From: Monoplex corrugatus
Taxonomy: Eukaryota > Mollusca > Gastropoda > Littorinimorpha > Ranellidae
Assembly: GCA_030674185.1 (NCBI GenBank)
Contig: JAPXFY010000026.1
Coordinates: 55,001,169-55,065,168, forward strand
Length of the DNA: 64,000 nucleotides
Direction: 5' to 3'
Translations under genes and position numbers: made by a program
In this document: positions 1-64,000 of the stretch, one piece after another
Position numbering within the stretch: position 1 is the stretch's first letter
How the letters are laid out: each line of letters opens with the position of its first letter
The notes under the pieces: generated by a model
The model's input: only the letters and a program-made list of their open reading frames with translations
Databases searched by the model: none
What the model was told of the DNA's origin: nothing

Positions 1-1690
1 CTGAAACACTTGTTGTTTTTTCCTAGAGTAGCAATTTCCTAAAAACGATTATACACAGACCTTCCAATGTACTTATACCACATATTTAGAGCAGTACTTT
101 GTCAACTTTTTCATGGTGTCTTTTTCCTGCGTGAGATGGTTGCTGTCTTTGCCCTGAATGATGTTGACTTTGCTTTTGTTTGGTTAAGTCTGCAACAGTC
201 TTAAAAGCTATTGTGTCGTTGTTGTCAAGGTTTTTCTCAATGTCTTACGTTGATGCTCGATCCAGCTTTCTTTTTTACTCTTCATTCTTTGACCAGTTCT
301 CGTGTATATAACAGCACTGAATTTCACCTTTCCTTTCTCAGCTATCTTTTGTATTTCGAAGCTCCTTGTAGTGGCATACTTCTCCAGATATTATTTGTGA
401 TGTTTTGCTTAATTTGCATTGGCTTTTCCACAAGACTTCTTGTGTTGTTTCAGTCATCATTGTTAAAGATGGCGAGAGGTTCTGTGGCACACAAGGGAAC
501 AAATGGTTTTGGGGGAAGGGGGTGTAGACAGCAAACCTCAATTGGTATGAGGGAGGGGGAGTATACCAGTTTCGAACTCTGATAGCCCATGCAACAGGCC
601 AGCATTAGTCCAGCTGTGAACGTTGACCACGTGCGGTTATTACATGATTTTGTTTGACTCGGCCGTACCAATCGGCTGTTGCGTTACGACTCTGATAGCT
701 TGCTGCTGGATACTGTTGTGTTACTACAGAACTGGTGTAGAAATGAAATTGGCTTGTTCCTTTTCTGTGATACTTGCCTCAAAAAATTGTTTGAGAGAGT
801 TCAAGATCTTCTTCAAGCAGTACTACTACTGAGTAGTGGGCGAATTTTCCTCCCTCGGCCGTTTGAAATTGTTTAGTGATGCGAGGATGTTTCAGTCTGC
901 CGATACTGGTTTTGAGACAACTATTTTTCATTCCTTTTGTTTTCTTCAATCATACTTTAACGTTCATTAAGCACAGGTCATGTTCATTGCCAAGGTCAGC
1001 TCCTGCAAACGTTGTTGTTTTAGCCCCACTCATGACCTGTTCCAGTTCTTCACAACGATATAATACATTGACTGTGATGCCGACCATTTGGGAAATGCTA
1101 AGTTTATCTTGAGAATGCTTAATGTTGACTAAGAATGTATGCAAAAACTAATTCAGTGTCACTAGCAGGTGTAGTCCCCCATCACTGGTACTCTCGTTAC
1201 AATAGGGAACACAGAAATTGCTCCAGTCATCTTGGGCATCTACACCAAACTTAACGTTCCAGTTACCCTGAACAATGTGGATGTCTTTCTCGTCAACTGT
1301 GTTGATGACCATTTGAAGCTGAGTGTAGAATTCTTCTGTCTGTTCATCATCACACTTTGATGTGGACACTACATCTGCACTACCGTGAGGTTGACTGATT
1401 TTCTTCGCAGATGGCTGGTCATGATTCTGCTCGAAACGAGTACAGTGTCCTTAACACAGCGTTCTTGGTGTTATTGTTGTTGATCAAAAACTCCACTTCA
1501 TATGTATGATTGTCGTCTTCTCCACTGTAGTATAGACATGCCCTTCTTCTGTCTGTAGTTATCTGTTGTTTTTCCATCTGACTTCACAGAATTGTCTCAG
1601 GCAAGCCAAACCTGGTGGAGCCTATGTCTCTAATGGTCACATTTTGTTGTTGTCTTCACTCCTCAAATACGGCAGGAAATGCTGGGTCAC
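1..1690 (-). mobile_element. RTE-clade non-LTR retrotransposon remnant (endonuclease and linker)
   Basis: Read on the minus strand this is a decayed endonuclease-reverse transcriptase polyprotein. From about 1670 to 1370 there are endonuclease N-terminal matches (TTDRRRACLYYSGEDDNH). From 1369 downward comes the block IVQGNWNVKFGVDAQDDW, the family's GDWNAKVG-type motif. At about 990-950 follows AGADLGNEHDLCLMNVKV, the usual 'GADxGSDH' catalytic block of APE-type endonucleases. Below 300 comes the linker that normally reads WIxxQ...IEKNL, and at 1-130 the piece before the RT domain (GKDSNHLTQEKD). Several frameshifts and stops separate these blocks, so it is dead. The RT domain would lie left of the window. 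The assignment rests on recalled family motifs, not a search. Confidence 0.72.
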
Positions 1691-1789
1691 ATGAATACCA
1701 CTGGACACTATGGTAAGTTGATTCCATTTTTCTTTTAGCTCCTTTTTCTCAAGATTTTATGTAAATTGATAGAATATAAAATGTCTTTT

Positions 1790-2546
1790 GTGCAGTATCA
1801 TGTCCAACGTTTCACTGTATGTGTTGCAGTATCATGTCCACATTGTCACTGTATGTGTTGTAGTATCATGTCCACAGTATCACTGTGTGTGTTGCAGTAT
1901 CATGTCCACAGTGTCACTGTATGTGTTGTAGTATCATGTCCACAGTGTCACTGTATGTGTTGTAGTATCATGTCCACAGTATCACTGTGTGTGTTGCAGT
2001 ATCATGTCCACAGTATCACTGTATGTGTTGTAGTATCATGTCCACAGTTTCACTGTATGTGTTGCAGTAGCATGTCCACAGTGTCACTCTTTGTGTTGTA
2101 GTATCATGTCCAAAGTTTCACTGTATGTGTTGTAGTATCATGTCCACAGTATCAATGTATGTGTTGTAGTATCATGTCCACAGTTTCACTGTATGTGTTG
2201 CATTATCATGTCCACAGTATCACTGTATGTGTTGTAGTATCATGTCCACAGTATCACTGTGTGTGTTGCAGTATCATGTCCACAGTATCACTGTGTGTGT
2301 TGCAGTACCATGTCCACGGTGTCACTGTATGTGTTGTAGTATCATGTCCACAGTGTCACTGTATGTGTTGTAGTATCATGTCCACAGTGTCACTGTATGT
2401 GTTGTAGTATCATGTCCACAGTGTCACTGTATGTATTGTAGTATCATGTCCATAGTGTCACTGTATGTGTTGCAGTATCATGTCCATAGTGTCACTGTAT
2501 GTGTTGCAGTATCATGTCCATAGTGTCACTGTATATATTGTAGTAT
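1790..2546. repeat. 34-bp minisatellite, about 22 copies
   Basis: The unit contains ATCATGTCCACAGT followed by ATCACTGTATGTGTTGT, with a period of 34 bp. Copies differ by a few substitutions (tgcag/tgtag, cacagt/catagt). Because 34 is not a multiple of three, open frames across it are coincidental. The array runs directly into the assembly gap, so its true length is unknown. Confidence 0.93.
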
Positions 2547-2646
2547 NNNNNNNNNNNNNNNNNNNNNNNNNNNNNNNNNNNNNNNNNNNNNNNNNNNNNN
2601 NNNNNNNNNNNNNNNNNNNNNNNNNNNNNNNNNNNNNNNNNNNNNN
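2547..2646. other. Assembly gap (100 N)
   Basis: Exactly 100 N follow the 34-bp minisatellite. The sequence after the gap does not resume the repeat, which fits a scaffolding gap of nominal size placed at an unresolved tandem array. Confidence 0.99.
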
Positions 2647-3227
2647 ACCTGTTTTTTGGTTCCATCTTTTACCTGGTATTTTTGGAAAATTAATTGGAAA
2701 TGGGGAGAGACTGAGAGGGAACTCTTTTTCTGAGTGATACCCTTCCCCTTTAAACAGTACTTTTGAAAAACCCCCCAACCACCACCCCCCACCACCCCAC
2801 CACCCCCCCAAAACCCTTCCCTTTGTAAAATGAATCTTCAAAGGGACTGACAACTAATTGAACAAGGGTCGTAACAATTGTAACAAAACACCATTATCAC
2901 CCCACTTTGGGCCCATCGCATCATAAAATTCGCCATGACAAATCATTTTATTCCCCAAATTAAAAGGTCCCTGGTATCTCAGTTGATGGGGATAGAGGCC
3001 AAGGGGGCTGTTTACACCCCGACCCCCCAAACCCGGGACACTTTTTTCAACCCAGATGAAAAAACTGTGTGGTAGGAAGGGGCATACGGGCTGGTGACAC
3101 GTAATTACACTGAACTTGGTTTTTGGGACAATTGTGATACATTTGGGGTTCATCGGCACGTTTTCCCCTCTTACCTCATGTTTTCCCCAAAATTTTCGGG
3201 GCTAAGAGGGAAAAGGGGGCGAAAAAT
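2647..3227. other. Unassigned, homopolymer-rich sequence after the gap
   Basis: I recognise no gene here. The stretch is full of short homopolymer runs (repeated cccc, gggg, tttt and aaaa), including about 60 bp made almost only of A and C near 2768-2815. This looks like low-accuracy consensus sequence next to the gap rather than ordinary genomic composition. Confidence 0.5.
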
Positions 3228-3826
3228 TTGGGGTTGTGTGTGGGGTGTGTATGTGTGGGGTGTGTGTGTGTTGTGTGTGTGTGGGTGTGTGTTTGTGTTT
3301 TGGGGTGTTTTGGTGTGTTTTTGTGTGTGGTAGGGGAAAGTGTGTTGTGTGGGTAGTATATATATATATATAATATATTAAAAATTTAATATAAAAATTA
3401 TTTTTTTTGTGGGGGTGTGTGTGTGGGGTGTGTGTTTTTAGTGTGTGGGGTGTGTTTTTGTGGGGTGGGGTGTGCTGCGTGTTTTTGTGTGTGTTGTGTG
3501 TGTGTGGTGTGTTTTGTAGTGTGGGGGGTATGTATGTGCTGAGGGGTTGTGTGTATGTATGCATTCTGTGGGTCCCGTGTGCGTGTTTTTGTTTTTTTGT
3601 CTAAATAAATAAAAGGAGAAATCACGGGTGTGTGTTGTGTGTGTGTGTGTGTGGTTTGTTGTTTGTGTGGTGTGTGTTGTGGTGTGTGAGCGTGGTGTTT
3701 TGTTTTGGTTGTGGTGTTGATGTTTTTGGGGTTTTTGGTGTGGGGTTTTTTGTTTTGTGTGTGAGGGGTTGTGTGTTGTGTTTGTGTGTGTGTGTGTTTT
3801 TGTGTGTTGTATGTGTGAGTGACTGA
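3228..3826. repeat. Degenerate G/T-rich (GTGTG/GGGTGT) low-complexity tract
   Basis: For about 600 bp the plus strand is nearly all G and T, built on TG repeats interrupted by GGGG and TTTT runs. A short AT island (TA repeat and a/t runs) lies at 3355-3405. Predicted ORFs on both strands are repeat artefacts (His/Thr or Cys/Val). Confidence 0.8.
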
Positions 3827-3957
3827 ATTTCTCATTTCCTATTTTGTTATTGTCTGTGGTTATTTGTTTCAAATTTAGTACTGTTTTGGTAGTGTAATGT
3901 GCAACGAGTGCATACTCGTTGACATGGAAAGTTTACGCTGTATGAATAATATTATTA

Positions 3958-3958
3958 C

Positions 3959-4028
<70 letters not shown>

Positions 4029-4110
4029 CATTATTATTATTATATTATTACTATTATTATTATCATTTGTTATTGTTTTTATTGTTATCATTATTATTGT
4101 TATTATAAAA
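3958..4110. repeat. (TTA)n microsatellite with degenerate flank
   Basis: About 23 TTA units run from 3961 to 4028, followed by an imperfect AT-rich continuation to about 4110. It lies 30 bp before the polypurine tract. Confidence 0.95.
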
Positions 4111-4138
4111 CGAGAGGAACTGGACAAGATGGCTATAC

Positions 4139-4915
4139 TTAGGAACGAAGAGAAGAAGGAGGGGAAGAGGGGAAAGGAGGGAGAAGAAGAAGAAGGAGAG
4201 AAGAAGAAGAAGAGAAAAGGAAGGAAGAAAGAAGAGAGGGAAGAAGGGAGAAGGAAGAAGAAGAAGAAGAGGAGAGAAGAAGGAGAAGAAGAAGAAGAAA
4301 AGAAGAAGAAGAAGAAGAAGAAGAAGAAAGAAGAAAACAGAAGGAAAGAAGAAGAGAAGAAGAAGAAGAAAGAAGAAAGAAAGAAGAAAAAGAGAGAAAG
4401 AAGAAGAGAGAAGAAGAAGAAGAAGAAAGAAGAAGAAGAAGAAAAGAAGAAGAAGAAGAAGAAAAGAAGAAGAAAAGAAGAAGAAGAAGAAGAAAAAGAA
4501 AAGAAGAAGAAGAAGAAAAAGAGAAGAGGAAGAGGAAGAAGAAGAAGAAGAGGAAGAAAGAAGAAAGAAGAAGAAAAGAAGAAGAAGAAGAAGAAGAAGA
4601 AAAAGAGGAAGAGGAAGAAGAAGAAGAAGAGGAAGAAAAAGAAGAAGAAAAGAAGAAGAAGAAGAAGAAGAAGAAAAAGAGGAAGAGGAAGAAGAAGAAG
4701 AAGAAGAAGAAAACAAGAACAAGAGGAACAAGAGCAAGAAGAGAACAAGAAAGAGAAAAAGAAGAAGAAGAAGGGGGGGGGGGAGAAGAAGGAGAAGATG
4801 ATGATGACGATGACGATGATGATGATGATGATGATAAAGAGAAAGAGAAAGAGAGGAAGGAAGGAAGAAGAAGAAGTAGGAGAAGAAGAGGAGGAGGAGG
4901 AAGAAGAAGAGTCAT
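4139..4915 (+). repeat. 0.78-kb polypurine (GAA/AAG) tract
   Basis: Almost every base on the plus strand is A or G for about 780 bp, mostly AAG/AGA triplets with G-rich interruptions, a G run near 4775-4783 and a (GAT)n pocket at 4797-4835. Long Glu/Lys/Arg and Ser/Phe/Leu frames on the two strands come from the composition, not from a gene. Such purine mirror-repeat sequence is known to be able to form intramolecular triplex (H-DNA). Confidence 0.95.
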
Positions 4916-4919
4916 GCAA

Positions 4920-5258
4920 ATAAGGCAGACTTTTTGACGTTTACAGAACAACCAATGATATAAGCACAGAGTACGTACGGCTAAAGTACTGGCAGCTGCC
5001 GATCACCTGTAAAGAAAACAAAGAAAAAAGAATCAAATTTCAGTATAAATCTATCACTGACACGTATTTCGTTCACTAATACGAACACGGAAAGAAAGAC
5101 AATGTAGGCATACAGGCCTGTTCGTGTGGGTCTTCCATGTAGGACAGAAGACCAATCCTAGAGACAATTATTGTTCGTTCACAGACGCTGAATGGAAGGG
5201 GAATCCTGGAGCTTGCCCCATATGTCCGACTACCACAACAGGGATTTTTTTAAGTGTT
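4920..5258. other. No gene seen
   Basis: Single-copy sequence between the polypurine tract and the GA/TG microsatellite. I see no recognisable protein motif, element end or RNA. Confidence 0.5.
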
Positions 5259-5281
5259 GAGAAGAGAGAGAGAGCGAGAGA

Positions 5282-5362
<81 letters not shown>
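5259..5362. repeat. (GA)n followed by (TG)39 microsatellite
   Basis: An agagag run at 5263-5282 leads into an uninterrupted TG dinucleotide array at 5285-5362. The region from there to 5840 holds only short ATC/AAT-rich sequence and ATCAATCA repeats at 5704-5716. Confidence 0.97.
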
Positions 5363-5363
<1 letters not shown>

Positions 5364-5844
5364 AATCCTCCCCAACTGTTTGCCTACTGACGTTCGCAGT
5401 TTCACAGGTGTATCACAGAGCAAGCCAACACACAACGAGTGACCGATACATTTCTGTTTATCACTGATGATGCCACTTGGAGGGGGGTGGGGTATGTCTC
5501 GTTCCTTTAGAATGCAAAAAATAAACAACAAAAATAAACTTAAAGTCCGTCAAGTCATCACGGTAATCGTCCTTAACTTGATCATCACCATCAGTACCAT
5601 AGTAATAGTAATAACAATAATCGCCACCATCATCGTGATATATATCATGTCAAATTTCGGCGCACTGACGTACTGAATTGATATTTATGACGACATTAAA
5701 TTAATCAATCAATCAATTGAATAAAACAAATAATGTAAAACCCAGCCATATCAACACTAACGCACCTGTATTTTGGGTGGACAAAATCAATGCACATTAT
5801 ACACAGAGACAAAATCAATGCACACATACACAGAGACAAAAACA

Positions 5845-5904
5845 CAAACACGCACACACACACACACGCACTCTAACACTAACACTAATACACTAACACA
5901 CACG

Positions 5905-5992
<88 letters not shown>
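5845..5992. repeat. (CA)n microsatellite
   Basis: A CA-rich leader from 5845 becomes an uninterrupted CA array from about 5909 to 5988. Confidence 0.97.
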
Positions 5993-5993
<1 letters not shown>

Positions 5994-6214
5994 ACACACG
6001 TTCATACGACCCACGTGTCAATATCAAGTGGTTTCTGCCCATTCTCTTTTGATTAAGGAAGATTAAGACAATGTTCTACAATGATATCATTGACAGATTA
6101 ACACAGAGAAGAACACCAAAAAGATTATTTGTCATAATTGAAGAATAAATCTGAAGAAACAAAACGAAAAGTTATAAGAAAATAAAGAAGAAAGAAAGTT
6201 AACAATCAAAAACG

Positions 6215-6910
6215 TCAAAGAATAATAATAATAAAAAAGGTGGGACTGGAATACCTGACTTCAAAATATATTCCAGCTGTTATGGCTCAAATTTGGTTAA
6301 CACGAAAAACAAATTAGTTCAGACACACATTTTGGAGGGCATATTTCACGGTTTTGTCCTAAAATACAACTGAAACATGTCCTGAATTGCTTGCTGAAGC
6401 TATACTATTAACGAGAACTTTTCAATTTGTGACTCACTGTAATGCACTCAGAATGGATTAAAAGAGTATCTACTGCATTCCACAAAAGAGTATCTACTGC
6501 ATTCCACACTTGTTGAAAGATAGTGGGGAATTCTTTGAACAAAAGTATTCAGTCCAAAAAGTGATGTAAAAGTCTATATCTTGGCGGACGCCGCTTTCCT
6601 TAAAAACTCTGAACTTGTTGCAAGAAGGTATTTGACTTTATTGCCATACTTTGATATCAAATAACAGCAACTCAAAATATTGCTGAAAAGGAGATGAAAA
6701 TATAATTATCCATTTACAGTTAAACTGTTGTATATAGAATGCACGAAATTATCGACAACAGGTCCACAAAATACTGGCAACAAATATTGTTTTGGAAGAC
6801 ATAAACATTGCCAGGGATGATCTATGTAGTTTCTGCAAAATATGAAATGATAAAATTGAACATATTTTATTAAGATGCCATCACTTAATGCACTTGTTTG
6901 AAAAAATACA
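6215..6910 (+). mobile_element. L1-like ORF2 C-terminal remnant
   Basis: Two blocks in broken frames recall the C-terminus of L1/Tx1-like ORF2 proteins. At about 6235-6290 there is GGTGIPDFKIYSS, like the GGLGLPDFxxYY block after the RT domain. At about 6815-6905 there is DDLCSFCKI, a stop, NDKIEHILLRCHHLM and LFEKI, which has the spacing of the terminal zinc knuckle CxxC...H....C. Everything between is degenerate, including a perfect 24-bp tandem duplication at 6460-6507. The remainder of the element is missing. Family assignment is by motif only. Confidence 0.5.
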
Positions 6911-7139
6911 TTCACAAGCGGTCGCACTCTGACATGAATGCAAGCGCGCATGCACACCGTTGCATGTACATGCACGTACACACTCAGATACAGAGAGATG
7001 GGCATACTGGCATACAAATAAATGGATAGACGGGGAGACAGACGGACAAACAGTCAGAGATAGAGTAACAGATATAAACAAAAGAAGATATTTCAGTTCC
7101 AGCTTCCCGTTTCAGTTTCTAAAGATGCCGTCTCCACTG

Positions 7140-7784
7140 TCAGAATAACTTCCTTGTGAACTGATGTCACACTGGATCATGGCATAGACCGTAAACCTGT
7201 GAGAGACAGACCTTGTTCCACTCTCAGAATAACTTCTTGTGAACTGATGTCACACTGGATCATGGCATAGACCGTAACCTGTGAGAGACACACCTTGTTC
7301 CACTTCAGAATAACTTCCTTATGAACTGATGTCACATGGATCATGGCATAGACCGTAAACCTGTGAGAGACAGACCTTGTTCCACTCTCAGAATAACTTC
7401 CTTATGAACTGATGTCACACTGGATCATGGCATAGCCCGTAAACTGTGAGAGACAGACCTTGTTCCACTCTCAGAATAACTTCCTTATGAACTGATGTCA
7501 CACTGGATCATGGCATAGACCGTAAACCTGTGAGAGACACACCTTGTTCCACTGTCAGAATAACTTCCTTATGAACTGATGTCACACTGGATCATGGCAT
7601 AGACCGTAAACCTGTGAGAGACAGACCTTGTTCCACTCTCAGAATAACTTCCTTGTGAACTGATGTCACACTGGATCATGGCATAGACCGTAAACCTGTG
7701 AGAGACACACCTTGTTCCACTGTCAGAATAACTTCCTTATGAACTGATGTCACACTGGATCATGGCATAGACCGTAAACCTGCG
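7140..7784. repeat. 84-bp minisatellite, about 7.7 copies
   Basis: The unit begins tcagaataacttcctt and includes gatcatggcatagaccgt. Copies are more than 95% alike with 1-2-bp indels. The last copy is interrupted by the LTR retrotransposon at 7785, whose far flank resumes the ctgtgagagacagacc part of the unit. Confidence 0.95.
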
Positions 7785-7968
7785 TGTGACGTGTGTTGAC
7801 AGTAAACAGCGTGCGGATAACAGCACGGCATGATATTCGTTTAAATGATAACTGATTGCTGTTCACTGTGAAATGTATATATATAGACAGTTGAGAATCA
7901 GAGAGCGACGAGTAAAGACGAAGAAGCATTGCCCTGTCTTCCGAGTTGGCTGTAGAAAGAACGAAACA
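7785..7968 (+). repeat. 5' LTR
   Basis: It starts TGTGACGTGTG and ends ACGAAACA. It contains a TATATATATA stretch at about 7875-7884, a plausible core promoter for the element. Confidence 0.92.
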
Positions 7969-7986
7969 TGGTGTCAGAAGTGGGAT
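7969..7986 (+). promoter_or_regulatory. Primer-binding site
   Basis: TGGTGTCAGAAGTGGGAT follows the LTR's terminal CA with no gap. It begins TGG, as expected for pairing to the CCA end of a tRNA. I recall this sequence type from mag/SURL-like Gypsy elements; the tRNA species was not checked. Confidence 0.8.
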
Positions 7987-8033
7987 TACGAACTCCAACA
8001 AAAATCCAGAATATTGAAGACTAAAGTTCAACC

Positions 8034-8546
8034 ATGGAAGATGAACAAGAAGAGAGAAGAGCCAGTCGACGACATGCCAAGATTCCCTTGCCTCCTAAAC
8101 TTGATGTGAATGGAGGAAACCTGCAGAGCAGCTGGAGGAAATTCAAGAGGCTTTGGGACAGCTATGAAATTGTGACAACACAGACAGAAGAAGACTCAAC
8201 ATACAGAACAGCAGTTTTTCTTTCTTGCATCGGGCTGGATGCTATGGACATCTATGAAGGATTGGCATTTGCTAATGAAGCTGAAAGAAATGACACTGAT
8301 ACCGTTCTCCAGAAATTCGAAGAATACTGTGTGGGTTCAACCAATGAAACTTACGAAGCATTCAGATTCAACTGCAGACATCAAGCAGCAGGAGAATCTA
8401 TCGAACAGTTTGTAGCAGAACTGCGGAGACTGATCAAGACCTGTAACTATGGTATACTGGAAGACAGACTGTTGAGAGATCAAATCGTACTGGGTGTACA
8501 TGACGAGACTCTGCGATCAAAATTACTGGAAGTGCGACAGCTGTGA
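8034..8546 (+). pseudogene. Truncated gag-like protein of the LTR element
   Basis: A 170-codon frame begins at the first ATG after the primer-binding site (MEDEQEERRASRRHAKIPLP). Its central part (WRKFKRLWDSYEIVTT, then IDALDIYEGL-like and DTVLQKFEEYC segments, then AAGESIEQFVAELRRL) follows the capsid/'retrotransposon gag' layout of Gypsy elements: an initial WxxFxxxWxxY helix, then the ESIxxFxxxLRxL helix. It ends soon after the LRDQIVLGVHD segment, before any nucleocapsid zinc knuckle. The stop lies at the internal deletion junction. It would supply the particle shell protein in a complete element; here it is truncated. Confidence 0.8.
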
Positions 8547-9325
8547 AGGCTGCAAAGACGTGCATGAAGAAAGCAGAACACAACAATCAAGATCCCTTCC
8601 TCGCTTTACTTGAGCTGAGAAACATCCCGACAGAGACTGTAAACAGTTCGCCTGCTCAGAGACTGTTTGGCAGAAGAACACGAACACAAGTGCCGACGTC
8701 AAAGACATTACTCCAACCTACAGTTGTACCAATCAAGAAAGAACTTGAGAAAAGGAAACTGAAGCAAACGCACTACTACAACAGAAGCGCAGTAGAGCTG
8801 ACAGAACTGAGTCCGGGACAGATTGTGAAATTCCAACCTCCAGGATCCAAAAAGTGGATCAGCGCCAAAGTAGACCAAAAGGTGAACATCCGGTCATACA
8901 ACATTCGCACAGAGGACGGACGTCAGTACAGAAAGAATCGTCGTCAGCTACGAGACACAACAGAAACGGAGCTTCAGCAGACAATCAACCCTCAACGACT
9001 TGTCCAGAGAAGGATGATTTCTGGAAGACATCAGGAAAGCAACACATCGGGCAAGCAACAGCAAATCATCATTCCATCAAGACAGATGCTGGAAGATAAC
9101 GAGAAAACTGGAACTGGAACAAATGTCAGGACGCCAGCATCGTCTGTCCGTGAGTACTCATCTGATCAGTCACCAGTCATCAAAATGTCTGAGACAACCA
9201 TCATCAAGGAGCCAGATGAAGTTATCAAACAAACAAGGACAGGACAACCCGAACCAGTTAGTTCTCCTTACAGAACAAGATCTGGAAGACAAAGCAAAAG
9301 GCCAGATTTTCTGAAATATGAATGA
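8547..9325 (+). pseudogene. Integrase C-terminal remnant of the LTR element
   Basis: The frame continues from the deletion junction with DPFLALLELRNIPT and SPAQRLFGRRTRT, the conserved stretch just after the integrase catalytic core. It then runs into a C-terminal DNA-binding-like region (LSPGQIVKFQPPGSKKWISA and the basic YRKNRRQLR). It ends RSGRQSKRPDFLKYE, typical of Gypsy polyproteins. The HHCC and DDE residues are missing because of the deletion. It is in frame for about 260 codons, so the deletion, not later decay, is what inactivated the pol gene. Confidence 0.82.
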
Positions 9326-9550
9326 AACTGAAGACTCTACCACAATCAGATAAACTGAAAGCATTGCGAAATATGGACATGATGATGATGGATAGAATAA
9401 TGATCAGAGATAAAATGAGGTGAATGAATGATTGGGCCCTGTGCGTTAGAATGAATGTTTGTTAAGTTAATGTTGTGATAAAGGTGGGAAACACATTTAT
9501 TTCGTATGGACTGAAAGATAGGAAAAATGATTAATTGATTTTGTTTCCTT

Positions 9551-9563
9551 AAAGAAAGGGAGA
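9551..9563 (+). promoter_or_regulatory. Polypurine tract
   Basis: AAAGAAAGGGAGA abuts the TG of the 3' LTR. This is the expected position and composition for priming plus-strand DNA synthesis. Confidence 0.88.
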
Positions 9564-9747
9564 TGTGACGTGTGTTGACAGTAAACAGCATGCGGATAAC
9601 AGCACGGCATGATATTCGTTTAAATGATAACTGATTGCTGTTCACTGTGAAATGTATATATATAGACAGTTGAGAATCAGAGAGCGACGAGTAAAGACGA
9701 AGAAGCATTGCCCTGTCTTCCGAGTTGGCTGTAGAAAGAACGAAACA
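9564..9747 (+). repeat. 3' LTR
   Basis: A 184-bp copy of the 5' LTR with one substitution, ending ACGAAACA at the boundary with the 37-bp minisatellite. Confidence 0.92.
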
Positions 9748-10228
9748 CTGTGAGAGACAGACCTTGGTCTATTGTCTCATCATCTGGTGAGTGACAGACC
9801 TTGGTCTATTGTCTCATCATCTGGTGAGTGACAGACCTCGGTCTATTGTCTCATCATCTGGTGAGTGACAGACCTCGGTCTATTGTCTCATCATCTGGTG
9901 AGAGACAGACCTTGGTCTATTGTCTCATCATCTGGTGAGTGACAGACCTTGGTATATTGTCTCATCATCTGGTGAGAGACAGACCTCGGTCTATTGTCTC
10001 ATCATCTGGTGAGTGACAGACCTTGGTCTATTGTCTCATCATCTGGTGAGAGACAGACCTTGGTCTATTGTCTCATTATCTGGTGAGAGACAGACCTTGG
10101 TCTATTGTCTCATCATCTGGTGAGAGACAGACCTTGGTCTATTGTCTCATCATCTGGTGAGAGACAGACCTTGGTCTATTGTCTCATTATCTGGTGAGAG
10201 ACAGACCTTGGTCTATTGTCTCATTATC
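9748..10228. repeat. 37-bp minisatellite, about 13 copies
   Basis: The unit is tctattgtctcatcatct followed by ggtgagtgacagaccttgg. Copies vary gtgagtg/gtgagag and cttgg/ctcgg. It shares the gtgagagacagaccttg segment with the 84-bp array on the other side of the LTR element. Confidence 0.94.
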
Positions 10229-11269
10229 TGAAAGACAAACTGCCAGATCACGGGAAGACAAAGATCTCTGTTCAACCTGTCTTTTCTTTCACTTCTCAGT
10301 GGGTGCTTCAGGCACAGACTCTTGTATTTAATATTGGCGTTTGGTGAGTAGGGATCCATGGCACCTGGGCATTGCATACATCCATGAGTGCTCCACACTG
10401 CATACTTCCATAAGTGCTCACACTGCATACTTCCATAAGTGCTCCACACTGCATACTTCCATAAGTGCTCAAAAAATGTGTCAGTAATTATCTGGCAGAT
10501 TCCTTGAGCATGCAGACAACACTAAGCGATTAGCAAATTGTTGAGAGTGAGAGGGCAGAATGGGGGACTTTTAAAACATTGAGAAGTGGACAGATAATGA
10601 GATGAAGAGGGCGGAGAAGCACAGGACCCATGAAATACTAAGCTGACACCACCATAGTGATGGAGATATTAAGATGGGCAGCACCAGAGACGGTGTATGC
10701 AAACTGTGCAGCGACAAAACGTCTGCAGTTAGTGCCACACAGTCTGAACAACGTCCATACATGCATCCTAGAAAATATTTCCTGAAACTAAAAACAATAT
10801 TATCTATAGTCGTTCGTCTTTTTCTTTCTAGACAAGTCTTTCTACCAGTATCCATTACACAAAACTGAAGATTGTGTACTCGTCCAGGCCACTCTGATCT
10901 GATCTTGAAAAAGCATTACAAAACATGAAACTTGACGTGAAGCCAGGACAATGTTATAAAGTTTTACAACATAGAAAACGGAATATACCTATTGTCAGAA
11001 GTTTCCGAGAAAGTACAATTCACATAACTTCCTAAAACTTGTTGATTTTAAGCACTTTTTAGATTCATGCGCAATTGACACTAATTCTACATCTTCTAAA
11101 CTTATGAAGTCGTGAGTCTTCAGCATACTACACCATTGATTTGAAGTTGGAAAAGATCCATCTTGCAACAGCTGAGAATATCTTGCTGATACATTTTTGT
11201 CGCACACAGACACGCAACTCTGTCAAGTCCATTTGATACCATCTCTGATTTATAAATTTTTTTTTTCAA
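10229..11269. other. No gene seen; short 26-bp repeat at 10371-10470
   Basis: Apart from three to four tandem copies of ccacactgcatacttcc plus ataagtgct at 10371-10470, I recognise nothing. Short ORFs on both strands show no family motif. Confidence 0.5.
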
Positions 11270-11467
11270 GTGGTCACTTTGACAGTGTCAGCCAAACGGT
11301 CAAAGACGCCATGTAAGGAACAAAATCAATGTGCCATTATTCGTGTCGAATCAGAGAGAATAAATGACAGGAAGTATAAGGGAGAGGACTGGGAAGAGAA
11401 TCAAAGCTTTTGGTTTTTTTTATCTTTCTTGAAACAACAAGCACGTATCCTTGTTCCCTTTGTATCG

Positions 11468-11515
11468 CAGCAACACACACACAACACACACAACACACAC
11501 ACCACACAAACACCA

Positions 11516-11564
<49 letters not shown>

Positions 11565-11580
11565 ACACACACACACACAC
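11468..11580. repeat. (CA)n microsatellite
   Basis: CA array with AACAC and CCAC interruptions, placed directly in front of the RNase H remnant and read through in the same frame as His-Thr repeats. Confidence 0.96.
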
Positions 11581-11583
11581 TCT

Positions 11584-12157
11584 TGAATTATCAAAATTAC
11601 AAACAAGATCAGAAATGATTCTGGAAATTAGTCACTTGATTCATAATTTATCTTTAAGAGGCACTGATATTACTTTCTGCTGGATACCTTCTCATAGTTC
11701 TTTTCGTTATAATGATAAAGTTGACAGGGCTGCCAAACGGGGAGCTAATAACTCACCAGATTCAAACAATATCCAGCTTTCTCTCTCGTTGCACGAGAAT
11801 TACACTTTAGTAGACAACTACGTCTGGAAGCAGTTCCAATTAAAACAGAAAAAGTATGATAAATGTCACATGAACTTTGAAATTAGCAAAATACTTAAGC
11901 AGCTTCATGCCAGCAGAATTATACAATCCCTTATGTATAGATGGAAACTTGATGCATTCAAAACAAAATATACCAAGAACATAGTATGTCTGTGTGGAAA
12001 GAAGATAACACATAGTCATATTCTTTCTTGCGTTAAGGTAAAACGACATATTCCAACACTATCTATGAGTACAGTTTCTGATATATTTGCCTCATCATCA
12101 TTACTGTATGAATTTTTTGTAAGCCTGTCAAAAAGTCCTATAGCGAATTACCTTTAA
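11584..12157 (+). mobile_element. Non-LTR element RNase H and zinc-knuckle remnant
   Basis: After the CA repeat the open frame reads DITFCWIPSHSSFRYNDKVDRAAKRGA. This is the last active-site region of the RNase H domain found in I/Jockey-type LINEs (WxPSHxGxxGNExAD). About 90 residues later comes CLCGKKITHSHILSC, a CxC...H....C knuckle in the usual C-terminal position. The frame stays open for about 190 codons to a stop at 12157. The conserved glycine and glutamate of the family's HxGxxGNExAD motif are replaced (SSFRYNDKVD). RT and endonuclease are absent; this is a 5'-truncated copy or fragment. Confidence 0.68.
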
Positions 12158-12464
12158 AATGTTATTTCACTTGTTCACTGTTATGGTTAGTCACTTATTA
12201 GTTTTATTTTTTTCTTCGTTTCTTCCAGATATTTATCAATTTTGTTTGTTAGTTTGTTTGTTTAAATCGTTAATTATAGTAACATTATTTGTTAGTTTTA
12301 CCTTCCCCTCTTCAAAACAGTTGTTTTCTGGATCATCTTTTCTCAAGTTCAAAATTGACAATTTTCAAATATTCTCTTCACTCCTCTTATCACCACCCCC
12401 CCCCTTTTTTTTTTTTTTTTTTTTTGTCTAAAATCACTTTAGTGAATAGACATTAAATCAAAGA
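12158..12464. other. AT-rich sequence with C8/T23 run; no gene seen
   Basis: Probably the 3' tail region of the preceding LINE remnant. It ends in a C run and a T run at about 12392-12425. No coding signal was recognised. Confidence 0.4.
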
Positions 12465-12588
<124 letters not shown>

Positions 12589-12597
12589 ATGTCGTCT

Positions 12598-13793
12598 TTA
12601 TTGTAATTGTTCTTTAAAACCCAGCAAGGTGTGCAGAGACATATCAGCGATATAAGCAGATAAAAATGTACACCTTGCCTCACTGGATAAATAAACACCT
12701 GGAAAAGAATATTGAGTGCACATATCGATGTATTCGTGCACATAACCTAAGGATATACCACTGGTGTTGACCACTCCGTCAAATTTATCACCTGCGGAGT
12801 TTAGAAAAACAAAGCTGAATACAAATGTAAGCACAACTAAGGACACCGAAACATATGCATGTAAAAACGGACTACAAGTAAATTACCTAAAACTGATTCT
12901 GCACATTATTTCCTTAGAGCCAAAAATGCACTTGTACCCGAAGATATGTATAATCCTACCAGAACGTATGTAAGGTTTACTGAACACATACAGGTGAATA
13001 AACTACGAAGGCAGAAAATCATCAGAAGAAATGACACAATGCAAAGGACCAAGGCAGAAACAAAGAGAGTGACAGAAAATATCATGTTTCTTCCAGCACA
13101 GAATTTCCAGAGGGTGCGGATACTGTTTATACGTGTACTGAAAGAGTCCCCGGTATCCCCATCAGAACAGGCTGTGTTGCTAAACTGTTCAATTCGGTAG
13201 ACTTGTTTTTTCTGCCAATTTCTGAGTTTTTGGGTGTTTAAAAAAACTGTCAACTCTTGACCGTTATCGTCTTTGAGTACACATGGAACCAGAAAAAACA
13301 CGAAAGAAGAATACGAACGCGTATTTAATACAACAAGACAAGACAGGTGCAAATTTTCGGTCAACTGGCTTTTGTCAAGCGTAAGATTACAGACAAACAA
13401 ACACCAGATACAAAAATTAGTAGAAAAAGACTGAAACTTCCCTGCTGCTGTGTCCGGAAACGCGCTCGTATTCTTCTTTTCTTCTTTCGTGTTTTTTTGT
13501 TTTGTTTTTGTTTTTTGTTCCTGTTTGCTTGAACGCGGGCAGTCACACTTGTTTTGGATTTGAGTACATATGTCAAAGATTGTTTTCAAATTATTAATGA
13601 TGGTGAAAATTTCTCCTGTCCAGAAGGTGAGGCAACCTATTTCAAATTGTCTTCTTGTTGTACTGATTCGCACGTAGTCTCCAAAGTCTAAAAATAGTGT
13701 ACTTTTTTTTTCTAGATAACATGTGCAGAGCGTTTGCCAAACCTTTGGACTTAATTGCAACTCGTCATTCTGAGATGATCTGACACGTTGCAA
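12598..13793 (-). pseudogene. Possible tetraspan (claudin/PMP22-like) gene remnant
   Basis: On the minus strand a 295-codon frame (13793-12906) ends with two hydrophobic segments, MIFSVTLFVSALVLCIVSFL and SVNLTYVLVGLYISSG. They are preceded by ACSDGDTGDSF and an IRTLWKFC motif resembling the GLWxxC signature of claudin-superfamily first loops. Downstream, 12846-12770 reads LVVLTFVFSFVFLNSAGDKF, a plausible continuation of TM3 after a short intron (possible donor at about 12919, acceptor tccttag at about 12839). HFYLLISLICLCTPCWVL at about 12690-12620 could be TM4. An upstream segment, INNLKTIFDIC, may be a diverged duplicate of the LWKFC exon. A Penelope-related fragment sits in the middle of the frame. 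Splicing and family are inferred; this could be chance hydrophobic sequence. Confidence 0.3.
13280..13562 (-). mobile_element. Penelope-like element 3'-end fragment
   Basis: The plus-strand block gcaaattttcggtcaact...cttttgtcaagc at 13353-13382 and the run after it (cagacaaa, aaacttccctgc) match the 3' end of the Penelope-like insertion at 38.5-38.65 kb in the same orientation. The piece ggcagtcacacttgttttgg at 13538-13557 matches that element's terminus in the opposite orientation. A further inverted repeat (CACGAAAGAAG...GCGCGT, about 30 bp) lies at 13296-13330 and 13460-13495. Inverted terminal pieces are common in Penelope-like copies. Confidence 0.5.
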
Positions 13794-13829
13794 TTAAACC
13801 CTGAAGTATTTATACAAATGAAGACCAAG

Positions 13830-15430
13830 GAAGAAAATACGCAAATATCAAAAAATGAAAGAAATGACGCACGAACAGATAGAAACGAAATTCTGAGGAT
13901 CTGCCCACATCTTTTCAAAGAACGATAGAGCTCTACATTCCAAGACAAGCGGTCTTCAGAAAAGAATGCCAGCCCAGACATATCAAAAGTTCCACCAATC
14001 ATGACATCAGAAATCAAAAACCTGAAAGAAATGAAAAATAACAAGGCCCTAGGTAAAGATAATCTAACAATTGAGGTCATGGTACTTGGAGGAAAACAGT
14101 TTAGTCAAACAAATAACAATACTTGTTAATGAGCTTTTCAAGAAAAAAACAGACACCAGTAGAATGGAAAGAAGCAAAGATGATCATACTACATAAGAAA
14201 GGACACATAGAAGACATTAAAACTACAGGTCCATCGTCTATTTCCCCACTTTTACAAATTGTTCACAAGGATATTGCAGAGGCAAATGGAAAAGATTCTC
14301 GATGAAAAGCAACCAAAAGAACAGGCTGGTTTCAGAAAAGGTTATTCATCAGCTGACCAGTCAATCGAACAATCAATCAGCTGATAAATAATATATGAAT
14401 TCAACTTACCCCTTTGCATTTGATACCTCGATAATGAAAAAGCATTTGACTCTGTGGAACATCAGGCAATACTGAAGCCATTGAGAACAATGGATGTAAA
14501 CGAAACCTATGTTACTATACTAGAAAAATATCTGTACTGGAACTGCTGAAAGGCTGCGCATAGCTGATCAAGTCTCGGAAGAAATACGAATAATGAGGTT
14601 GTGAGACAGGCGAACTCAACATCTCCAAAATTATTCACAGCAACATTTTCAGGCAGTCTTGAAAAATGTCTATTAGAAGAGAAAAAATAAGCCTAAATGG
14701 AGACAGACTGCCAGACCAAAGATTTGCTCACGATGTAGCCCTGACAAAAGAAAGCACTGAGGATATAGAACATCAACTAAACTTTGTGAATGAAGAAAGT
14801 TTTAAGGTCGATGTCAAGATATATAGAGGAAAACCAAATCCATCACAAACATTAACACAATAGAGTAAATACAAACAGGAGGAATACAAATAGAGAATAT
14901 GACTAACTATGGATATCTGGGACAGAAAACAGCAACGGAAAACAAAAAAGAAATGAAGTTTTGTAAACACTAAAAGCAAAATGGAGAGTTTTTAAAAAAC
15001 AATTTTTAGATCAGCATCTCCCTCTCATCCCTAAAAGGAAGTCTTCAAACAATCTGTCTTACCAACAATCTGTCTTACCAACAATCTGTCTTACCAACAA
15101 TCTGTCTTACCAACAATCTGTCTTACCAACAATCTGTCTTACCAACAATCTGTCTTACCAACAATCTGTCTTACCAACAATCTGTCTTACCAACAATCTG
15201 TCTTACCAACAATCTGTCTTACCAACAATCTGTCTTACCAACAATGCCATACAGATGTCAAACATAATCTTTGACAACAATTGTGCAGAAGTTCGAGACA
15301 AGCCAATGAACAATGGAAAGGATAATGCTGAGCATCAAATTTAAAGACAAAATCTGAAACGCCACCATTAAACAAAGAACCAAAGTGACAGACATAGCCG
15401 AACATGTCACGAAAACAAATACATTTGTAT
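13830..15430 (+). mobile_element. RTE-type reverse transcriptase remnant
   Basis: Frames broken by many stops still show the order of an RTE polyprotein: MTSEIKNLKEMKNNKALGKD (the KNNKAPGxD block), LLHKKG, EQAGFRKGYSSADQ, YLDNEKAFDSVEHQAILKPL (the catalytic-Asp motif, D replaced), SPKLFTATF, DQRFAHDVALT (the FADD box, now FAHD), and finally LPTMPYRCQT with FKDKI and VTDIAEHVTK. The catalytic motif changes and stops show it is inactive. Near its 3' end a 16-bp segment of the coding sequence is tandemly expanded (15046-15244). Confidence 0.72.
15046..15244. repeat. 16-bp minisatellite inside RT coding sequence, about 12.5 copies
   Basis: Perfect or near-perfect copies of caatctgtcttaccaa. The first and last copies read in frame into the RT remnant (VFKQSVLPT before, LPTMPYRC after), so the unit is a piece of the element itself. 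Confidence 0.95.
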
Positions 15431-16443
15431 TCATCCAATCTTTTTAAGTCATCCAAGTTGGGAAGTCTTTTTTTGAGGATGATTATATGTTGTTGTCATC
15501 ATCCACTTTTTGGGCAGTGTTGGATGGTGACAGTGGGAAGGAAATGGGAGAGATGAAATTTCGTAGTAGCAATGATGGCTTCATTAAAGGAGTGCGTCTT
15601 CATTGTTGTTGCTGGTGTTGATTCTAGACAATGTTGATATTCTGAACACACACAGAAAAATGATGCATTGAGGATGATAGCATCTCTTCAAGCCTTTTTT
15701 TAAACAATGACACATCATGTTGTTATTTTAAATATTCAGAATTCACCATCTTATTATTTAATGATTGAAATGTGGCATTATGGATACTGCAACAGTCGAG
15801 ACAACAACAACAGCATATTGAAACATTTCCTCCTCCCTTTCCCACCCTCTTGCTTTTTCTCGTTGATGTTGTATTTTCTACAACTGCATGCCGGCATTCA
15901 AAAGAGCCTGTTAACAGTAAGTCAGCAAAACTACACTCATTTGCATACACCGTGGTTGTGGAAAGTGCACCGTAAGGAGGAGCAGGACAAGGTTGTCACG
16001 TGAATAAATCAATCTTTCAGAAAACAAACCTAGAAAACAACAACTTTCATCATCATCAATTCAAGACAGGCAGGGAGTGGAAGGAGAAATGGAGGAGGAA
16101 GAGCAAAAGAAAGGTTTGTACAGTTTAACAGATGTCGGATAATACACTCCCGTCAATAACTTTCCCTCTCTTCAGGAATCAAAGGAGTGCAAGAAATTAC
16201 GTTATGCTAAACGTACTATTTAAACGGGAATTTAAGTAAAATGTTCTTGCAAGTTTTCTATAAGAATCTGATATGTTCACAAAGTTGTTTTGTGATGAAT
16301 TCTGACATATGAATGCTTCAAACACAAAATTGTTCATTAAAGAAAACTGAAAATCATACTAACCAAGAGACGTTTATTTCATTTGGTGAGGCATGAAACA
16401 GTTTATGTATAAGATAACAGTATCTCACCAATTGGACGTCAAT
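15431..16443. other. No gene seen
   Basis: About 1 kb of AT-rich, apparently single-copy sequence between the RTE remnant and the CA/GT microsatellite. I recognise no coding motif, element terminus or RNA in it. Confidence 0.5.
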
Positions 16444-16477
16444 GTACACACATACATTATATGTATACACACAACAC

Positions 16478-16528
<51 letters not shown>

Positions 16529-16640
16529 CTATGTATGTACATGTGTGTGTGTGTGTGCGTGCGTGTGTGTGTGTGTGTGTGTGTATGTGTGTGTACACAC
16601 ATATATATATGTATGTAAATATACATATATATATATACTG
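16444..16640. repeat. Compound (CA)n...(GT)n...(TA)n inverted microsatellite
   Basis: A CA array (about 16476-16526) is followed after about 15 bp by a GT array (16541-16595) and then TATATA, so the two halves are inverted complements able to fold into a long hairpin. It lies 35 bp upstream of the truncated LINE copy A. Confidence 0.95.
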
Positions 16641-16676
16641 CTTCTACCGTTATTTCTTATATTGTTATATAAGAAG

Positions 16677-18080
16677 GCAGAAGAAGGCCTGAAGAAAATA
16701 GATAACTGCGGACTGCCAGGCAAATACAAAGTCTGGTGTCTACAGTTCATGCTGATACCAAAGCTGCTGTGGCCACTGCTAATCTATGACATTTGCACCA
16801 GCACAGTCGAAGCAATGGAAGCCAAAATCAACAAATACACAAGAAAATGGCTCGGTGTCCCACCTGGTCTCACTGATGTTGCATTCTACTGTCGTCAAGC
16901 AATGCTGAAGCTACCTCTGAAATCCATAGTGGAGGAATACAAAGTTGGAAAAGCAAGACTGTTGAGCATGCTGGAGGAATCGGAGGACAATATCGTGAGA
17001 GCAGTTCATCCAAAGCTGAGAACGGGCAGAAAGTGGAAAGTCCAAGAGGCTGTAAACAATGCCAAGAGAAACCTCAGCATCAAAGAAATAATTGGACACA
17101 CGCAAACCAACAGACAGGGACTGGGAGCAACAAAAATGCAGTGGTGGTCCAAAGCCAAAGGGAAGGAAAAAAGAGACATGATCATACAGGAGTTGAAGGA
17201 AGAAGAAGATGTCAAAAGAGTGCAGAAGGCAGTCCAGCAAGGTCAACAGGGGCAATGGACAACATGGGACAGTGCACTCCAAAGAAGTCTCAGCTGGAAC
17301 GATATGTGGCACATGGCTCCTCTAAGGATAAGCTTCCTCCTCAGATCTGTATATGACCTGCTCCCCTCGAATGCAAACTTAGTGAAATGGGGGAAAGCAG
17401 ACGACCCAGCATGTCCGCTCTGTCAGAAGAAACAAACAGTGGAACATGTCCTAAGCTCTTGCAAAGTAGCGCTAGCCCAAGGAAGGTATACATGGAGGCA
17501 CAACCAAGTTCTGAAAGTGATCACAGATGTGGTTAGCGAAAAAACCATGACCCCAAACGCACCAATTGCTATGACAACGTTCTACAAAGCAGGAGAGAAA
17601 CAGGTCTGGCCCGAAAGGGCTATGACAACCAGCACATTGCCAAAGGGTCTTCTGGATGGAGCAGTCGACTGGGAGTGTACAGCAGACCTCCCAGAGTGGA
17701 GAAATTACCCAGATGTCATCAGCAAGACAGGCATGAGACCAGACATCGCTCTCCACTCTGACTCCTCGAAACAAGTGATTCTGATAGAACTCACTGTGCC
17801 ATACGAAAGCAGAATGGAAGAAGCACATATCTACAAGACCGAAAAATACGCCGGTCTTGCCAGCACCCTGAAGAAAGCAGGTCTGCGGGTCAAAATCTTC
17901 GCCATAGAGGTCGGGGCAAGAGGGTTTGTGGGCACCTCCGCTTATGATCTCATGAAACAACTCGCCATTTCTGGGAAGAAGAGGGCTAGAGCCCTTAAAG
18001 CGATGGCAGAGGCAGCAGAAAGGAGCTCAAGCTGGATCTGGGCAAGGAGGAACCAAAAAAGTGAACTTCATAAGGATTAA
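16677..18080 (+). pseudogene. C-terminal half of REL-LINE protein (copy A)
   Basis: The open frame covers about 467 codons from EEGLKKIDNC to the stop after KSELHKD. It contains the CCHC knuckle CPLCQKKQTVEHVLSSC and the restriction-like endonuclease motif RPDIALHSDSSKQVILIELT, in which PD and the E of ELT are the expected metal-binding residues. It lacks the N-terminal zinc finger and RT. The reading frame happens to extend upstream into the CA/GT microsatellite, producing an artificial His/Thr/Cys/Val leader. The piece is not decayed, only truncated. Confidence 0.85.
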
Positions 18081-18101
18081 ATTCCCTACAGATGATGTGT
18101 G

Positions 18102-18179
18102 CCCCGTTAGCACATTGGTAAAACCGCGTACCGCAGTTCTGAAGCGCAGAATCGCCCAGGTTCGATCCCCGGCGTGGGG
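18102..18179 (+). other. tRNA-like sequence in 3' UTR of copy A
   Basis: An A-box-like TAGCACATTGG (18108-18118) and a perfect B-box GGTTCGATCCC (18159-18169) are 40 bp apart, as in a tRNA gene. CCCC at the 5' end can pair with GGGG at the 3' end, and the T-arm stem has four of five pairs. The D and anticodon stems are imperfect. A run of 23 A follows (18181-18203). It could be an inserted tRNA-derived SINE or a structural part of the LINE 3' UTR. Confidence 0.6.
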
Positions 18180-18219
18180 GAAAAAAAAAAAAAAAAAAAA
18201 AAAGACAACAGCAGAAGGG

Positions 18220-18243
18220 CATCCAGGAGTCATGACCTGGATG
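18220..18243 (+). other. Conserved hairpin in LINE 3' UTR (copy A)
   Basis: CATCCAGG and CCTGGATG form a perfect 8-bp stem with an 8-nt loop. The same hairpin is in copy B (21973-21996), and a shorter stem is kept in the diverged fragment at 47987-48004, so it may be the site the RT recognises. Confidence 0.55.
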
Positions 18244-18590
18244 TGGCCCGGCCCCCCGAGAGTGTAAGGAATTCAGGGCCGAAACACTTGTCTAAAGGGG
18301 GTTACTTCTCTGAAGACCTTCTGTTGTCTAGCTCTCCCTAGAGTTTCTTTCTACCTGCACATGGTCAGTCCATTGACTTCCGGGAATAGTTCGGAGGACA
18401 TTCGGGAAAGACCGAAGGACACTGGGAAAGACTAGATCTGCGGGCTTTGTGGGTTGGCTTCCCACCTTGCCTTTGATAACATGCCACGAGTTTTCCAAAT
18501 GAAAGATGCTCCCAGGATTCACCGAAAGGGGGAGAGAATGATGAATCCATCGGCACTGACTCCATCACGACTGGAAACGCACAACGGACC

Positions 18591-19799
18591 ATGATTAATG
18601 ACCAGTTGGAATTTCCGTGTGCGTGTGGAAGGAGATTCACCACCAAACGCGGCATGAAGATCCACAGGACAAAAATGGGCTGTTTGAAGACACATACGAA
18701 CCAGCAGCAGCGCACTGCGATAGCAGGTGAGACGTTGGATGACCAAGGCCAGGAATTAAACCATAGTGCCAAGGACATCCACGCTGACGGTTCTGATGCG
18801 GATTTTGCACAAGCTCTTAACGCCAAACGTGGAAAACTCAATTTGCCGCCTGTCGGTGCAAAAGAACAATGGGAGAAATTAGATGAGGAACTTGTCCTTA
18901 AGCTGAATGCGCTAATAGGGAACAGTACGCTGGAACACAAACTTGACACATACGGAGACATCATATACTCTATCTGCAGGGACACTTATGGAGTGAAGCA
19001 GCCAAAGACAAAAACGCCTCCCCAGAAATCCAGAAGACAGCAACAGATGGAGAGCATCCGGAGGGAGAAAAGGAAGCTTAAAAAGCGAATGAAAACTGCC
19101 TCAGAATTCGAGAAGCAAGGGCTCCTGGAACTCTGGAAAGATCTGAAGGCCAAACACAATGCTCTCAGCAAAGTGGAATCAGCAAGGCGAAGAAAGAGCA
19201 AAAAGAAGAAGACTCAAGATCGTTTCTTCAAAGATCCCTTTGACTTTGCAAGAAAGCTGTTTGAACAACCCAAATCAGGGACTCTCACAGTGGGCAAGGA
19301 AACCCTAGAGCAGCATCTCAGGGAAACATATTCCGATTCTCAGCGCGAGGCACCACTTGAAATCCAAAATCTGGTTTGGCCTGCAGCGCCAGAAGGAAAA
19401 TTCAATAACAAACCACCAACACTGGATGAAGTGAAGAACGTAGTAAAGAAAGCCAGAGCCAAGTCAGCACCTGGACCAAACGGAATACCATACCTGCTCT
19501 ACAAGAAATGCCCAAAAGTGCTCGAGTGGCTCCACAAGATGATTCGATCAGCATGGAGGAACCAGAAGATCAGCGACCAATGGATGAGAGCTGAAGGAGT
19601 GTACATTCCGAAGGAGCAGAACTCCAGCAGCATCAATCAGTTCAGGCCAATATCACTTCTGAACGTCGAGGGGAAAATCTTCTTCTCTGTTATGGCAGCA
19701 AGATTGACAAAATACCTGACTGAAAACAAGTATCTGGATATGTCAGTCCAAAGGGAGGCATACCAGGAATGCCTGGATGCTTGGAACATGCCACGTTGA
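18591..19799 (+). pseudogene. REL-LINE ORF, N-terminal part (copy B)
   Basis: The frame starts at ATG 18591 and runs 402 codons. Residues 10-31 form a CxC...H.....C zinc finger (CACGRRFTTKRGMKIH). Residues about 140-215 are a Lys/Arg-rich linker. The RT domain begins around residue 285 with VKKARAKSAPGPNGIPYLLY and continues with WMRAEGVYIPKEQ and FRPISLLNVEGKIFFSV. The frame then leaves the RT at about 19750, where a one-base loss in a caaagggagg run shifts it. The rest of the RT continues in another frame from about 19742. In a working element the product would bind and cut target DNA and reverse-transcribe its own RNA. N-terminal zinc fingers of this type are thought to bind the target. 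Confidence 0.85.
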
Positions 19800-21838
19800 T
19801 TTGGGATGCCATCCAAAAAGCAAGAACAGAAAAGAGAGACATTGACGTAGTTTGGCTTGATCTGGCGAATGCATATGGATCAGTTCCACACGATATGATC
19901 CAGCTGGCTCTTGAAATGTATCACATCCCAGAAAACATCCGAACAATGCTGAGGAAGTATTTCCAAGGGTTCTCAATGCGGTTCTCTACCAAAGAATACA
20001 CCACGGACTGGATAGACCTAGAGGTGGGCATTGCAATGGGCTGTGCAATCTCTCCCATACTGTTCGTGTTGGCAATGGAAGTCATCTTGAAAGCTGCAAT
20101 GAAGAGTTCAGGTCCAGTGAATCTGGGAGATGGATACCAGATGCCTCCTCTGAAAGCTTTCATGGATGACACAACAGTCTTGTCCACGGATGAGGAAGAG
20201 ACACACCAAATCATAAAGCAGCTGGATGAGCTGGTGGCCTCTTCAAGAATGAGGTTCAAACCTAAGAAATCCCGAAGTCTATCACTGCGAAAAGGAAAAG
20301 TGGCAGATTCAGTCAAATTCATGGTAGCCAACCAAGCCATCCCCACTGTCACAGAAGAGCCAGTAAAAAGTCTCGGAAGATGGTATGATGACTCCCTGAA
20401 AGACACACAAAGGGGATGTGAAACCAAGCAAACAGCAGAAGAAGGCCTGAAGAAAATAGATAACTGCGGACTGCCAGGCAAATACAAAGTCTGGTGTCTA
20501 CAGTTCATGCTGATACCAAAGCTGCTGTGGCCACTGCTAATCTATGACATTTGCACCAGCACAGTCGAAGCAATGGAAGCCAAAATCAACAAATACACAA
20601 GAAAATGGCTCGGTGTCCCACCTGGTCTCACTGATGTTGCATTCTACTGTCGTCAAGCAATGCTGAAGCTACCTCTGAAATCCATAGTGGAGGAATACAA
20701 AGTTGGAAAAGCAAGACTGTTGAGCATGCTGGAGGAATCGGAGGACAATATCGTGAGAGCAGTTCATCCAAAGCTGAGAACGGGCAGAAAGTGGAAAGTC
20801 CAAGAGGCTGTAAACAATGCCAAGAGAAACCTCAGCATCAAAGAAATAATTGGACACACGCAAACCAACAGACAGGGACTGGGAGCAACAAAAATGCAGT
20901 GGTGGTCCAAAGCCAAAGGGAAGGAAAAAAGAGACATGATCATACAGGAGTTGAAGGAAGAAGAAGATGTCAAAAGAGTGCAGAAGGCAGTCCAGCAAGG
21001 TCAACAGGGGCAATGGACAACATGGGACAGTGCACTCCAAAGAAGTCTCAGCTGGAACGATATGTGGCACATGGCTCCTCTAAGGATAAGCTTCCTCCTC
21101 AGATCTGTATATGACCTGCTCCCCTCGAATGCAAACTTAGTGAAATGGGGGAAAGCAGACGACCCAGCATGTCCGCTCTGTCAGAAGAAACAAACAGTGG
21201 AACATGTCCTAAGCTCTTGCAAAGTAGCGCTAGCCCAAGGAAGGTATACATGGAGGCACAACCAAGTTCTGAAAGTGATCACAGATGTGGTTAGCGAAAA
21301 AACCATGACCCCAAACGCACCAATTGCTATGACAACGTTCTACAAAGCAGGAGGGAAACAGGTCTGGCCCGAAAGGGCTATGACAACCAGCACATTGCCA
21401 AAGGGTCTTCTGGATGGAGCAGTCGACTGGGAGTGTACAGCAGACCTCCCAGAGTGGAGAAATTACCCAGATGTCATCAGCAAGACAGGCATGAGACCAG
21501 ACATCGCTCTCCACTCTGACTCCTCGAAACAAGTGATTCTGATAGAACTCACTGTGCCATACGAAAGCAGAATGGAAGAAGCACATATCTACAAGACCGA
21601 AAAATACGCCGGTCTTGCCAGCACCCTGAAGAAAGCAGGTCTGCGGGTCAAAATCTTCGCCATAGAGGTCGGGGCAAGAGGGTTTGTGGGCACCTCCGCT
21701 TATGATCTCATGAAACAACTCGCCATTTCTGGGAAGAAGAGGGCTAGAGCCCTTAAAGCGATGGCAGAGGCAGCAGAAAGGAGCTCAAGCTGGATCTGGG
21801 CAAGGAGGAACCAAAAAAGTGAACTTCATAAGGATTAA
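19742..21838 (+). pseudogene. REL-LINE ORF, RT core, zinc knuckle and endonuclease (copy B)
   Basis: This frame picks up the RT just before GIPGMPGCLEHATLIWDA. It then shows DVVWLDLANAYGSVPH (first catalytic Asp), IAMGCAISPILFVLAMEV, and the FMDDT box (the paired catalytic Asp residues). The linker follows, then CPLCQKKQTVEHVLSSC and finally the REL endonuclease: MRPDIALHSDSSK and ILIELTVPYESR. The stop is at 21838. All catalytic motifs look intact, so the single upstream frameshift is the only visible lesion. An FMDD box instead of FADD is within the range for non-LTR RTs. Confidence 0.87.
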
Positions 21839-21859
21839 ATTCCCTACAGATGATGTGTG

Positions 21860-21937
21860 CCCCGTTAGCACATTGGTAAAACCGCGTACCGCAGTTCTGA
21901 AGCGCAGAATCGCCCAGGTTCGATCCCCGGCGTGGGG
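21860..21937 (+). other. tRNA-like sequence in 3' UTR of copy B
   Basis: Identical in sequence to the copy A tRNA-like block, with the same A- and B-box motifs, followed by 18 A. Confidence 0.6.
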
Positions 21938-22110
21938 AAAAAAAAAAAAAAAAAAAGACAACAGCAGAAGGGCATCCAGGAGTCATGACCTGGATGTGGC
22001 CCGGCCCCCCGAGAGTGTAAGGAATTCAGGGCCGAAACACTTGTCTAAAGGGGGTTACTTCTCTGAAGACCTTCTGTTGTCTAGCTCTCCCTAGAGTTTC
22101 TTTCTACCTT

Positions 22111-22875
22111 ATTGCTGTCGTTGTTGTCATTATTAGAGGTTGACGTGTGTTTTCCTTGTGTCTGCCTTTCAATAGAGGTTTTAGATGAAAGCAAATGAAA
22201 ATCCAAGCAATTGTCACAAGTAATAACTTGGAGATGTGTGATACTAGAAGGACCATAAAGCAGCAAATGAAAAATGAGTAAGAAAAGGAAAAATACAGCG
22301 ATACAGCCAAGACAACTGGTCAAGAAATAAAAACAAAATGCAAAGGAGAGCTGCATTAAACGACAAAGTGAAGACACTGAAAAAAGCCTTAACAACAACG
22401 ACATGTAGGTTTTTATCTAAGAATGTAAAAAAAAGAACTTGATGAAACAAAGTGTAGGAGAGTCAGCACCATTCAGGACAAATACGGCAACTGTTTCACG
22501 AAGAAAAAAGACATCATAAAAATATTTGTCCAAATACTTCTCTGAAACAAACAGCAAAGAGACCAAAGGAGATCCAAGCGTCCTTACGTGCAAGACCCAT
22601 CAAACAAAGGTGATTTCTCGATAATCTGTGAAGAAGTTGTAGCAGCAATGAAGTTGCTGAAATGTGGTGAAACTGGAGACATCGCCAACGTCCCTGCAAA
22701 ACTCTTAAAACATGGTGGACAGGGTTTAACCAGTATCCTAACCACCTTGTGCAACAAAGTCTGGCACACAGGCAAGTGGCCCATGTCATGGATCCAATCG
22801 TTAACCATCATCCTTCCCCCCAGAAAGGAAATCCCCATTGCTGCCAAAACTACAAGCCACAATGAATATATTTAA
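22111..22875 (+). mobile_element. RTE-clade remnant (linker and RT start)
   Basis: Broken frames give SVGESAPFRTNTATVSR-type linker sequence, then 22588-22870 IICEEVVAAMKLLKCGETGD, NVPAKLLKHGGQGLTSILTT, LCNKVWHTGKWPMSWIQSLT and IILPPRKE. This is the RTE block order leading to NYRTIS. A frameshift at about 22850 moves CQNYKP out of frame. About 240 bp of unrelated sequence (22876-23110) separates it from the next RTE block, which continues where this one stops. The two are therefore probably one element with an insertion and internal loss. Confidence 0.78.
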
Positions 22876-23109
22876 CATTGGGCAGAAGCTAATTAATATC
22901 ATTTAGCAACTATGTTCCAAACAGAAAATGCTGGTCTGACACAGCATGAGATTGTAGAGTGATTAGGCTTGCTTTTCCTTGGACTGTCTTGTATTCCTTA
23001 TGCTTTTCAGCCTATTCCTGAAATGCAGATTTTTTAATTAAACCGCGGTAGCATGCAGGTCCATGGATAATTGTTGTTGTTACAAGTGTTGTTTTTGTTG
23101 TTTATTGAT

Positions 23110-24299
23110 ATATTGAAATTTTCAACCTCAGATTGCTCTGTGAGAAATACCTGCAACACCAGCAAGGCCTTTACCACGTCTTCGTGGACTTCAAGAAGGC
23201 ATTCGACAGAGTTTGGCACGAAGCCTTGTGGGCAACCATGAGGCTGTACAACATCAATGCCAACCTGATCAGAACCATAGAATGCCTCTACGAAAAGGCG
23301 ACCAGTGCAGTCTACCATGACAACAACATAGGCGAATGGTTCCGAACCACAGTTGGAGTACGCCAAGGATGCCTGCTCTCCCCCACTCTCTTCAACATCT
23401 TCTTAGAGAGAATAATGGCTGACGCACTTGAAGACCACGAGGGAACAGTCAGCATCGGAGGTAGAACAATCACAAACTTGCGTTTTGCCGACGACATTGA
23501 CGGACTAGCTGGGCAAGAGCAAGAGCTAGTCAGCTTGATAAAACATCTTGATGAGGCCTCCACATCATATGGCATGCAGATCAGTGCAGAGAAAACCCAG
23601 TTGATGACAAATAATACCAATGGCATCAGCACTGACATTACCATAGACAACAAGAAACTTGAGACCGTCCATAGATTTAAGTATCTGGGAGCTATAGTAT
23701 CAGATGAAGGATCAAAGCCCGAGGTACTTTCCAGGATTGCACAGACCACAGCTGCAATGACCAAGCTAAAAGTCATCTGGAACGACAAGAATATCGCAAT
23801 CGGTTCCAAGATCAGACTGATGCGTTCCCTGGTCATGTCAATATTTTTGTATGCCTGCGAAACATGGACCATAACAGCAGACATTGAAAGAAGGATACAG
23901 GCAATGGAGATGAGATGCTTCCGCAAACTCCTTGGTATCTCGTACATAGATCATATAACCAATAAAGAAGTGAAAACCCGAATCGAAAACGCCATCGGGC
24001 CGTATGAAGACCTCCTGACCTCAGTGAAAAGACGCAAACTGAGGTGGTACGGGCACGTCACACGATCATCTGGACTGGCCAAGACCGTCTTGCAGGGAAC
24101 AGTTCAGGGAGGGAGACGAAGAGGCAGACAGAGAAAAAGATGGGAAGACAATATCAGAGAGTGGACTGGCCTTGAATGGAATATCATTCTGCGGAAAGCT
24201 GAGGACCGTGAGGAGTGGAGGAAGTTGGTTGCAAAATCTTCAATGGTGCCCCAACGGTCAACCAGACTACGGGACTGATGATGATGATGATGATGATAT
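23110..24299 (+). mobile_element. RTE-clade reverse transcriptase with 3' tail
   Basis: An uninterrupted frame of about 385 codons (to 24278) starts IFNLRLLCEKYLQHQQ and contains YHVFVDFKKAFDRVWH, GVRQGCLLSPTLFNIFLERI, LRFADDIDGLAGQEQE (FADD catalytic box), FKYLGAIVSDEGS, SIFLYACETWTI and the basic C-terminus GGRRRGRQRKRWEDNIREW, ending VPQRSTRLRD. The element ends in a (GAT)n run (24277-24299), the simple-repeat 3' end typical of RTE. The RT half is intact, but endonuclease and 5' parts lie in a separate damaged block upstream. Confidence 0.9.
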
Positions 24300-24903
24300 G
24301 GGTTTACCTGTATTTCCTTTCCGTGTCTATTTTTGTCTCATGTTTTTGTAAAGCACTTGACCGATTGACATACCGAAGTCAATTGTCTGTTGTAATTGAT
24401 TTCTATCACTTCTTTAACATTGTATATGTTATGGTTCGTCTGTTTTGGTCTTAGTTTCTTTTATCTTTTTTTTATTCTTATATGTGTAGAGTAGCAAGGA
24501 TCAACTGTGAAAGAGATCCAGTGGGACCTAATCCATGAGTAATAAATAGTTTAGAAGATTTGACATTCTGGGCCTCCTTTTTTTTTGGTATTCTGTACAT
24601 GGTTGATATTATAGAAAAAAAACAGACTAGAATACAAGCCATCATGGATCTGCATTCCTTTTCCAGTGCTTTGATCAGATGATGATGCTGAAGATGGGCC
24701 ACTGGCACTGTGCTTTGGTGGCAATTTCCTGGTCTGGATGATGGTGTTTTGACACTTTGTTGGAATGCCACATTCGTTCATATAACATACATACAAATAA
24801 GAAAACAAAACCTGCATATCAATATAATAAAAGGAAAAACAACAGACCGTTGATAAAAACTGGTCTTTTTATTTTACCTGAACCAGCACACCAGACATAA
24901 CTG
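24300..24903. other. No gene seen; 3' flank of receptor A
   Basis: AT-rich sequence between the RTE tail and the receptor A stop codon. aataaa-type signals occur on the minus strand (for example the reverse complement of tttatt at about 24868), which could serve receptor A. Nothing else was recognised. Confidence 0.4.
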
Positions 24904-26026
24904 TTAACTGTCAAGCAATTCAATATGAGATTCCAACCATTTTAGAAGTTTAGCTTCCTTTGATTTTCTCTGCTTTTCTGCCAGTGTGTTGAATGTGTAC
25001 ATGAAAGGATTAATTGCAGAGTTTAGGGGCAAAACAAAGATGGCCAAGGCCACATTCACCTCTCCAGGAATGGGAATGCCAGCCAGTGCCAAAAATCCAC
25101 ACAATCCAATGGGAAACCAGCACATAAAATCTGTGACAGCAACAGTGATCAGGCGTCGGGCTATGGTTATGTCTCGTGACACTTTGGTCGTGTTGGATGT
25201 CATGGTATTCTTCTGTACGGACCAGTAGATGAAGGCTTGACCAGCTGAAATCATTACAAACAAAATAAAATTGAAAACAATCAAAACACTTACGGAATAA
25301 AATCTTCCTTTGAAATCTCGCCTGGTAACTGGAAGAGGAATACAGATACCTGTCTGACTGTAAAACTCCCAACGTGCTGTCACTGGAAGCAAAGGCAACA
25401 AAGCAAGAAACCAACCAACCACCCAAGTCAACGCACAAGCCACAAATGCTGAAATCTTTTCAAATCGTAAGGTACTGAAAGGAAAACGAAGAACAATAAA
25501 CCGATCCAGAGTGATAAGCCAGATGACTACAGCTGATACTTCACTAGACAACAGAGAGAGAAAACCAGCCATCTTACAGGCCACGCTCCTCGTCCATGTC
25601 TCATCATAATGGAGATATATACCACGGAACAGTTCATCAGCCACTCCAATGATAACAATGTAGACACCCATCAGAAAGTCTGCAACAGTGAGATTGATGA
25701 CAAACACATTGAATCCACTTAAAGAGGTCGTCTTCCATGCACATAAACGTACAACAAAACAAAAGACGTTGCCAGTCAGTGATAAGCAGCTGATCAGCCA
25801 GAGAAACACTCGGTACATTCCTGATTGCAGTAAATCTTCACATGACGAAATCTCGTCTTCTGGAGCGTAGCAAAATCTGCGATCAAATGTATGTGGTAGT
25901 ATTTCATGGCAACACAATTTATAGTTTCCTGTAGATACCACGCTAAGGTGGGTAAGATCCTTGAATAAATCTGATGGAAACGTTTTTACTGGACTACCAT
26001 CCATGTATAACTGGGACAACCGGGTG
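24904..26026 (-). CDS. Receptor A, last LRR and 7TM domain (GRL101-like GPCR)
   Basis: The frame gives the C-terminal 370 or so residues of a rhodopsin-family receptor. A final LRR and Cys-rich flank (YKLCCHEILP) lead into TM1 (VFLWLISCLSLTGNVFCF, residues about 74-94). Then come TM2 with LTVADFLMGVY, TM3 ending LDRFIVL (DRF in place of DRY), and TM7 with NSAINPFMYTF (the NPxxY motif kept). A short basic tail ends ESHIELLDS. These are the features of leucine-rich-repeat GPCRs related to relaxin receptors and snail GRL101. It joins the ectodomain ORF upstream through a one-base frame break in a CCC/GGG run at 26020-26026. It is the best preserved 7TM of the three receptors. Confidence 0.88.
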
Positions 26027-28277
26027 TACACTGAAATCCAACATTGCTGATAGTATGGATGGTAGTAAAAGTTAAGTTTAGTTTCTGCAAGCTGGAGAAC
26101 TTGGACAGAACACTGGTGTCAAATTCTGTCAGTGTAGTGTATGAGAGATCTATCATTCTGAGTGATGTTTGATACAGAAAAGATGAGTCATCAGTGTAGA
26201 GCGAGATGAGAGGATTGTTGGACAGTGACAATGTCTGTAAATTTTGTAAGTTCAAGAAGTTAGTCATGTTGATATGCTGAAGTTTGTTGCCAGAGACATC
26301 AAGAAACTGTAAATTGAACAAGTTCATGTCAGACAAGAGACTCAATGAACACTGGCTAAGAATCAGGCGAATAAGATATGCTGGAGTACTGACAGTAGAT
26401 AGACTCATTCCTGAATCTGTGGCATCCAGAAAACGAAGCTGAGGGAAGAGTGAAACAGAGAACGGTTGGAAACATAAGAAAGTGTGACCTTGACATAAAC
26501 ATTCTGAAGGGCAGGTCACTCCACACAATAATTCATCATCATGCAATGGGCAGTGAGGCCAACCGTCACACAGATAGTCACCATGTACACATATTCGATA
26601 AGATCTGCATCTGAAGAATCCTGGACACATCATGTCTTCACATCCCTCCTCATCCTCGTGGCCCATACAGTCGTACATTCCATTGCATCGTGTGTAGACA
26701 GGAAGACAGTCATTGTACTCGCCAGGACAACGATAGTGGGTGTCTGGACAGGACTCGTTGGATTTCATTGGTGTTGAAATAAAAGAACTGATGCCATCAA
26801 AGTTGACAAGAACAGGAGATGGAATGTATTGGTTATACCATGTATATCTTCCTCTTAGTCTGCCACAGTCTTCTTCATCTGATTGGTCCTGACACTCAAA
26901 GAACATATCACACCTTTTATCAAAAGACACGCACTGACCACTGATGCATGTAAACATGTTGACACAAGGAGGATGCTCACAGAATGATTCATCACTTTTA
27001 TCCGGACAGTCAGATATGAAGTCACACACCAGTGTGTATGACAGTGTTGTGAAGTCATCCCCACATATAAATAGGGGGACAGGAATGGCGTGCTGGTCTG
27101 TAAGATCAAACCTGTTGTGTGTCAATGACAGATTTCCATAAAAAGTACAAGGAGGTGTGAGCCCCTGACCGCACACGCCATACTGATGTGAGCCACACAA
27201 GAGAAATGCATGAGTCACATGGCCATTTGGACACATTGTCAAAGACTGTTGCTTGGTGTGCAGCAAGAGTTGTGGGCTGACTAGTGTTATTGCATCAGGT
27301 TTATACGGCTTACGTCTGGTATTTGTTGTCTTGAATTCACAAATTGCGCTGTATGGATTTTCTTCACCCTCACATGTACCCCAGATAGCTTCCCTTTGAA
27401 AGTTAGTAAAGCATAACTTTACACTTGATTGGCGTCCAATTATTGCTTCAGCCTGAATGGAGTGATAAAGGACAGTCCTTTCATCATTAAGAATGGCCTT
27501 TCTGTAGATATTAGCTAAAGACATGTCAGCAGAATATAATCCAAGTGCAAGGCCCTTGAAAATGTGCACACAGGGTTTTGCGAATTCAAGAAATGCTTCA
27601 TACCAGTCATGCTCACACAGAGGCACTGCAAGCACTCCCCCCAAAGAATGACAGTACTCTCTGGCTCTGTAGTAATGTTTGATTTCGTTACTACGAAATT
27701 CTCGCAGATCGTGTGTGCTGACATATTTGTAGCATTTTTTACAAACTGCCACCAAACCTTGACAGTCAGGACTGCTGAAAAGACAATATTCTGTTTCATC
27801 CTGTCCATCTTCACACTCTGTCCTCAGGTTACAGTCCAAGTGGTGCTGATATGTCGAGTAATGGCCAACAGAACAGTTGAATAACCTACTGGGTAGCATC
27901 TGGGGCACTTCAGTTTTGTAGTGAATAGAAAAGAAGATTTCAAAACAACGTGAGTAATTTGATTTTTTAAACCGAAATTGACGATGATAAGAACTGAGAC
28001 TTAGAGTAAGACTTGCAGTTTTGTAAACTTCCACTTGTTCGAAGTTTTCGTCACGATCATAGAACTTTATGTGCCGTCTGTTAGCGTCATATACATACAG
28101 CTTAAGAACTAGACATGAGGCAAGTTCTGGATTCCAGTCGTTTTTGTAAAATCTCTTGAAACTGACCATGATGGCATGTTCGGCTGGGACAGATACAGTT
28201 CTCCTGACAGTGGAAGAGTTGCTGTGAATATTGTAGATTGCTATCAAGTACCCGGATGATGATGACATGTTCACCAT
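25986..28277 (-). CDS. Receptor A, ectodomain (CUB-like, LDLa, C-type lectin, LRR)
   Basis: A 763-codon frame. Residues 1-120 look like a CUB-type beta domain ending CFEIFFSIHY. LDLa repeats lie at about 133-166, 403-433 (CDFISDCPDKSDESFC), 438-471, 510-546 and 551-585. A C-type-lectin-like domain lies at about 172-315 (YYRAREYCHSLGGVLAVP ... SAICEF). An LRR N-cap (CPSECLCQGHTFLC) is at about 588-602 and LRRs follow to about 750. There is no signal peptide after the first ATG. The frame is open upstream to about 28327, where an AG (ctgtaagacag) could be a splice acceptor, so earlier exons probably exist beyond 28.3 kb. The frame runs out of register at about 26024, one base short of joining the 7TM part. 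The gene is either freshly broken, miscalled in a homopolymer, or a recent pseudogene. Confidence 0.87.
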   Translation of the reverse strand: MVNMSSSSGYLIAIYNIHSNSSTVRRTVSVPAEHAIMVSFKRFYKNDWNPELASCLVLKLYVYDANRRHIKFYDRDENFEQVEVYKTASLTLSLSSYHRQFRFKKSNYSRCFEIFFSIHYKTEVPQMLPSRLFNCSVGHYSTYQHHLDCNLRTECEDGQDETEYCLFSSPDCQGLVAVCKKCYKYVSTHDLREFRSNEIKHYYRAREYCHSLGGVLAVPLCEHDWYEAFLEFAKPCVHIFKGLALGLYSADMSLANIYRKAILNDERTVLYHSIQAEAIIGRQSSVKLCFTNFQREAIWGTCEGEENPYSAICEFKTTNTRRKPYKPDAITLVSPQLLLHTKQQSLTMCPNGHVTHAFLLCGSHQYGVCGQGLTPPCTFYGNLSLTHNRFDLTDQHAIPVPLFICGDDFTTLSYTLVCDFISDCPDKSDESFCEHPPCVNMFTCISGQCVSFDKRCDMFFECQDQSDEEDCGRLRGRYTWYNQYIPSPVLVNFDGISSFISTPMKSNESCPDTHYRCPGEYNDCLPVYTRCNGMYDCMGHEDEEGCEDMMCPGFFRCRSYRICVHGDYLCDGWPHCPLHDDELLCGVTCPSECLCQGHTFLCFQPFSVSLFPQLRFLDATDSGMSLSTVSTPAYLIRLILSQCSLSLLSDMNLFNLQFLDVSGNKLQHINMTNFLNLQNLQTLSLSNNPLISLYTDDSSFLYQTSLRMIDLSYTTLTEFDTSVLSKFSSLQKLNLTFTTIHTISNVGFQCTPGCPSYTWMVVQ

Positions 28278-28329
28278 AGATATCTCTACCAGTCCATCAG
28301 TTGCTGGTGGTGCACTTTCAAACTGTCTT

Positions 28330-29479
28330 ACAGATTAAAATCAGTCAATTCCACAAACAATCAAACACAACAAAACTGAAAAACAGCAGACTACAATTAA
28401 AGCTTTTGCCAAATCCAAAAAGTTGATTTATAGTTTTCCTTTAACCAGAAATTAGCGATCTGATAAATGCACCTTTATCATGTAGTATTGTGACTTCATA
28501 ATTGCAATTTCTTCTTATTCTTGCAAATTGATAATCAAAGAGAGTGACATTTCTCGTGTGCATAATAAGGAAGTTGTTTTATAGTGGGTGTTGAGAAGTA
28601 TGCGTGTTCAGTATCAAATTTAATCTTTAGTTGATCTTAAGAGTTTAACAACAAAAAAGGAGATGAAAACATGAATGGAGATGATATAATTAAATTGTGT
28701 CATGTAGTCTTCATTTGCACTATGACCTTGTGATACTTGTGACCTTGGGAACGTGGCACTTTAGTAACAGAATCAGAGAATGTTTAATTGTATTTGTTTG
28801 AAAACAAAATCAAGTTGAGAACTGTTATGTGTGTTGCTTGGAAAACCTGGTCTTTCTTTGCTTCCTTATTTCTGAAGCTCTTTGTAGTTGATGCATTGGA
28901 ACGCAGCTCTCTCCTTCACAAAAAGAAATAGCTAAAATATGAAAGTCATGCCATATTGTTTGTTCTCTCCACAAAGACTATGCGGGAGAAACACCATCAT
29001 CTTCACAACCTAGAGCTAAACAACGCTCAAGCAAACTGGAACACTGAAAGAACTGACCCATGCAATGCACAGATACTCCTGGCACATTCTCAGCCTATGC
29101 AAAGTAAGATGGAAGAACAATGGACAAACACAGACAGAAAAGGGGCGTATCCTGTACTACACTGGAGAAGATAGCTAGCATGCACAGACAGTGGGGTTAT
29201 TTACTTAACAAAAGGTTTAGGTACACTGTATTGGGATGCTTCCCTGTTTCGAGAAGGATCATGATTCTCTTCCTGCAAGTGAAACAATTCACCGTCATTG
29301 ATGGCACTGTCTGTCCCAGTAGACAGTGGCTGCGCTTAGTAAGAACTCAGCTGGATGTAGAACAGTGTCATTTCTAGCTGAACAGTCTGATTTCTCAACA
29401 ATCATCCTTGGCAAAACTGATTTACAATAAGGCTGATGGCTGTAGCTGGCTGGTTGCTGTCATAGCTTCCTTCTCTTTA
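28330..29479. other. Receptor A upstream region; no gene recognised
   Basis: AT-rich sequence that may hold intron and 5' exons of receptor A. I could not identify a signal-peptide exon. A short plus-strand frame at 28956-29174 has no recognisable motif. Confidence 0.4.
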
Positions 29480-30220
29480 TGCTATCCAACCACAGTTGAG
29501 TTTGTTTTTCCTCTGCAATGACGACGCCTGCCTGTACAGCCTGTCACCATGCACAACGATTAGTAGCCGTCTCTGCCTAAGTGTACACACTGATAGCAGC
29601 AGCTTCAGTTCGCTTTGCAAACGTTCCTTTATCACAGCAGTGCACATCCCGTGGTCCAGGTTTTTGCATCGAGCTCTCCAGACAAATCTTTTGGTATACA
29701 GCCATTCTGCATGCAGCATACTTGGCCTTGTCAGTGTGGTCATTGTTGTGTGAAGAGGGCATACATGCTTGAAATCCTAGCCTGGTCTGGGAGTCCCTCT
29801 CTGGCATACGGTCCGTCCAGAAAATGGCTAAGATCCGGCGCAAACACCGCAGGTAGAAGCTATTGAGGCATTGCTCTTGACGCACATAGGTAGCCCAGCT
29901 CTTGCTGCCATAGAGAAGGGTACTCAGTATGCAGGTTCTGTACATTCCAATTTTGGTGAGTTGAGTTTATTATTTTCCCACATTTTCTTGGACGGACTAG
30001 CTATGGCAGCAGCAGCTTTCCCTACCCATTTGTTGAGCTGTGGCTCCAGGGATAAGTTGCTGGAATTGTTGATCCGAGATACGTAAAATCATTTACTGCT
30101 TGTGGGGTGTGATTGTTAATGTTGATGCCAGGATCTTTGCTGTCGTTTTGTCTCATCTCACATCGGTTTATGATGTTGATCAGATAAAACAAATCTACAT
30201 CCAGGTTCAAACAGTCATCA
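29480..30220 (-). mobile_element. Non-LTR reverse transcriptase C-terminal remnant
   Basis: On the minus strand there is GININNHTPQAVNDFTYLGST (30110-30050), then CILSTLLYGSKSWATYVRQE and LNSFYLRCLRRILAI (29935-29850), then a RQRRLL piece at about 29560. These are the post-catalytic blocks (FxYLGS, LLYGSExW, FHLRCLRRIL) of a widespread endonuclease-RT LINE. Frames are interrupted and the catalytic part is missing. Confidence 0.68.
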
Positions 30221-30229
30221 ACGAAGTCG

Positions 30230-31125
30230 ACAAGTAAACATCCCCATCGTCCAGTCTGACTGGAACGCTAAGGTTAGTTAGATGCCCAGGAAGACTGGAG
30301 GAGTTTCTGAGAGTACTAACTACAGGCAAATACGCGTGTTGAAATTTGCCAGTGACCATCACTTAGCTCTTGCTAACATGCTTGATGAATATAAGGCATC
30401 TCAACGATGGACATGGCTCTCTCCAACTAGTCAATATCACACCCAATAGACTGCATTCTTGTGAAGAACTGGAACAGGTCTGCCAACAATAGAAAAAAAC
30501 AAGGACATGTACAGAATCTGGTCTTGGCAGTGTCAGACCATTGTCATGACGAAATCTAAAGTAAGGTTGAAGATTAACAAGAGAATGAAAAAATAACACT
30601 TTCAAAGTCAATCTTGACAAACTGAAAGATCTTGACTTTGCTGAACAATTCCAAGCAATCAATGGAGGAATATTCATACCACTACTAATGCTTAAAGAAG
30701 TCCTCGAAGACCCCAATGAAGTGATGACTGAAACAAAAATAGAGGTTTAAGGGGTAAGCCGATGGAAATCCAGGCCATGGATCACAAGTAATGTTCTGGA
30801 GATGTGACACTAGAAGGAGCATACAGCATCAAAAGAATAATGAGACTGGAAAAACAAATACAGTGCTACACATGTAAACAAGAGAATTGCTCAAAACATG
30901 GAAAATGCAATAGAAAACTGGATAGAACACACAGTGTGAAGACACTGAGAAAAACCTTGACAAAAACGACTCCAAGAAATGATTTGAAGATTGCAAAATA
31001 TTTGGCTAACGAAAAGCAAAGTAGTGTCTTCAGCATTCAGAGCACAGATGGCAAGTGTCTCACACAGGAAAAAGGCATCATAAAAAGGTGGACTCAGTAT
31101 TACTCTGAACTGTACAACAAACAGA
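30230..31125 (+). mobile_element. RTE-clade endonuclease and linker remnant
   Basis: Broken frames give VPIVQSDWNAKV, LKFASDHHLALANML, ASQRWTWLSPTSQYH, then a long degenerate stretch, then LRKTLTKTTPRNDLKIAKYL and STDGKCLTQEKGIIKRWTQY. This is the same block order as the 1-1690 remnant, on the opposite strand. It ends at about 31125, where a different LINE fragment begins. Confidence 0.72.
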
Positions 31126-31129
31126 GCGT

Positions 31130-31369
31130 GGCTTTGGTGATCATGGCCCTCTTTGTGAATCTATCTCTTGTCGTTGCAAGTACACCTCCCAGCTTTAACC
31201 CACGGCATCTTTATAGGTTTCTCATGACGGTTTTGCTGTTAAGTGAAAACAAATCTGATGACAGAACACAACCCTGCTTAATCCCTCCTTCATATTTTGG
31301 AAAGAATTAATATCGTTTTCTGCTGCTGCTTGTTTCTTAGATAGATAGATAGATAGATAGATACATCTG

Positions 31370-31404
<35 letters not shown>

Positions 31405-31470
31405 GCAGACAGGCAGATAGATAGATAGACATACAGGCAGATAGATAGATAGATAGATAGCTAGATAGCT

Positions 31471-31507
<37 letters not shown>

Positions 31508-32298
31508 GCGCTTGTCTTGTCTTGTTGTGTTGAATATGTGCTTACTTTGGTTTGCTTGTTCTTCTGGTTCCTAATCTTCTTTATTAATGATCTTCTTGTG
31601 TCTGTCTTCTTCAAGACTGTCTCGTTTGTTTTCCTTGCTGTCCATGAAACTCTCAATGTTCTTCTCAGAAACCACATTCCAATTGCCTCAATTTTGTTCT
31701 GACTTTGCGTGTTGATTGTTCACGCCTTACAACCATACAGCATTATCGGTTCTATGTAACACTTAAGAACTCTCTTCTTATTGTTAATTGATAGTTGTTT
31801 CTTGGTAAGAATGCTTTTCATCTTTTTGAATATTGTTTTGGCTTGGCCAATTCTGCTGCTGTTTCTGATGTCCTACCATCTGGTGAGATGACCGTTTCCA
31901 GATATTTAAACTTGTCAACCTGTCTCAATGTTGTGCTGTTTGCTGTTATTTTGCCTGAGGTGATTTCTTGTTTTTTACTGAACATCATGACTTCAAACTT
32001 CTTGTATTTAGCTCCGGCTCTTTATTTTTGCTTTCTGTTTCTATCATGTTCACAAAGTTTTGTAGGTCTTTTTTCTTTTTCTGAAAATTAGCAGGATGTT
32101 ATTTGCGTAACGAATGTTGTTGATCATTTTCTTCCAACCTTTATCCCACGGCATCTTTATAGGTTTCTCATGATGGTTTTGCTGTTAAGTGAAAACAAAT
32201 CTGATGACAGAACACAACCCTGCATAACCCCTCCTTTAAATTTTGGAAAGAGTTAATATCGTTTTATATTCTCATTGCTGCTGCTTGTTCCTTAGATA

Positions 32299-32300
<2 letters not shown>
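31130..32300 (-). mobile_element. RTE-type RT remnant with internal duplication
   Basis: Reading minus from 32250: QGCVLSSDLFSLNSKTIMRN, INNIRYANNILLI (the YADD box decayed to YANN), then FKYLETVISPDGR (about 31900), MWFLRRTLRVSWTARKTNE (31677-31620) and RRSLIKKIRNQ. The QGCVLSSDLF segment occurs a second time at 31195-31345. Both copies are followed by GATA and GA microsatellites, so about 0.95 kb was duplicated or rearranged. It is inactive. Confidence 0.68.
31339..31502. repeat. (GATA)n with (GA)n microsatellite
   Basis: Imperfect GATA array with CAGG/CAGA variants, ending gctagagagagagag. It is paired with the similar array at 32299-32414. Confidence 0.96.
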
Positions 32301-32391
<91 letters not shown>

Positions 32392-32414
32392 CAGATAGCT
32401 AGAGAGAGAGAGAG
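32299..32414. repeat. (GATA)n with (GA)n microsatellite
   Basis: About 24 GATA units, then gctagagagagagag, matching the end of the 31.4-kb array. Confidence 0.97.
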
Positions 32415-32529
32415 ATGGAATTTTTACAAGTAGCCCAGCAGCATTATTTCGGAACTTTTTGGAGCCTGTGAAAGACAAATTTTGGTAGGTCAACAAAATG
32501 TGTACCGTTAGAATCAAGGCCAGTCAGAG

Positions 32530-32965
32530 AATCGGAGAAAATGAACAAAAGGTGGAAAAGTAATAGCGAAAGCACCGAGTTTCTTGAGTTCTACATTGGC
32601 CACATCGAAGCCTGGACACTAAGAGAAGACAAAGATTATAAAATAAATGCAGCAGAAATGTGGCTCTATAGACGACTTCTCAGAGTCAAATGGACAGACA
32701 GAACAAACGATAGCATATTTGAGAAACTGAATGCTAAGTGTCACTACTGACAGAGATCAACAAAAGAAAGCTGAAATATGTAGGCTATGCCATCATAAAC
32801 ACCAAAACAGATTTGATATCAATGATCCTACAGGAGAAAGTTGAGGCAAGGAGAAGAAAGGGACGACCGCACACCTCCTACTTCAACAACATCGCTGATT
32901 CTGTGGTCTGGGGATCCAGGAAGTCGCCCACAGAAGTCTCAATCGTGTGACCTGGAGAAGACTTG
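32530..32965 (+). mobile_element. RTE-type RT C-terminal remnant
   Basis: Two frames give IEAWTLREDKD, AAEMWLYRRLLRVKWTDRTN and then LLTEINKRKLKYVGYAI, NTKTDLISMILQEKVEARRR and KGRPHTSYFNNIAD. These are the post-catalytic blocks of an RTE-like element, split by one frameshift at about 32745. The fragment is followed immediately by a CR1/L2 reverse transcriptase piece. Confidence 0.72.
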
Positions 32966-33019
32966 TAACGTCGAGCACGAATCCTACCGCCGATCAGGCG
33001 AAAGAGAGAGGTGAGATGA

Positions 33020-34463
33020 GTAAGGTGAATGACCTGAAAAATTATAGACCTGTATCAAATCGAGCATCTCTCTTCACGCTCCTTGAGAACGTAGTACTAA
33101 AACAACCGAGTGACCATCTCTCATTAAAAAGTTTCTACCATCTTCACCAGTCTGCCTATCGAGCCAACCACAGTACAGGAACAGCTCTTATGCACATTCT
33201 CAGTGAACTTCTTCTTGCTTCTGATGCTGGTGAAATGTCTCTCCTAACACTTCTAGAATTGTCTGCCTCCTTTGATACAACTGACCATTCAATCCTTCTC
33301 TCTCATCTTGAACATACTTTCAAAATCCATGGCACTGCTCTTTCGTGGTTCTCCTCATCTCTCAGTCTGCTTTCAGTCAGTTCTCATCCATGGAAGTCAG
33401 TCTGAGCCTGTTAGACTTTCTTGCGGCGTTCCTCGGGTTCTGTGCTAGGGCTTGTCCTTTCACCCTTTATACCTCACCCTAGCCAACACCATCAACCAGC
33501 ATGACGTGAAACATAATTTTTACGCAGATGATTCGCAACTTCAGAATAGCACGATCCCTGAAAATATCACTTCCTTATTTCTGAAGCATCCACTGCTGTG
33601 CAGATATCCAGAAATGGATGACACAAAATAAACTGCAATTGAATGGTGATAAAACCAAAGTCATGCCTGTAGAAATCAAAACATACTTGCCTCTATCACA
33701 CTGAATACTATCCAGCTAAGGACAGCATCATCCCTCTCTCTGATTCTGTCAAGTACTTGGGTTTGATCTTGGACAAAACTCTTTCTATGGAAAAGCTTCT
33801 GACCCAGACTGCCAGTCATGCTACTATCAGGTTCTGAGCCCTGGTTATGTTCATAAATGTCTTTCAGCTGAGGTTGCATTTAAGCTTGAGACATATTTCA
33901 TTTTGTCTTGTCTTGATTACTGTAACACAGCCCCTTCTGGCCTATCAGCTTCTTTTCTCCTCTGTATAAAAACACAGCTGCTCGTCTTGTCCCCAGAAAG
34001 AAAATGAAACCTTCATGTCTGTCCTCTCCTTCGCTCCCTGCACCAATTGCCTGTTTCAAATAGAACTGAATATAAGCTGATACCTTGTAATACAAATGTC
34101 AATCTGCTCCATCCTACCTTTGTGACAAAATCAATATTTGTACATTAACTGGCACCCTGTGTGCAGCTTAAAAACTCTTCCCCCTCAGGTTCCTAGATTT
34201 AAACTGTCAACTGTTGACAAGCCTTTGCTGTTTCAGGACCGTCTGCTAAGAATAGACTTCCACTGTCCCTTTGCGTAAAACCCACACTTTCTGCTTAAAA
34301 TCTGACTTATAAATCTACCTCTCTTCCCGATAATGAATTCTAGAACACTTTATTCCTCCAGTTTGTGTTGGTCTTCTTTTGCGTTGGTCGCATGCGTATA
34401 TTATGTGTGTGAGTGTGCTTTGTTGTGAATCATCAAGATTTGCCACCAGGTAAATAGTGTGAC

Positions 34464-34516
<53 letters not shown>

Positions 34517-34520
34517 TATT
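33020..34520 (+). mobile_element. CR1/L2-type LINE remnant with (ATT)n tail
   Basis: From 33030 the frame gives DLKNYRPVSNRASLFTLLEN, SAYRANHSTGTALMHILSE, LLTLLELSASFDTTDHSILL and ALSWFSS. These are the RT palm blocks of the CR1/L2 group, closest in wording to the element at 60.6-64 kb. After 33405 the frame is lost, but the catalytic-box region is still visible as FYADDSQLQ at about 33520-33545. The sequence ends in an (ATT)n array at 34464-34515, the usual tail. It is a degenerate copy. Confidence 0.72.
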
Positions 34521-34640
34521 GTTATTGTTATTGTTGTTATTGTTTTGTTATTGTTATATAATTATTATTATTTTCATTATTATTATTGTTGTTATTATCC
34601 ATAAAGAGCTGAGACAATCTTATTCACAGATTTTTGTCAC

Positions 34641-34704
34641 AGACAGACAGACAGACACACACACGCACACACACACACACACACGCGCGCGCGCGCACAC
34701 ACAT
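34641..34704. repeat. (CAGA)(CA)(CG)n microsatellite
   Basis: CAGA, CA and an alternating CG run (cgcgcgcgcgcgc) directly at the 3' end of the minus-strand CR1/L2 element. A comparable CG/CA run flanks its other end at 36561-36592. Confidence 0.95.
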
Positions 34705-34921
34705 ACATATAATAATAATAATATTGAAGCATTTGTATAGCGCACTCCTCCAACAAGATGCCAGAGCTCTGTGCACTTAACAGACGTTATCATAAGCAGC
34801 AATCCATGATAGACAAGCAACAGTGATGTACAAATCAAGTCAAAATTAAAAATAGTGATAGATAACACATTGGTAACTTGTTATAAAAAACCTAAGCAAC
34901 ATTAAGTTAAGGATAAAGGAT

Positions 34922-35000
34922 CACACACACACACATACATACACACACACACACACACACAACACACACACACGTGCGCGCGCGCGCGCGCGCGCGCATA
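34922..35000. repeat. (CA)n(CG)n microsatellite
   Basis: CA repeats with a cgcgcgcgcgcgcgcgcg run at 34976-34998, inside the 3' UTR of the minus-strand CR1/L2 element. Confidence 0.95.
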
Positions 35001-35198
35001 GACACAGACACACATACACACGCACTGATTCAATCACTCACTCACTCACATACACACATACAAACCTGAACACAGATATACATACACAAGAGATTAATTA
35101 TACAATCATTACTAAATAACATGTCACTTAATAAACAACACGAAGCAGCACACGAGACAGCCAAATAAGCTAGACATTAAAGGGTAGGCCAGAAGAAT

Positions 35199-36560
35199 TT
35201 AAAGGTTATAGTATTTCTTGAAAAGGTGAGTTTTCAGAGCTTTTTTGAAAGACGGAGTTGATGAGATTTCTCTAATTTCACGTGGAAGGGAATTCCATGT
35301 TTTGGGGGCTGCAAAGGAGAAAGAACGTTGTCCAAAGGTAGCAGTTCTGACATGAGGAACGTTAAGTATTTTTGAATCAGAAGAGGAACGAAGTTGACGT
35401 GATGGTGTGTATACAGAGAGAAGGTTTGAGAGGTAGAGAGGTGCAGTTCCAGAGAAAAAGGAATGGCAGAGAGTTGAAAGTTTGTAATCAATCCTTGCTT
35501 GGATAGGAAGCCAATGCAGATTTTTGAGGAGAGGTTGTACATGATCATATTTGGATGCCTTCAGTACCATTCTTGCAGCAGAATTCTGAACTTTCTGAAG
35601 CTTATCAAGATAATGTTTGGAGCAGCCTGATAGAATTGAATTACAGTAATCTAATTTTGACAAGACAAGGGCAGATACCAGAGTTTTTTTGGTATTAGCT
35701 GAGGTGAGATGACGAATTGAACTAATGCGACGTAGTTCAAGATAGGCTGAACGGCACACATGTTTAATGTGTAAGTCGACACTCATGTTCTCTGTCATTT
35801 GAAAGCCAAGATTACGAGCAGATGGAGAAAAGGTGACATCATTGCCACAAACTGATATGGACTTAGGCTGCTGATGAGAAGGATGTTTTGATGATGAATG
35901 AAGAAATAATGCTTCAGTTTTGTCATCATTGAGTTTGAGTTTATTTTGAAGCATCCAGGATTTGATGTCAAGAATACATTTTTCTAAGGAAGATACTGAT
36001 GGTGACATGTTGGTTGGAGGAGCAGAGACATACAGCTGAGTGTCGTCGGCAAATGATTGGGAATTGATTGAGTGAGACTTAATCAGGTCTGCAAGAGGTT
36101 TTGTATAGAGGATGAAAAGAACAGGTCCAAGCACAGATCCTTGTGGAACACCACAAGTTAAATCTTTGTATCCAGAACAGCAGTCTTTGATGGAAACAGA
36201 TTGTGTTCGGTGAGACAGATAGGATGTGAACCATTTTAGCACTGTACCAGAGATGCCAAAAGCAAACTGGAGTCTCTTTAGGAGGACATGATGGTCAATG
36301 GTATCAAAAGCAGCTGAGAGATCTAGCAGTGTCAAGACAGAAACGTTTCGAGAGTCAAGGCTAAGAAGTATATCATTTGTCACTTTAAGAAGAGCAGTTT
36401 CAGTGCTGTGATGGGGTCGATATGCCGACTGAGATGGACTGATGAGTTTATGTTCATTTAGATAAGCGAGAAGCTGTTTAAGTACGATCTTTTCCATGAC
36501 TTTTGACAAGAATGAGAGATTTGAAACTGGGCGATAATTTTTTAGCGTGTTGGGGTCAAT
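35199..36560 (-). CDS. CR1/L2 reverse transcriptase domain ORF
   Basis: An unbroken frame of about 454 codons. It starts TLKNYRPVSNLSFLSKVMEK and carries SAYRPHHSTETALLKVTND, LLDLSAAFDTIDHHVLLKRL (first catalytic Asp), GVPQGSVLGPVLFILYT and SFADDTQLYVSAPP (FADD box). Then come LNDDKTEALF, ARNLGFQM and the C-terminal LDYCNSILSG, LHWLPIQARIDYK and RSFSFAAPKTWNSLPREIRE. The endonuclease is missing (5' truncation). The upstream extension into the CG repeat (Ala-Arg repeats) is not part of the element. It would be an RNA-directed DNA polymerase domain, expressed only if a host promoter reads into it. Confidence 0.88.
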   Translation of the reverse strand: MDPNTLKNYRPVSNLSFLSKVMEKIVLKQLLAYLNEHKLISPSQSAYRPHHSTETALLKVTNDILLSLDSRNVSVLTLLDLSAAFDTIDHHVLLKRLQFAFGISGTVLKWFTSYLSHRTQSVSIKDCCSGYKDLTCGVPQGSVLGPVLFILYTKPLADLIKSHSINSQSFADDTQLYVSAPPTNMSPSVSSLEKCILDIKSWMLQNKLKLNDDKTEALFLHSSSKHPSHQQPKSISVCGNDVTFSPSARNLGFQMTENMSVDLHIKHVCRSAYLELRRISSIRHLTSANTKKTLVSALVLSKLDYCNSILSGCSKHYLDKLQKVQNSAARMVLKASKYDHVQPLLKNLHWLPIQARIDYKLSTLCHSFFSGTAPLYLSNLLSVYTPSRQLRSSSDSKILNVPHVRTATFGQRSFSFAAPKTWNSLPREIREISSTPSFKKALKTHLFKKYYNL

Positions 36561-38421
36561 ATACACACGTGCGCGCGCGCGCGCGTGCACACCTCAAACT
36601 AAATTTCTCGAGTTTTTTTTTCATTCTTGTCTCAATCGTAATTTCAATGCTTGTAGCAGTCTTATTCCTTGTGCTTTTCTGTCGTCTTTGTGTAGCAACT
36701 GTCCACATGTACAGGAGTGGATTGAGTGCGGATCGAAGTGGTAACATGAACACATTCACCACCACATTGATTTTGTCTGATTTGGCAACTCCACTTGAGG
36801 CCAGCACATTGGTCAAGCCAAGTGAGAACCAACAGGCAGCGTCTGTTACAGCCAGTTTTATCAACAGGTAGGCTGAAGAATAAACTGCTCTGTTTGTGGA
36901 ATCAACGCATATTCTGTATTTGGGTATATGCCTGTAGATAACAATTTGACCAGATAAACACACGATGCATTCAAAAGCCACAATCACTGTGAATCACTTG
37001 AATTCTTGATTGGAATTGTATTGATCAAATAAAGCTAGATGACACATGTCAGACTGAACATCAAGGCCCCATTGTGACAGTCCAGGAACAAAAGATATCG
37101 CTGACAACAAAGTTCCAACAGTCCATGCTACTGCACACGCTACAGCTGTTGTACGTTTATTGAATCTCCATCTGCTTAAAGGGAAACACAAGACGATGAC
37201 GTAATCTAATGTAATGAACAAGAGGATTAGAACTGACACTTCACTGGACAGAAGGGACAGAAAGCCAGCCGTCTTGCAGGTCAAACTATTGGTCCATGCC
37301 TTTTCAAAGTAGATAAATCGTCCAAGGAAAGTTTCATTAGCCACAATGATTATCATGACATAGATTCCCATACACACGTTAGCTAAAAGCAAATTGATAA
37401 CAGATATCATGAAACAGTTTCCAAAGGACATATTTATCACGAGTGAAGCCATGAAACAAAACAAATTCCCTAAAAGAATAAAAACGCTGTTCAGCAATAA
37501 CACAGTCTCGAACAATTTGTTTGGCAATATATTTTGACACACAGACAGCACAGGTTCTGGTCTTAGACACCTGATCTCACTTAAATGTTTAGGAAGTAAT
37601 GTTTTACAACAAAACCTGCAGTTTGATGAAAAGAAAGATCGTAAATAATTTTGTCCCAATAGTAAATCCAAAGGAAAGTTGACCACTGGGTTTCCCCTTA
37701 TGTCTAATTCTTTCAGTTGTGGGAAACAGGTAAAGCCTTTACTCTGTATAGTTTTAATGGCTGAAAATGATAAGTTCAGACTGTTCACGTTAAGAAAGTA
37801 GCTAGACAATTTCACATCAAAGACTTCAAGGTGTGTTTCTGACAAGTCAATTATCTTCAGTGTGTAATACACGTGTTTAAATGTGCTTCTTAGAGATTTG
37901 AGGGGGTTCTTTGCCATTATCAAAGTCCTTAAATTCAACAATCGTATAAAAACGTCCATTATTGATGGTTACCAGTTTGTTATTGCTCAGATCAAAGAGT
38001 TGCAGGTTGGGAAGCTTTACACCTGATATATTACTCAAAGAACAATATGAAAGATTCAAACTAATAATATATGTATTATTACTGAGATTATTCAGGGTCA
38101 TACCTGAACCTGTGGCGTCCAAATAGAGAAGATAAGGGAAGAGGTCAGCAAGAAAAGACCCAGAGCATAGGAATGAGTAACCTTGACACAAACAACCTTC
38201 AGGACAAGTCATGTCACAGAACCATTCATCATCACGTCGTGGACACTGACCCCAGCCATCACACAGATGATCTCCGTGTACATGAACTCTTGAAGCTCGA
38301 ATTGGGAAGAAACCTGACCACGTCAGTGTCTCACAGTCTTGTTCATCTTCACCATAAGAACAGTCAGAAAATCCATTACATCGAGTATAGACAGGGAGCC
38401 AATACAACCATTCAGCTGTAC

Positions 38422-39840
38422 ACTGATAATGAGATCCAAAACAAGAGTGACTGCCTGCGCCCAAGCAAACACAAACCAGAAGAACAAGAAAATCAATGTA
38501 AGCGCATCTCCAACAAGACAACACAAAACAAAACAAGCGCAAATTTTCGGCCAACTAGCCTTTGTCAAGCGCGAACGCACGGTCACAGACAAATCACAGA
38601 CACCAAACAATGGATAATAAAAACGGGACTAAAAACTTCCCTGCCGCCTCGTCCAGTGGGTAAGAGATGGAATGCCCATGTCATCATGAGCAGTAGTAAG
38701 AAAAGGGGAGAGGGGAGGCAACTGTGATGTCAAAAGGGAAGTGAGATAAGTTCTGCAATTTTGAGAAGTGGCCATGCTATATCGGTATAGCCCTGTTCTG
38801 AAGAAGGCACAGGGCAAGAGCCAAGAGATAAGGGAGTAGATTGTGCCCGGTGCCAAGAATCTGGTAGGCGTGGGAACAGGAAGAGACATGAAACGGCATG
38901 TCTGAATTTTGTTACTCATGGTTTGTCGTTAAGACCATGTGGTTTGCGTGTTCCAAGTTTATTTATGAGGTGGGATTCTCTGTCTTTCCTGTCTATGGTG
39001 CTGTTATTGTGTAGAAGCCACAGACCTTTCACTCGGATGTCATTGATTGAGTGGTCTGATTGGTTGAAGTGATTGGGGATAGTTTTATCCCTTTGGTGGC
39101 GGATATCAGCCAAGTGTTCTTTGAAACGTGTGTCAAGAGTGCGTCCAGTTTCACCAATATACAATTGGGAACATTTAGAGCAGCTGATCAAGTAGACAAT
39201 GTTATAAGTTTGACAGTTGAAATGTTTTGTAATTCTCATATGAGATTTGGGGCCTTTGACTGTGGTGGCTGAGCACAAGAAAGGACAAGTCTTGCATTTA
39301 GGTTTGTTGCATGGAGAGGTTCCTGGAGGTTGGCTGACTGGTTTGCTGAGATTGGAATGCACCAGCAAGTCGCGGAGATTGGTGTCTCTCTTGTAGACGA
39401 GCAAAGGGCGCTTGTCAAAGGTTTCACCTGTAGTGGGACTGGATCGCAAAATGTTCCAGTTGGACAAGATGATCCTTTTTATGAGGTGCACGGACGGGTG
39501 GTAAACTAGACTGAGGACTGGCCGATCCTCTGTGACAGCTTTGGGCTTTGAATGGAGGGCATTTGGCCGAGAGACAGAGCTGACTTTTTTCCGGGCTTCA
39601 TTGATGACCTCGGGTGGGTAATGTCTGCGCAGGAAAAATCTAGTCATTTCAACTGCTTTGTCCTGAAAATTGTCTTCGTCTGAGCAGAGGCGTCGTAGTC
39701 TCAAGAACTGCGAGTAGGGAATGCTGTTTCTGGTGTTGGAAGTGTGAGATGATTGGTAGTCCAGGTAGGAATGTGAATCTGTAGGTTTGTAGTGGACTGT
39801 AGTGACTAGTTGTTCAGATTGAAGGGAAACTGATAATGAG
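38422..39840 (-). mobile_element. Penelope-like element, 5'-truncated, with 12-bp target duplication
   Basis: The 12-bp sequence ACTGATAATGAG occurs at 38422-38433 and 39829-39840, exactly bounding a segment absent from the otherwise colinear receptor C. Read minus, the insert starts in the C-terminal part of a Penelope-like RT (HYKPTDSHSYLDYQSS, IPYSQFLRLRRLCSDED). It continues through a CxxxxCxxC linker (CNKPKCKTC) and a GIY-YIG endonuclease (VYLISCSKCSQLYIGETGRT ... RFKEHL), stops at 38916, and has a 480-bp 3' UTR. RT catalytic motifs are absent through 5' truncation. The 3' UTR shares sequence with the 13.3-kb fragment. Confidence 0.88.
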
Positions 39841-40610
39841 TCAGGACAAGACTCGTTAGCTTTCATCATCTGCTGAGTAAAATAACTTGTACCATCTACA
39901 TTGATAAAAAGTCTGTGCTTTTCATCTGCTTCAGAGACGGGACTTCCCCTCTGGTTAACACATAGCATTTCATCAGAATCATCCAGACAGTCAGAGAGTT
40001 CATTACATCGCTGGCTGATCAAAACACACTGATCATTGGTGCATAGAAATCCATTACAGGAAGAATGTTCACAGAACGACTCATCACTATTGTCTGGACA
40101 GTCCTGTCTGAAGTCACACGCCAGAGTGTAAGTTACTGTGGTCATATCATCATCACATTTAAACATGGCAATTCTGTATGCAGCACTTTCTTCAGGAAGA
40201 ATCAGTGTATTGTTCATGTTTAGTGCTTGTGTCAGAAAAACACAGTGACGTAAATGTGTAGTTTCTTCACAGTAACTATCTGTTTCACATGACAAAAACG
40301 TGTGCATCACATGACTCTCTGTACACTTATACAAGACCTGTGTTGATTGTGTAAAGATAAATTTGGGTGAAAGTAAGAGTGGCAACTGAACTGTCTGAAC
40401 AGGAAACTCGTTCTGTGTTTGTGTTTTTACTTCGCACAATATGTCCATGACTACGACGGATTTTGCTTCAGATGTACCAGAATATGTCGTCAATGATAAA
40501 AGAGAAAGAGCATGGACAATCCTTGAAGGACTATAAACTAAATCTGATCTGATGTGATTCATGTTGTAGATCAATGTTTTGTCTGACCATTTCCGAAACT
40601 TACTATACAT
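38916..40610 (-). CDS. Chimeric ORF: receptor B ectodomain fused to Penelope GIY-YIG domain
   Basis: One unbroken 564-codon frame crosses the insertion boundary. Residues 1 to about 256 are receptor sequence: the end of the C-type-lectin domain and two LDLa repeats (CDFRQDCPDNSDESFC and CNELSDCLDDSDEMLC). Residues about 257-564 are Penelope-like: RT C-terminus, CNKPKCKTC linker and GIY-YIG nuclease with YIGETGRTLDTRF. The fusion arises because the insertion is in the same orientation and frame. Upstream receptor frames are broken, so a signal peptide is not attached in frame. Whether any transcript or protein exists is unknown; it is probably an accident of insertion. Confidence 0.75.
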   Translation of the reverse strand: MYSKFRKWSDKTLIYNMNHIRSDLVYSPSRIVHALSLLSLTTYSGTSEAKSVVVMDILCEVKTQTQNEFPVQTVQLPLLLSPKFIFTQSTQVLYKCTESHVMHTFLSCETDSYCEETTHLRHCVFLTQALNMNNTLILPEESAAYRIAMFKCDDDMTTVTYTLACDFRQDCPDNSDESFCEHSSCNGFLCTNDQCVLISQRCNELSDCLDDSDEMLCVNQRGSPVSEADEKHRLFINVDGTSYFTQQMMKANESCPDSLSVSLQSEQLVTTVHYKPTDSHSYLDYQSSHTSNTRNSIPYSQFLRLRRLCSDEDNFQDKAVEMTRFFLRRHYPPEVINEARKKVSSVSRPNALHSKPKAVTEDRPVLSLVYHPSVHLIKRIILSNWNILRSSPTTGETFDKRPLLVYKRDTNLRDLLVHSNLSKPVSQPPGTSPCNKPKCKTCPFLCSATTVKGPKSHMRITKHFNCQTYNIVYLISCSKCSQLYIGETGRTLDTRFKEHLADIRHQRDKTIPNHFNQSDHSINDIRVKGLWLLHNNSTIDRKDRESHLINKLGTRKPHGLNDKP

Positions 40611-41956
40611 GAAAGGAATAGAGTTCCATCATGAAGTATAACCCATTAGTAAGGAATTGAATTTTTTTATTTCAAATATGGGAAGGAGATCCTTTTGTTC
40701 CCTTCTTGTTTTGATTGAAGCTAATTCCCCTCCCATCTTCTGGCACTCGTATGCTGAAAACACAGCAGATATATCAGTTTCTAATCGAATAAATTTAAAA
40801 CACTTGTTACGTGAAGTTACCAGACCCTGACAACCAGCACTGCTGAAGGGACAGTGTTCTGTTTCATCCTGTCCATTTTCACACTGTCTTCAAGTTACAG
40901 TCCAGGTAATGCTGAAAGCTGGGATAATAATCTACAGAACAGTTGAAAAGGCCACCGGCTAAAATTTGGGGTTGTTCAGTTTTAGAATGAAAAGAAAATA
41001 TGAATTTCATGGTGTGAACTGTAAAATATGTGTGAGGATTACTGACGTAGAACTGAAGACGTGATGTAAGAAAGACGTTTGCGGGTCTGACTTCTACATC
41101 ACAAACACGTACAACAACTTGTTGATTTCTATTTGGTTCGTTGTAGATTAGTTCTGTCCACACATTCTTACATTTCTCATATACATACCAAGTTGTTTGG
41201 AAGCTTAGCATAATGACAGCTAGATGTTATCAGATCTTTCCTAATACCTTTGGAAGATTTTATGTTTATTCTATGAAATGGTAATTTTACATACCCAGAA
41301 TGTATCGACGCATATCTTAAAAGAAAAGTGTACACCTTAATGGCTGTGATGTCAATTTTCACTTTAGAAACATTTAAGTGTGATAGAAACATATGGTTTG
41401 TTGAAGCCACGATAAACTTTTCTTGAACAGAGTCGTATTCACATTGAACTCTGAAAAGAGGAACATAATCAGAATCTATTATCACGGTTTTCCAATACAT
41501 AAGATCACATCAAAATGATAGCCGTTGAATATGGACAAATACAAGCATACTCTGTGGCACTGTTATATGCAGACGACAAAATGTAGTGGAATCACCACAT
41601 GTTCCATACACTGCCCCTTGGCTTTCTGTGAAGTGTGATAAATCATTCTCACAGTCTGACACATTGACCTGTTTCAGTTCTACATCTGTTATGTTGTTGT
41701 TCATGAGATATTCCACACCTGGACAGATGTCAGTGATGTGACGTGGACCAGCAGTGGTGTAGATGTTCCTGTTCGTTATGTTGGTTTGATGTGGGATACG
41801 ATCAGCACAGAGCACAGGAACACAATTCATCAATGCACATCCAAGCAAGAACATAGAGCAATTGCCGACTAGACCATGTAGTCTGGTGTGTCTTAGAGTT
41901 GCTATATCATCCATGGTATGTCTTGAAGCTGCTACTTCATTCAAAGTATCCATATT

Positions 41957-42575
41957 ATCTCTCTGTCGAAACAACTGCAAAACTTGTTCTCTCCTTCATA
42001 ATGTCTCGCATTGTCTATTGCAATTCACTCCTGTCTGGTCTTCCTGCCTCCACCATTCACATCCTACAGCGCATTCAAAACAATGCTGCACGCCTTGTAC
42101 TCAAAAAAAAAAAAAAAGCTGACCACATATCTCCTCCCCTGGCACAACGTCACTGGCTCCCTGTATCAAAGCGCATACAGTACAAACTAGACACCATGTG
42201 CTACAAAAGCCTCAATAACACAGCCCCCAATTACCTGTCAAGCCTACTTGAGATCTATGTTCCCTCCGCTCTGCCTCCGATCCTCTGACTTTTCGCTTTC
42301 CACGCACTAAGCTCAATACCTATGGTCCACGAGCCTTCTCTGTTTCTGGTCCACTCTCCTGGAACAAACTTCCTCTCTCAGTCCGTCAGCAACCTACTTT
42401 TGTCTCCTTCAAGTCCGCTCTCAAAACTCACCTTTTCTCCTCTGCATAGAATCCTGATCTCACTCAACCCCCTCTGCAGCCTGTCTCCACTCGGAGGGGA
42501 ATCACATTGTAATATATAATTGTATATAATATGCTCTCTATAAATTTCCATTGCTTCTCCCCATTTATAGCCATG

Positions 42576-42642
<67 letters not shown>

Positions 42643-42768
42643 GGTGGGTGGGTGTGTGTGCGAGCGTGTGTGTGCGTGCGTGCGTGTGTGTCTGTTTCAG
42701 CACTTAGATTTGATTTTATCAAGATTTTGCGCTATATAAATATTGTAATTATTATTATTATTATTATA
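41957..42768 (+). mobile_element. CR1/L2-type LINE 3' fragment, same family as the 60.6-kb element
   Basis: Begins at tatctctctgtcgaaac, equivalent to 63750, and matches that element with few differences ([18 protein letters not shown] ... [13 protein letters not shown] ... [20 protein letters not shown]). It then continues through the C-terminus and 3' UTR to gcgctatataaatattg plus (ATT)n at 42750-42768. A (TG)n array sits in its 3' UTR. It interrupts sequence upstream of receptor B that is continuous upstream of receptor C, so it inserted after, or independently of, the B/C duplication. Confidence 0.87.
42577..42690. repeat. (TG)n / (GGTG)n microsatellite
   Basis: TG array 42577-42633 followed by GGTG and GTGC variants, inside the 3' UTR of the CR1/L2 fragment. 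Confidence 0.96.
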
Positions 42769-42905
42769 GTGTGTCCTGAAGTTTTGCATCATCCACGGGA
42801 TGTCTTAAACCTGTTAGCTCATCCAAGACGTGTCTGAAAAGTTGCCACATCATCCATGGTGTTTCTTAGGTTTGAAACATCATCCATAGTGTGTCAAAAC
42901 TGTGC
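42769..42905 (-). repeat. Degenerate ~30-bp repeats upstream of receptor B
   Basis: Four to five imperfect units, each carrying a catcatccat-type core (minus strand ATGGATGATG) and tgtcttgaagt-type flanks. The receptor B/C start region ([10 protein letters not shown]) is itself one of these units; the matching stretch upstream of receptor C is 59757-59905. Confidence 0.6.
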
Positions 42906-43045
42906 TGTACGGCGGGAAGTTTTAGTAACTTTTCCTCATTCTGTCAATGATAGCGTGCTAACGTTCTCACTGCTCACCTGGTATAGTGGGACCACCCATG
43001 ATCAAAGTCATGCAACCCATAACCCTAGTTGTCATCCTCTCTCTG
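42906..43045. other. No gene seen
   Basis: Short unique stretch before the CA/CT microsatellites; nothing recognised. Confidence 0.4.
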
Positions 43046-43049
43046 TTTC

Positions 43050-43050
43050 A

Positions 43051-43129
<79 letters not shown>
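43050..43129. repeat. (CA)n microsatellite
   Basis: Uninterrupted CA array of about 78 bp. Confidence 0.97.
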
Positions 43130-43130
<1 letters not shown>

Positions 43131-43276
43131 ACATTCACACAAACATAAAAAAGCAAACACGCGCGTGCGCAAGCACATGCACACAAATGTGTCTATGCAC
43201 ACACGCACGAACACAACATACATATTTGTACACATTATGTGCACACGTACATCTGCACACGCACACGCACACGCAC

Positions 43277-43277
43277 A

Positions 43278-43328
<51 letters not shown>

Positions 43329-43406
43329 CTCTCTCTCTCTCTCTCTCTCGCTTTCGCTCTCTCTCTCTCTCTCTCGCTTTCGCTCTCTCTCTCTTTCTTT
43401 CTCTCT
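43277..43406. repeat. (CA)n(CT)n compound microsatellite
   Basis: CA array 43278-43325, then CT/TC repeats with CGCTTTCGCT interruptions to 43406. Long His/Thr and Ser/Leu frames across it are artefacts. Confidence 0.96.
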
Positions 43407-43719
43407 GATGCACATGCGCGCACAAACCTTTATCCCTCCTCTCATCATCGGATCCAATTTGCTGAACTATTTTGTAGAACTTCTTGAAGGGAAAACAAGC
43501 GTCTAGCTGTCATTTCTGAAACAGAGGATGGTGTCAGTAATAGGTGCCAGAAATTCGCTGTGACCTAACTATATATGTATGTGTGTATGTGTGTTTCAAT
43601 TCCACTGAGACTTACATACTAGCAGGAAGCATAGTGAATCAATGACCCTTTTATCAGACACTGATAAGAATGTGTTTCCGTAGCTTTTATTACTTAGAGC
43701 ACAGTTGTACGGATAAAAA

Positions 43720-44120
43720 CAGTGGACAGTCAACATGCAAAGTCAGAACAAGATTTAGGCAGCTGAAATGTGATTTCCAAGAAGAATGTTAAGAGTTCCA
43801 TGGACAGCAAAGGAAACAAACGAGACAGTCTTGAAAGAGGCAAACACAAAAAGAACATTCATTAACAAGATTACGAAAAGACCACATTTACAGAACAAGA
43901 GAAATTTGAGCATTTAGTTAAACAGGAAAGCTGGAAAGAAAAAAAAAGCACCAGACAGAGCCTGGGAGAAAATATTGCATGGCTTTGCGGAGTGGATGAG
44001 GACAGAAAGGGTGGAAGACATACACGCAGTGATGAAAGATAGATTCGTATAAAGGGTCATAATCGCCAACGCCATGCTGCAATGCACATACTGATGATGA
44101 GAGCCCAGGCAATGAAGCGT
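43720..44120 (+). mobile_element. RTE-type LINE 3' remnant
   Basis: Degenerate frames read AAEM-stop-FPRRMLRVPWTAKETNE, VLKEANTKRTFINKITKR, then ENIAWLCG, WMRTERVEDIHAVMKDR and VIIANAMLQ, followed by tgatgatga at 44091-44101. This is the terminal block series of an RTE-like element with its GAT-repeat tail. The same terminal blocks occur inverted at 48.9-49.2 kb. Confidence 0.65.
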
Positions 44121-45454
44121 GAGGATTTTTATATTTTTTTGCCGGCCACTGATGATCGACAAGTCAGTGGGCACAGTATGAAGGTCGGTGGTGACTGCTG
44201 CCCAAGTCGTCTACGGGGAATGGTTTACACACTGACCAAATGTGCCTGACGCGTCAGCAAAAACTTAATGGTATTGTGCCTTCTTATCTTTGTGACCACA
44301 TCTGAATGTAGATCCTACCTAATCCCTCCGTTCAGCTTCTGACTGCTTGTTCACAATTTCAATAAGAGGCGGTTCAATAAGAGGAAACAAACAATCAAAC
44401 AAATACAACATTGTCATAGGACAAACATTGCTCTTTCTAGTCATACCAAACACTTAAACTTCTGAATAAAGCCCAGAAATATCAAGTTGAAAGGCACTAA
44501 AAATTGCCTGTCTCCAGGATACAGTCAGTTAGAGAGTGGCCCACCTCTGGTGAAAACCCACTCAGCACAGCTACATGGTGAAAGAGTTAACACAACAGGA
44601 GACTGCATGAGAAGTGTCTACTGAAATGAAAAAACAAGTGGGAAAGCTGCCTGCTTATCACAGTATCATTTTTTTACACATAAAAGCAAACTTGCTTCCT
44701 AGTTCATTTCTTTCCACTTCAAACAGCTTCACCACCTTATAACAAAATGCCTCATAACTTGTGACATACTGTTTTGATTAAAAAATGTAATGTATGTTAT
44801 TGTGTTACCAGCGTTAGTGTTACCAGTCATTTCTAAGTTCTTCAGCTTGATTTTTTGAATCAATGCCATTACTGTCACTTGAAGATGCTTTCACATTGTC
44901 AAACAAATTATGTAGCTTTAGTTCTGACCGAGTAGGCGTGACACTCGTCAACAGACCTATAAGTTTTGCTTTCAGAATTAACAGTGTCACGTTTGTTAAC
45001 ACACATGGCTTCTGTCTCCCTTCACACATGCTTTTAGTGCGCATTTTCAGACATGTTCCACTTATCTACTTAATTTTGCATTAGAATGCATTCTGATTAC
45101 AAACAGTAACTGCCACAATACCAATTTTAAAATATTACTCCAAATTCACTTCAAATTGAACATAGCAAACACAAGGAGTCAGCCATTTGCAAGTGTACTG
45201 GCTTGTTGCTGGTAGCGTCTTATTGCTCAAAACAAGGCGAAAACTAGACCACATTTGGCAAATAAGTGATTAAATATTCCTGGTCTTTTTTCATGGAAAT
45301 CTTCCTAATTTATGGCCACACCCTTCTCAGAAAAGTCAAAAGTTCTAAAACATTTTATACAAAATCGAATTATTTAAAGTTTGTCTATAAATAAGTGCTT
45401 TCAGCTTCATTGAAAATAGCTATATTTTGGGGACACCAGGAAAAAAGAGTTCTA
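44121..45454. other. No gene seen
   Basis: About 1.3 kb of AT-rich sequence without recognisable motifs. Small ORFs at 44820-45044 (minus) and 44863-45084 (plus) overlap and show no family signature. Confidence 0.5.
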
Positions 45455-47575
45455 TTAAGGTCTGGCTATGACTGGCCTCTCACGCCCCATCCACATGTCC
45501 TGTCCCCCCTTCCTGGTGTGGCTATGGCCGGCCTCTCACGCTCCATCCACTCCTGTCCCCCCCCCCATTCCTGGTGTGGCTATGACCGGCCTCTCACGCC
45601 CCATCCACTCCTGCCCCCGCCCCCCCCTTCTTGGTGTGGCTATGACTGGCCTCTCACGCCACATCCACATGTCCTGTCCCCCCTTCTTGGTGTGGCTATG
45701 ACTGGCCTCTCATGCCCCATCCACTCCTGTCCCCCCTTCTTGGTGTGGCTATGACTGGCCTCTCACGCCCCATCCACTCCTGTCCCCCCCCTTCTTGGTG
45801 TGGCTATGACTGGCCTCTCATGCCCCATCCACATGTCCTGTCCCCCCCTTCTTGGTGTGGCTATGACTGGCCTCTCACGCCCCATCCACTCCTGCCCCCC
45901 CCCCCTTCTGTGTGGCTATGACTGGCCTCTCACGCCCCATCCACATGTCCTGTCCCCCCTTCCTGGTGTGGCTATGACTGGCCTCTCACGCCCCATCCAC
46001 ATGTCCTGTCCCCCCTTCTTGGTGTGGCTATGACTGGCCTCTCACGCCCCATCCACTCCTGTCCCCCCCCCTTCTTGGTGTGGCTATGATTGGCCTCTCA
46101 CGCCCCATCCACATGTCCTGTCCCCACTTCTTGTGTGGCTATGACCGGCCTCTCACGCCCCATCCACTCCTGTCCCGCCCCCCCTTCTTGCTGTGGCTAT
46201 GATTGGCCTATCACGCCCCATCCACATGTCCTGTCCCCCCTTCTTAGTGTGGCTATGACTGGCCTCTCACGCCCCATCCACTCCTGTCCCCCCTTCCTGG
46301 TGTGGCTATGACTGGCCTTTCACGCCCCATCCACTCCTGTCCCCCCCTTCTTGGTGTGGCTATGACTGGCCTCTCACGCCCCATCCACTCCTGTCCCCCC
46401 CCCCTTCTTGGTGTGGCTATGACCGGCCTCTCACGCCCCATCCACTCCTGTCCCCCCCTTCTTGGTGTGGCTATGACCGGCCTCTCACGCCCCATCCACT
46501 CCTTCCCCCCCCCCCCTTCTTGGTGTGGCTATGACCGGCCTCTCACGCCCCATCCACTCCTGTCCCCCCCCTTCTTGGTGTGGCTATGACTTGCCTCTCA
46601 CGCCCCATCCACTCCTGTCCCCCCCCCTTCCTGGTGTGGCTATGACTGGCCTCTCACGCCCCATCCACTCCTGTCCCCCCGCTTCTTGGTGTGGCTATGA
46701 CTGGCCTCTCACGCCCAATCCACTCCTGTCCCCCCCCTTCCTGGTGTGGCTATGACTGGCCTCTCATGCCCCATCCACATGTCCTGTCCCCCCTTCTTGG
46801 TGTGGCTATGATTGGCCTCTCACGCCCCATCCACTCCTGTCCCCCCTTCCTGGTGTGGCTATGGCTGGCCTCTCACGCCCCATCCACTCCTGTCCCCCCC
46901 TTCTTGGTGTGGCTATGACTGGCCTCTCACGCCCCATCCACATGTCCTGTCCCCCCCCCCCTTTTTGGTGTGGCTATGACTGGCCTCTCACGCCCCATCC
47001 ACTCCTGACCCCCCCCCCCCCTTCTTGGTGTGGCTATGACCGGCCTCTCACGCCCCATCCACTCCTTCCCCCCCCCCCTTCTTGGTGTGGCTTTGACCGG
47101 CCTCTCACGCCCCATCCACTCCTGTCCCCCCCCTTCTTGGTGTGGCTATGACTTGCCTCTCACGCCCCATCCACTCCTGTCCCCCCCCCCCTTCTTGGTG
47201 TGGCTATGACTGGCCTCTCACGCCCCATCCACTCCTGTCCCCCCGCTTCTTGGTGTGGCTATGACTGGCCTCTCACGCCCCATCCACTCCTGTCCCCCCC
47301 TTCCTGGTGTGGCTATGACTGGCCTCTCATGCCCCATCCACATGTCCTGTCCCCCCTTCTTGGTGTGGCTATGATTGGCCTCTCACGCCCCATCCACTCC
47401 TGTCCCCCCTTCCTGGTGTGGCTATGGCTGGCCTCTCACGCCCCATCCACTCCTGTACCTCCTTCTTGGTGTGGCTATGGCTGGCCTCTCACGCCCCATC
47501 CACTCCTGCCCCCCCCCCCCTTCCTGGTGTGGCTATGGCTGACCTCTCACGCCCCATCCACATGTCCCTTTCCCC
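45455..47575. repeat. 53-bp VNTR, about 40 copies, with C-tracts
   Basis: The unit is ggtgtggctatgactggcc, then tctcacgccccatccact, then cctgtccccccttctt, with the C run varying from about 5 to 13. A variant replaces atccactcc with atccacatgtcc. A higher-order repeat is visible: the rare ccccccgctt variant at 46676-46684 recurs at 47240-47248 with the same neighbours. Pro/Leu/Trp-rich ORFs on the plus strand and Arg/Gly-rich ORFs on the minus strand are by-products. Confidence 0.97.
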
Positions 47576-47865
47576 TCTATTCCCCTTCTCAGTGTGTGTG
47601 CCTTGTGCCTTGAGATTTTGTCATTGTGAGTAAATGCTTCAGTGAATGATGAGGGTGTGAGCTTGATCTGGTTTGTGGATCAAAACCTGGCGCATTATGG
47701 ATATCATCATCATCATCATTATCATTGTCATCATCATGATTACTATTATCTTCTTCATTATTATTATTACTATTATTATTATTGCTGGTGGTGGTGGTGG
47801 TGTTGTTGTTGTTAATATCAATTTACACACTTGAAAAATGTCATGTTTTAATTTGACCTTAAATA
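47576..47865. other. Short ATC/ATT/GGT microsatellites; no gene
   Basis: TCATCATCA at about 47703-47740, ATT repeats at about 47758-47783 and GGTGGTGGTGTTGTTGTTG at about 47787-47811. Nothing coding. Confidence 0.7.
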
Positions 47866-47867
47866 TC

Positions 47868-48390
47868 AATAGGAGTACCCAAAAAATCTTGGGAGAGCCA
47901 GACAGCCAAAGGTCCTCAGAAAAGGTGGGGGCATCCATCCAGCAAGTGTTCTTGCCATTAACTCCTTACACTGGACTAGGCTGTACCCAGGTCATGACAC
48001 CTGGATGTCCCTCTGCTGTGCTGTCGCTCCTTCTTTTTACTAATGTGTTCTCCACCTGGGTTCTATTCCGTGCATCCAAAGTGGTCAGGCATCTCAAGGC
48101 CCTTGTGACGGATGTCTGGAACAATTGTCTGTCAGACACTGGCAACATGTGGGAGAATTTTAACCCTTACCAAGTTCACTTTTGTTCCTCTTTGACCAGA
48201 TCTAGCTGGAAGTCTTTTCAGCTACTTCTGCCATCGCTTTTAGGGCTCCCGTCGTGTCGTTCTCCTCCTTGCTGATTGTGTTTTGCTGGAGGCACTATGT
48301 GTCGCTTACAGGTTTTTCCAACCTTCGTTTCTCAAATTCTGATGCCACTTTCATTTGTTCCTTCAGAATCTTTTTTCCCTTCTGATATCC
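47868..48390 (-). mobile_element. Diverged REL-LINE 3' fragment
   Basis: Minus strand from 48260: GALKAMAEVAEKTSS, a stop, IWSKRNKSEL, matching the C-terminus of the 16.7/18.4-kb LINE. Its 3' UTR follows, including the hairpin (47987-48004) and the terminal caagaacacttgct and tggctctccc segments. Just upstream (48380-48290) EQMKVASEFEKRR matches the Lys-rich N-terminal linker of the same LINE (KRMKTASEFEKQG), so most of the protein was deleted internally. The tRNA-like block with its A-run is not recognisable here. It is an older copy than A and B. Confidence 0.7.
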
Positions 48391-48870
48391 TCCATCTGAC
48401 AATGATGTCTGCATAGTTTCGCACATTCGGCGTGCCTAATTTGAAACTGTTGTAACATTCTTGAGTTGCATGATGATTACATTACAGTCTGTTCATCAGG
48501 ATTGCAAGCCGTCAATCCAAGGCATACATTCACGAAGATAGATTGTGATGGCACAGCATCCCAAGGACTGAGGTCTGCTCAGTTTGATCCAGGCAGTACG
48601 CATTCATCGAGATATTAAGACCTTTCCCACTGGAAACTATCTGGACACTTTGTTTGGAATCAACTGAGCACTGAAGTTTAGCGCTGGTATCTGTTGCATT
48701 TCCTTAATGTTTATCAGTAAGAACGATGGTCTAGGCAGGGTGATGCAGTAGACAAGGAGTTGCCTGTACAACATATCCTCCTCCATCACTTCAACTGTAA
48801 CAGGATCCAGGCAAAAGGCAGAATTCAAATCTATTTTTCCAACAATAAAGATAACAGCATATCCGCCAAA
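48391..48870. other. No gene seen
   Basis: Possibly more degraded LINE sequence on the minus strand, but no motif is clear enough to name. Confidence 0.35.
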
Positions 48871-48874
48871 TCAC

Positions 48875-49215
48875 AACCTCCTCCTCATCATCATGTGCCT
48901 TGCCGAATGGCTGGCGATCATGGCCCTCCATATGACTCTATCTTTTGTAGCTGCAAGTTCATCTTCCACTCTTACTATCTTCATCCACTCTGCAAAACTG
49001 TGCAATATTTTCTCCCTGTGTCTACCTGGTGCTCTTTTTCCCTCTAGCTTTCCTGTTGTGACTGGGTGCTCAAACTTCTCTTACCTCATAAAATGTCCTA
49101 GAAATAATCCTGGTCTTTTTCTAATCTTCTTTTTTAACTTTTATTTGTGTGTGCTTGCTTCTTTCAAGACTGTCTCTTTAGTTTTCTTCTGACCAACAGT
49201 GCGGGTGTCTGTATC
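48875..49215 (-). mobile_element. RTE-type LINE 3' remnant
   Basis: Minus strand from 49200: RDSLERSKHT-type sequence in one frame and VLKEASTHK, KKKIRKRPGLFLGHFMR and GKLEGKRAPGRHRENIAQF in others. The tail is (GATGATGAGGAGG) at 48879-48892. It is the same terminal region as at 43.7-44.1 kb, on the other strand. Confidence 0.62.
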
Positions 49216-50517
49216 TATTGAGCCTTGGTTGATGCCAAAACGGGTGGAGAGGGTGGGGGAGGTTGGCACAAAGAAATCTTCCTAACTGTAATGATCCTAA
49301 AAATGTGTGTTCTGTTGGCAGTTATCACTACAGACACATGTAAACAAGTATGCAGACACACGTGGAAAAGTACGAATGACGTAATGAAAAATTTATCACA
49401 ACAAAGTCTTTCACAGACACATGTAGACTGTAAGAGCTAAGTATTTTTTCCCTCTTTTCAATACTTGTTTAATACTATTTTGTCTGTGTGGTTCTTGTTT
49501 AACATAAAGTTATGATATGTATTTACCTTATTAATATATCATTTCAATCATGTTTCAACATATCAGTATATGTGAATGGAGACATGAAAAGTGAAGAACA
49601 TATCTGAATGTTCTGGTGGCCGAAGGACATTAATACGTAATGGGCTCAGTGACAGGCAACCCAGATTTGATGGTGTGTATGTATGTATGGTGCATGTTTG
49701 ATAATATTTAGATATTGTTGTCATTTTATCATTATTGCTTATTAATATTGTTGTTACAACTACTTACTATCCAATCTTCCAGATCCTTCTTTTATCTTGT
49801 ATATAGAATGGATATGTTCACCACCAGGTATACTTTAAACACCTGCTGAAGCCGTTCCATACGTGGCAGTCACAATACGTATTGAACTATGAGTGCCAGC
49901 AGGTGACAAAATGACCCATCAAACATCTAAAAAAAACCCAACCCCCTTGGTGGATTTGTTAGACTGAGGGGGTAATGCCATTTGGAATAATGGCGGAACT
50001 GAGGGTATGTACACATAGTGACGTCACCACTACAGTTTCTGGTGATCAAATCACATGCCTTTCTTTAGTCAGTTTTCATTCTTCCTATTCTTTGTCATGC
50101 AGCTTGTAATGCGCATGTGCTACCCCAGTCATGATCACGCTTTTCTAATACAGAGTATATTAAGTTTCAAGATGTGTCTTTAATTCTTAGTGATGGAAGA
50201 GAATGTGAGAGATTTCTGGACAGAGGTAGTAGTCTTGTTCTCTGGCAGCTGCATTATCACCTGTAGGGTGGATGGAAACACTGGTCCCCATCTGTCTCCT
50301 AACTCTCTCACGGTTGGCTCCAAGTGCCACATCCTGGTACACCACTTCAGCTAGCACGCTAAACTGTGTGAGAGAGTGATGTTAACATGGCATCACTGGG
50401 TTGCCAAGCTACCTCAGAGAAGTCAAAAGCCAGATCCAAGGGGTTCCCAAGAGTTCATCGATCAGAATGAGCCACCTGGTTAGAGTAGATGAACATGGAA
50501 AAAAGGTCACATACCCA
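49216..50517. other. No gene seen
   Basis: About 1.3 kb without recognisable genes or elements. Short ORFs have no family motif. Confidence 0.5.
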
Positions 50518-50628
50518 ACTGGCTGAATGTAGTCCACATGCCCAACAGGCTGAATGTAGTCCACATGCCCAACAGGCTGAATGTAGTCTACATGCCCAAC
50601 AGGCTGAATGTAGTCTATCCCAGGATCA
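50518..50628. repeat. 27-bp minisatellite, 4 copies
   Basis: ggctgaatgtagtccacatg plus cccaaca, repeated four times with c/t variation. Since 27 is divisible by three it yields a small repetitive ORF that I do not regard as a gene. Confidence 0.95.
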
Positions 50629-50784
50629 TGTATGTCTGTGGGGGGTGGGGGTATGGGTGGGATGGGGGATGGATGGGTATGGGTGATACAAAGAGAGGAT
50701 CAAAACTTGGGTCAAGGGTCACACGCCTAAAAAGCTGAGTGTAACCTGGCTGGACATCATATACATTTATATATATACATATAG

Positions 50785-50785
<1 letters not shown>

Positions 50786-50862
<77 letters not shown>
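50786..50862. repeat. (TG)n microsatellite
   Basis: Uninterrupted TG array of about 76 bp. Confidence 0.97.
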
Positions 50863-50865
<3 letters not shown>

Positions 50866-51250
50866 AAGGGAGACAGTGAGAGGATGACAACTTGGCTGCT
50901 ATTGAGATGAGAGGGGGCAGACGGCGTTACCTTACGTGAGAGGGTTAGCGTGATGCAAAGGACGTAGGGTGGGTGGGTGGTTAAGAGCAGAAGGTACTGT
51001 TGACTGAGCGGTGTAATGCACTGTTTGCACAGACAGGGATGGCGAGAGAGGGTACTTACCCGCGAACGCCTTTGCCGGGCGAGGTGGTGACTGCGCAGGA
51101 GGGTGGATGGTGCTGGTGCCAGCGCCGGGACGGGACTGGAGGGCTGGTGAGAGCAGAAGGCAGCCATGGACGGGATCCGCAGGTGAGGGATGGAGCGAGC
51201 ACAGCGCACAAGGCAATGAGTGGCAATTAATGTGACTGCGATCGATTGCA

Positions 51251-51270
51251 GACAGACAGACAGACAGACA

Positions 51271-51348
<78 letters not shown>
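51251..51348. repeat. (CAGA)n(CA)n microsatellite
   Basis: CAGA units 51251-51273 leading into an uninterrupted CA array to 51347. Confidence 0.97.
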
Positions 51349-51349
<1 letters not shown>

Positions 51350-51477
51350 ACCAAGACACAGACAGCTCTGCTACATAGAGGTAAAAGATAGAGGGTAAAA
51401 GCCAAGCTGAAAAAGTAGCTTGTTTGTAAATGATGGTTTGGAGTAGTGACGACGACGTTTCCAGCAGAGCAAACAGC

Positions 51478-51478
51478 C

Positions 51479-51514
<36 letters not shown>
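51478..51514. repeat. (GCAG)n microsatellite
   Basis: Nine GGCA units. GAGT repeats lie at 51583-51606 and AGC repeats at 51663-51679 nearby. Confidence 0.95.
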
Positions 51515-51813
51515 CCGTTTTGTCAAATGAAAGAGAAGTGGACACTGAAATGACAGAGCATTGAAGACAGTTGAGGGGACAGAGTGAGTGAGTGAGTGAG
51601 TGAGTGTTACTCCGGATAGATTACAAATAAAAAATAGAAAAACTACAAGGGATGTGACAAGAAGCAGCAGCAGCAGCAGATGTTTGAGGGTTTTGTCCCT
51701 TTGGAAGGTTATGGATCAGTGGTGGTTTGGGAAACATGTGTTGAGAATGTTGCATTTGAAGATATTTTTTTTCGAGTGTCAGAGAAGCAATACATAATTA
51801 TGCAGTAATTTCA

Positions 51814-51815
<2 letters not shown>

Positions 51816-51892
<77 letters not shown>

Positions 51893-51911
51893 TTTATGTC
51901 CATTATATATA

Positions 51912-51956
<45 letters not shown>

Positions 51957-51972
51957 ATATATATATATATGT
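51816..51972. repeat. (TA)n-(GA)n-(TA)n microsatellite cluster
   Basis: TA array 51816-51856, GA array 51857-51888, second TA-rich array 51905-51970 with ttat and ttgt interruptions. Self-complementary and cruciform-prone. Confidence 0.96.
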
Positions 51973-53069
51973 TTTTAAGTTCTCTTCCACGACCTGGGTT
52001 GGCCTGGTGTTCGTTCTCTGGTTGCGTCTCCCTTTTTTCTCTCTTGTTGTTTGCCCACACACAATCCAGCAGGCAGAGGCAGTGGCTGATTGTTGTTGTT
52101 TCCCCTTCTTCTTCTTCTTGTCTGGCTTAGCTTGGTTGAGTGGGTGCCTGGCCGTTGCCACACACTTGTGTAGCGTGTTCCATGTCCACTGGCAGTAGTA
52201 GTAATAACTGGTACGTAGGTATACTTGTTGGCACCCTGGCCAAGTCGACACGGGGCGGATAGAGAGAGGTTGGAGCCTTCTTTTGTCCACACACACACAC
52301 ACACATACACACACAGCGCGAGTGGCGAGACCGGTGTTATCTACGACCTACCCGCTACCCGTGACATCATGCCCCTGTGACGTGCAGTCGTACCTTAGCC
52401 GCAGCCAACCAAGCGCGCCTATTCTTGTGTGTGACCACAGGGGGAGGGGCGGCCACGGCTGAGAAGCACTGTACACATCCTGGTCACGCCTAGCTGCTTG
52501 ACACGGTGACACTTGAGCCCGGAGGGAGTCTGGATGAGATAAACACCTACTCCCCTCATACACCCCACTACTAAACAAAGGTGAACTGTCATTAGTATGT
52601 GGAGGAGAAAGTGGTCTACAAAAAATTGAGGCTAAAACATATACACGATGTCCCGAACTCTCCTCTTCGAAACCTGACAAGACAACCCTCACAACAGGCG
52701 GGTGTAAAAAAACCTCTGTACTTTTGAATACTGTATGACATTGGGGACTCGGATGTTCTGTCCCTCAGTCTCTACTCTTCATTCCGGTGCTCATGTACGT
52801 GGTTTTCCACCACGACTCATTTTTTCCCAATTCCACTGCCCTGATGGTTACACATCTGTGGGCCTGTTCAGTCAAGGGTCAGGCTGTGGAGATATCTTGG
52901 TAGTGGAGTATTGGTGATACACTTGTTGCGATTATAAAAGCCAAAAATAACAAAATCAATATATCTATCTTGCTTTCTTCCCCTGTGCCCCCATCCCCCT
53001 TTTTTCTTCTCAAGTGTAAAATTACAGCCCTTTGCTAGCACAAAAACACAACAGTCAGCACCCGCTCAC
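51973..53069. other. Unassigned; GC/CpG-richer than neighbours at 52220-52520
   Basis: I recognise no gene. Between about 52220 and 52520 CpG dinucleotides are unusually frequent for this window and there are GC-box-like (ggggaggggcgg) and CRE-like (tgacgtgc, tgacatca) words. It could be a promoter or CpG-rich exon, but this is weak. A short frame at 52735-52917 (CPDGYTSVGLFSQGSGCG) resembles no family I can name. Confidence 0.25.
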
Positions 53070-53349
53070 TTGTTACGTCCCCTTTATCATATTCATAATC
53101 TCCCCTCCATCAGCCATGTTGGTTCTCTCTGTATCCAACTTGTTACGTCCCCTTTATCATATTCATAATCTCCCCTCCATCAGCCATGTTGGTTCTCTCT
53201 GTATCCAACTTGTTACGTCCCCTTTATCATATTCATAATCTCCCCTCCATCAGCCATGTTGGTTCTCTCTGTATCCAACTTGTTACGTCCCCTTTATCAT
53301 ATTCATAATCTCCCCTCCATCAGCCATATTGGTTCTCTCTGTATCCAGT
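53070..53349. repeat. 70-bp tandem repeat, 4 copies
   Basis: Unit begins ttgttacgtcccctttatca; starts at 53070, 53140, 53210 and 53280. The copies are almost identical (one g/a change in the last plus the divergent tail), indicating very recent expansion. Confidence 0.96.
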
Positions 53350-53813
53350 CACCAAATGTGTTGTGCAATAATCAAAGCGAGACAGAACAAACAAACAAAT
53401 ACTCAAGTGGCATCAATGGAAATGTAATAGCGCACAGCACTGATTTTCCTGAATTCGTGATAGGCCACATTGCAAATGTTTGAACTGCGTTGTTTAAAAG
53501 AGACTGTTTGATGTGGCACCAAGCTTACGTGCAAGTGTCATAACAGACAAGGCAGATCTAAGAGAAGGACAGTTTTGGAGTGACACAAGGACACTCTGAA
53601 GGCCAACACCATCAGCTGTGGCATCAACACCATTAGCTGGGATAATATTGACCACAACAGAGTAAGCTTGTGACACATATATATATGCAGAGGGTAAAAT
53701 CGCAAGAATATATGCATATGCTTCTAGGATCAGTTTTATATCCCACATGAAGACCTATGCCAAGCGAAAGATGATTAATACGCCTACTCATCCTTTGAAT
53801 CAGTCGTCACTAT

Positions 53814-53975
53814 ATGGACACTTTCACTGCATTACATTTATTGTGTCACTGTTGGACAATTTCACTGTGCATTACATTTATTGTATCATTGTTGGACAAT
53901 TTCACTGTGCATTACATTTATTGTATCATTGTGGACAACTTTACTGTGTATTTCATTTTAATGTATCATTGTGTT
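53814..53975. repeat. 40-bp tandem repeat, about 4 copies
   Basis: Unit ttggacaatttcactgtgc then attacatttattgtatcattg, with the outer copies degenerate. Confidence 0.9.
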
Positions 53976-55672
53976 GACAGGTATTGATTTCTGTTAACCT
54001 TGTCCATGTATATGAGTTTCTCGCTGTACTATACAATCATTTTCACAAATTGTCATTCAGCTGTTTCAGTTGACACACAAAGGATGAAATAATGACTTAA
54101 ATTTTAGTGTAACATTCTATCAAAAGTCTAGTTTCGTATTCTTTCTGGCATGCTTCCAATTAACAAAGGGCCATATTTTAAAACAAAACCTCTCATGCAA
54201 GGACAATTTCATGCTGAAATAGACATTTCGTTTTCTTCACCTCACTGATACACATTTTTCCAACGAAAATAAGTTTGGTGATCCATAATTCAACTTGTGA
54301 TGAGGTTATTCGTTCATCAGAACCCAGCAGGACCGTGGTCACAGACAGATGTAGTCAATTTTTGACTGTTGACGAGATAATGTTTTCTATGTATCTCCAA
54401 AATCGTCTTAGGAAAGAACATTCTAAGAAAAAGTGTTCAAAACTATCTAAAGAGTCAAATAATCAATAAGTAACAATCACAAAAAGCAGAATCAGATAGC
54501 CCCATCTTTTGACAATTTTTATCTTAGAAGACAAGAATTCATGCGCAAAGTTACCTGACACATTGAATGGATTTGATCAAGTCTGGTGTGTAACTTAATT
54601 TTGCAACAATAAAAAGGTAATCAACTCATTTTCAAAAGTTATAAACAGCACGACACTTCACCCAAAGAAATTTTGCTTACAGAAAAAGGTAGTAAAGAAC
54701 CATAAGTATTTGAAATCTTAGGACTCTGGATTTCTGTTGATTCATCGAAATTAACGGCAGTTGATGCAGCAGATAAGTCTGAAGAAGTAAAGAGCTTGTT
54801 TAATATTTGGACGAAAAACATTTCAGGTAAAATAACAGTGTTGAAATCTCTAATACTTTCCACAATAGTGTATCTGTGAATCTTATGTGTAGTCCCATTC
54901 AATACTGTGAATTCAGGGGTCATAGGTTCGACCTTCTAGAAAATCACAGTCTTTCACGTGGCATCTGTGGAATTTATTCTGAGCGCAGAGACACTCCTTG
55001 AGAAAAACAAATTGTGGATTTGTAAAAAAAACACTCATAGCGTAATGGGATTACATTACAGAACATGTGTTCAAATTCATTTAACGCAATAATAAAAAAG
55101 TCAGACAAGATTAAAACAAACTAGACGGTAAAGCTGTTCTGTCAAATGTTCATTTTTAAACACACATTAAGAAAGCAGTGCATGTGGCCATTAAGGCCAT
55201 ACTGTTGAACATCACCAGACACTACTGAACAAGAAAACTGATATTTCTACTGTACACAACTCTTTGTTTTTGATTTTTAAATTTTTTTTAAAAATTATTA
55301 TTCATAAAGTCGAATCTTTGCACGTGTAACATTTTTTGTTTCATATATTATAATCTTGAATGAGCTTGAATTTCAGTTACTGTGACCTTGGAGAAACTTC
55401 AGATTTACTGAAACTCGACAAACGACAGTGAAAACAAAACTGAAATATTTTCAGAAGTTCCTTGGAAAATTCGGTTCACATGCTATTGTTCATAAGTGCT
55501 GATTTCAGATACATTTTAGTTCTGTACACTTGACCTTTGAGCTTTATCTTGATACTTTATTCATTCACGACTTCTCAACAGCCTACAGAGTTGACTACAT
55601 TTCTGTCATAACGTACCCATGAAGAGCTACGAAAACTGTGTTCACACATTATTGTTCAGACAGACGGACACA
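53976..55672. other. No gene seen
   Basis: About 1.7 kb of AT-rich sequence before the CA repeat. A 94-codon minus-strand frame at 54639-54923 has no recognisable domain. Confidence 0.5.
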
Positions 55673-55686
55673 GCACACACACACAC

Positions 55687-55719
<33 letters not shown>

Positions 55720-55725
55720 CACACA

Positions 55726-55807
<82 letters not shown>
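55673..55807. repeat. (CA)n microsatellite
   Basis: CA array with AACAC and AAACAC interruptions to about 55735, then about 70 bp uninterrupted. It begins about 40 bp beyond the stop of receptor C. Confidence 0.97.
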
Positions 55808-55809
<2 letters not shown>

Positions 55810-55847
55810 TACATAAACGCTAAAAATGAATGTGTCTTAAGTTTATT

Positions 55848-57786
55848 TCACTTCTGTTTCAATCGTAATTTCAACGCTTGTAGCAGTCTTATTTGTTGTG
55901 CTTGCTGTCGTCTTTGTATTCCAACTGTCCACATGTACAGGAATGGACTGAGTGCAGACCGAAATGGTAACATGAACACGTTCATGAACATATTGATTTT
56001 GTCTGATTCAGCAACTCCACTTGAGCCTAGGATAATGGTCAGGCCAATTGAAAACCAACAGACAGCTTCTGTTACAGCCAGTTTTATCAACAGGTAGGCT
56101 GAAGAATAAACTGCTCTGTTTGTGGAATCAACGCAAATTCTGTATTTGGGTATATGCCTGTAGATAGTTATTTGGCCAGCCATGAACGAAAAACACAGAA
56201 TGCAGTCAAATGTCACAATCACTGTGAACCACTTGGATCTTTGGCTGGAACTGTACTGATCAGATAAAGCTAGATGACACAGACCAGATTGAACATCAAG
56301 GCCCCAGTGTGACAGTTCAGGAAGAAAAGGTATTACTGACAACAATGTTCCAACAATCCATGCTACTGCACACGCTACAGCCATTGAACCTTTATTGAAT
56401 TTCCATCTGGTCAAGGGAAAACATAGGATGACGATATAATCCAGTGTAATGAACCAGAGGATTAGAACTGCGACTTCACTGGACAGAAGAGACAAAACCC
56501 CAGCCATCTTGCAAGTGAAACTGCTCGTCCATGTCTTTTCAAAGTAGATATACTGTCCAAGGAAAATTTCGTTTGCTACTATGATTACTATTACATAGAT
56601 TCCCATACACATATTTGCAAAGTGCAGATTGACAATGACTATCATGAAACTGTCTCCAAAGAGTATGTTCATTACGAGTGAAGCCATGAAACAAAATGAA
56701 GTCCCTAAAATAATAAACAAACCGACTAACAACAACACAATCTTGAACAATTTGTTTGGAAATATATCTTGACACATAGACAGCACATGTTCAGGTGCTA
56801 GGCACCTGATCTCACTTACATGTTTAGGAAGTAATGTTTTACAACAAAATCTGTAGTTTGAAGAAAAGATGGATCTTAAATTATGCAATCCTGACAATAC
56901 ATTCAGAGGAAAGTCGTTTATTATGTTTCCCCTAACGTCTAGTTCTTTCAGTTGTGGGAAACACTTAAAGCCTGTACTCTCTATAGTTTTAATCGATGAA
57001 AAAGACAAGTTCAGATTGTTCATGGAAAGAAAGTAGATAGACGATTCAACATCAAATACTTCAAGCTGTGTTTCTGACAAGTCAATTGCTCTCAGAGTGT
57101 AATACACGTGGTTAAATGTGTTTTTCAGGGATGTGAGAGGATTCTTTCCAATTATCAAAGTCCTTAAATTCAGCAGTCGTATAAAAACGTCCATATTGAT
57201 ACTTACCAGTTTGTTATTGCTCAGATCAAGGAACTGCAGATTGGGAAGCTCCACATCTGATATGTTAGTGAGGGAACAATAGGAAAGACTCAGACTAATA
57301 AGATATGTATTGTTACTGAGATTATTCAGGGTCATACCTGAACCTGTGGCATCCAGGTAGCAAAGACTAGGAAAGAGGTCAGCAAGAAAAGACACAGAGC
57401 ATAGGAATGAGCAACCTTGACACAAACAACCTTCAGGACAGGTCATGTCACACAGCCATTCATCATCACGTCGTGGACACTGACCCCAGCCATCACACAG
57501 ATGATCTCCATGAACATGAACTGTTGAAGCTCGACACTGGTAGAAACCTGACCACGTCAGTGGCTCACAGTCTTGTTCATCTTCACCATAAGAACAGTCA
57601 GAAAATCCATTACATCGAGTATAGACAGGGAGACAGTACAGCCATTCATATGTACAATGAAAATGAGTGTCAGGACAAGACTCGTTAGCTTTCATTATCT
57701 GCTGAGTAAAATAACCTGTACCATCTACATTGATAAAAAGTCTGTGCTTTTCATCTGCTTCAGAGACGGGACTTCCCCTCTGGTTA
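55848..57786 (-). CDS. Receptor C, LDLa-LRR-7TM part (GRL101-like GPCR)
   Basis: A frame of about 645 codons. LDLa repeats lie at residues about 39-75 (CLPVYTRCNGFSDCSYGEDE) and 82-115. An LRR N-cap (CPEGCLCQGCSFLC) is at 118-131, LRRs at 140-300, a Cys-rich C-cap (YRFCCKTLLP) and a 7TM domain at about 348-620. TM3 ends LDYIVIL, so the DRY arginine is replaced. TM7 reads ALSPFLYMW, losing the Asn of NPxxY. The C-terminal tail is basic (RRQQAQQIRLLQALKLRLKQ). The frame is out of register with the ectodomain ORF at about 57785, where C is two bases shorter than B. It is otherwise uninterrupted. Confidence 0.86.
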
Positions 57787-59748
57787 GACAATCATTTCAT
57801 CAGAATCATCCAGACAGTCAGGGAGTTCATTACATCGCTGGCTGATCAAAACACACTGATCATTGGTGCATAGAAATCCATTACAGGAAGAATGCTCACA
57901 GAACGACTCATCACTATTGTCTGGACAGTCCTGTCTGAAGTCACACGCCAGAGTGTAAGTTACTGTGGTCATATCATCATCACATTTAAACATGGCAATT
58001 CTGTATGCAGCACTTTCTTCAGGAAGAATCAGTGTACTGTTCATGTTTAGTGCTTGTGTCAGAAAAACACAGTAACGTAAATGTGTAGTTTCTTCACAGT
58101 AACTATCTGTTTCACATGACAAAAACGTGTGCATCACATGACTCTCTGTACACTTATACAAGACCTGTGTTGTTTGTGTAAAGATAAATTTGGGTGAAAG
58201 TAAGAGTGGCAACTGAACTGTCTGAACAGGAATCTCGTTCTGTGTTTGTGTTTTTACTTCGCACAATATGTCCATGACTACGACGGATTTTGCTTCAGAT
58301 GTACCAGAATATGTCGTCAATGATAAAAGAGAAAGAGCATGGACAATCCTTGAAGGACTATAAACTGAATTTGATCTGATGTGATTCATGTTGTAGATCA
58401 ATGTTTTGTCTGACCATTTCCGAAACTTACTATACATGAAAGGAACAGAGTTCCATCCTGAAGTATACCCTATTAGTAACGAATTGAATTTTGTTATTTC
58501 AAATATGGGAAGGAGATCTTTTTGTTCCCTTCTTGTTTTGATTGAAGCTAATTCCCCTCCCATCTTCTGGCACTCGTATGCTGAAAACACAGCAGATATA
58601 TCGGTTTCTAATCGAATATATTTAAAACACTTGTTACGTGAAGTTACCAGACCCTGACAACCAGCACTGCTGAAGGGACAGTGTTCTGTTTCATCCTGTC
58701 CATTTTCACACTCTGTCTTCAAGTTACAGTCCAGGTGATGCTGAAAGCTGGGATAATAATCTACAGAACAGTTGAAAAGGCCATTGGCTAAATTTGCGGG
58801 TTGTTCAGTTTCAGAATGAAAAGAAAATATGAATTTCATGGTGTGAACTGTAAAATATGTGTGAGGATTACTGACGTAGAACTGAAGGCGTGATGTAAAA
58901 AAGACGTTTGCGGGTCTGACTTCTACATCACAAACACGTACAACGATTTGTTGATTTCTATTTGGTTCGTTGTAGATTAGTTCTGTCCACACATTCTTAC
59001 ATTTCTCATATTCATACCAAGTTGTTTGGAAGCTTAGCATAATGACAGAGCTAGATGTTATCAGATCTTTCCTAATACCTTTGGAAGATTTTATGTTTAT
59101 TCTATGAAATGGTAATTTTACATACCCAGAATGTATCGACGCATATCTTAAAAGAAAAGTGTACACCTTAATGGCTGTGATGTCAATTTTCACTTTAGAA
59201 ACAACATTTAAGTGTGATAGAAACATATGGTTTGTTGAAGCCACGATAAACTTTTCTTGAACAGAGTCGTATTCACATTGAACTCTGAAAAGAGGAACAT
59301 AATCAGAATCTATTATCACGGTTTTCCAATACATAAGATCACACCAAAATGATAGCCGTTGAATATGGACAAATACAAGCATACTCTGTGGCACTGTTAT
59401 ATGCAGACGACAAAATGTAGTGGAATCACCACATGTTCCATACACTGCCCCTTGGCTTTCTGTGAAGTGTGGTAAATCATTCTCACAGTCTGACACATTG
59501 ACCTGTTTCAGTTCTACATCTGTTATGTTGTTGTTCATAAGATATTCCACACCTGGACAGATGTCAGTGATGTGACGTGGACCAGCAGTGGTGTAGATGT
59601 TCCTGTTCGTTATGTTGGTTTGACGTGGGAAATGATCAGCACAGAGCACAGGAACACAATTCATCAATGCACATCCAAGTAAGAACATAGAGCAATTGCC
59701 GACTAGACCATGTAGTCTGGTGTGTCTTAGAGTTGCTATATCATCCAT
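57784..59748 (-). CDS. Receptor C, N-terminal ectodomain (signal peptide, CUB-like, LDLa, C-type lectin)
   Basis: The frame starts [15 protein letters not shown] and runs 654 codons. A hydrophobic stretch at residues 17-37 ([20 protein letters not shown]) fits a signal peptide. Two CUB-like beta regions span about 90-200 and 205-312. LDLa repeats lie at about 326-357, 588-617 and 622-651; a C-type-lectin-like domain is at about 365-498. The frame ends early, after CLDDSDEM, because of a net 2-base loss relative to receptor B, just before the next LDLa pair. With the downstream frame the receptor would be about 1,300 residues. I chose this ATG because it precedes the signal-like segment and is shared with B. 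Expression would start inside the degenerate upstream repeat. Confidence 0.86.
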   Translation of the reverse strand: MDDIATLRHTRLHGLVGNCSMFLLGCALMNCVPVLCADHFPRQTNITNRNIYTTAGPRHITDICPGVEYLMNNNITDVELKQVNVSDCENDLPHFTESQGAVYGTCGDSTTFCRLHITVPQSMLVFVHIQRLSFWCDLMYWKTVIIDSDYVPLFRVQCEYDSVQEKFIVASTNHMFLSHLNVVSKVKIDITAIKVYTFLLRYASIHSGYVKLPFHRINIKSSKGIRKDLITSSSVIMLSFQTTWYEYEKCKNVWTELIYNEPNRNQQIVVRVCDVEVRPANVFFTSRLQFYVSNPHTYFTVHTMKFIFSFHSETEQPANLANGLFNCSVDYYPSFQHHLDCNLKTECENGQDETEHCPFSSAGCQGLVTSRNKCFKYIRLETDISAVFSAYECQKMGGELASIKTRREQKDLLPIFEITKFNSLLIGYTSGWNSVPFMYSKFRKWSDKTLIYNMNHIRSNSVYSPSRIVHALSLLSLTTYSGTSEAKSVVVMDILCEVKTQTQNEIPVQTVQLPLLLSPKFIFTQTTQVLYKCTESHVMHTFLSCETDSYCEETTHLRYCVFLTQALNMNSTLILPEESAAYRIAMFKCDDDMTTVTYTLACDFRQDCPDNSDESFCEHSSCNGFLCTNDQCVLISQRCNELPDCLDDSDEMIV

Positions 59749-59756
59749 GGTATGTC

Positions 59757-59905
59757 TTGAAGCTGCTATTCATTCAAAGTGTGTTTTGAAGCTACATTAT
59801 CCATAGTGTGTCCTGAAGTTCTGCATCATCCACGGTGCTTAAACTTGTTAGCTCATCCAAGACGTGTCTGAAAAGTTGCCACATCATCCATGGTGTTTCT
59901 TAGGT
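59757..59905 (-). repeat. Degenerate ~30-bp repeats upstream of receptor C
   Basis: Four to five imperfect units, each with catcatccat or catccacgg-type cores, homologous to 42769-42905. Homology between the B and C loci ends at about 59913. Confidence 0.6.
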
Positions 59906-59913
59906 TTGAAACA

Positions 59914-60114
59914 TTGTTACATTTCAAAAAAGAGAAACTCAATGTGAAAGTGCGAATGCTGATAAGAGAAATGTGACGTCAAAATGTGTCTGTCGATTCA
60001 GCTACTCTCCGTGCTCGTACTTGAAGATTGGTTTGTGTTTCACTCGATAATGAATCGATAATATTTGTTTTGGTTTATGCTAACACTGAAAATATATGTT
60101 TAAGTTTGATTTCG
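59914..60114. other. No gene seen; between receptor C duplication boundary and heat-shock-type promoter
   Basis: AT-rich sequence, not shared with the receptor B locus. It contains one tgacgtca word at 59971-59978, a perfect CRE-type palindrome, whose relevance is unknown. Confidence 0.4.
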
Positions 60115-60186
60115 CTGTATGGAAATATGTAGAATCTTTTCGAACAATCTGGAAATGACAAGAAAATTGTAGAATACCTTAGACCT

Positions 60187-60204
60187 TTCTAGAATGTTCC
60201 GGAA
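60187..60204 (+). promoter_or_regulatory. Heat-shock element 1 (four perfect units)
   Basis: TTCTAGAATGTTCCGGAA is four alternating 5-bp nTTCn/nGAAn units with exact spacing, the consensus for binding of trimeric heat shock factor. Confidence 0.8.
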
Positions 60205-60248
60205 ATCGTAAACAAATTTAATCTGTACAATGATTGGCTAGAATTGCA

Positions 60249-60277
60249 GAACATTCCAGAAAGGGAAGGTTCGAGAA
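60249..60277 (+). promoter_or_regulatory. Heat-shock element 2 (three units plus two)
   Basis: GAACATTCCAGAA at 60249-60261 is three perfect units; TTCGAGAA at 60270-60277 adds two further units after an off-phase gap. Confidence 0.75.
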
Positions 60278-60315
60278 CGTGGCTATGATTGGCTAAAAAT
60301 CTAGGGGAAAGCCGA

Positions 60316-60333
60316 GAATATTCGGGAATTTTC
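60316..60333 (+). promoter_or_regulatory. Heat-shock element 3 (four perfect units)
   Basis: GAATATTCGGGAATTTTC is four perfect alternating units, ending 8 bp before the TATA box. Confidence 0.8.
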
Positions 60334-60341
60334 CATGATGT

Positions 60342-60349
60342 TATAAATA
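60342..60349 (+). promoter_or_regulatory. TATA box of heat-shock-type promoter
   Basis: TATAAATA (followed by g) on the plus strand. Two inverted CCAAT boxes (tgattggct) lie at 60231-60239 and 60286-60294 between the heat-shock elements. The arrangement of CCAAT boxes and heat-shock elements close to TATA is that of inducible hsp70-type promoters. Transcription would start at about 60370-60380 and run toward the LINE. Confidence 0.72.
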
Positions 60350-60609
60350 GAGTGAGTAGATGTCGCGCCAGCAGGCAACAAAAGTGTGTGTGGTGTTTTA
60401 CAGTGATTTTATCGTGGTTCTATTTGATTTCATGCATTGAATTTTGTATCAGTTTGTTGCTACACGGTGATGTAAATATTTTTTAAAACTTGTGAATATT
60501 TTACCAGATAATCTGATTTTAAAGTTTTTATACCTACTTTTCATCATTTTAATTCAGCCGCTCAAGTCGGACATTTTATCTGTGAACTGTGTTTACATTT
60601 TAGCCTACT
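60350..60609 (+). other. Putative transcribed leader
   Basis: No clear ORF or element motif. If the TATA box is used, this is 5' leader sequence leading into the LINE. Whether it belongs to a host heat-shock gene or to the LINE 5' UTR cannot be decided from one copy. Confidence 0.4.
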
Positions 60610-60723
60610 GTGTTCCCAACGCTACAGCTTTCCCAAACCTTTGTGTTCTCTGGTTTTAAGTGTTGTGAACTGACCAACCCACACACCAACCTGCAAGTAT
60701 CTTCCTCTCCTGACTGGCTCGCA

Positions 60724-61398
60724 ATTATGGACCCGTCTTTTATAAAACAAATTGGACTGACACTTTTTAAACACAGCAAGTGCTATCTCGGTGGAGGCGT
60801 CTACCAGCGCATACGAATACTGGGATTGTGTCCTAAGCCTCGCACTGTGCGATCCTGTCGTGGTGGACGTCTCCACCAACTCTGGCACAATCTGCCTCCT
60901 GCTGTGCCAGTCCGACACCACTTTTCGTCTTCTGCTTCTTCGTCTCCTCCACTGCCCCTGCACTCGACCTTGCTGCTGCAAACTTCGTCTCCTCCTCTGC
61001 CGTCTTCGCCTTCGCCTTCTGTCCCGCCGGTGCCGCCTTCGCCTTCTGTCCCGCCGGTGCCGCTTTCGTCTTCTGTCTCGCTGGCGCTGCCCTCATCTTC
61101 TGTCCTGCTGGTGCTGCCTTTGTCTTCTGTCCCACTGGTGCCACCTTCGTCTTCTGTCCTGCGGGTGCCTCCTTCGTCTTCTGTCCCGTCGTTGCTGCCT
61201 TCATCTTCTGCCCTGCTGGTGTTGCCTTCGTCTTCTGTCCCGTCGTTGCTGCCTTCATCTTCTGCCCCGCTGGTGTTGCTTTCGTCTTCTGTCCCGTCGT
61301 TGCTGCCTTCATCTTCTGCCCCGCTGGTGTCGCCTTCGTCTTCTGTCCCGTCGGTGCTGCCTTCATCTCCACCTCGGCCGCCACATTGTGATAACTAA
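60724..61398 (+). pseudogene. N-terminal region of the CR1/L2 LINE with repeat expansion
   Basis: From MDPSFIKQIGLTL the frame includes RIRILGLCPKPRTVRSCRGG. I recall such a basic 'R.RRG.RGG' stretch upstream of the endonuclease in this LINE group. It then enters a 24-bp tandem repeat, where it becomes Ser/Pro/Val/Leu-rich, and stops at 61398. A different frame (60791-61414) leaves the repeat as GRHIVITKTMPF and stops in a T5 run (61408-61412), next to the endonuclease frame that starts NAQSTCTDGKADV. So the N-terminal part is separated from the endonuclease by at least one frame change. Function of this part is unknown; it may be ORF1-like or an ORF2 leader. Confidence 0.5.
61005..61376. repeat. 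24-bp minisatellite in coding region, about 15 copies
   Basis: Unit gccttcgtcttctgtcccgc plus cggt with many substitutions (period 24, sometimes alternating as 48). Because 24 is a multiple of three, several frames stay open through it on both strands, including a Lys/Ala/Thr/Gly/Gln frame on the minus strand that I do not treat as a gene. Confidence 0.9.
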
Positions 61399-64000
61399 AA
61401 CTATGCCTTTTTAACGCTCAGTCAACATGCACTGATGGCAAAGCCGATGTCATTGCTGACTTTATCGCAGATGAGCATGTTGACATTGCTTTTATCACCG
61501 AAACATGGCTTAACCCCCTTGGTCATGAACCTATACATGCGAGTCTCACTCCGAGTGGTTACAGGCTTGCTTCTTTCCATCGCTCATCCCGAGGTGGTGG
61601 TATCGCCATCCTCTACAACGACTCACTCCATTCCCGCCTGTCTTTCTCGCAGTCTCTGCCTTTCTCCCATCCTTCTTTCGAGCACGTTGAAGTATCCTTC
61701 CAATCCACCCCTTACCCCATCACCTTCTCCTGTGTCTATCAACCTCCACCTAGCTCTGCCAACAAGCTCACCACATCCATGTTTCTCTCTGACTTTGATC
61801 AACTTCTTTATTACTACTGCCTCTTACCTGGAAATCTCATCATTCTAGGTGACATCAATGTCCACTATGACAACACTCACCGTTATGACACAAGACATAT
61901 CATCAACTCTCTGTCCAATCACAATATGACTCAACACATTTCTGAACCAAACCATCAAAAAGGTCACATTCTTGACTGGATCATTTCTCGTGATCACCAC
62001 AATTCAGCTACTGATAACTGCTTAGTTCTTTCCACCCGTCTAACTTCAGCCCTTCCATCTGACCACTCTGCAATTCTCTGTTCTCTTGACATTCCTCCTC
62101 CTTCCCGTACCATGCGCACAGTGACTCGATGCAATCTCAAATCTATTGACCTCTCCACATTTTCATCTGATGCCTCCCGCCTCCTTTCTGAAAAGTCACA
62201 TAACCTTGCCGATGAATTCTATACTACTCTCCACCATCTTCTGGACACTCATGCTCCAGCCACAACCTGTCTTTTACCTGACCACCCCCCTACCCCCTGG
62301 CTCACTCATGAGATTGCCTGTGCAAAACGTGCCCGCCTCAGAGCAGAGCGCCGCTGGCGCAAATCCAAACTCACTGTACATAGGCAACTTTTCCAAGCCT
62401 CTAAAACAAAAGTATCCACCCTCATTGCACCTGCAAAAACAAGCTATTTCCAAACCAAAATCCTGAATGCCTCTTCTTCAAAAGAACTCTTTACAACCAT
62501 GAATCATCTCCTTGGCACACGAAAAGATTTGCCTCTCCCAACAAAACACACAAATGAAGAACTCCCATCTGTATTCTCCAAGTATTTCACCACCAAAATA
62601 CAAACTCTTCGTGACAGGCTTGACAAGACACCCTGTCAACCATGCCCACCTGACCCTTCCTTCTCTGGCACACCTCTTACTACTTTTACCCCAGTCTCAC
62701 AAGAAGAAATTCTCAACACAATCAGATCCATGTCGTTCAAAACCTGCGAACTGAATCCTCTTCCAGGTTCTCTCTACTCTGACTGTCTCCCTACGCTCCT
62801 CCCATTCATCACTGACATCATCAACACTTCTCTCCAAACTGGAACTGTCCCAGATTCTTTCAAGTCTGCTATTGTTCACCCTCTCCTCAAGAAATACAAT
62901 TTAGACCCAAATGAACTGAAAAATTACCGGCCTATCTCTAATCTCTCTTTCTTGTCAAAACTGCTTGAAAAAGTTGTCCTCAACCAACTGAACTCTCACC
63001 TGTCTGCCAACAATCTCCTCAATCCTTTCCAGTCAGCCTACCGCCAGTGCCATAGCACTGAAACTGCCTTGCTACACATTCTCAACAATCTCCTCCTTGC
63101 AACTGATACTGGAAAAGTCTCTCTCCTCACACTCCTTGATCTGTCTGCAGCCTTTGATACCACTGATCATGGTATTCTCCTTTCTAGACTTCATCATACT
63201 TTTGGCATCTCTGACATTGCTCTCTTCTGGTTCACTTCATATCTTTCAAACAGAAAACAAACTGTTCTCATCAATGGCACTTACTCTCAACCTGCATACC
63301 TGACCTGTGGTGTTCCACAAGGATCTGTCCTTGGCTCTGTTCTTTTCACTCTTTACACCTCCCCCCTGTCCACCATCATCAACTCCCACTCTATAAAACA
63401 CCACTTCTATGCTGATGACACCCAACTTCAAGACAGTGACTCACCTGATAATATACAGCGCTTGTTGACTCGTACCACTGAGTGTTACTCGGACATTAAG
63501 AACTGGATGACGTTCAACAAACTTCAGCTTAATGACGACAAGACAGAAGCTATCCTCATTGGCACCCGTCAGAAACTTTCTCAGCTGCCTCCTCTTTCTC
63601 TCCCATTATGTAACACATCAGTCCCAATTTCTGATTCAGCTAAAAACCTTGGTGTCTGCATTGACTCTACCCTCTCCATGAACAACTTTGTTTCTCAAAC
63701 TGCCAGATCTTGCTACTATCATCTCCATCGTATAAGGCTGATCAGGAAGTATCTCTCTGTCGAAACAACTGCAAAACTCGTTCTCTCCTTCATAATGTCT
63801 CGCATTGACTATTGCAATTCACTCCTGTCCGGTCTTTCTGCCTCCACCACTCACATCCTACAGTGCATTCAAAACAATGCTGCACGCCTTGTACTCAAAA
63901 AGAAAAAAGCTGACCACATATCTCCTCTCCTGGCACAACTTCACTGGCTCCCTGTATCAAAGCGCATACAGTACAAACTAGACACCATGTGCTACAAAAG
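61392..64000 (+). CDS. CR1/L2 LINE endonuclease-reverse transcriptase (3' end outside window)
   Basis: I translated this frame by hand and found no stop from 61392 to 64000, about 869 codons. The endonuclease part shows DIAFITETWLNP (catalytic Glu), SSRGGGIAILYND, ILGDINVHYDN and LPSDHSAILCSL (terminal SDH). A linker follows. The RT begins KNYRPISNLSFLSKLLEK and shows SAYRQCHSTETALLHILNN, LLDLSAAFDTTDHGILLSRL, GVPQGSVLGSVLFTLYT and HHFYADDTQLQDS (YADD box). [31 protein letters not shown] and [13 protein letters not shown] come after. All catalytic residues appear intact. The product would nick target DNA and prime reverse transcription of its RNA. It lies downstream of the heat-shock-type promoter. 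The true start codon is uncertain because of the frame break in the preceding T run. Confidence 0.92.

Follow-up and report, generated by a model that had tools for sequence, protein, structure and literature searches.

A heat-shock-type promoter in front of a snail LINE lies in the U3 region of a repeated Ty3/gypsy-type LTR

LTR retrotransposons that are activated by heat are well known in plants. Clusters of strong heat-shock elements (HSEs of the 4P and 3P types) reside in the LTRs of ONSEN/COPIA78 and other heat-responsive Brassicaceae COPIA elements and have been kept through the evolution of these families (PMC5059998, in part; see also PMC3907296), a feature that recurs in the snail LTRs described below. 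For animals, the literature searched offers Helitrons with HSEs, a retroviral LTR bound by HSF1 and weakly predicted HSF sites in fly LTRs. Helitrons hold 61.4% of the HSEs of Caenorhabditis elegans (PMC6927752, in the part at hand), and a further source available in part, PMC12810828, whose reference 93 is this Helitron paper, states that activation of transposons by the heat-shock machinery of the host has been shown in plants and animals. The copia and gypsy LTRs of flies carry weakly predicted HSF sites, unlike HSE arrays (PMC10745035, in part). A temperature-dependent gypsy element of an animal need not use HSF: expression of Cer1 occurs at 15 °C, is absent at 25 °C and keeps this dependence in an hsf-1 mutant (PMC3315495, in part). 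Within the open-access papers searched, some of them by title or abstract, we found no animal LTR retrotransposon with an HSE array.

Here we analyse a stretch of 64,000 nucleotides from the gastropod Monoplex corrugatus (C26:55001169-55065168; called the window), in which a group of HSEs stands directly in front of a LINE. An initial annotation had offered two explanations: that the LINE entered the leader of a host heat-shock gene, or that its family starts further upstream and carries the HSEs itself. We conclude that the promoter is very probably the U3 of a Gmr1-like Ty3/gypsy LTR family predicted to be driven by HSF, and that it incidentally provides one LINE with a heat-shock promoter.

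HSE cluster and TATA box

The window holds four runs of perfect alternating GAA/TTC units in 5-bp steps, and outside these four no perfect run of three or more units occurs within its 64 kb. Together with two inverted CCAAT boxes and a TATA box, they form the following array (agreement values refer to 30 LTRs compared below).

60187-60204, no strand: HSE1, four perfect units (TTC GAA TTC GAA)
60233-60237, minus strand: inverted CCAAT box (ATTGG)
60249-60261, no strand: HSE2, three perfect units
60265-60277, no strand: HSE3, three perfect units, forming with HSE2 a 29-bp compound element
60288-60292, minus strand: inverted CCAAT box (ATTGG), 99% agreement
60316-60333, no strand: HSE4, four perfect units, proximal to the TATA box
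60342-60349, plus strand: TATA box TATAAATA of the LTR, 99.6% agreement

The heat-shock-type promoter that had been described immediately upstream of the LINE is therefore present, with HSEs, both CCAAT boxes (ATTGG at 60233 and 60288) and the TATA box all in place, the last as TATAAATA 8 bp downstream of HSE4. The earlier count of HSEs was right for the two four-unit elements and one short for the three-unit elements, of which there are two (60249 and 60265), one having been overlooked.

Shuffling was used to gauge the cluster. Among 2,000 dinucleotide-preserving shuffles of 60115-60380, runs occurred at a mean of 0.01 and never more than once per shuffle, and 60 shuffles of the whole window gave a mean of 0.97 runs of at least three units and no four-unit run. 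Thus, a single three-unit run in a sequence of this size is meaningless and the cluster is meaningful. The HSE cluster is real and far above chance. An Rfam scan of 55-64 kb returned no match.

The LINE, the LTR and their junction

The structures that meet at this promoter, and one site elsewhere in the window that bears on them, are as follows.

42766-42880, plus strand: empty site in a paralogous tract, matching 59803-59914 and continuing without the LTR
59915-60354, plus strand: 5′ part (U3 and TATA box) of the LTR of a Ty3/gypsy-type retrotransposon, cut on its 3′ side by the LINE
60350-60354, no strand: junction of LTR and LINE, with a few bases of overlap
60352-64000, plus strand: 5′ end and body of a LINE of putative CR1/L2 type, delimited by copy alignment and Pfam domains and extending beyond the window end
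60727-61398, plus strand: LINE ORF1, an ATG-led frame that holds a tandem repeat and whose N terminus resembles, by eye, that of the relatives P0006 and P0012
61395-63998, plus strand: LINE ORF2, endonuclease and reverse transcriptase, open to the window end

The LINE encodes an APE-type endonuclease (PF03372, Exo_endo_phos) and a reverse transcriptase (RT; PF00078, RVT_1) in one ORF; the CR1/L2 assignment is a putative clade label taken over from the earlier reading. That reading had called the endonuclease-RT frame intact, which is true from about 61395 to the window end, the 3′ end of the LINE lying outside the window. ORF1 uses a different frame from the endonuclease-RT frame and is separated from it by a stop codon, and its tandem repeat (60990-61390) is open in several frames on both strands. 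The description of the LINE as young finds little support, with the closest other copies 95-96% identical over the 5′ part compared. A 5′-truncated copy of the same LINE lies at 41950-42770 in the paralogous upstream tract; it is about 95% identical over the common part and carries a TG microsatellite and a 3′ tail of ATT repeats. Scans of IMG/VR and GTDB returned only distant relatives of the LINE and nothing on the promoter.

The 5′ boundary of the LINE family was located by searching the host genome (3.02 Gb) with 60000-61500, which gave 40 scored copies including that of the window. We examined the 5′ ends of 25 of the 39 other copies, as 26 loci (one copy appearing twice). In 22 of these 25 copies similarity begins between 60349 and 60357, and the flanks seen upstream differ from copy to copy. 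For the 14 further copies, the starts as listed are 60348-60357, in one case through a second piece. The remaining three of the 25 begin at 60315, 60343 and 60338; the extra bases of the latter two probably match by chance and show no match to the LTR. The LTR was found beside none of the 26 loci (25 distinct copies). From the common start, the differing flanks and the lack of the LTR at the 26 loci, it follows that the LINE family starts at about 60352 and that the HSE region lies outside the family.

A start further upstream, with HSEs belonging to the LINE family itself, is almost certainly not the case. The single observation in its favour comes from the relative that begins at 60315 (L010), which carries a perfect four-unit HSE equally far upstream; this HSE sits, by translation, in the antisense RT frame of another LINE and is a coincidence. 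The 22 copies with a common start, the 14 others listed at 60348-60357 and the 26 loci lacking the LTR all oppose this reading. Three-unit runs also occur upstream of three other copies: L019 has one at 1,640 bp, L022 has two (243 and 160 bp) and L027 has one at 639 bp, none of them in LTR sequence. The proposal that the promoter is part of the LINE family is thus rejected, and the statement that the LINE did not bring the promoter along is borne out.

The sequence upstream of the LINE is a repeat in its own right. A genome search with 60060-60372 gave 897 candidates, of which 40 were scored (92-100% identity, window counted). In the 39 others similarity ends at 60347-60360, mostly at 60352-60354, which is the point where the LINE begins in the window. 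At most of 19 other loci, the match extends about 145 bp upstream of 60060 and reaches about 330 bp past 60352. The 440-bp window segment 59915-60354 corresponds, with 96.4% identity, to positions 1-440 of a complete LTR (L035) of 767 bp, which begins with TGTTACA and ends with GTGACA, and thus has TG...CA ends. This LTR contains AATAAA in its 3′ half; across the copies that motif is uninformative, since most of them already include it within the TATA sequence. Clear 5-bp target duplications flank the LTR at 10 of 20 loci, and a two-LTR copy on C23 has GACCA on both sides. Between 5′ and 3′ LTRs, one pair shows 32 differences over 752 aligned bases and another 31 over 673 (4-5%); in a third pair, on C8, the 5′ LTR is interrupted.

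A downstream host gene, of the hsp70 type, into whose leader the LINE inserted would also account for such a promoter. A search for hsp70 (73 of 1,510 candidates scored) listed six long matches, on C1, C2 (two), C7, C9 and C22, and the upstream regions of five hsp70 genes were compared with the LTR. Two of them, on C7 and C1, have the same TATA box, TATAAATA, with a perfect HSE of four to five units starting 32 bp upstream and two CCAAT boxes; the HSE closest to this same TATA sequence in the complete LTR L035 begins 26 bp upstream of it. The other three hsp70 regions have CCAAT boxes but nowhere three perfect units in a row, so a heat response does not require perfect HSEs, nor do such HSEs prove one. 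None of the five regions matches the LTR in sequence, and hence the likeness between LTR and hsp70 promoters is one of layout only.

It is very improbable that the window promoter is the leader of a host heat-shock gene. In support of it stand the layout shared with two hsp70 promoters and the fact that the contig beyond window position 64000 (L014:4170-9901) reads N, a stretch that covers the LINE 3′ end, the remainder of the LTR and any downstream gene. Against it, the region is the U3 of a repeat that has many copies, LTR ends and target duplications, rather than a single-copy promoter joined to an hsp coding sequence; the five hsp70 upstream regions lack its sequence; and none of the matches listed, with 73 of 1,510 candidates scored, is near C26:55.06 Mb, the closest on C26 being at 7.0 Mb.

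Neither of the two earlier explanations holds, and the junction reads as that of a LINE inserted into an LTR. This nested order is deduced from the 5′ junction, since the LTR second half and the LINE 3′ end fall in the N stretch; the second half of the LTR would lie beyond the LINE.

A receptor frame of the LRR/LDLa type (57784-59748, minus strand) lies head to head with the LTR, its ATG 166 bp away. Copies of this large LDLa/LRR receptor gene occur at 57784-59748 and 55848-57791 (both minus), 24904-28277 and 36994-41980; the copy beside the LTR breaks into two reading frames at about 57785 and is perhaps a pseudogene. The paralog at 41980 has no LTR, and a truncated LINE sits at the matching place. 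The window therefore offers a natural pair of neighbouring receptor paralogs, one with the LTR and one without. In one long minus-strand frame (38916-40610), receptor LDLa sequence is joined to a GIY-YIG domain of the kind found in Penelope-like elements, probably as the result of a nested insertion. Two near-identical stretches of LINE-like frames (16600-18080 and 20400-21838), about 3.7 kb apart, represent either a recent duplication or an assembly repeat. Protein relatives of the receptors and the LINE at 44-65% identity, over the whole or part of the query, include named matches from Nucella, Babylonia and Littorina, in line with a gastropod host.

The retrotransposon family and its HSEs

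Internal regions of the family were found with a pattern that joins the LTR end to TGG and has 17 matches in the genome. Eleven of these loci bear a U3, four have only the other LTR end and two lack an LTR. The sequence that follows the LTR is identical or almost identical in 12 of the 17 matches and starts with TGGGGGCCAAGCC, one or two bases after the LTR. The Cer1 primer site of the tRNA-Pro type is TGGGGGCCGAACC (PMC3315495, in part), and its resemblance to TGGGGGCCAAGCC suggests that the latter is a primer-binding site.

Six stretches were fetched from the 17 matches, and five contain pieces of gag-pol: a SCAN-like capsid, a CCHC gag, integrase, RVT_1 and RNase H. All five regions are broken by stops, frame changes and deletions. 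The piece of integrase core is below the Pfam cut-off and matches retroviral and Ty3 integrases of solved structure. The reading order is gag, integrase and RT in one stretch (L071), and SCAN, H2C2, rve and RVT_1 in a relative (P0201). With terminal repeats that have TG...CA ends, target duplications, a putative primer site and gag-pol pieces, the family has the features of an LTR retrotransposon.

Integrase ahead of RT, taken alone, is also the order of copia elements. Copia elements match other models, such as RVT_2. Membership of the ONSEN family proper (Ty1/copia) was rejected, the pieces matching RVT_1, RT_RNaseH and Integrase_H2C2 instead. SCAN domains derive from Gmr1-type gag. Gypsy elements with integrase before RT make up the Gmr1 clade (PMC6238403 and PMC8220671, each in part), and the snail family, placed by domain order rather than by a tree, appears to be a Gmr1-like Ty3/gypsy family.

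Two further observations concern the coding sequences of such elements. The gag region (L072:440-2194, and also L074 and L075) contains a very long tandem repeat that codes for EKRRQQEIE-like repeats, is open in more than one frame and varies in length among copies. A predicted protein of another snail, Babylonia areolata (P0130, LOC143289631), combines the same receptor-type N terminus with integrase, RT and RNase H in a Gmr1-like order, a fusion from which it follows that Gmr1-like elements may also sit in receptor genes of that species.

We compared HSEs across 30 LTRs, namely the 20 most similar to the window (window counted) and 10 of the 11 U3-bearing LTRs beside the end motif, so that the sample represents copies most like the window or bearing a chosen motif. 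Agreement with the commonest base is 98.8% over the 30 unit bases (GAA/TTC) of HSE1-HSE3, versus 91.9% for the 14 linker bases of these elements, 95.1% for the remaining U3 and 95.7% for further GAA/TTC triplets in U3. Of 344 shifted masks, none attains 98.8%, and the best comes close at 98.4%. Two or more runs, each of at least three units, are kept in 20 of 20 LTRs and in 11 of 11 U3-bearing LTRs beside the end motif, among them one LTR at 81.5% identity. For HSE1, a run of four or more units is present in 19 of the 20 LTRs; HSE4 is complete in 8 of the 20 and belongs to only part of the family (window copy counted in both cases). The 3P and 4P HSEs lie in U3 near the TATA box, as in ONSEN-like elements, and their conservation is the pattern that selection on HSF sites in source elements would be expected to leave.

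The number of such LTRs was estimated from short patterns. The compound pattern of HSE2 and HSE3 occurs 305 times in the genome (control, 1), and the 100 matches listed all look LTR-like there by eye, a judgement on the matches themselves rather than on LTR flanks checked one by one. A 20-bp anchor around the TATA box with at most two mismatches occurs 676 times (control, 208). These counts indicate several hundred LTR copies. Four pairs of compound HSEs (C2, C4, C6 and C8) lie on the same strand 4-7 kb apart, for example at C4:20346442 and C4:20351885, a spacing that would fit two-LTR copies with HSEs retained in each LTR.

The perfect TTC-first four-unit pattern TTCNNGAANNTTCNNGAA has 778 sites in the genome, and the pattern read backwards has 436. 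Among 42 sites examined from the first 50 in contig order, 28 lie in the LTR (95% interval 50-80%): 10 of 21 in one batch, 16 of 19 in another, and the known loci L045 and L052. Scaling the 14 of 42 sites outside the LTR to the genome gives about 259, a mismatch with the control of 436, which therefore carries no weight. Within the batch of 21, further HSE runs accompany 9 of 10 LTR sites and 0 of 11 non-LTR sites, and one of these 11 is the hsp70 promoter on C1. The LTR family thus seems to hold most of the perfect TTC-first four-unit HSEs of the genome.

Possible heat response and comparison with known systems

If the array functions as its layout suggests, HSF trimers would occupy the U3 under heat or proteotoxic stress and switch the LTR on, and transcription would start about 30 bp past the TATA box, as proposed for ONSEN-type elements (PMC5059998, in part). 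An unrelated LINE of putative CR1/L2 type, its 5′ end complete, appears to have entered one such LTR directly after the TATA box. The LTR promoter in the window is intact; its start would fall at about 60370-60375, some 20 nucleotides into the LINE, so that RNA from the LTR promoter would cover nearly the whole LINE.

The same LTR could be served by a different input. HSEs that answer to constitutive, germline or developmental HSF activity rather than to heat are an unlikely but reasonable alternative, because the conserved units indicate no more than that sites of the HSF type were important to the element, and roles of HSF in development and oogenesis are discussed in PMC10745035 (in the part available). 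Speaking for heat instead, adjacent perfect four-unit and three-unit HSEs correlate with heat induction in plant COPIA elements, according to the accessible portion of PMC5059998.

A somewhat more serious competitor, though still doubtful in our view, is that the HSEs are relics of a dead family, with a promoter that is methylated or otherwise silent and a LINE that is unaffected. The five broken gag-pol regions and the 4-5% divergence of two LTR pairs favour it and caution against assuming that the family is active at present. The HSEs and TATA box of the window copy are intact, however, and solo LTRs can act without internal genes.

Beyond the predicted HSF-driven LTR promoter itself, we tentatively propose, at somewhat less than even confidence, that these LTRs are an animal counterpart of ONSEN. 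A Gmr1-like gastropod family would have been spread by HSF through hsp70-like LTR promoters, come to supply most of the strong HSEs of the genome and offered ready-made heat-shock enhancers to host genes, making the LINE heat-inducible and possibly also the head-to-head receptor gene 166 bp away. Two questions become testable in one species with this LTR family: whether stress sets off bursts of animal retrotransposons through HSF, and whether, in snails, these elements reshape the response to heat shock.

Several described elements share part of this arrangement. In the Gmr1 clade, integrase stands upstream of RT as in the snail family, and the available parts of PMC6238403 and PMC8220671 do not mention a heat-shock promoter. 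Cer1, a gypsy/Ty3 element of C. elegans, has temperature-dependent expression and a similar primer site of the tRNA-Pro type, but it is expressed at the lower temperature, independently of HSF-1, and has E2F sites in its LTRs (PMC3315495, in part). The HIV-1 LTR is bound by HSF1, which raises transcription; in contrast to the snail repeat, this is a retrovirus with an HSF1-binding sequence, rather than a four-element array in a genome-wide repeat (PMC9157408, in part). The LTR retrotransposons TCN3 and TCN12 of Cryptococcus have putative HSEs in the LTR, as here, but are fungal, have one or two such elements and have been measured to mobilize at 37 °C (PMC12810828, in part).

For a stress-responsive LINE in a snail there would be a precedent: nimbus, a non-LTR retrotransposon of Biomphalaria, is placed among stress genes and is co-induced with Hsp70 (PMC3343117, in part). 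The accessible text of that paper describes no promoter with HSEs for nimbus, whose response is its own rather than that of a captured LTR promoter.

Two further parallels are the plant COPIA elements and the nematode Helitrons. ONSEN/COPIA78 is a Ty1/copia element of plants with demonstrated heat induction, whereas the snail family is an animal element of the Ty3/gypsy type known from sequence alone (PMC5059998, in part). Helitrons belong to the DNA transposons; their HSEs influence genes in the neighbourhood, and HSF binding has been shown for them, whereas the HSEs of the snail LTR would serve its own promoter, with HSF binding predicted. In Caenorhabditis as in this snail, one transposon family holds the majority of HSEs, 61.4% in the former (PMC6927752, in part) and 28 of the 42 perfect TTC-first four-unit sites examined in the latter.
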